A stretch of DNA of 32,747 bases, taken from assembly GCA_947477755.1 (NCBI GenBank), contig CANJVS010000004.1:1-32747 (forward strand), in the 5' to 3' direction. This document shows positions 1-32,747 of the stretch, in pieces. How positions within the stretch are numbered: the first letter of the stretch is position 1; every line of letters begins with the position of its first letter. The notes below the pieces were generated by a model. It saw only the letters and a list, made by a program, of their open reading frames with translations. It was not told where the DNA came from and made no database searches. Source of the DNA: Verrucomicrobiaceae bacterium (GTDB taxonomy: Bacteria; Verrucomicrobiota; Verrucomicrobiia; Verrucomicrobiales; Verrucomicrobiaceae). A program made the translations under genes and the position numbers.

Positions 1-113
1 AGGCAGAACCCCAGCAGCATGAAGAGTAAACGCCACAGATCAGTGGGGCGCAGACGATGGGATGAGGAACGCAGTCGCAAAGGTTCGTCGAGGTAGGACA
101 TGAGCGTGGGCAT
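1..113 (-). CDS. N-terminal part of an unidentified protein running off the left edge (MPTLMSYLDEPLRLRSSSHRLRPTDLWRLLFMLLGFCL...)
   Basis: Minus-strand ATG at 113-111, open to the window edge, just downstream of and co-oriented with the exonuclease-like gene. Confidence 0.4.
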   Translation of the reverse strand, partial: MPTLMSYLDEPLRLRSSSHRLRPTDLWRLLFMLLGFC

Positions 114-134
114 GATTCGGGATGGGTGAGAGAT

Positions 135-971
135 TCAGGCGCTCAACGCCGCCGTGGGTTGCGGGCGGTAGCTCTTGGTGAAGCACCACAGCTCGCGGGC
201 ATTGTTAAATGCCTGCCAACACGGTTCGTGCTCCTCACGCGGCCAGACCTTCACCTGCACCGGCGTGGGCTCGACGGAGTTGATCACCACCGAGGCAATG
301 TCCTCAAGCTTGCGGCTGCATTCTCCCGCATGATTGAGTGCCTTGAAGTAGGCCATCAATTGCAGCGGCCAGGTTTCATAGTAGCTGGCCTGATAGTTGC
401 CCTTCTTGTCGGGCTTCATCTTCTGCGTCTTGAAATCAATCAAGGCCCAGGTGCCTGCGTGACGCAGTTTGGCCACGAGGTCGATGCGACCAGCGAAGCC
501 GAACTCCGAATGCACCGCCACGGTTTCCACCAGACCGATGCGCTCGATGTGATCGTCGATCCAGAGTTTGACCGGCATGAACAACCGCAGGATGTCCGGG
601 TTCTCGGGTGGCTCACCGGTTTGCAGATAGACCTCGATGGCCGCGTGCACGGCGCTGCCTAGATCAGCAGCGGAGCGGACCTGCTCGCCCATGTCGGTGA
701 CGACACGACGCGCAAAAGCATCAAGGGATTCGTCGTCTCGCTTGGGCAGCGTCAGAGCGGCCATGATGGCCTGCTCCTGCTTCCAAGCGTCGAGGCCAGG
801 CTTGGCCAAGACGCCGAGGATGTTGGTGACTGAAGGCAGAGCATTGACCTTGCGGGCATCACGCAGAGTGACACTGCGCATGCCGTTGCCGTCCGCCCGG
901 ACCACCTCGTGATACGGGGTGCCATCGGGCAGATACCAGTGCGAGGGGGATTCGCGTTGAATAAGGATCAT
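135..971 (-). CDS. PD-(D/E)XK / RecB-like phage-type exonuclease-like protein
   Basis: 278 aa ORF; 'GSAVHAAIEVYL', 'HSEFGFAGRIDLVAKL' and 'WALIDFKTQK' fit the G-x-H / GRIDLV / DFKT nuclease-core pattern. Confidence 0.7.
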   Translation of the reverse strand: MILIQRESPSHWYLPDGTPYHEVVRADGNGMRSVTLRDARKVNALPSVTNILGVLAKPGLDAWKQEQAIMAALTLPKRDDESLDAFARRVVTDMGEQVRSAADLGSAVHAAIEVYLQTGEPPENPDILRLFMPVKLWIDDHIERIGLVETVAVHSEFGFAGRIDLVAKLRHAGTWALIDFKTQKMKPDKKGNYQASYYETWPLQLMAYFKALNHAGECSRKLEDIASVVINSVEPTPVQVKVWPREEHEPCWQAFNNARELWCFTKSYRPQPTAALSA

Positions 972-1001
972 GGGGGTGAGTTGGGTTCGGGGTTTGAAAA
1001 C

Positions 1002-1736
1002 TCAGTAGGCGATGTCATCCGACTCAGGGGCCGCAGGCTTGGTGAGCCCGAACTCCACAGCGGCCTTCTCCACAGCCGCCATCAGGTCGCGGTCTGCTTT
1101 GAGCGGTTTGACCAGCGCCTTGGCAATGGGCAGCCAGTTCTCATAGAGACCACACACCGCCGCCTGATCGAGTTCGCAGAGTTCGAGTCCCTGGTGCTTG
1201 CCGACGTGGACTTTGGTGAAGCGCCAGTCATCCGCAGGCTGCGTATCTTGAGACGCAGGTTGGGAAACACGATTGTAGGAGGCATCTTTGTCCTGGCGAT
1301 CCTTGACGCGGATGTACTTGCCGGAGGGCTTCAAACCATCGCCGCTCTTGTCAGGACGGATGAGGCCGATGTTGGCGTAGGTTTCGCCGTTGCGTCCCTC
1401 GTTGTGGACGATGACGATCTGCGCGGTGCGACCAATAAGAGTTTCCGTGTCGAACTCCTGCTGCTCGGCGGCGGTGAGATCGCGACCGAACCAGAGTTTG
1501 AGGAAAGCGCGCAGCGCGGACTTTTCACCCAGCGTGGTATTGAAGCCGCGTGACCACACGAGGTAGGGCTTGCCGTCATCGCGGAGCTGGGTGGTTTCAA
1601 AGACAAAACGAAACTGCTCTTTCGGGCCGTAATCGGTCTGCACCGTTTTGGGAGCGGTCACGTCAACACAGACGGCGAGGCCGTTGTATTCGGGGTGAGT
1701 ATCGAAGGGCTTGTTGGACTGAGTGGTGAGTTTCAT
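1002..1736 (-). CDS. Phage-type ssDNA-binding / replication-associated protein (putative)
   Basis: 244 aa ORF directly upstream of the exonuclease-like gene in the same orientation; 'DYGPKEQFRFVFET' and 'LIGRTAQIVIVHNEGRNGETYANI' resemble phage OB-fold/ssDNA-binding-like proteins. Family not certain. Confidence 0.45.
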   Translation of the reverse strand: MKLTTQSNKPFDTHPEYNGLAVCVDVTAPKTVQTDYGPKEQFRFVFETTQLRDDGKPYLVWSRGFNTTLGEKSALRAFLKLWFGRDLTAAEQQEFDTETLIGRTAQIVIVHNEGRNGETYANIGLIRPDKSGDGLKPSGKYIRVKDRQDKDASYNRVSQPASQDTQPADDWRFTKVHVGKHQGLELCELDQAAVCGLYENWLPIAKALVKPLKADRDLMAAVEKAAVEFGLTKPAAPESDDIAY

Positions 1737-1805
1737 AGTAAGTTAGTTGCGTGTTTGGATGTTGTGGGTGTGTGGATTGAAAACTTGTGATGATCTTATG
1801 AGGTC

Positions 1806-2042
1806 TCAGGCTGACTGAGGATGTGAGGCATCACGCTTTTGTGTGGTCAGCCAGAGCCTCACGGCTGCTAGGTCAAACCTGACCATGTCGCCTATCTCGA
1901 AGGCAGGCAGGCCGCGCCTGCGCAGGTTGAAGATGTGCCGTTCCGAGCAGCCGAGGTATTGAGACAGGCGGCCCGTGGTGATCAAATCTCCCGGCGGATC
2001 GCCGCCGGAGTTGAATAGAGTGCTTGGTGATGTTTGATTCAT
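1806..2042 (-). CDS. Excisionase-type (MerR-like) helix-turn-helix protein
   Basis: 78 aa; 'LITTGRLSQYLGCSERHIFNLRRRGLPAFEIGDMVRFDLAAVRLWL' is a typical HTH_17/excisionase pattern. Confidence 0.75.
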   Translation of the reverse strand: MNQTSPSTLFNSGGDPPGDLITTGRLSQYLGCSERHIFNLRRRGLPAFEIGDMVRFDLAAVRLWLTTQKRDASHPQSA

Positions 2043-2147
2043 GATCGCGTTGCGTTGTTGCTTTTGAGGGCGGCACTCGAAATCGAGAGTGCGGCCACGC
2101 GAGAATCATGCGGTGTCAAACCGGGTTTGTCGGCAGTCCTTGGAATA

Positions 2148-2224
2148 CCCTATGCAACCCCACATAGGGCTATGTGAACCCTATGCCGCGCTATGTATGG
2201 GGTATGCATAGGGTTTCCATAGGG
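2148..2224. promoter_or_regulatory. Cluster of CCCTATG/CATAGGG heptamers (possible operator or iteron array)
   Basis: Exact copies at 2148-2154 (+), 2163-2169 (-), 2179-2185 (+), 2207-2213 (-), 2218-2224 (-), plus near copies (GGCTATGTG, GGGTATGC). Lies between the divergent HTH gene and the ATPase operon. Confidence 0.6.
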
Positions 2225-2297
2225 TTAGCAAACTCATGTTGGGTTGCGCCCGCTTTGAAGTGACTGTGATAGCCTTGCTGAATAGGATAGCACCTGT

Positions 2298-4187
2298 ATG
2301 AACACCCATCCTTCCTCCCACCGCATCAAGCGCCTCCAGGTCACTGGCGGCTTTCTCATCGGCCTCGACATCAGCTTTCACGACGGACTCAACTGCATCA
2401 TCGGTCCAAGGGGCACAGGCAAGAGCAGCGTGCTGGAACTGGTGCGCTACAGCCTGGACATCATGCCGGGCCGGGAAGGTGATCCGCTGCGCAAGCGGAT
2501 CACCTCCGTGATCGAGAATAACCTCGGCGGAGGGCGTGTTGAATTGACAATCGAAACCAAGGACGGCCTCACCTATGTTGTAAGCCGCGCCGCAGGCGAG
2601 GATTCCATCCTGCTTGATCCTGACCGCAAACCGCTTTCGGTGGAATTTTCATCCCAGTTGTTCGGGGCCGATGTGTATTCGCAGAATCAGATCGAGAGCA
2701 TCGCCGAGACGCCGCACTACCAGCTCGATCTCATCGACGGTTTCGAGCAGGAGAAGCTCAATACCATCCACCATCGCCTTGAGGCGACGCTGCGCGAACT
2801 GCGCGCCAGCGCTGGGCAAATCCTGCCGCTGATGACGGAGAAGGAAACGCTGGAGGCTGCTCTCTCACAGATCGACATGATCAAGGAGAAGCTCAAGGGG
2901 TTTGCCGCTGTCGAAGGCGAGGATTCTGAGGAGGTCAACCGGGCGCACCTGCTCAAGTCGCTGCGCGACAGGGAGAACAAGGCGCTCGCTTACGCCAGCG
3001 ACGCCACCACCCAACAGGCCGATGCCATCAAGGATCTGATGGGGCGATGTGAGGCCAGCGTGCTGGCGTTCTTCTCACCGGACGTGCTCACTGGACCCAA
3101 CGGCGCAATCATCACCGACGCCGTGGCCAGCCTGCGCACCGCGATCCGCAGTTCGGAAAAGGCGCTTGCCACGGCCGCACAATCTCTGGACGCGGTTCTG
3201 CTTGAACTGACGCGGGCTAGGGGAATCATCGAACAGGCTCACGTTCCCCAGGAGCTGGCCTTCCACGCGATCATCGAGAAGCAGCAGCAAAACCAGACGC
3301 AGTCGGTTGAGCGCGCAAAACTCGAAAAGCAGCAGAACGACCTGCTCTTCAAACAGCGCCGCCATGAGGAGGTGGTTTCCCAGCTCAGAAATCTCAAGAG
3401 CCGTCGTGACGAACTGCTCGCGCGACTCTCCGATGAACGCGACATGCGATTCAAAGTCCGCGACTCCGTTGCAGAGCGTCTCAGCACCCGGCTCAAGCCG
3501 AACATCCGTGTGAGCATCGCACAAAACGCCGATCCGGACGACTACCGCAAGTTTCTCGAAAACAATCTGCGCGGACTGGGCATCCAGCACAACCGGGTCG
3601 CCACCACCATCAGCAAGGCCATATCGCCGCAGGAGCTTGGTGAACTGGTACAGGCAGGCGAGCCCGCATCGCTAGCCCGTCGAAGCGGCATCAACGCGCA
3701 GCAGGCAGGCAGCGTGATCAAGGCGTTCAACTCGGAGGAAAGGCTGATGGATCTGCAGATTCTGGACATGGATGACCAGCCGAGCATTGAGCTGTGCGAC
3801 AACGGGGTTTACAAACCGTCCACCGGATTGTCCACAGGGCAAAAATGCACCGCAATCCTTCCTCTACTCATGTTCGACCGCGTCAACCCGCTGCTGATAG
3901 ACCAGCCCGAGGACAACCTCGACAACTGCTACGTCTATGAAACAATCGTGAACAGCGTCAACGACGTGAAGCGCATGCGCCAGCTCATCTTCGTCACCCA
4001 CAATCCCAACATCCCAGTGCTCGGAGACGCCTCGAGGGTGTTCGTCATGCAGTCCGATGGCCGGACGGGCAGCGTCAAAGTTGAAGGCGACGTGGACCGT
4101 TGCCGGGACGATATTATCAATCTGCTTGAGGGGGGTGAGAAGGCCTTCGATCTGCGCACCGAGCGCTATAAAACCGCCCAGCCATGA
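2298..4187 (+). CDS. SMC/RecF-like AAA (ABC-type) ATPase with coiled coil
   Basis: Walker A 'GPRGTGKSS', signature 'LSTGQKC', Walker B 'PLLIDQPEDNLD', H-loop 'FVTHNPN'; coiled-coil middle. Confidence 0.85.
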   Translation: MNTHPSSHRIKRLQVTGGFLIGLDISFHDGLNCIIGPRGTGKSSVLELVRYSLDIMPGREGDPLRKRITSVIENNLGGGRVELTIETKDGLTYVVSRAAGEDSILLDPDRKPLSVEFSSQLFGADVYSQNQIESIAETPHYQLDLIDGFEQEKLNTIHHRLEATLRELRASAGQILPLMTEKETLEAALSQIDMIKEKLKGFAAVEGEDSEEVNRAHLLKSLRDRENKALAYASDATTQQADAIKDLMGRCEASVLAFFSPDVLTGPNGAIITDAVASLRTAIRSSEKALATAAQSLDAVLLELTRARGIIEQAHVPQELAFHAIIEKQQQNQTQSVERAKLEKQQNDLLFKQRRHEEVVSQLRNLKSRRDELLARLSDERDMRFKVRDSVAERLSTRLKPNIRVSIAQNADPDDYRKFLENNLRGLGIQHNRVATTISKAISPQELGELVQAGEPASLARRSGINAQQAGSVIKAFNSEERLMDLQILDMDDQPSIELCDNGVYKPSTGLSTGQKCTAILPLLMFDRVNPLLIDQPEDNLDNCYVYETIVNSVNDVKRMRQLIFVTHNPNIPVLGDASRVFVMQSDGRTGSVKVEGDVDRCRDDIINLLEGGEKAFDLRTERYKTAQP

Positions 4188-5269
4188 GCACGCCCGACGA
4201 CCCGCCCGCAGTCTCCTGGACGACTCGCCGCAAGCAGGCGGAGGAGCAGTGTGCCGCACTGCTGCTGCGACCAGACGAGGAGGTTGCGGGTGAGGTTGTC
4301 AGGCTTGCGAACGATCCCAAATGGGAAGTGCGCAAGGTCGTGGCAGAGAGTATGGCGGCGTTCCCTGAAAAGGTGTTCCGGGAACTCTCCATTCTCTTTG
4401 CCTCCGAGCGCAACGCGCTGGTGGCGGCCGCGTTTGAGCGTTCGCTCGCACGCCGCAGTCCAGTGGCTGACATTGCCCCGGCCCATGCCGACCTACTGCA
4501 GGGCGAGGTCGCCAAGATCACTCACAAGTTCGGCCCCGATGCCGCAGATGCCGCCCTCAAATTCGCCGAACGCTGCACGTTTCTGCACATCCGGTCGGCG
4601 GGGCACGACCTGAAGAACATCCTCAGCTACCTCAAGCTTGATCCGGATGCGCTCATCAAGGAGCCAGCCAATGCAAAGCACAAAAGCAAAATCCAACGCT
4701 ACAAGAATGGCCGGGATTACCTCCACCGTCTGTCGGAGATGATGGAAGTTTACTCCAGCCCGCTCGATATCAGGATGCAGCCGGAGGATTTGGTCGAGAT
4801 GGCATTTGAAGCCATCACGGCCGCCCGCGAACAAGTGGAGAAGGGTGGCGTGGATTCAACGTCAGTGGCATGTGACGTCGAGGCACCGGAGTCTGTCATT
4901 GTTCCAGTTTCGCGCTATCACATTGCGATGGCGCTGACGAACCTGGTGAAGAATGGTATTCAGGCCTACGCCTTGCCCGACTCCAAGTTCGGCGAGGGCA
5001 GAGTGTTGATCCGCATCATCAAGGATGCTGAGTGCGTGACCATCACGGTGGCAGATGGCGGTTGTGGTGTTGCTCCCGGTGATTTGCAGAATCTGGTGCA
5101 GTTCATTCCCGGCGGCACGGCAAAGCGCGGTGGATCTGGCTACGGGCTTCCGATCTGCCGCAGGTATTTGCAGGCGCATGGCGGGCAGATATGGCTCGAA
5201 AGCACGAAGAACAAGGGAATGACCGTCACGGTCACGATTCCCTGCAACACCTGCGATGCGGTTTTATGA
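4184..5269 (+). CDS. Soluble histidine kinase with HEAT-like N-terminal region
   Basis: H-box 'GHDLKNIL', N-box 'ALTNLVKNGIQAY', G1 'VADGGCGV', G2 'GGSGYGLPICRRYLQAHGG'. N-terminal 'VVRLANDPKWEVRKVVAESMAAFPEKVFREL' is HEAT-like. ATGA overlap with the preceding gene. Confidence 0.85.
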   Translation: MSTPDDPPAVSWTTRRKQAEEQCAALLLRPDEEVAGEVVRLANDPKWEVRKVVAESMAAFPEKVFRELSILFASERNALVAAAFERSLARRSPVADIAPAHADLLQGEVAKITHKFGPDAADAALKFAERCTFLHIRSAGHDLKNILSYLKLDPDALIKEPANAKHKSKIQRYKNGRDYLHRLSEMMEVYSSPLDIRMQPEDLVEMAFEAITAAREQVEKGGVDSTSVACDVEAPESVIVPVSRYHIAMALTNLVKNGIQAYALPDSKFGEGRVLIRIIKDAECVTITVADGGCGVAPGDLQNLVQFIPGGTAKRGGSGYGLPICRRYLQAHGGQIWLESTKNKGMTVTVTIPCNTCDAVL

Positions 5270-6264
5270 TTAGAATACTTGTCATCGACGACCAGGATGA
5301 TGTTCGCGACGAGCTTCGCGAGCGGATCGCATCCATGAACTATGAATCCGATGAGGCGGCCTCGCAGGAGCAGGCGCTCGAAAAACTGAGCGATCTTGCT
5401 TATGATCTCGTGCTGCTTGACCTGAAATTACCCCTGAGTTTTGGGGGCGTGACCCGCATGGAACATGGGCGCAACCTGCTGCAAAGAATTGTGGCGATGC
5501 CTGCGGCCCCTCCCGTGATCGTCATTACCTCGCACTATGGTCCTCAGGGACACAAGCTTGCGACGGAGATGATTCACCTGGGAGCGGCCAGTTTTGTGGG
5601 CAAGCCTTTCGACGACGATCCGCCCGAGCCAAAAATCGAGATGGTGCTTGCCCGCAGGAAGACCCGCGCAAAGGAAGCCGAGAAAAAGGAAGAAACCTTC
5701 TCGGGTGGAGTGCTGCTCCTGCACGATGACGGCATCGAGTTGTGCGGTTTTGTTGTGGGGGGGATACGAGGCAACGCCATCATCCGCCGCGTCGTTGAAA
5801 TGCTTGCCCAGCGGACGAACGGCAAGCTGCGCAAGGCATCTGCCCAGGTCTTGGCGGATGCGCTTTCAAAATCCGTCACGGCGGCCACCGTGACCAGCGC
5901 CATCAACGAGTTTCGCTCCCAATGCTCCGAGAAGCTCGCCCATGCCGGCATCAAGTGTGACAGGAACGACGTCATCCTCACTGTGAAGGGCGGCGGGTAT
6001 CAGTTTGCCCCCGGGATTGAGGTGCGTGTGGGTAATGAAGAGTTGCCGGCATCGCAGGTCGAACAAGACTGCGAGCTGCTCTTGAAGCAGTTCCGCCGGC
6101 GCGGCAAGATGACGGTCAAGCAAGCGCGCGAGTCGGTTGATATTCCGGCTACGAGAGTGAAGACGGCCCACGCGGCGCTGATGGAACGCAAAATGATTGA
6201 TATTGTTAGCGGCAGTGGGAGCACGACCACCTACATGCTGATCAAAGCCGAGATGCCAGCCTAG
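5266..6264 (+). CDS. Response regulator with winged-helix (OmpR-like) output and extra C-terminal HTH
   Basis: Receiver 'MIRILVIDDQDDVRDEL...DLVLLDLKLP...VIVITSH...FVGKPF'; 'DVILTVKGGGYQFAP' resembles the OmpR-type wing; C-terminal 'MTVKQARESVDIPATRVKTAHAALMERKMI' is HTH-like. ATGA overlap with the kinase gene; the 5191 start in the ORF track is an upstream extension. Confidence 0.85.
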   Translation: MIRILVIDDQDDVRDELRERIASMNYESDEAASQEQALEKLSDLAYDLVLLDLKLPLSFGGVTRMEHGRNLLQRIVAMPAAPPVIVITSHYGPQGHKLATEMIHLGAASFVGKPFDDDPPEPKIEMVLARRKTRAKEAEKKEETFSGGVLLLHDDGIELCGFVVGGIRGNAIIRRVVEMLAQRTNGKLRKASAQVLADALSKSVTAATVTSAINEFRSQCSEKLAHAGIKCDRNDVILTVKGGGYQFAPGIEVRVGNEELPASQVEQDCELLLKQFRRRGKMTVKQARESVDIPATRVKTAHAALMERKMIDIVSGSGSTTTYMLIKAEMPA

Positions 6265-6281
6265 AAAGAAATGATGCAGAA

Positions 6282-7862
6282 ATGAAGACGAAACCGCTCG
6301 CCCTGATTGGGGATGACAATTTTTGCGTTCGCGAGGCGGTGGAGGACCGCGTTGCCGAACTTGAGCATGACTTTCATTCCGTGGGATCACAGCATGAAGC
6401 AGCCGAAGCCCCACCCATTCCTGTCGAGGTTGATGTCCTGAGCTTTTCCAAACTCTTTGAGGACTCAGCCTTTCCGATGGCGGTGGACACCTATCAAAGG
6501 GGCTTCGTCTGGAACGACGACAAGATCCGCCAGTTGAAAGATGATTTGGCAGCCTATCAGCGCGATGCCGACCCGAAGCCGCCCTACTACATGGGCACGA
6601 TCTTGGTCCACCGGAACAAGGACAAGCTGAAGCACTTCATCATCGACGGCCAGCAGCGGCTCACGGCGCTGTGTGTGCTCCACCAGCAACTAAAGGGTAG
6701 CTTGCCCGGCAAATGTGCGCTGACCTATTCACCGAAATCGGCGCGGCGCATCCGTGCGGCGGCCGGGATTTTCGAAGAGCCGCTCTCCCGCCCGACTGCC
6801 GCCATCTTCGGGCAGATTGTCTTCACGGTCATCTGCGTGGAGCGGGTGGATTTGGCATTCACGTTCTTCGACACGCAGAACAACCGGGGCGTGCCGCTTC
6901 ATGCCACGGACCTGCTCAAGGCTTACCACCTCCGCGAGGTGAAGGGCGAACCGGATTCCCGCAAGGAAGCAATGCAAACCCTCTGCGCCCGGCGATGGGA
7001 AAGCATCCAGCAAGGGACGCCGGTGATGTCGCACGATCAGGAGTTTGACCACTCCTTGTTTACCAAGTTTCTCTGGCGGGCTCGCTACTGGAACGGCGCT
7101 CGCGTGACGATCGGTAATCACGACGCGCTGATGGAGGAGTTCCAAAAGCAAACGTGGCGGATGGAGGGCAAGCCGGACACCATCCCGCTTTACCGCTCCC
7201 GCCACAATCGCTTGGGCACGGCCCTATCGCTGACGAAGGACGGGCACAGTGAGATCCACACCAACCGGATTTCCCTCAGTCCCAAGGCCGAGGATTTGCC
7301 CTTCGCCATCCGACAGCCGATCCATAAGGGCATCGGCTTCTTCCTCTATGCCGACAAATATGCCTCGCTGCTGCGCAACCTGGTGACCAATGCGACGGAT
7401 TCCGGTGAAGTCGCGCGATTCCGCGAGGTTTACGAGAAGCTAATTATGGCGAACTCACTCTTTCTGCGGGAGATTTTTCTCCTCTCGTCGCTGATGTATG
7501 TGGATCAGTTTGGGGATGAGAAGCTGTGGGAGTTTTCTCTGTGGATGGAACACGCCCTCGGTGCGATCCGACTGGAAAAGCAGCAGGTGCGTTACGAAGC
7601 GGCGCAGAACTTTTTCAAACAGGACACCTTGAACCTACTGGATGTCATCGCGAGCGGCTACCGACCGGAGCAGGTCATTGCTCATTTGAAAAGCCACCAC
7701 ACGCGGCGTGCGATATACGCGGACGAGAAGATCGAGACAGGGAAAGGCGTGCAGGGCATCTACAAGACAGCGGTGCTGTGCTATTACGGTCGTGCGGAAC
7801 TTGCGTCGTTGAGTGGCAAGCATGCATGGATCGCGGACAAGTTGAACGGAGGTGCGGCATGA
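6282..7862 (+). CDS. DUF262-domain protein (GmrSD/BrxU-like, first of a pair)
   Basis: 'PMAVDTYQRGFVWNDDKIRQLKDDL' and 'FIIDGQQRLTALCVLHQQ' (DGQQR motif), 'TFFDTQNNRGVPLHATDLLKAY'. No clear DUF1524 HxxP motif at the C terminus. Confidence 0.8.
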   Translation: MKTKPLALIGDDNFCVREAVEDRVAELEHDFHSVGSQHEAAEAPPIPVEVDVLSFSKLFEDSAFPMAVDTYQRGFVWNDDKIRQLKDDLAAYQRDADPKPPYYMGTILVHRNKDKLKHFIIDGQQRLTALCVLHQQLKGSLPGKCALTYSPKSARRIRAAAGIFEEPLSRPTAAIFGQIVFTVICVERVDLAFTFFDTQNNRGVPLHATDLLKAYHLREVKGEPDSRKEAMQTLCARRWESIQQGTPVMSHDQEFDHSLFTKFLWRARYWNGARVTIGNHDALMEEFQKQTWRMEGKPDTIPLYRSRHNRLGTALSLTKDGHSEIHTNRISLSPKAEDLPFAIRQPIHKGIGFFLYADKYASLLRNLVTNATDSGEVARFREVYEKLIMANSLFLREIFLLSSLMYVDQFGDEKLWEFSLWMEHALGAIRLEKQQVRYEAAQNFFKQDTLNLLDVIASGYRPEQVIAHLKSHHTRRAIYADEKIETGKGVQGIYKTAVLCYYGRAELASLSGKHAWIADKLNGGAA

Positions 7863-9820
7863 AGATCGCATCCAAACTCTACAGTCTGGCCGAACTCGTG
7901 AAGGAAAGCCCGGACTGGCATTTCAACATCCCGATCTACCAGCGGCTCTACGTGTGGGGCGAGGACCAGGTGCTAACGCTCTTGAACGATCTCGTGAACG
8001 CTTATGAGCGCCGTGAAGAGTTGTTTTTCCTCGGCGGAACACTGCTGGTCGAGCAGGAGGGCAGCAAGGGGCGGCACTTCGATCTCATCGACGGGCAGCA
8101 ACGATTCACGACGCTATGGCTGCTCAGCCATGCCTGGAGCAAGGCATTGAAGCCATTTCTTACCGTCACGACCGATAAATTTACCGAGCCGCGTCTCCGA
8201 TTCGCGATACGCCCCGAGGTGAACCAATTTCTGGAAACGCTGGCCTTGGGTGATCGTGGACAACCCATGCCTGATGAGGAGGCGACCAAACGGATGCGCA
8301 CGGCGCTCGATCTGATGATGTCGGTGTTCGCGAAGCGGCTACTGCCCGCTGGGGTGAGTGATCAAGCGGCGCATATCGCGGGATTGACGGAGTTTGTTTT
8401 CGGCAAGGTGAAGTTTGTCGTCACGACCGTTCCCCGTGAGACCGACCTGAATAAATTGTTCGAGGTGATCAACAATCGAGGGGTGCAACTCCAGCACCAT
8501 GAGATTCTCAAGGCGCGAATGCTGGATGCGCTGACAGAAGTCGAACGCGGCCCTTTTGCTGTCATGTGGGAAGCGTGCGCTGACATGGAGAACTTCATCG
8601 AGCGTAACCTGAGTGGTATCTCGGGACTGTCGGCCAGTGAGGTGACCGCGTTCTATGAACAGGGTGAATTGGCGAATGCGCCCATTGTGCGGACCAAGCT
8701 GCAAGGACGGATGCAGGGCCAGAGCGACCATCATGCGATGGCACTGGAAGAAATCCTGAAATCGGTAGAAGAATCGCCAGCATCCGAATCCGCCGCCAAG
8801 GATGACGACGCCGATCCCACATGGGTCCGGAGCATCTTCGGCTTCCCGTTGCTCCTCCAGCACACGCTGCGGATTTGGCTGTTGGAAAACGAGCGCGCTG
8901 ACCTGCCGCGATTGCTCGACCGCGAGCTGCTAGAACTATTCGAGGCACACTTTTTTCAGGACACGGACACGCGTGCTGAGAACGTGCGGTCGTTCATTGA
9001 TTTGCTCTGGCGACTGCGCGTAATCTTCGACGAGCACATCATCAAGTGGGCCGACCAAGGCGAAGAGGAAATCCACCTGATCAGCACGATCAGCGTAAGC
9101 ACAAGCAGCGGGAAGCGCTATATGAGCCGGTCGCGACAAACCGATTCACACCGGGCCATTTCGCTTCTCCAAAGCATGCTCTATCACTCGCAGGAAATCA
9201 CGACGCAATATTGGGTGACGCCGCTGCTCCTGTTCATGCACCAAAATCCCGGCGAGAAGGCGGAGCGGTATTTCGCCTACCTGCGCCACCTCGACAATCA
9301 TCTCCTCGGCTCGGCTGCCGATGACTCCTTGGTGGTGCGGACGCTGGCGTTCATGAAAGACCCGTGGCAATGCCGCGCCCTAATACATCAGACGGAATTG
9401 ACCAACGCGAGCGGGGTCAAGTTTGCCCACTACTGGTTTTACAAGCTGGAGTTCGTCCTATGGTTTCAGGAAAAGAGGGCCGATGAGAGATGGAAGAAAT
9501 TCCGGCTCACCGCCAAAAGTTCGGTTGAGCATATCTCTCCCCAGACTCCAACCGAGCGGGACGACAACCGAGTCGATCAAGCGCTCGATCACTTTGGCAA
9601 CCTGGCACTCGTTTCCCGCAGCCTGAACTCCGAATATGGAAACATGCCTTACAACGAGAAGCAGCGAAGATTTATTAACAGCAACAAGAGCCGCGTCGAC
9701 TCGCTGAAAATGGACCTGATTTATGTTAACGAGCAGTGGAACGACACGAAGGCTTTCGCCCATCAGCAAGAGATGATCGATTGCTTGGAAAGCTACTGTG
9801 CCGACACGCCGAAAGAGTAA
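7859..9820 (+). CDS. DUF262 + DUF1524-like (HNH) protein (GmrSD/BrxU-like, second of a pair)
   Basis: ATG at 7859 overlaps the previous stop (ATGA). 'FNIPIYQRLYVWGEDQVLTLLNDL', 'LIDGQQRFTTLWLL', 'FEVINNRGVQLQHHEILKARML'; C-terminal 'SVEHISPQTP...LDHFGNLALVSRSLNSEYGN'. Confidence 0.85.
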   Translation: MKIASKLYSLAELVKESPDWHFNIPIYQRLYVWGEDQVLTLLNDLVNAYERREELFFLGGTLLVEQEGSKGRHFDLIDGQQRFTTLWLLSHAWSKALKPFLTVTTDKFTEPRLRFAIRPEVNQFLETLALGDRGQPMPDEEATKRMRTALDLMMSVFAKRLLPAGVSDQAAHIAGLTEFVFGKVKFVVTTVPRETDLNKLFEVINNRGVQLQHHEILKARMLDALTEVERGPFAVMWEACADMENFIERNLSGISGLSASEVTAFYEQGELANAPIVRTKLQGRMQGQSDHHAMALEEILKSVEESPASESAAKDDDADPTWVRSIFGFPLLLQHTLRIWLLENERADLPRLLDRELLELFEAHFFQDTDTRAENVRSFIDLLWRLRVIFDEHIIKWADQGEEEIHLISTISVSTSSGKRYMSRSRQTDSHRAISLLQSMLYHSQEITTQYWVTPLLLFMHQNPGEKAERYFAYLRHLDNHLLGSAADDSLVVRTLAFMKDPWQCRALIHQTELTNASGVKFAHYWFYKLEFVLWFQEKRADERWKKFRLTAKSSVEHISPQTPTERDDNRVDQALDHFGNLALVSRSLNSEYGNMPYNEKQRRFINSNKSRVDSLKMDLIYVNEQWNDTKAFAHQQEMIDCLESYCADTPKE

Positions 9821-9825
9821 CGATC

Positions 9826-9975
9826 ATGGCTGAGATCCCACGCTCCGAACGAAAGACGCAGAACCGCGTCATCGCCCTGTTTATCGACAAGGCACGAATC
9901 GATTGCCTCGGCGAGTGGAACAAGCGGGAGCACCTAGCATTACCGATTTCAATTCTGCCATCCGAAGCCTATTGA
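9826..9975 (+). pseudogene. Truncated N-terminus of type I restriction R subunit (HsdR-like remnant)
   Basis: MAEIPRSERKTQNRVIALFIDKARIDCLGEWNKREHLALPISILPSEAY*: the 'SERxTQNRVIALF...LGxWxxRE' motif is characteristic of HsdR N-termini; terminates after 49 codons. Confidence 0.6.
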
Positions 9976-10079
9976 CGTGCTCCATGCCGCTATCGACGTA
10001 TGGCCGACCGAAACGGCATCCACAGTCGAGATGAACGGAATGAGTCGATTAAGAAGCTCAGAAGCCACAAGGCCAAAGC

Positions 10080-11558
10080 CTACGCCGGGTTTTCTGTGCG
10101 CAGTTGGAACGTGTAAACGACGTTCGAGAACTCATCGGGCAAGATCACTGCCAATTGGTCAGTGACTCGCTTTCGCATTTCCACGGCGAATTCGAGGACC
10201 CATTCGAGTTCCTCGCGCTTGAGGCTCTCTGGCGAACGGCGGTGGGGGTAGAGGAGCTTGAGAAGACCAGCAGCCGTTTTCTTCACTGCATCCTGGTTGC
10301 GCCCAGTCATGCCGCCGAAATCGGCCCAGTAGTTGACGTGAGTCTGGTAGTTGAGCCGCCGCAGTTCGGCGAAAATCTCAGCGAGGTAATCGGTCAGAAA
10401 GCCGTAGCCGGTGGCGTAGTTTTCAGGCCGAATCTTCGGAACTTCCCAACCCGGCAAATAGGCATGGATGCGATCCAGGAAAGCAGGATCTTGAAGTTCC
10501 GGCGGAAGGACGGAAAAGAGATGTTTGTAGTGGGTCGCCGCAGTTTTCCTTTCGAGGTCGGTGTCGATGTTGCCACCAAGAACAATTGAGCAAGGCGCAG
10601 AGAACTCCTGGTCACCTCTGCTGAACTTGCCGGTCTGCATGTAGTCCTTGAGCACACTGATGCTTGCCTCCGCATCGTCGAAGTTCGTGTGTGCGATTTC
10701 ATCAAAGAACACGAGATGCTTCAGTCCGATGACCCCGAGCTTTCGCGTGGCCTTGTTGTAAAAAAGCGTGGCGGGCGTCGCCTTGCCACCGGACACGACG
10801 AAACCGCGATTCGATGTGTTTCGGAAGGTGTAGGTCTTGCCAGTCTCGCGCGGCCCGAGTTCGATGAGGTTGTAGTTTGCCTCGACGAACGGAACCATGC
10901 GCAAAAGTAAGAGCATCTTCGTGCGCCGATCAAATCGAGCGGGATCGAAGCCGATTGACTGGATGAGCAGGTCGAGCCATTCGTCGTCGGTGAATAGCGA
11001 GCGCTTTTCGATGAAATCATCGAGGTTCAGCCTTGAGTATTGCAGCGGCGTGAACTCGCGTATGTAAAACGGATATTTGCGGCTCTTGATTTCGTAGGTC
11101 GCGTCATACTCGATCTCCATTGTGCCCCATGCACCGCTCGTGAGCAGCAGATCGCTGTAGCTAGCCAGGACATTCGCTGAGACGCGCACGGTATCATCGC
11201 CAAGCGCCGGAACATTCGCCCAATAGTGGTCTTTCGCCTGGTCGAGACGGACAGTGAGCTGGCCGATGAGCGTGTATTGGCCTTTCTCTTTGATTCGGCT
11301 CTTGATGAGTTCCTTCTTGGCGCTCTCCGCATAGTGCTCGGTGAGAATTCGGTCGATCTTGTGCTGTCCCGTCACCGGGTCTTCCGGTTTCACGTAGCGG
11401 CTGACGAGATACTCCATCACGTAGCGAGGGAACTCCTTGTATGCCTCATTCCATCGCGTGAGCGGCTTGAGGATCACGCGGTCGCCAAGGTGTTCGAGAA
11501 TCTTCGCATCAAGCGCATTCGCGGCGGAGGGGCCGTTGGTTGTAGAAGTGTCAGGCAT
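10080..11558 (-). CDS. brxL: BREX Lon-like protein BrxL
   Basis: 'NLIELGPRETGKTYTFRN', 'LVFFDEIAHTNFDDAEASISVLKDYMQTGKFSRG', 'SIVLGGNID', 'LPGWEVPKIRPENYATGYGFLTDYLAEI'. The ORF track start (11567) is a TTG; ATG at 11558. Confidence 0.88.
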   Translation of the reverse strand: MPDTSTTNGPSAANALDAKILEHLGDRVILKPLTRWNEAYKEFPRYVMEYLVSRYVKPEDPVTGQHKIDRILTEHYAESAKKELIKSRIKEKGQYTLIGQLTVRLDQAKDHYWANVPALGDDTVRVSANVLASYSDLLLTSGAWGTMEIEYDATYEIKSRKYPFYIREFTPLQYSRLNLDDFIEKRSLFTDDEWLDLLIQSIGFDPARFDRRTKMLLLLRMVPFVEANYNLIELGPRETGKTYTFRNTSNRGFVVSGGKATPATLFYNKATRKLGVIGLKHLVFFDEIAHTNFDDAEASISVLKDYMQTGKFSRGDQEFSAPCSIVLGGNIDTDLERKTAATHYKHLFSVLPPELQDPAFLDRIHAYLPGWEVPKIRPENYATGYGFLTDYLAEIFAELRRLNYQTHVNYWADFGGMTGRNQDAVKKTAAGLLKLLYPHRRSPESLKREELEWVLEFAVEMRKRVTDQLAVILPDEFSNVVYTFQLRTENPA

Positions 11559-11563
11559 GTGGA

Positions 11564-14365
11564 TCAAATGTTATCGAGACTGGCGAGCGCGTCTGTATCG
11601 AGTTTCGTCGGCTTTGGCTTGACATGCACAGGCACAGTGACTTGGCCGCCAGCAGGTTCGCGCATCTCGCCTGTGAGCGTTGTGTGGCGGAGACGGAAGG
11701 AAACAGCGCGCAATGTTGCGGATGGGTCCACTTCCCGCGCTGTTGTGAGCTTGTATCGACCCAGCAATTTGATACTGAACTTCTTCGCTTCGCCGGGCGG
11801 GAGCGTGCCTTTGTCGCGGAGCAATTCTTCGCCGAGATTCGTTCGCGCCTCGACGAAGTATTCCACGGGCACCGTGCCACGGTTCTGAATTTGAAAACCA
11901 ACATCCTGGGCCTGATCCTCTGGAATTTCGAGAGTGTCCGGCAATCCTTCGAGGGTCGCGCGGGCGGACTTGGACGAGACACGTTTGAGCGCGACTGCGG
12001 GCACCACCATCTCAGCAAGCGAGACCCCACCGTGCGAGTAGCGCGTCGGCTGTTTCGTGTTGTCGCGGCAGAACCAACGGCGACCAACCGCGAGTGCGTG
12101 CGGCTCGCCCCGCACGTTCACCGCAACAGCTCCCGGCGCGGAAGCGGGCTGCAAACCGAGCACATAGCGCCAACGCACATCATCTTTGAGACTGCGCCCG
12201 GCGGTGGCGACTTCTGCGGCGGAGACGGAGACCCCGTCGCCAGCGAGCAACTCGATGAAGCCGTGATCCGAAACAACCACCACGTCATCCGCAGGCTGGA
12301 TGCGACGCAGCAGATCGTCGAGGATTCCTGCCACACCGTGCGCCTTGTTGCCGAGCAGGTCGCTTCGGATTTTTTGATGAAATGCGCCGAGGTCGCCGTG
12401 GAAATCGTGGCAGTCGTCGGAGATGCCGTAGATGAGCACGTTCACGAGCTTTGCCTCGGAATCGGCGCTGGCAAGTTTGGCGCGGGCCTTGAGAGTTTCA
12501 GCATCGGTCAGCAGGCGAAACTTCGTCTTCGCCTCCTGCGCCGTGAGACCAAGGTTTACCGCTGCGAGATTGGCCTCGTTGTCAGTAGGCTGGCCTTGGA
12601 ATCCTTTCCAGTCGGGCGGCGAAGCACCGGCTAGCAGGCTGGTGCGAGCGATGGTGGTGTAGCTCGGAGCGACGCAGAAAACCGGGCGGTCATCGGTTAC
12701 TTCAAAATGCTCCGTGAACAGCGGTCGCACTACCAGCCGCCAAGTGTCGTATCGCATCCCATCGAAGACTAGAATCCACACTCGGCCATCACCGTCACCT
12801 GCGGTAATTTCGTTCACCCGATGTCGCAGGCGTGAGTGGATGTAACCGGTGCTACTCCACGCCCCGGTTGCGAAGGCGTCTGGCGATGGTCGCACCAAAG
12901 CGGCGAGTTTCTCATCAAGCGAGTCGAGTCGAGTCCGCACGCGGTCTTTGAGCGAACCGGGTGAGGGCCTCGTGTCGTCGCCCCCGGAACCGAATGCATG
13001 GGTGTGCAATGCGGAGACCACTTCATCGTCATCAAACTGATGCGCGAGATGCACGATTTGCGCGAGGTCGGTTTCGAGGCGGAAGTAGCCTCCATCGACA
13101 AATAAGCTGAGCAACGCGGCTGGCTGAGTCGCCGGGGCCAGTGGAAGAGCCAGCGTCTGCTCGATGCGCTGCCACTGACAAAGTAGATTTACACCAGCCT
13201 GCGCGCGTCGTGCGGAATCGGCCAGATCGGCCAGACTTGCCTCGGCTGGAGCGGTGGTGCCTGACCAGGCAGAAAGCGCGGCGGTCAGGTCGGCTGGCTG
13301 TGCGAGCACCCGCAGCAGAAGTCTGCGGAGCACAGCGGAGCGCACAGTCACGATGGGCGTGTTGGCCACGAGGTTGGCCAGCGCAGCAGGATCGCCGGTG
13401 GCAGTGCTTGTGAGCGTTAACAGCTTCTCGACACGCTTTGGGCCGAGATAAGGCGCGGCAGCTTCCTCGACGGCGGGCCAGACTCCGGTGGAATTCAACT
13501 CCCGAATGACCTTGGCCGCGAGCGGTTCAAAACGCGACCACTCATAGTCAGCGGGCAGCAGGCCCACACCCGCGAGTTGTGCGGTGGGGTTCTGAAGCTT
13601 TTGCTGACCGGCGAATGCTCGGAGCACGAGGTAGCCAGCGAGGTCTTCCACGGGAGGCGCGAGCCAGAAGATCTGTTCATTGACTCCTGGCAACGCCACG
13701 CCACGCGCGAGATCGAGCACTACGGCGCGGTGCGCCGCAAGTTCGGGGCGAGCGAGGAGGAGACGCAGAACTTGGGCGAAGAAACCGGCGGGCGAATCGC
13801 TCTCCGGCCACACGTCATCGAGCGCGAGGTGCGGCGCGTGGGCAAGCAGCACGAGCGCGGCGACTTGGGGGCGACCCCAATCGTCCGGCTTACCCCATCG
13901 CGCGGTGATCTTTTTGGCTGCGGCGGAAAGCTCCCCGGTTCGAGCAAGGAGTGCGGGCTTGTAGTGGCGGAGCTGCGCGGGTGGAAAATTGATCTGCGGA
14001 CAAAAGCGGCCGAGATACCGCGCAAGCGAAAGGTCGAGCGGCGTGGTGCCCTCGTGACGGGAGAGCACGTCGCCGATGGTTGATACGTCGAGTTTCCTTT
14101 CCGGGTCTGGCGAACCGATAATTACGACAGCCACGCGGCCCTGAGCGGCGGCTTTGCGAAAGGCGAGGCGGAACCGCAAATCATCACCGCGGAAGACGGC
14201 GAGGTGCCACGCTCTTCCGGCGGGATCGGTGACGACGGGTTGGTCGAGCGCACGATCCTCGGCAAGCAGACGGTCGGTGTCGCAGGCCACCACCACACGC
14301 GCACTGTCGGGCTGCTGTTCCAGCCATCGCTCAAAAACGTCGCGGGGTGTGAGCACAGGTGACAT
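11564..14365 (-). CDS. pglZ: BREX alkaline-phosphatase-fold protein PglZ
   Basis: 'RVWILVFDGMRYDTWRLVVRPLF', 'APSYTTIARTSLLAG', 'DDVVVVSDHGFIELL', 'RYSHGGVSLAEMVVPAVAL'. Confidence 0.88.
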   Translation of the reverse strand: MSPVLTPRDVFERWLEQQPDSARVVVACDTDRLLAEDRALDQPVVTDPAGRAWHLAVFRGDDLRFRLAFRKAAAQGRVAVVIIGSPDPERKLDVSTIGDVLSRHEGTTPLDLSLARYLGRFCPQINFPPAQLRHYKPALLARTGELSAAAKKITARWGKPDDWGRPQVAALVLLAHAPHLALDDVWPESDSPAGFFAQVLRLLLARPELAAHRAVVLDLARGVALPGVNEQIFWLAPPVEDLAGYLVLRAFAGQQKLQNPTAQLAGVGLLPADYEWSRFEPLAAKVIRELNSTGVWPAVEEAAAPYLGPKRVEKLLTLTSTATGDPAALANLVANTPIVTVRSAVLRRLLLRVLAQPADLTAALSAWSGTTAPAEASLADLADSARRAQAGVNLLCQWQRIEQTLALPLAPATQPAALLSLFVDGGYFRLETDLAQIVHLAHQFDDDEVVSALHTHAFGSGGDDTRPSPGSLKDRVRTRLDSLDEKLAALVRPSPDAFATGAWSSTGYIHSRLRHRVNEITAGDGDGRVWILVFDGMRYDTWRLVVRPLFTEHFEVTDDRPVFCVAPSYTTIARTSLLAGASPPDWKGFQGQPTDNEANLAAVNLGLTAQEAKTKFRLLTDAETLKARAKLASADSEAKLVNVLIYGISDDCHDFHGDLGAFHQKIRSDLLGNKAHGVAGILDDLLRRIQPADDVVVVSDHGFIELLAGDGVSVSAAEVATAGRSLKDDVRWRYVLGLQPASAPGAVAVNVRGEPHALAVGRRWFCRDNTKQPTRYSHGGVSLAEMVVPAVALKRVSSKSARATLEGLPDTLEIPEDQAQDVGFQIQNRGTVPVEYFVEARTNLGEELLRDKGTLPPGEAKKFSIKLLGRYKLTTAREVDPSATLRAVSFRLRHTTLTGEMREPAGGQVTVPVHVKPKPTKLDTDALASLDNI

Positions 14366-14368
14366 AGG

Positions 14369-17266
14369 TTAGAGATCGAGCACGGTTTGCTTGTCGTCTT
14401 CGACGCGGCGCTTGCTCTTGGGTGTAGCAGCTTCGGTGTCCTCGGCGGCGGCGGCGAGGCGCTGACCGGCGACGCGGACCTGCTTTTGCGCGGCACTTAA
14501 CGTGCCTGGTTCGACGCCATCGGGAATGAGGCGGTGGCTGAGTTTGACGATGAGCTGGTATGCTTCCGTAATGTCAAAGCCGGGGTGAGTCTCGGCGGTC
14601 GCATCGCCCTCTGCGAGTTCCTTGCAGGTGTCGAAGAGCACAGCAATCCACTCGCACAGTTCGCGGCTGTCCGGCGTGCGGCCAAGGGTGCCTGCGGCGA
14701 GACGGTCGGCATCGTGGAGGACACGCAGGGCGCGGTCGTCGTTGATCTTCTCGCGTTCCTCGGGTGTGGGTTCGCGCCAACGGTTGCTCGCTGCATCGCG
14801 CCAGAAATTTTCACGGAGCAGCGTTTCGAGGACGAGAGTCTGCGATAGCGAAGCCGGAAGCAGGCCGGTTGCGCGCATCCAAAACGGCTTGAGTTCGCCG
14901 ATGAGCTTTGGGCCACCATGGAGTTGCTGCCGAAGCCAGGCGATGGCGGTGAGCTCGTTGGAAACGGTCACTTCTTCGGCCACGAGTTCGCCCCCGTTGC
15001 CGCCCACGGCCTCACCGCGAAGATACCAGCGTTGCCCGATCTTTCGGAAGAAGCGTCCGCAGACGCGCTCGATAAAGGGAAGGTTCAGCCGCTCGACGCT
15101 CACCCCCTTGGGGATGAGTGTGTTCATCAACATGGAGTTGATGGTGGCGGTGGTTCGGTGGTCGTCGCTGTATTTAGTCGGCTCGGCGGCGATGCGCTCG
15201 GGTAAAGTCGCCAAATGTTGCCGCACGGCCTCGGCAACCTGCTGCTCCAAGTCGGTGTCCTCCGCGCGCATTTCGCGCCGGAATACAGAAGGTTTGTGGA
15301 GATTGAAAAGAACATCCTTGTCCACCACATCTTCCTCACCGACCGCGCCTTTGAGTTGTTTGAAGGTCTTTTGCTCTTTGTCTAGTAGAAGCATATTGGC
15401 GATTTCAAAGCCAGCGTCGCGGATCGCTTGCTTGATCGCTTCAAAGACACTGCCATCCGAGTTATTGAACTCCACAGTCGTCCACCGTCCCGGTTTGAGA
15501 ACGCGAAAGGCCTCTCGAAATGCTTCGGCCATCAGCCGTGCGTAATCCGGCAGCCGCTTTGTGCCCCCATCATTTTTGCGATGAACTACGGCCTCAAGGG
15601 CAGTCTCGGTTGTTCTTCCAAGCCACACCTCCCAGAGAAGGTTCGGCTCGGAATAGTAGATGTTTGAGCCGAATGGCGGATCGATGAACACGTAGTCCAC
15701 CGACTCATCGGCAACTTCAACTAGAGCGGTGGCGGAACAAACCCGAACAAAAGAGTTGCCGCTAGTGAAGACGCGGTTGGCATGCGTGAAAAAATTTACA
15801 ATATCCTTTTCCTTGGCCGACCACGCCTTCAGCAAATTGTCTTCGCGTGTGATAGACGAAATCGTGAGGTTGTGTGTGTTACCGGCACCGCCGCTTTCGC
15901 GGAACTCCGACTTCCGAGAAACCCGAGCAACAAAGCTCGTAAGCATAAACTGAGCGGCACTTGATAGGCGTGGATCTTCGATGCTTGACGCGTGGTGCCA
16001 CAGCGCGGAAATCGCACGACGGTTCCGCACAGTCCAAAAATCTACGACCTTTTTAATGCCGCGAACACTCAACGCGCTTCGCCTATATTGTGGTCCGTTT
16101 GTGTCCATCGGATCTTCGGGAATCCAATACGGACACTGTCCTCTGTCGATTTCTGCAATGCGCTCTACCTCTCTCGCGCTAATGCGTCGCGCGCAGCGGT
16201 GACGAGCCTCATCGACGCCATGTTTGGTGCGAATAAGCTTCGTGGTCAGTAAGTTAGTCACCACCGGCGATGCGTTGACACGTGAAAGATGGATCTTCTT
16301 CCAGATGGCGCCACAGGATGGACAGGGGAAGTCATCGGTGACTTCACCGGTTATATGATCGCGCGCGGCGTCCCACAGCGAGAAATCTGCCCCGCAGCCT
16401 CTTGCCACACGTGTCTTCCGCACCATTGGTTTCCCCGCATTCTTTCCGCGCGTGCTAATTTTGCCGGTAGGCTCTTCTATCGTAACGAAGCCCTCACACT
16501 TATACACGTCCGACCAGATCGTGTATTGGATGGTCGCCGGAATGCAGACCCATTGTTTAACTTGGCCGAGATCGAGGTCACCCCACGCATCGTCCCGCGG
16601 AAGATTGGTCACGGGATACCCGAGTCTCTCCTCGACTTCCTCACGAGTGAGTAGCTCCCAATTGCGCTCCGTCGCTTCCAGCAGATTGGACGGACCAAGA
16701 CCGCGGGGTGGATTCTTCAAGCGTGCCGCCACATCGGGTTGCGCCGGTTCATAGAGTCCGACCGCAGGTTCGTAGTGCTCGGTTCCGTAAAGCCAGGCGA
16801 ACTCCTCCGCCACCGCAGCGCGAATGCGCTCGAACTCGTGGCGCAGCGCACTGACATCAACGGGAGTGTTGTGGTTGTAAGCGATATGGCAGGCGGCGGG
16901 CGAAAGGTCACTCAGCAGGCAGGCGCGTGGACCGACGCGGTCCTTCAATTCCGGAAACTGCTCGAGCAAGTCAGCCGGCGGCTGGGCGCACATCTGTGCC
17001 GCCACTCCCGTCATCCCCGACCCGCAGAAAACATCGAGAACCAAGTCGCCAGGCCTCGTGTAGTTCAAGATGTAGGGAATGATGCTCCGGGGCGGAACCT
17101 TGGTGTGATAGGAGTGGGCGTTGTAAGTCGGATCGTTCTTGCCTTCCTTAATGTCCGCAGCGAACGGCGGGCGCTCGTAGTCGTCCGTGGCGGGATCGTA
17201 GGGCCGGACGTGCTTTTTAAGGAACGCCGACAGATCAGGAGCGGGTGTGAAAGCTTTGTCGCTCAT
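14369..17266 (-). CDS. Large DNA methyltransferase (N6/N4 methylase; PglX/PglXI-position), BREX-associated
   Basis: Start MSDKAFTPAPDL at 17266. Motif I 'DLVLDVFCGSGMTGVAA', motif IV 'VDYVFIDPPFGSNIYYSEPNLLWE'; internal Cys-containing insertion 'FPCPSCGAIWKKIHL'. The track's 17761 start is an upstream extension into brxC. Confidence 0.85.
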   Translation of the reverse strand: MSDKAFTPAPDLSAFLKKHVRPYDPATDDYERPPFAADIKEGKNDPTYNAHSYHTKVPPRSIIPYILNYTRPGDLVLDVFCGSGMTGVAAQMCAQPPADLLEQFPELKDRVGPRACLLSDLSPAACHIAYNHNTPVDVSALRHEFERIRAAVAEEFAWLYGTEHYEPAVGLYEPAQPDVAARLKNPPRGLGPSNLLEATERNWELLTREEVEERLGYPVTNLPRDDAWGDLDLGQVKQWVCIPATIQYTIWSDVYKCEGFVTIEEPTGKISTRGKNAGKPMVRKTRVARGCGADFSLWDAARDHITGEVTDDFPCPSCGAIWKKIHLSRVNASPVVTNLLTTKLIRTKHGVDEARHRCARRISAREVERIAEIDRGQCPYWIPEDPMDTNGPQYRRSALSVRGIKKVVDFWTVRNRRAISALWHHASSIEDPRLSSAAQFMLTSFVARVSRKSEFRESGGAGNTHNLTISSITREDNLLKAWSAKEKDIVNFFTHANRVFTSGNSFVRVCSATALVEVADESVDYVFIDPPFGSNIYYSEPNLLWEVWLGRTTETALEAVVHRKNDGGTKRLPDYARLMAEAFREAFRVLKPGRWTTVEFNNSDGSVFEAIKQAIRDAGFEIANMLLLDKEQKTFKQLKGAVGEEDVVDKDVLFNLHKPSVFRREMRAEDTDLEQQVAEAVRQHLATLPERIAAEPTKYSDDHRTTATINSMLMNTLIPKGVSVERLNLPFIERVCGRFFRKIGQRWYLRGEAVGGNGGELVAEEVTVSNELTAIAWLRQQLHGGPKLIGELKPFWMRATGLLPASLSQTLVLETLLRENFWRDAASNRWREPTPEEREKINDDRALRVLHDADRLAAGTLGRTPDSRELCEWIAVLFDTCKELAEGDATAETHPGFDITEAYQLIVKLSHRLIPDGVEPGTLSAAQKQVRVAGQRLAAAAEDTEAATPKSKRRVEDDKQTVLDL

Positions 17267-17270
17267 GCGC

Positions 17271-20200
17271 TTAGGACTGCGAATCGCCAGACGGACGTTC
17301 AGTGCGGAGGAAGAGGCGAACACGCTTGCCGGAGCCTTGCTGAGCGCGCGCGTCTTTGAGTTTCTTGCGGAGGAGTGTGGCGAATTGGTCCACGACGTCA
17401 TCAATGCGCTCGCCATCAATTGCGCCGATTTGGTCGAGCACATCCGCGAGCGAGACTTCGACCTGTGCAAGATTTTGCTCCTGGAGCAGCTTGCGGAGGA
17501 ATTCGAGCAAGTCGTCGGAGAGGACGGCGACGAGCTTTTCGGCGTTGGCGGCCTGAATGACCGCAAGCAGCGTCTTGAGGTCGGCGCGCTCGCCGGACTC
17601 GGCGGCTTTTTGCAGGATTGCGGCGATGGCGGCGTCCTTGAATCGCTGCATTCGGTCGGCGAGGCCGAGTTGGACCGCGTTTTGCAACGCGGCGAGTGCG
17701 GGTGCAGGAAGTTCTTCGCCGGGGGTCCATGCGCAGGTCGGGCAGACAGCCTTGGCACCATGCACGGGAGCCTCGACGGCGTCGGTGCAAATCCAGGTGC
17801 CCTTTTCGAGTGAGGTGAGATCGGTGCTGACCGATGCCGTGGCGGGGAGCGGCGGGCCTAGCTCGACGAGGGAATTGAGTCGGGCCAGCCCGCGCACTTT
17901 TGGCGCGAGCGTTTCGGCGGCGGCTTTGATCTTTGTCAGCTCCTCGTAGTGGGCACGATGCGCCTTGCGGTAAGCCTGCACGTAGCGAGTCTTCCACTTG
18001 CGGAAACTATCTAGCCGAGCGTCGAGGATGCCGGGATTGGCAAGAAGCGAATCAAACGAGAGCAGGCCGAGTTGGGTGGCGCGCTCGAAGGCGACTGTCT
18101 TGTCCACGTCGCACGCCTCGCCCAAATAGCCGCGAACGCCGAGCAGTTCGACGCCAGAGGCGTTGAGCGTGCGAGCGCTCACGTAGCTGGTGTGAGCCGC
18201 TGCAAATTCTTCAGGTTTGGCGTAGCTTTCGCGAACTGCGGCATCGAACTCGTGAAAATCCGCCGTCTCCGCAATCGCTCGGAATCGGCCGAGAGTGAGT
18301 TTCAAATCGACCGGGATGATGCCGTTCATGCCATTCGCAAGCTGGATGAGGCTTGACTCGACCTGCGGCACCTCGGCTTTGAGGACCGAAAGCAGCTTCC
18401 GCAATTCGGTGTTTCGTTCCTGCTCCTCGTCCGGCGTCGAAGCAGTCTTGAGATTTGGATCGAGGACGCGGGCGTAGGGCAGGACTTCATTCCAGCCTTT
18501 CTGCGTGGATGCAACCAGCCGCGCGCCAAGGAGGGATTTGTCGAGCTTTGCGTTCCATTCCATTAGACCAAGCGTGTGCGCGGTGAGCTTATTGCCGGGA
18601 AGCGGCTTGCCGTCCCCGAGTTGCGCAGGGGTGGCAGGATTCAGGGCGAGTTCCCAGCCGCCGAGTTTGAGCAAGGCAAAGACGTAGAGCTGGACCATCC
18701 AGTCGGTGAGGGCGTGCGGCGAGGCGCAGAGCGCGGCCTTGATGTCCTTCACCGGCAAGTCGGTCTTGCCCTTGAGACAATCGCGGATGCGCTTGAGCGC
18801 CTGCGAATCGTCACAACGGAATTCCTGCGGCGCACTTTTCTTCGAGAGTTCAAGGCCGGGGCCATAGTTGGTGACTGCATCTCTGTCGGCCTTCTGCGCT
18901 TCTTTGCTGAACAGGCCGGAGAAGACCTTGCGCGCCTCGGTTTCGGCAAATGGCTTTTTGATTTCGGTCGGACTAAAAAGAGGCTTGTCGTAAGCCTTTT
19001 CGAGAAGCCGGCGGGCGATGTCTTCGGTCTTTTGCGCGGGCGCGCTGAATACGTCCGCAGAAGGGATGCCATAATCAGCCTTGGTGAGAATCTTGCAGGT
19101 GCGGAACTCCAGAAGCTGCTGCTTGAGCACCGCCTTGATGGCATCCCCGCGCTTTTCAAAGGCGTAATCACGGAGCGAAGTTGTCTGGGCGTAATCGCGG
19201 CGCATTTTTTCCGCAGCGAGAAGGTCTGCCACCGCCTCGCGCGTGTCGGCGCTGAGGGCTTTCGGTCGGCACACTGCAATTCGCGGATCCACAAGAGCCT
19301 TGAGGATCGTCTCGTTATTCGCAGAGCCATCAGCGGAGAGATAGACGACTCGAAAGTGGATGTCTGACTTGTCGAGTGCCTGTCCCCATTCGTCGCGCCA
19401 GCGTTCGGCAACAATGGCTTCTCCAGCGTAGTTGACACTGTGGACCCGACGGGTGGCACCCGAGACGGTTTTTGGAAGCTGATAGCGGGCGGTCTGACCA
19501 TGCTTGATCTCTTCCGCGTTTCGTTGGTCATCGGGCTGGAACTCCGAGAAGATACCACCATTCAGTTGAAGCTCCTGCTGGATCTCCGGTGTCACGATTG
19601 TGATGTCCCAAAACAGTGATTCGAGCCACTTCGCGTCCTGTGCGGCGGAGTCATCTTTGAACTTCTTTTTCAGCGGGCCGAAGATCGTGGACGGGTTTTG
19701 TTTCAGCGCCGCAGTCTCATAGGAAAAGACGGTGACTTCCGCCCCACCTCTGGTCTTCTTGTCTTTGCGAACGGGCGAGCCGCCGGAGATCAGCACATCG
19801 AGCAGATGCTCCGCCTGCCCCGTGGAACCCACCGCGTCGTCAGCAAGCCACGCGGCTTCCGCCACTTCCTGCCCCGTGAGGCCGTCGCGCATATTCTCCG
19901 GGACGCTGATCGCCTGAAGAAACAATGTCTCCAAAATGCGCTGAGCTTGCTCACGTTCCTCTGGTGCGAGCTGGAATTCGGCGAGTTGCTCAATAGCCGA
20001 TTGAAGATTCAAATACTTCTCGCGATAGAGTTCGCTGTTCAGTCCCTTGCGCATCTCGTCGCTGCGGATGAGGTCTGAGACGACGACGAGGCGCTTTTCA
20101 TTGAGCAGCTTACCGTCCGAGATGCACTGCCATGCCATGCGAATGGCCGAACGCGCTGTGGGAAGATTGTTGCTCTCCGCACTCTGCGTGATGCGCCGAA

Positions 20201-21344
20201 GAATCTCGAAGACACGCGGCTGGAAGGGGAAAATACCGGAGAACTGCTCGAATGAGACATTAGCCTGCTTGAGAAACTTATACTCTTTTCGGCACTCGTT
20301 GAAGTATTCCCGGACATCGGTGCCCGCTCCGGCGACGTGCTCGATGGTGCGGAACGCGACGATTTCGCCGAAATCGTTCTTGTTCTGGTCGCCGAGCAGG
20401 ATGAGCGGAATGAAACGATCGTTCTTGCCACCACCCGAAAGCTTCTGAGGCACATCACCCTGGCTAGCGATGACCGTAATGACGTTGACGCCTTCGCCGG
20501 GCAGAATGTGAGCGAGTGTTTCGAGCACATCCTCGTCCTCACCCGCAACGCTGCTGTGCTGAACATGGCGATCCTGCCACGAGCGAAATTCGTCCACGAC
20601 GAAAATAACGCCGGTGTAGCCACCGAGCTTGATAATCTGCTGGCAGATATGGGTGAATCGCTCCTTGTATTTCGATTTTAGATGCCCGCCGACGAGATTT
20701 GAGGCTGCGATTTCCTGACCGAATTTCTTGTCACCATGTTGCTTGCGAAACTCCGCCGCACCGAGCTGATGGTGCTCTTGGAGGTAGGCATCGACAGCCA
20801 CTTTGAGGTGCCCGGCGGCCTGCTTCTCATACCACTCCAAAGCGAGTTCTGAGCTGGTCACGCGAACCTTTTTGGCCAGCTCCGGAGCGAGATCACCAAG
20901 GCTCTCGACGATCTGATCCTCGAAAATCCGCATGAGGCTGTCGAACTGGGCACCGCGCGCGTCGCCCAATCCCTTGACCGAAAACGCCACGGGGAAGAGC
21001 CGGAGCTTGGAGATGGCGTGCTCATATTCGTCGCGTAGTTCTTTGTCGCGAAGAATCTCCCAGACCTTTTCATCCTCGCCCCACATTAAAAGGCACAACA
21101 TCGTTCCGAGAAACGAGGTCTTGCCCGCGCCGTATTCGGCCTGAACCCAGAATCCCTGACCCTTTTGGTGGACGGCGCACTCAAAGATTCGCTTCGCAAA
21201 AGAACGGAGCGATGGCGTGAAAAGGTAGTTGGCGACAGTTTCACGCGAGCGGTCGCGCCGAATGATTTGATTGAGTGTCGGCGTGGTCTCAGGCTCGGGT
21301 TTGAGCGCAAGAATCTTGCTGAGAACAGGGAGGGAGGCAGGCAT
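17271..21344 (-). CDS. BrxC/PglY-like P-loop ATPase (DUF6079-like)
   Basis: 1357 aa; Walker A 'QAEYGAGKTSFLG', 'GVIFVVDEFRSWQDR', C-terminal 'CPTCAW' motif; position in BREX operon. Confidence 0.75.
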   Translation of the reverse strand: MPASLPVLSKILALKPEPETTPTLNQIIRRDRSRETVANYLFTPSLRSFAKRIFECAVHQKGQGFWVQAEYGAGKTSFLGTMLCLLMWGEDEKVWEILRDKELRDEYEHAISKLRLFPVAFSVKGLGDARGAQFDSLMRIFEDQIVESLGDLAPELAKKVRVTSSELALEWYEKQAAGHLKVAVDAYLQEHHQLGAAEFRKQHGDKKFGQEIAASNLVGGHLKSKYKERFTHICQQIIKLGGYTGVIFVVDEFRSWQDRHVQHSSVAGEDEDVLETLAHILPGEGVNVITVIASQGDVPQKLSGGGKNDRFIPLILLGDQNKNDFGEIVAFRTIEHVAGAGTDVREYFNECRKEYKFLKQANVSFEQFSGIFPFQPRVFEILRRITQSAESNNLPTARSAIRMAWQCISDGKLLNEKRLVVVSDLIRSDEMRKGLNSELYREKYLNLQSAIEQLAEFQLAPEEREQAQRILETLFLQAISVPENMRDGLTGQEVAEAAWLADDAVGSTGQAEHLLDVLISGGSPVRKDKKTRGGAEVTVFSYETAALKQNPSTIFGPLKKKFKDDSAAQDAKWLESLFWDITIVTPEIQQELQLNGGIFSEFQPDDQRNAEEIKHGQTARYQLPKTVSGATRRVHSVNYAGEAIVAERWRDEWGQALDKSDIHFRVVYLSADGSANNETILKALVDPRIAVCRPKALSADTREAVADLLAAEKMRRDYAQTTSLRDYAFEKRGDAIKAVLKQQLLEFRTCKILTKADYGIPSADVFSAPAQKTEDIARRLLEKAYDKPLFSPTEIKKPFAETEARKVFSGLFSKEAQKADRDAVTNYGPGLELSKKSAPQEFRCDDSQALKRIRDCLKGKTDLPVKDIKAALCASPHALTDWMVQLYVFALLKLGGWELALNPATPAQLGDGKPLPGNKLTAHTLGLMEWNAKLDKSLLGARLVASTQKGWNEVLPYARVLDPNLKTASTPDEEQERNTELRKLLSVLKAEVPQVESSLIQLANGMNGIIPVDLKLTLGRFRAIAETADFHEFDAAVRESYAKPEEFAAAHTSYVSARTLNASGVELLGVRGYLGEACDVDKTVAFERATQLGLLSFDSLLANPGILDARLDSFRKWKTRYVQAYRKAHRAHYEELTKIKAAAETLAPKVRGLARLNSLVELGPPLPATASVSTDLTSLEKGTWICTDAVEAPVHGAKAVCPTCAWTPGEELPAPALAALQNAVQLGLADRMQRFKDAAIAAILQKAAESGERADLKTLLAVIQAANAEKLVAVLSDDLLEFLRKLLQEQNLAQVEVSLADVLDQIGAIDGERIDDVVDQFATLLRKKLKDARAQQGSGKRVRLFLRTERPSGDSQS

Positions 21345-21347
21345 GAT

Positions 21348-21824
21348 TCAGACGGTTGAAAAACAGTTCTTCGCGAGATCAGATCGGTCGAAGTAGTTAA
21401 CAATGGCGCGCGGATGGCACTCGATTTCGGAAGGAAGATCAAGTTTTTCCGGGGTGCCTTCGATCAATAGCACCGCCAATCCACGGTCACCACAAAACCA
21501 GTCAAAGAATTCCCTCAATCCGAGGTTGTAGCGCACGAGTAGGCCCGCAGATTTTACGACCAGAATGCGACGTTGCCCGATGGAAGGGGCAATCGAGACG
21601 AGCTTTTCTCGCAATGCATGGCGAAAGAAATGGATCACGTCGTCTTCGCTGTCAGGGAGGCTGGATTCATCGAACAGGTCGAGGAGGTCGAGGTCAACAG
21701 TGGAAACGCCTGAAACGGCGAGAATTGCGGAGTTCAGGGCCGACTCCGGGCCGAGCCAAAGCGCGACATCTTTGTCCCAAGTCCGCTGCGACGCGAAGCG
21801 TGTAAATTCTGCTGCGGATTTCAC
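21348..21824 (-). CDS. Small BREX-associated protein (BrxF- or BrxB-like, Walker A not evident)
   Basis: Between brxA-like and brxC-like genes; 'QRRILVVKSAGLLVRYNLGLREFFDWFCGDRGLAVLLIEG' resembles the sensor strand of BrxF/BrxB-type proteins. GTG at 21824 overlaps the upstream stop (GTGA); an alternative ATG lies at 21866. Confidence 0.5.
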   Translation of the reverse strand: MKSAAEFTRFASQRTWDKDVALWLGPESALNSAILAVSGVSTVDLDLLDLFDESSLPDSEDDVIHFFRHALREKLVSIAPSIGQRRILVVKSAGLLVRYNLGLREFFDWFCGDRGLAVLLIEGTPEKLDLPSEIECHPRAIVNYFDRSDLAKNCFSTV

Positions 21825-22642
21825 GATGGCACTCCCTCCTTTAGCAAATCGGAAAGAGTCCGGCATGTCGTGACCTGCTCCAGCCGGTCAGCGACCACGT
21901 ATTTTCCAAGAGAACCGGCATGAACGGCCTCCTTGAGAAAATCGCGGAATTCATCTTCGGATCGGATTCCAATGAATCGCCAGAACGGGTTGGCAACAAG
22001 CGTCCCGAACTCAATGCTGCGTTGTGTATCGACATTGAACGCGTGATGCAGCGCGAGGATCAACGCCACCTTGTTAGCCGGGGGTGAGACGACCCGATCA
22101 CCGGTCGAGGTCCGCTCCAAAAACCCGAGTTTCCTGAGATTCGAGAGCAGTCGTTTTTTTGTCTGAACACTCAACTCGTGGCCCGTCAGCTTCGCCGTGG
22201 CCCCAGCGAGGTAGTCACCTGGGACAAGCACACCCTCTGAGAGCTTGGAAATGACTGAAGCCACGCAGGTTCCCACGATTGGCTCTGCCGACAGATAGAG
22301 ATAGCGGTTGATTGCGATCTGGATGTCGTTGCTTTGAAACCGTTTCCATACCGTCGAGGCAAATCCAGAGAGGCCATCCCGAAAAAACCATCGGATCAGG
22401 GAATCAACATACCGGCGGCGAGTGCCTTCGCTGTTTTGAGGAAGGGCGGATGCGATTCTGTCTCTGAGTTCCGCAATGTCCTGCGATTCCTGAGCCAGAC
22501 GCACTGCGAGCAGCGATTCTTTGAGCAGAACCTCCTGAAGAGTGTGTTGCGTTCTGTTATAAATTCGCGGCAGATCAAGGGAATCCCCACCCCGGCTAAG
22601 GACGGGTTTTGTTGAGAATAGTTCCTCTTGGGTGTGGGGCAT
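21821..22642 (-). CDS. BrxA-like (DUF1819-like) protein
   Basis: 273 aa, first gene of the operon; 'TRRRYVDSLIRWFFRDGL...AINRYLYLSAEPIVGTCVASVISKLSEG...LLSNLRKLGFLER' fits a helical/winged BrxA-type protein. Confidence 0.6.
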   Translation of the reverse strand: MPHTQEELFSTKPVLSRGGDSLDLPRIYNRTQHTLQEVLLKESLLAVRLAQESQDIAELRDRIASALPQNSEGTRRRYVDSLIRWFFRDGLSGFASTVWKRFQSNDIQIAINRYLYLSAEPIVGTCVASVISKLSEGVLVPGDYLAGATAKLTGHELSVQTKKRLLSNLRKLGFLERTSTGDRVVSPPANKVALILALHHAFNVDTQRSIEFGTLVANPFWRFIGIRSEDEFRDFLKEAVHAGSLGKYVVADRLEQVTTCRTLSDLLKEGVPS

Positions 22643-22827
22643 CTAAATGGAAGGTGTGCCGCTCTTCAGCAGCAGGAAAACACTTGTGCTGCGCTTATGA
22701 AGCCAAATCAACACAGATGGCGCTCTGCCACACTGTTTTTCTCTGAGACTCTCCGCATACGGTTTTCCACACGACGGGACTAGCAGCGATGAACGTTTAC
22801 GCATAGTTTAACGGGCTAATTCCGCCC

Positions 22828-23346
22828 ATGCACACCTTCGCCGATCTCGCCAAAACCCTGAACCGATCCACGGTGTATCTCTCCGGCCTGCAAACGCGCT
22901 TTGAACTCCCCACGTTCGACGGTGCATGCTATTCGGCAGCCTATCTCGCCTTTCTCCAGACGGTGGTGCATCTGCGCACGCTCTCGATCACGGAAGAAAC
23001 GCTGCGGGATCTCTGGCACATCGAGAAGAAGCTCTTGGTGCTGCTCCATGCCGACTCCACCGGATCAGCCACCTGGTTTCTCGATTCTTGCGGTGCCACC
23101 ACCAGTCCCAAGCGCCGCCTGCTGCTGACCAACTACGAACTCGGTGCCGAGGTCCATGGCAAAGGCCTGCAGTTGGGCCTGAACTTCGCCGACACCGCCC
23201 CGGAACTCTTTGCCGGACAGGAGATGGGCGAAGACGTCCTGCGTGTGCTGAACGATTACCGCAGACACCACGCCCGCATCGCCGCCGACGTGAAAGCCGA
23301 ACTGCCGCAGGTCCGTGCCGCTGTGGCGTGGGCAAAGCAGGTGTGA
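22828..23346 (+). CDS. Small protein with MerR-like HTH N-terminus, unknown function
   Basis: 172 aa; 'TFADLAKTLNRSTVYLSGLQTRFELPTFDGACYSAAYLAFL' HTH-like; 29 nt upstream of the helicase gene, same strand. Confidence 0.55.
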   Translation: MHTFADLAKTLNRSTVYLSGLQTRFELPTFDGACYSAAYLAFLQTVVHLRTLSITEETLRDLWHIEKKLLVLLHADSTGSATWFLDSCGATTSPKRRLLLTNYELGAEVHGKGLQLGLNFADTAPELFAGQEMGEDVLRVLNDYRRHHARIAADVKAELPQVRAAVAWAKQV

Positions 23347-23375
23347 ATAAGATGAAATTGTAGCGCATTAGCATC

Positions 23376-26300
23376 ATGAAAAAACAATCAGGTTCCGTTG
23401 TTTATTCGCCGAGCGATCTGGTTCGCTACTTCGGCTCACCATTTGCATCCTGGATGGATCGTTACCACTTGGAGAGGCCCGGTGAGGTGCAGCCCGATGA
23501 GGAGACCGAGGATCAAAAGCTCATCGCGGAAACTGGCAACCAGCACGAGCGGAACGTGCTGGCGGAACTCAAAACGACGGTCCCCGGACTGCATGAAATC
23601 GCCAAACGTGACTTCGATACAGCGTGTGCCGAGACGGTTGCCGCACTCGCAGCCAAAGCTCCCATTGTTTTCCAGGCGGCGTTGGAACACGATGGGTTCG
23701 CGGGCTTCGCCGACTTCGTCATGCTTGAAGCCGACGGTAGGTATCAGGTGTGGGATACCAAGCTGGCCCGCTCGCCCAAACCCTACTATGCCATTCAACT
23801 CTGCTGCTACTCAGAGATGCTCGCGGCAGTGACGGGCGATGGCATGCCTGAGAAGTTCGGGATCATCCTGGGCAGCAACGAGCGGGTGGAGTTCCGCATC
23901 GAGGATTTCATGCATTTCTACCGCCAACTCAAAGCTGGCTTTCTGACACTGCAGAACGGTTTCACGCCTGATCTGGCCCAGCGGCCTGAGCCGCTACCTC
24001 GGGCCGACCAAGGGCGGTGGTCATCTCATGCGGAGGCGTTGTTCCTGCAAACGGATCACCTCGTGCAGGTCGCTGGCATCAGCGTGGGGCAGATGAAGAA
24101 ACTGCGAACTGCCGGTTTGCACAGGATGGCTGAACTGGCGGGTCTTGCTGAACGCCAGATCCCGAAATTGGCCGCTGACACACTGACGAAGCTGGCAGCG
24201 CAGGCGAGATTGCAGTGCCTGACGCGCGAGGACCGTCTGGAAAAACCGGACGCACCGCCGAGGTATGAACTGCTGCCACAGGCAGACGAGACCGATACTC
24301 CCGTGGGATTGACCGCGATGCCTGCGGGTGATCCTGCCGACGTGTTTTTTGACATGGAAGGCTATCCCCTCGTCGCGGGCGGGTTGGAGTATCTGTTCGG
24401 CGTTTGCTTCCGCGATGCTGACGCCTGCACTCTGCACTTCAAGGACTGGTGGGCGCATGACCGGGAGGATGAGAAGCGGGCCTTTGAGGGTTTCGTGGAC
24501 TGGGTTTCCGCTCGATGGCAAGCCCATCCCAACATGCACATTTACCACTACGCCGCGTATGAAGTGAGTGCGGTGCGGCGACTGAGCACTCGCCATGACA
24601 CGCGGCAGGACGAGGTGGATGAACTGCTGCGTGGGGAGGTCTTTGTGGATCTGTATCAGGTGGTGCGGCACGGGCTTCGCATTGGTGAAGACAGCTATTC
24701 CATCAAGAAGGTGGAACATCTCTATCGACCCAAGCGGGTTACCGAGGTGGCCACGGCGGTGGATTCGATCGTGCAGTATGCGCGATGGATCGAGTGCGGA
24801 CAGGCGCGGGACTGGAAAGACAGCGCGATCCTCAAGGGCATTCGCGACTACAATGAGGACGACTGCAAGTCCACGGCTGAACTCGTGGACTGGTTGCGCG
24901 AAGTGGCCGAGGCCAACCAGATTGGCAGCCTAGGCTCACGTTTTCTTGCCGAAGAACCCACTGCCCGGGAGTTGCCTCCCGAGGTGATGGCGCGCAAGGA
25001 AACAGCAAGGCTATTGCGTGAACAGGGCGATGAGGTGGCCGTGATTCTCAGTGATCTGATCGAGTTTCACCGGCGCGAAGGAAAACCGGTTTGGTGGCGG
25101 ATGTTTGACCGCGCAGACGCGACTCCCGAACAACTGCGCGACGATCAGGGCTGCATCGAGGGCGTCAGGGCACGGGGAGCACCGAGGCCTGAAAAGAAAT
25201 CGCTGGTGCAGGTTTATCGGTTTGATCCCAGCCAGGAATGCAAGCTTGGGGCTGGCGAGAAGTCGAAGGTGATGTTCACGCACAACCTCGGCATGAAGTT
25301 CATCCTGTTAACCATTGATCTTGCGACTGGATCGCTCGAACTGAAAGCCAGTCAGAAGAGTCTATCGGACAAGTGCGGTGGCAAGTTTCCATCGGCCGGT
25401 TCGCTGCTGCCGGATGAGTTCGTGTCGCCAGCGGGTATTCCTGACGCGTTGAGGGAAGTCGCCTACGGCCATGTGAAGCGGCAACTTCATGCTCCGGTGG
25501 CCGCGCTGTTGAATCGCCTGCCGCCGGCAAATCCCATGCAGGTGGCTGAGGAGACCACTGTTGAGGCGGCCGTTCGCATTACCGGCATGATGAACGGCGG
25601 CTGCCTCGTGATTCAAGGTCCACCAGGAACCGGGAAGACCTACACGGCTTCCCATGTGATCACTGCTCTTCTGTCGCAGGGGAAGAAGGTGGGCGTGTCG
25701 TCCAACAGCCATAAGGCGGTGCTGAATGTCTTCAGCGCTTGTGGTGAGGCGATGCGGCAGTCAGGAGGTGCTCTGCAAGGGATCAAAGTCGGAGGAGATC
25801 CCACAAGCGAAGTTTATAGCAGCAATCCAAGCCTGAAATTTGTCGAACAGACGGGTGACGCATGTGATGTCTACACGTCGGGGGTGGTCGGCGGAACGGC
25901 GTGGCTATTCACCCGGCCTGAATGGGTGGCGCAATTGGATTATCTCTTCATAGACGAAGCCGGGCAGGTGCCTCTGGCAAATGCGGTCGCAATGTCTCGC
26001 TGTGCTAGGAACCTCGTTCTGCTGGGTGACCAGATGCAACTCGAACAACCAGTGCAGGGATCGCACCCCGGCGATGCGGGGCTCTCGGTGCTGCAGTTTG
26101 CTCTCAAGGACACGGCCGCTAGTCAACCGGACGCGCCGGTGTATCACGCCGTGGTGCCACCGGAACTCGGGCTATTTCTTGGTGAAACCAGACGCATGCA
26201 CCCGGAAGTATGTCGGTTCATTTCGGACAGCATCTATGAAGGCCGACTCCATTCCCACCCTGACTGCGCACGACAGCGCATTGCTCTTCCGCTTTCAGGT

Positions 26301-26786
26301 TGGTCGCTGATCAATCAGGAATCAGGAATCATGTTCAGTGCCGTGGTTCACGATGGAAATGTTCAGCAAAGCGATGAGGAAGTGGCTCGGGTGAAGACGA
26401 TCTTCGAGGAGCTGCGAGGGCGCGATTACACGGACAAACACGGCGCAAGCAAGGCTCTGGAACTGGAGGACTTCCTCTTCATCGCCCCCTACAACGCGCA
26501 AGTGCGTGCATTGCAGACGGCCCTGCCCGAGGGCGCGCGTGTGGGCAGCGTGGACAAGTTTCAAGGGCAGGAAGCGCCCGTGTGCATCTTCTCGCTCTGC
26601 TCCAGCTACGGCGAGTATGGTTCACGTGGTCTGGGTTTCATTCTTGATCGCAACCGCGTCAACGTCGCCATCTCTCGCGCCAAATGCCTAGCCATAGTGG
26701 TCGCCGATCCCCGCATTGCCCAGTCTTCTGCCAACTCGATCACCGAGATGATGTTGCTGAATCTCTTCTGCAAGATAACGGGTTAA
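23376..26786 (+). CDS. TM0106-type RecB-like nuclease fused to SF1 (DNA2/UPF1-like) helicase
   Basis: N-terminal nuclease 'YSPSDLVRYFGSPFASWMDR', 'GFADFVMLEADGRYQVWDTKLAR'; RNase-H-like 'VFFDMEGYPLV'; helicase 'IQGPPGTGKTYTASHVI', 'YLFIDEAGQVPLANA', 'LLGDQMQLEQPVQG', 'SVDKFQGQEAPVCIFSL', 'NRVNVAISRAKCLAIVV'. Confidence 0.88.
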   Translation: MKKQSGSVVYSPSDLVRYFGSPFASWMDRYHLERPGEVQPDEETEDQKLIAETGNQHERNVLAELKTTVPGLHEIAKRDFDTACAETVAALAAKAPIVFQAALEHDGFAGFADFVMLEADGRYQVWDTKLARSPKPYYAIQLCCYSEMLAAVTGDGMPEKFGIILGSNERVEFRIEDFMHFYRQLKAGFLTLQNGFTPDLAQRPEPLPRADQGRWSSHAEALFLQTDHLVQVAGISVGQMKKLRTAGLHRMAELAGLAERQIPKLAADTLTKLAAQARLQCLTREDRLEKPDAPPRYELLPQADETDTPVGLTAMPAGDPADVFFDMEGYPLVAGGLEYLFGVCFRDADACTLHFKDWWAHDREDEKRAFEGFVDWVSARWQAHPNMHIYHYAAYEVSAVRRLSTRHDTRQDEVDELLRGEVFVDLYQVVRHGLRIGEDSYSIKKVEHLYRPKRVTEVATAVDSIVQYARWIECGQARDWKDSAILKGIRDYNEDDCKSTAELVDWLREVAEANQIGSLGSRFLAEEPTARELPPEVMARKETARLLREQGDEVAVILSDLIEFHRREGKPVWWRMFDRADATPEQLRDDQGCIEGVRARGAPRPEKKSLVQVYRFDPSQECKLGAGEKSKVMFTHNLGMKFILLTIDLATGSLELKASQKSLSDKCGGKFPSAGSLLPDEFVSPAGIPDALREVAYGHVKRQLHAPVAALLNRLPPANPMQVAEETTVEAAVRITGMMNGGCLVIQGPPGTGKTYTASHVITALLSQGKKVGVSSNSHKAVLNVFSACGEAMRQSGGALQGIKVGGDPTSEVYSSNPSLKFVEQTGDACDVYTSGVVGGTAWLFTRPEWVAQLDYLFIDEAGQVPLANAVAMSRCARNLVLLGDQMQLEQPVQGSHPGDAGLSVLQFALKDTAASQPDAPVYHAVVPPELGLFLGETRRMHPEVCRFISDSIYEGRLHSHPDCARQRIALPLSGWSLINQESGIMFSAVVHDGNVQQSDEEVARVKTIFEELRGRDYTDKHGASKALELEDFLFIAPYNAQVRALQTALPEGARVGSVDKFQGQEAPVCIFSLCSSYGEYGSRGLGFILDRNRVNVAISRAKCLAIVVADPRIAQSSANSITEMMLLNLFCKITG

Positions 26787-26844
26787 AGAACTTTTGGCGG
26801 ATCGCTCCAACACAAAGATTTACCTTCCGCAGGAATATTGATCC

Positions 26845-27348
26845 ATGTCCGACCTCATCCTCTATCAGTTAAGCCGGGATCGTGTGGAAGCCGGTGATGC
26901 CAAGGATTTTCTGTCCAGGTTTGGCAAGAGCAGTCTGCCGAAAGGCAAAAAGCTGGAAGCCATGATGAACAGCGTGGCCTTAATGATCGACGGCTATAAT
27001 CACGACCCCCGAGAGATCTATGCCATCCCTGAAGTCAGAGCGTTATACAAGCAGCTTTGGGAGGTCTGGCCCTACTGGCTGTATTTTTGCAATCTGGAAA
27101 CCGAGAACCTGATGATGATGGTGATGTGCTGTCTCGAATCACTGGACGCGCTGAAGGTGAAAGGTCAGAGCCAGGTCAAAGTCAGTATCAGTCCCTTGGA
27201 GGTCGTTCGATTCATCAGCTCCGGTTTTGTGCCAATGAATGAAATGTGTGAGCGTGCCGGAATGACCGAGCGCCAGATATTCGACCGGACCAAGGCAGTG
27301 TTCGAGTATTTCAACCTGCCCTTCGACGCTGGTCCACCCCCGAGGTGA
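26845..27348 (+). CDS. Conserved-looking hypothetical protein
   Basis: 167 aa ORF, 58 nt after the helicase gene, same strand; no motif recognised beyond a C-terminal HTH-like 'MCERAGMTERQIFDRTKAVFEYF'. Confidence 0.5.
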   Translation: MSDLILYQLSRDRVEAGDAKDFLSRFGKSSLPKGKKLEAMMNSVALMIDGYNHDPREIYAIPEVRALYKQLWEVWPYWLYFCNLETENLMMMVMCCLESLDALKVKGQSQVKVSISPLEVVRFISSGFVPMNEMCERAGMTERQIFDRTKAVFEYFNLPFDAGPPPR

Positions 27349-27368
27349 AGGCGCTCCAATGGATCATA

Positions 27369-27596
27369 TCAATCCTCAAACCAACGCTTCACAGCCTCAG
27401 GGCTAAAGCGCACCAGATGACCCAACTTGCGAAAAGGCAGCCCCTTCTGTTCACGCAGTGTGGTGACATGGCGGACGCTGCATCGCGCATAGCGAGCAAC
27501 GTCATCAATTGTCCAGAGGTAGGGTTCAGACTGAATTGTGGACTGAGAATCAGGAGATGGTAGTGGCTTATCAGGGTGAGTTTGAGATGGGCTCAT
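27369..27596 (-). CDS. Excisionase-type HTH protein (paralogue 1)
   Basis: 'LWTIDDVARYARCSVRHVTTLREQKGLPFRKLGHLVRFSPEAVKRWFED'. Confidence 0.75.
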   Translation of the reverse strand: MSPSQTHPDKPLPSPDSQSTIQSEPYLWTIDDVARYARCSVRHVTTLREQKGLPFRKLGHLVRFSPEAVKRWFED

Positions 27597-27714
27597 AACA
27601 CAACAAATAACCTAGCCAAATCTTGGCGCTAGTCACCCTTGGAGGTTTCGAGGGTGCAACAGAACATTGATCATTTGCCGAATTATGCACTTCACAAAAC
27701 CCAGCTAAGGCATG

Positions 27715-27748
27715 AAAAAACCGCAGGGTTCGCGCCCTGCGGTTTTTT
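27715..27748. terminator. Strong bidirectional intrinsic terminator
   Basis: AAAAAACCGCAGGG-TTCGCG-CCCTGCGGTTTTTT, perfect 14-bp stem flanked by A6/T6, just past the P63C gene stop. Confidence 0.9.
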
Positions 27749-27756
27749 GAGGGACG

Positions 27757-28818
27757 TTAGCTCTTGTCGTCCCAGTCTGCTGGGTCATCGAACAACCCTG
27801 GCTCTTCTGGATAGATGGGGGCCACAATGTCCAACTGCTTCAAGAATGTGTCATAATCGGTATTGAGTTTCATCACACCAACAGAGACTCCAAGCTGCAT
27901 AATCAGGGCTTTAAGTCCGACATCCTCACTAAGGACAGAATGAAGTTTCGCGCTCTTGCCACCAAGCTCATCACGCCGCTCTTTCAGTCGCTTCAGCAGG
28001 GTGGGAGCAATGCGCCGATAAATGATGTTATTGGTAAGTTTGCCGAAGTATTGAGGCAGACGCATATCATCACGTAACTCGACTCCGCGCAGGCGGCACA
28101 GTTGCTTGAAGTAGTCCGAGGGGAATGTTCGCACCCAGCGACGCAGATTGTCAGACAGGAACTTTTTAAGCTGCTGCTCCAGATCACGACGGGGACGGAC
28201 ATACTGGTAACCCGTGGCTTCATCCACAAGGGCAATGATGCCTGTCTCTGCAAGGCCGTGATAAACGATCTCTAACAATTCTGCCACTGCGGTCTGCTTG
28301 GGCTTCAATGCGCCTGCCTTCCTCGCATCCATCCACACTCTACAGATTTTGGGGATGGCCTTGGCTGGAATGCCTTTGGATGCAATACCGCCGACAGAAC
28401 GATATGAAATCGGCGAAAAATGCAGAGGGTCTAATGCGCTGTCAATGAACGGTTTAAGTGCCGCTTGAGCCAAAAACATGGGCAAAACTGCAGAACCCTC
28501 TTCAGCGGCATCACGATGCTGTTTGGCGATGAATCCACTGTAATACATTCCGACCGCTCGCATGAACTCGCTTTGCCCCACGACGCGGACAGCCTCACCG
28601 CCATACTCAATGACGGCGGCCTGAAATTCAACGCCGCCGATATTGAGCGGCCCTTCATAGGTGGCTTGAGGCAGGTTCTTCGCCCAGCGTGCGGCGGAAG
28701 CCTTTTGTGCAATCTCTTTCCGTGCTTCTGGGGTGAGCTTGTCTCTTCTGGCATTTCCTCCTTTGGATTGAAGGCTTTCTTTTTCTGGTTCGTCGTCGGG
28801 TGGTGGGAGTGCTTTCAT
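27757..28818 (-). CDS. P63C-domain-containing protein (IS passenger)
   Basis: 353 aa; 'RWVRTFPSDYFKQLCRLRG...LPQYFGKLTNNIIYRRIAPTLLKRLKER' is the P63C-domain pattern. Confidence 0.75.
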   Translation of the reverse strand: MKALPPPDDEPEKESLQSKGGNARRDKLTPEARKEIAQKASAARWAKNLPQATYEGPLNIGGVEFQAAVIEYGGEAVRVVGQSEFMRAVGMYYSGFIAKQHRDAAEEGSAVLPMFLAQAALKPFIDSALDPLHFSPISYRSVGGIASKGIPAKAIPKICRVWMDARKAGALKPKQTAVAELLEIVYHGLAETGIIALVDEATGYQYVRPRRDLEQQLKKFLSDNLRRWVRTFPSDYFKQLCRLRGVELRDDMRLPQYFGKLTNNIIYRRIAPTLLKRLKERRDELGGKSAKLHSVLSEDVGLKALIMQLGVSVGVMKLNTDYDTFLKQLDIVAPIYPEEPGLFDDPADWDDKS

Positions 28819-28847
28819 AGCATGGACATCATAAACGGGCCTTTATT

Positions 28848-28881
28848 CCTTGCAAGGCTTTTATTTTTTGCTTGCAAGCAA
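28848..28881. promoter_or_regulatory. Twin palindromes with CTTGCAAG core in the divergent intergenic region
   Basis: CCTTGCAAGG (28848-28857) and TTGCTTGCAAGCAA (28868-28881), centres 22 bp apart, between the P63C gene and the transposase. Confidence 0.55.
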
Positions 28882-29579
28882 GCTTGAAAATTAAACCACG
28901 CACACAAAAAGGCCAGCACCTACAGGATCTCACGGAAGATCAGGCACGCGCTTATATTGAGCGGTTGCTGTGGGTGAATGGCGCTGTGTGCCCGCATTGC
29001 GAAGCTACAGGCGAAATGGTTTACAGGATGCAGGGCAAAACCTGCTGTGATGGCCTTCATCGCTGCCGCTCCTGCGAAAAGCAGTTCACCGTCACTGTGG
29101 GCACTATCTTTGAAGATTCCCACATCCCTCTGCGCAAATGGGTCCGCGCCTTCCACCTCATGTGCAGCAGCAAGAAGGGCATCAGCGCCTTGCAGTTGCA
29201 GCGCAACCTTGGCCTTGGCAGCTATCGCACTGCTTGGCACATGGCACACCGTATCCGCCTCGCTATGAAGTGCGAGCCTATGGCTGCTCTCCTCTCTGGC
29301 GTGATCAAAGCTGATGAAACCTATGTGGGCGGCAAGCTTGAAGGACAGGGCCGTAAAGCCGCGTGGGACAAGAAGGTGCCAGTTGTCTCCCTCGTTGAGC
29401 GCGGCGGCAAGAAGCGCTCTATGGTCATGGAGAAGGTTTCCATCAAGAACATCTCTGAGGCTGTGTAAGCGCACGTTGCAGCCGGTTCTACCGTTCACAG
29501 CGACGAAGCCTCATGCTACACCCAACTGGCGAGCAAAGGCTACCAGCATGACACAGTCAACCACAGCAAGAAGCAGTAA
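28872..29579 (+). pseudogene. IS1595-family (ISXO2-like) transposase, disrupted
   Basis: Zn-ribbon 'CPHCEATG...CRSCEKQFTVTVGTIFEDSHIPLRKWVRAFHLM', 'VIKADETYVGG'. In-frame TAA at 29466-29468, after which homology continues in frame ('AHVAAGSTVHSDEASCYTQLASKGYQHDTVNHSKKQ') to a second TAA at 29577-29579; the usual C-terminus is absent. Confidence 0.85.
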
Positions 29580-29701
29580 CCAGTCTGCATCCGCTCACCA
29601 CGTCGCAGGCTCTATGCGCTGCTCTGCGGATCAAGCCGCTGAGCTGAAGGCGCTTGAAGAGAAGGAGAAGGCAGACAGAGCCGCGAAAAAGCGGAAGAAG
29701 T

Positions 29702-29746
29702 AAACCCCGCCGAAAAAGATCCCCTCACGATAGGGGATGGGGTTTT
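29702..29746. terminator. Candidate hairpin terminator at the right end of the IS
   Basis: AAACCCC...ATCCCCT-CACGAT-AGGGGAT-GGGGTTTT: inner 7-bp perfect stem, outer pairing AAACCCC/GGGGTTT, then a T-run. Confidence 0.5.
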
Positions 29747-29812
29747 CTCAAGTGCATAATTCGGATTATTTGGAGGTGCGTTCAGTTGCTCGGATGGGAT
29801 GACGTCTATTGT

Positions 29813-30034
29813 TCAATCCTCAAACCAACGCTTCACCACTTCAGGACTAAACCGGACTAGGCGACCGGCCTTGCGGAAAGGCAGACCTTGGTTTCGCAGA
29901 TTGCTGACGTGTCGAGTGCTACAGCGTGCATAGTCTGCCACATCACGAACAGTCCAGAGGACGGGTCCGTTTTGGGTGGAGGAGTTAGCGGCAGCAGGGG
30001 TTTCTGAGGGATTTGGGGTTGCGTTCATCGACAT
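29813..30034 (-). CDS. Excisionase-type HTH protein (paralogue 2)
   Basis: 'LWTVRDVADYARCSTRHVSNLRNQGLPFRKAGRLVRFSPEVVKRWFED', highly similar to the 27369-27596 product; start at MSMNAT (30034). Confidence 0.72.
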   Translation of the reverse strand: MSMNATPNPSETPAAANSSTQNGPVLWTVRDVADYARCSTRHVSNLRNQGLPFRKAGRLVRFSPEVVKRWFED

Positions 30035-30452
30035 GATTAGCGTGTCAACCAGTGGGTGCATGTCATCACCATTAGCTTCCACACAAAGCACCTTGTTGCG
30101 CAACGAGCACTGCTGCACCCCTGGGCACCCTTACCATTCTTTGAGAGGAGCGGAGATTCGTGGCATGACAAGTTGTGACAACCAACCTTCCAATTCATTC
30201 CATGACGAGCACGATGCCAAAAACCAAATATAGAACCAGCCCTAGTGAAGTGGAAAAGAGTGGCACTATAGAGAACAATGATTTCCCGCCCCATATCCAT
30301 TGCCAATCGAAGCTGCGGAGTTCTTTCGTTCGATCGGAGAACTGTGTGTCCGGAGATGGGCCGGTTAAGCTGTAGGGAAGGGCGGGTGGTGACGTTCTCC
30401 ATGGATGCTGCGCATTCTTGGATTCTTCTTCGCCTTCGGACTCAGCTTTTAG

Positions 30453-30671
30453 GCCATTGCCGATGAGGCATATGACGCCATCAAGCACGTGACCCTCATG
30501 AGCAACGATGAGAATGGCATAAAAGTCTTCGAACTGGCGCAGAAAGCCGGGGCTGTCTGCACCTATCAGATCCTGCCGGGCATTGATCACTAAGGCGTTT
30601 ACAAGGGATCTGGATTTGACGAGGCCACACGCCTCGCCGTGAAGTGGTTTGATCAGCACTTGCGTCACTGA
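30453..30671 (+). pseudogene. C-terminal remnant of an alpha/beta hydrolase
   Basis: Reading frame 'AIADEAYDAIKHVTLMSNDENGIKVFELAQKAGAVCTYQILPGIDH*GVYKGSGFDEATRLAVKWFDQHLRH*': catalytic-His region 'GIDHxG' with in-frame TAA (30591-30593) and typical hydrolase C-terminus. Confidence 0.6.
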
Positions 30672-30685
30672 TCAAACGGAGTCGT

Positions 30686-32020
30686 TCATTTCTCCAGGGC
30701 TTGCCAGGGCACCGCTCCGCCGCGCTGCACCTGTTTTCGCAGCAGTGCATTGAGTTCGGCGGTGACCGGCTTCCTCTTCGCCGCGAGATCAGTCGTCTCG
30801 TAGGGATCATCGGTCAGATTGTACAGTTCAAGCGGCGCAAAGGGACTGTCCTGCACGAGTTTCCAGGCGCCATGCTGATAGGCTTCGATGGTCTTGCCAC
30901 CGTATTGCGGACCGCCTTCACGCCGCACGAAGTAGTGGTCGCGCATGAGGCCGGTCTGCGGCTTGCCAAGCAGGGCCGGCAGGATGCTGATGCCGTCGAT
31001 TTGATCCGGAGGCTTGATCCCTGCGGCATCCAGCGCGGTGGGAAAAAGGTCCATACTCATCGCGCTGAAGCTGCTGGTGCTGGCGGGTTTGATCTGAGCG
31101 GGCCAGCGCGCGGCGAAAGGAACGCGCAGGCCGCCTTCATACATGTGAGTCTTGCCACTGCGCCATGGGCCATTGTTGGCACCGCTGGGCAGCAGTCCGC
31201 CATTGTCGGAGGAGAACATGACCAGCGTGTTTTCGGCCTGGCCGTTGATCTTCAGGACATCGAGCACCCGACCGATGCCGGCATCAAAGTGCTCGATGAG
31301 CGCGACCAGTTTTATGCGTTTCTCATCCATTTGCGGCTCGCGCTGCTTCACCTTTTCCAGCCACTCGGGCGGCGGCTGCACAGGGTCGTGCGGCGCGTTG
31401 TAGGCGAGGTAGAGAAAGAATGGCTGCGCCTGCTTGCTGCGTTCCGTAAGATATTCGCAGGCCCATTCGGTAAACAGGTCCGTCGCATGACCCTTGGGCG
31501 TGATGATCTCGCGATTGTGGCGCATGAAGTTCTGGCCGTGGCGCAGGTGCGTCCAGTAGTCGTCCATCATGTCGCCGAGAAAACCGTGAAACAGATCAAA
31601 GCCGCGATCATTTGGCAGATTCGGAGCACTGATGCCGAGGTGCCACTTGCCGACGATGGCACTGTGGTAGTTCGCCTGCCTCAGCAGCACTGGAAGCAAA
31701 ACCGCCTCCTTTGCCAGATGGCCCCAGGAGTTCGCCGGTTCTTCCTCGCGTATCACTCCCGGCACGCCGACGCGATCCGGGTGACAGCCCGTCAGCAGGG
31801 CTGCGCGTGTCGGCGAGCAGACGCAGCTGTTCGCGCGGAAGTTCTCAAACGTCATCCCCTCGCGAAACAGGCGGTCCACATTCGGCGTGCGGATGTCCTT
31901 GGTGCCGAAGGCGCTGTAATCCGCGCGGCCAAGGTCGTCAGCGAGGATGATGAGAATGTTAGGCTTTGTTTCCGCGAATGCGGCGCTGACAATCAAAGCA
32001 AGGAAGATGATGCACCTCAT
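30686..32020 (-). CDS. Secreted sulfatase (arylsulfatase family)
   Basis: Signal-peptide-like N-terminus, 'KPNILIILADDLGRADYSAFG', C-x-P-x-R motif 'CSPTRAALLTG', 'GKWHLG'. Confidence 0.92.
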   Translation of the reverse strand: MRCIIFLALIVSAAFAETKPNILIILADDLGRADYSAFGTKDIRTPNVDRLFREGMTFENFRANSCVCSPTRAALLTGCHPDRVGVPGVIREEEPANSWGHLAKEAVLLPVLLRQANYHSAIVGKWHLGISAPNLPNDRGFDLFHGFLGDMMDDYWTHLRHGQNFMRHNREIITPKGHATDLFTEWACEYLTERSKQAQPFFLYLAYNAPHDPVQPPPEWLEKVKQREPQMDEKRIKLVALIEHFDAGIGRVLDVLKINGQAENTLVMFSSDNGGLLPSGANNGPWRSGKTHMYEGGLRVPFAARWPAQIKPASTSSFSAMSMDLFPTALDAAGIKPPDQIDGISILPALLGKPQTGLMRDHYFVRREGGPQYGGKTIEAYQHGAWKLVQDSPFAPLELYNLTDDPYETTDLAAKRKPVTAELNALLRKQVQRGGAVPWQALEK

Positions 32021-32024
32021 AGGG

Positions 32025-32747
32025 TTAGAGCTTCGTCCCGGTTACCTTGGTCCATGGCGTGAAGGCACCCATCGCATGCTGCTGGATTTTGCGTTTCCAG
32101 ATCTTGTTTCCGCAGAAGGCGAAGAGCGTGTCCTTGTCCCTGCCACCAATGGCCACACCGGTCACGCGACTGCGGTCGGGAACGGGGAGAATGATCTGCG
32201 TTGGGCCGTCGTCGGCGCTGATCTGCACGCCGCTTTTGGTGGCGATGAACTGCCGTCCTTCGAGCGAGTAGCACAAGCATTCCGCACCTGCATCGTCCTC
32301 CCAATCGGCAACGTGCAGGTGGAAGAAGCGCTCCTTGTGGATGAGCGTGCCGTCGTCCTTCATCTGGTAGCTGTAGACCCACTTTGAATGGCCGTCGGCC
32401 ACGGAGAGGAGCCATTGGTCGGGGCGATACGCCATGCCGGTGGCGAACTTCATGCCCTTGTCGACCAGTGTCTTTTTTCCATCCTTGATGAACCACACGG
32501 TGCCCGGCGCATTCGGTTTATCACCATTGGTGGTGACGTAAAGACCGCCGGTGGGAGTGGCAAGGATCGAGTGGCCGAGAATGCCATCGACCACCACACT
32601 GCCAGTGCCTGCCGCATCGTAACTCATGAGTTTGCCGGATTTTTCCGAGATGCTGTAAAGCCTGCCATCCGCGCCGACAGTCACACAGTGCGCGTTCCCC
32701 GTGTCAGACGCGAACTCCTTCACGCGGCCGTCGAGATCGATGCGGTG
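32025..32747 (-). CDS. SMP-30/gluconolactonase-like protein, 5' end beyond the window
   Basis: 'NAHCVTVGADGRLYSISEKSGKLMSYDAAG', 'GHSILATPTGGLYVTTNGDK', 'VTGVAIGGRDKDTLFAFCGNKIWKRKI'; frame open to the right edge. Confidence 0.75.
   Translation of the reverse strand, partial: HRIDLDGRVKEFASDTGNAHCVTVGADGRLYSISEKSGKLMSYDAAGTGSVVVDGILGHSILATPTGGLYVTTNGDKPNAPGTVWFIKDGKKTLVDKGMKFATGMAYRPDQWLLSVADGHSKWVYSYQMKDDGTLIHKERFFHLHVADWEDDAGAECLCYSLEGRQFIATKSGVQISADDGPTQIILPVPDRSRVTGVAIGGRDKDTLFAFCGNKIWKRKIQQHAMGAFTPWTKVTGTKL

What the first reader, a model, noticed from the sequence alone, without database searches (positions are those of the whole stretch)
2298..9820. Five-gene operon linking an SMC-like ATPase and a two-component pair to two DUF262 nuclease-like proteins
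Genes 1-2, 2-3 and 4-5 overlap by ATGA, and genes 3-4 are separated by only 17 nt, so ATPase, kinase, response regulator and the two DUF262 proteins look co-translated. DUF262/DUF1524 proteins are established type IV restriction effectors (GmrSD, BrxU), and SMC/RecF-like ATPases are common defence sensors. I know of no named system combining these with a histidine kinase and a DNA-binding response regulator. The hypothesis is a phosphorelay-gated restriction or abortive-infection module.
Basis: partly seen in the sequence, partly recalled or inferred. Interest (0 to 1): 0.82.

Follow-up and report, generated by a model that had tools for sequence, protein, structure and literature searches.

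The report
Sensor-ATPase phosphorelay beside stranded restriction genes
The five adjacent genes are real, but they are two separate systems joined by recombination: a widespread, unnamed three-gene signalling unit (a DNA-repair-like ATPase, a histidine kinase and a DNA-binding response regulator) and a known kind of two-gene restriction enzyme left over from a damaged type I restriction locus.

Summary
The anatomy is as described: ATPase 2298-4187, histidine kinase 4184-5269, response regulator 5266-6264, DUF262 genes 6282-7862 and 7859-9820, with three ATGA overlaps and one 17-nt gap. The "five-gene system" is not supported. In loci collected by ATPase similarity alone, the ATPase is followed by the kinase in 75 of 78 and by the regulator in 71 of 73 with enough sequence; only the window adds a DUF262 pair to an intact triad. 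Conversely, the DUF262 pair recurs alone or inside type I RM operons and matches TgvAB in layout. The window carries scars: gene 4 begins with about 40 codons of a second, single-domain response regulator that sister operons carry; a short hsdR stub remains after gene 5; a BREX-like cassette replaces the rest. The triad (PHP-less TrlF-like ATPase, soluble kinase, OmpR-fold regulator) has near-invariant phosphorelay residues and a promoter array of CCCTATG repeats whose inverted-pair form occurs nowhere else in two genomes. It often lies near defence genes. Best reading: an intracellular sensor ATPase driving a self-regulating phosphorelay, probably defence-linked, with no name in the libraries and papers searched; in the window it probably drives captured TgvAB-like genes. 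No function was tested.

The parts
1806..2042 (-). 78-aa small protein, by its sequence probably a helix-turn-helix/excisionase-like protein, divergent to the triad; edge of a mobile-element block (PD-(D/E)XK protein 135-971, ssDNA-binding-like protein 1002-1736)
   Evidence: ORF; parts of the 99-1981 block are 80-93% identical at nucleotide level beside other triads (L020, L021, L023, L024, L027); PDDEXK_1; the HTH and ssDNA-binding labels are my reading of the sequence
2147..2225 (.). Array of five CCCTATG/CATAGGG sites: proposed operator of the response regulator
   Evidence: Sites at 2148, 2163, 2179, 2207, 2218, only one other copy in 32.7 kb; same motif x4 upstream of the triad in L019; CCCTATGN{4,34}CATAGGG occurs only at the triad promoter in G000 and G049, reversed control 0; 4 copies of one 8-mer here, reached in 0 of 200 shuffles
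2298..4187 (+). Triad gene 1: PHP-less TrlF-like SMC/Rad50-type ATPase (629 aa)
   Evidence: NCBIfam TrlF_fam_ATP 284.6 bits over model 291-944, Ppl_antiphage 110 bits; Walker A, signature, Walker B and switch His conserved in 71-75 of 75 homologues, gaps from truncated copies aside
4184..5269 (+). Triad gene 2: soluble histidine kinase with N-terminal helical repeats (361 aa)
   Evidence: HATPase_c 5.7e-20; AF2 pLDDT 89, PDB matches ZraS and HK853, helical repeats 12-116; H141 and N257 in 74/74
5266..6264 (+). Triad gene 3: response regulator RR1, receiver + OmpR-type winged helix + second C-terminal winged helix (332 aa)
   Evidence: Response_reg 4.4e-17; AF2 pLDDT 92; top full-length PDB matches are OmpR/PhoB-family regulators, several DNA-bound; D9 and D52 in 71/71
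6282..7862 (+). Gene 4: TgvA-like protein (GmrSD_N + DUF7834), fused in frame to a receiver fragment
   Evidence: full-length homologue in L054 between hsdS and a TgvB-like gene
6282..6401 (+). 5' part of gene 4: remnant of RR2, a single-domain response regulator that follows RR1 in sister operons
   Evidence: 6279-6400 is 92% identical to RR2 of L056, 84% to L073 and 87% to L052; in L056 and L073 RR2 follows RR1 with an overlap
7859..9820 (+). Gene 5: TgvB-like protein (GmrSD_N + GmrSD_C His-Me nuclease)
   Evidence: full-length homologue in L054; last 47 residues 85% identical in L053, where hsdR follows
9826..9975 (+). hsdR stub: start of a type I restriction subunit cut off by the BREX-like cassette
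   Evidence: MAEIPRSERKTQNRVIALF... against L053 hsdR MPEIPRSERKTQNRVIALF... (HSDR_N); nucleotide match 9677-9891 to L053 1-215 at 86%
10080..22642 (-). BREX-like cassette (brxL, pglZ-like, methyltransferase, large ATPase, two small genes) replacing hsdR and ygjP of the ancestral type I RM locus
   Evidence: BrxL 9.7e-147, PglZ 1.8e-12, N6_N4_Mtase; L053 goes hsdR-ygjP-orf172 where the window goes hsdR stub-cassette-orf172
22828..23346 (+). 172-aa ORF marking the far flank of the ancestral type I RM locus
   Evidence: 22826-23346 is 90% identical to L053 3995-4515, directly after ygjP

Best explanation
Two independent units are juxtaposed. Unit 1 (2147-6264) is a conserved three-gene signalling operon. 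An SMC/Rad50-type ATPase, related to TrlF and Ppl but lacking their PHP domain, acts as an intracellular sensor, most likely of foreign or aberrant DNA (inferred from family). It signals to a soluble histidine kinase, perhaps through the kinase's helical-repeat domain (inferred from near-complete gene linkage). The kinase autophosphorylates H141 and phosphorylates D52 of RR1 (residues shown invariant, reaction inferred). RR1 binds the CCCTATG array at its own promoter and switches operon expression (array and its uniqueness shown, binding inferred). The ancestral operon of this lineage probably also had RR2, a stand-alone receiver, now truncated. Unit 2 (6282-9820) is a TgvAB-like two-protein restriction enzyme of the modification-dependent kind (activity inferred) that was embedded in a type I RM operon. 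Recombination removed hsdM and hsdS and fused the DUF262 gene in frame to the RR2 start codon, and a BREX-like cassette replaced hsdR. As a result the pair is probably transcribed, and its first gene translated, under the triad's signals in this strain only.
For: Triad conserved without DUF262: kinase 75/78, regulator 71/73 in loci found by the ATPase, plus relatives, in Verrucomicrobiota, Planctomycetota, Myxococcota and others; three copies, plus an ATPase fragment at a contig end, in the window's own genome. Pair conserved without triad: the two genes are adjacent in all loci where the contig extends, with HsdM/HsdS or HsdR nearby in L054, L186 and L053. Scars: RR2 fragment at 84-92% nucleotide identity, hsdR stub, cassette swap relative to L053. 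Phosphorelay residues near-invariant; structures. Operator array genome-unique in two genomes of 3.5 and 8 Mb. Defence setting: type I methyltransferases and nucleases, DrmA/DrmD, HmaA, BrxHI/II among 93 neighbours, 355 PADLOC models hit against 69 for 93 random proteins; divergent WYL regulators beside four Verrucomicrobiota triads. TgvAB precedent: PMC11411939.
Against: No expression, binding or phage data. The signal sensed by the ATPase is unknown, and its contact with the kinase is inferred from linkage only. The operator motif is clear only in the window's clade; other clades show different repeats, some palindromic (TGATACCGGTATCA), which could belong to another regulator, and most deeper triads show no repeat array by this test (13 of 71 with an 8-mer repeated three or more times, against 17 of 342 control promoters). 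The random control proteins come from a different taxon mix. The genome is a fragmented, about half-complete assembly, so the RR2-DUF262 join has not been checked in a second genome. Many triads have no obvious effector nearby.
Confidence: 0.62

Rival explanations
1. One reading: the five genes are one dedicated phosphorelay-gated restriction or abortive-infection system.
For: Tight spacing and overlaps; intact phosphorelay residues; no terminator-like site at the 6264-6282 gap.
Against: No second example in over 70 triad loci; the pair lives alone or in type I RM loci; recombination scars at both ends of the pair; the receiver fragment in gene 4 lacks the phospho-acceptor Asp.
Confidence: 0.07
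2. The triad is a regulator of the mobile element that carries it: the ATPase senses DNA damage or replication intermediates, and the kinase and regulator control excision, replication or transfer, with defence genes only as cargo.
For: In several Verrucomicrobiota loci the triad sits beside the same replication/recombination block, and serine-recombinase family genes recur near triads (cluster in 12 loci; Pfam Recombinase in 5 of 93 neighbours). Precedent: RteA/RteB of CTnDOT (PMC1976400). The only operator found is the triad's own promoter.
Against: The element block is absent from most triad loci, including L019, and triads persist across phyla with changing flanks; in G000 and G049 no operator pair was found elsewhere, though single sites would be missed.
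Confidence: 0.25
3. The triad is a transcriptional controller of neighbouring defence operons (BREX, DISARM, type I RM).
For: Frequent defence neighbours; precedent of a two-component pair controlling CRISPR-Cas (PMC8523701).
Against: No CCCTATG cluster at the BREX-like promoter or before the DUF262 genes in the window, and the inverted pair is unique to the triad promoter in the searched assemblies; neighbours differ from locus to locus.
Confidence: 0.12

Closest known systems
[quoted passage not shown] cholerae VPI-2 (PMC11411939)
   Same: Genes 4-5 have the same order and architecture: a DUF262-only protein followed by a DUF262-DUF1524 protein; DGQQR-type motifs kept; relatives embedded in type I RM operons.
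   Different: hsdM and hsdS are lost, hsdR is a stub, and the first protein starts with a receiver fragment; activity on hypermodified phage DNA not tested; no direct sequence comparison with TgvA/TgvB was made.
TrlF and Ppl PHP-ATPases (NCBIfam NF045780, NF042955)
   Same: Gene 1 aligns end to end with the ATPase part of TrlF; weaker similarity to Ppl at the C-terminus.
   Different: No PHP part; score below the family cut-offs; paired with a kinase and regulator instead.
Detocs
   Same: Two-component proteins in a defence setting (from memory; no paper on it was read here).
   Different: As I recall it, Detocs ends in an enzymatic effector fused to a receiver; here the regulator output is a DNA-binding OmpR-type domain, and an SMC-like ATPase is added.
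RteA/RteB of CTnDOT (PMC1976400)
   Same: A two-component pair carried on mobile DNA.
   Different: No SMC-like ATPase partner mentioned in the passages read; acts on tetracycline exposure to control excision and transfer genes.
PpoS/PpoR of Marinomonas (PMC8523701)
   Same: Histidine kinase and regulator contributing to phage resistance.
   Different: BarA/UvrY-like regulators controlling CRISPR-Cas; no ATPase partner in the abstract read.

Membership tests
TgvAB-like type IV restriction (GmrSD family) | Two adjacent genes: DUF262 without DUF1524, then DUF262 + DUF1524 | tested here: met
   the same two-gene order in L054, L186-L192, L194
TgvAB-like type IV restriction (GmrSD family) | QR, DGQQR and FxxxN motifs in both proteins and a His-Me H...N motif in the second | tested here: met
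   Read in translations: YQR, IIDGQQR, FFDTQNN in P0004; YQR, LIDGQQR, FEVINN, SVEH and GNLALVSRSLN in P0005 (motif definitions from PMC11411939)
TgvAB-like type IV restriction (GmrSD family) | Embedded in a type I RM operon | tested here: inconclusive
   Relatives L054, L053 and L186 are; in the window only an hsdR stub remains
TgvAB-like type IV restriction (GmrSD family) | Restricts phages with hypermodified cytosines, both proteins needed | not testable with these tools
   Needs phage assays
TrlF family (NF045780) | Score above the curated cut-off of 350 bits, including the N-terminal part of the model | tested here: not met
   284.6 bits, model positions 1-290 not matched
Detocs | Receiver-linked enzymatic effector (recalled, not read) | tested here: not met
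   RR1 output domains are winged helices by AF2 and fold search; no effector-type hit for RR1 beyond receiver-domain matches
Canonical two-component system | Phospho-accepting His and N/G boxes in kinase; DD, D, T, K in receiver | tested here: met
   H141 74/74, N257 74/74, D52 71/71, T88 69/71, K113 70/71
Known named defence system containing this kinase | Kinase matches a PADLOC model | tested here: not met
   0 PADLOC families for P0002 at E<=0.01; no paper in the searched library describes the combination

The most novel reading that the evidence does not exclude
The triad is an unnamed phage- or plasmid-sensing signalling system in which the PHP output of a TrlF/Ppl-type DNA-sensing ATPase has been replaced by a His-Asp phosphorelay and a self-inducing transcription factor, so that DNA sensing raises expression of whatever defence gene has been captured downstream; the window shows such a capture in the act.
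Probability: 0.3. Interest if true: 0.82.

Novelty: new variant of a known kind. Interest (0 to 1): 0.6.

Why it matters
SMC-like sensor ATPases in bacterial immunity usually work with an enzyme, often a nuclease (general knowledge). A strictly conserved coupling of such an ATPase to a two-component relay with transcriptional output would be a different signalling logic, and it can be tested with one operator, one phospho-acceptor Asp and one kinase His. The window also shows how defence genes may come under new control: an in-frame fusion to the start of a regulator gene, and a BREX-like cassette swapped for hsdR.

Tried and rejected
Five genes as one system: rejected on co-occurrence. RR1 as controller of the BREX-like cluster: no operator cluster there. 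Receiver fragment as a phospho-switch on gene 4: rejected, since only the first ~40 residues remain and the acceptor Asp is gone. Assignment of other clades' palindromic repeats to RR: left open. Sigma-70 promoter scan: nothing above shuffled expectation. Regulator relatives on plasmids: none found; the best ATPase relatives on plasmids are TrlF-like at about 30% identity, and those on phages are partial. L107 (broken ATPase followed by a GmrSD gene) was considered as a second example but lacks kinase and regulator.
Full report
WHAT IS THERE. The five ORFs are intact and on one strand: ATPase 2298-4187, histidine kinase 4184-5269, response regulator 5266-6264, DUF262 protein 6282-7862, DUF262-DUF1524 protein 7859-9820. 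Pfam and NCBIfam confirm the domains. Gene 1 aligns with positions 291-944 of the 944-position TrlF model, so it is the ATPase part without the N-terminal (PHP) part, and it scores below the family cut-off. A BREX-like cluster lies on the opposite strand at 10080-22642.

THE TRIAD IS A UNIT. A scan of genome contigs with the ATPase alignment alone returned 80 loci. After removing duplicates and adding the window and the relatives fetched earlier, the kinase follows in 75 of 78 loci and the regulator in 71 of 73 that have enough sequence; one kinase counted as missing (L131) is present but split. The relatives fetched earlier were found by the kinase, so they add a slight bias; the 80 loci were not selected on kinase or regulator. 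The loci come from Verrucomicrobiota, Planctomycetota, Myxococcota and a few others. The window's own genome holds two further triads, at C29 and C202, and an ATPase fragment at the end of C121. In the phylum the ATPase is patchy: 8 of 390 genomes. Catalytic residues are invariant or nearly so in all three proteins. The kinase model (pLDDT 89) matches ZraS and HK853 and has an N-terminal helical-repeat region; no membrane-domain family was hit. The regulator model (pLDDT 92) matches OmpR/PhoB-family regulators, several bound to DNA, and has an extra winged helix at its C-terminus.

THE DUF262 PAIR IS A DIFFERENT UNIT. Only the window has DUF262 genes after an intact triad. A phylum search with the DUF7834 domain of gene 4 gave ten more genomes; in the loci fetched, the two DUF262 genes are adjacent wherever the contig extends, and neither kinase nor regulator is near. 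In L054 they follow hsdM and hsdS, in L186 hsdR follows about 1.2 kb later, and in L053 the C-terminus of gene 5 runs into hsdR, ygjP and a 172-aa ORF. This is the layout of TgvAB, a two-protein type IV restriction system embedded in a type I RM operon (PMC11411939); DUF262 proteins in type I loci are also known as RloF (PMC4619093).

SCARS. Window 6279-6400, the start of gene 4, is 92% identical to the start of a second regulator gene (RR2) that follows RR1 in L056, 84% to that of L073 and 87% to a copy without a triad in L052. RR2 is a single receiver of 136 residues in L052; the L056 copy is itself disrupted and the L073 copy reaches the contig end. Gene 4 keeps only its first ~40 residues and continues in frame into the DUF262 domain. 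After gene 5, 9826-9975 encodes the start of HsdR and then stops. Relative to L053, everything between there and the 172-aa ORF at 22828 has been replaced by the BREX-like cassette. So hsdM, hsdS and most of hsdR are gone, while the TgvAB-like pair is intact and now sits downstream of the triad's promoter and on RR2's start codon.

OPERATOR. Upstream of the triad are five CCCTATG/CATAGGG sites in 77 nt, with one other copy in the 32.7-kb window. L019, from another family of the order, with an ATPase 51% identical and different flanks, has four copies in the same place; L121 has two exact copies and several near ones. The pattern CCCTATGN{4,34}CATAGGG occurs only at the triad promoter in both G000 and G049, and the reversed control is absent. 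I infer that RR1 binds there and regulates its own operon. Other clades have other repeats (CATATGGG, CCGGTATCA); 13 of 71 triad promoters have an 8-mer present three or more times against 17 of 342 control promoters, but some of these repeats are palindromes that could belong to another regulator.

SETTING. PADLOC hits among 93 proteins near triads include type I methyltransferases and nucleases, type III nucleases, DrmA/DrmD, HmaA and BrxHI/II, and 355 models in all, against 69 models for 93 random proteins from genomes of the window's order. The control differs in taxa and total length and both sets contain spurious ORFs, so this is indicative only. WYL regulators are divergent neighbours of four Verrucomicrobiota triads and lie near three others tested. 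Serine-recombinase family genes recur near triads.

MECHANISM. Shown: linkage, intact phosphorelay residues, predicted DNA-binding fold, unique promoter array, scars. Inferred: the ATPase senses DNA or a related infection signal, passes it to the kinase, and phosphorylated RR1 adjusts expression of its own operon; in this strain that includes the TgvAB-like pair. The main rival is that the triad regulates the mobile element itself, as RteA/RteB do for CTnDOT (PMC1976400). Two-component control of immunity has a precedent in PpoS/PpoR (PMC8523701).

NOVELTY. No PADLOC model matches the kinase, and the open-access searches found no description of this combination. Subscription papers and preprints were not searched, so "unnamed" means not found here. 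I score the triad as a new variant of a known kind, and the five-gene claim as not supported.

Noticed in passing
window 10080-22642: The BREX-like cluster is divergent: BrxL is clear, PglZ weak, and the large ATPase and the two small upstream genes match no Pfam family; brxL stands where type 3 BREX would have a helicase (the last point from memory).
   Followed up: partly
window 23376-26786: RNase H-like + superfamily-1-helicase-like protein with PADLOC MkoA similarity; a homologue (1809 bits) sits two genes after a triad in L025.
   Followed up: partly
window 99-1981: Replication/recombination block with 80-93% nucleotide identity beside several triads, suggesting a family of mobile elements with a fixed cargo site.
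   Followed up: partly
L166-L169: Four Verrucomicrobiota triads each have a divergently transcribed WYL-WCX regulator directly upstream.
   Followed up: partly
L056, L073, L052: RR2, a single-domain receiver, follows RR1 in sister operons L056 and L073, and lies next to type I RM genes in L052 and L056; it may be a recombination hotspot or a phosphate sink.
   Followed up: partly
L185 1-7635: A TrlF-like protein of about 943 aa lies upstream of a TgvAB-like pair without kinase or regulator.
   Followed up: no
L107 8893-12976: A broken triad-type ATPase followed by a single-chain GmrSD protein, no kinase or regulator.
   Followed up: partly
window 27757-29468: P63C-domain protein and, by its sequence, a truncated IS1595-type transposase next to the island.
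   Followed up: no
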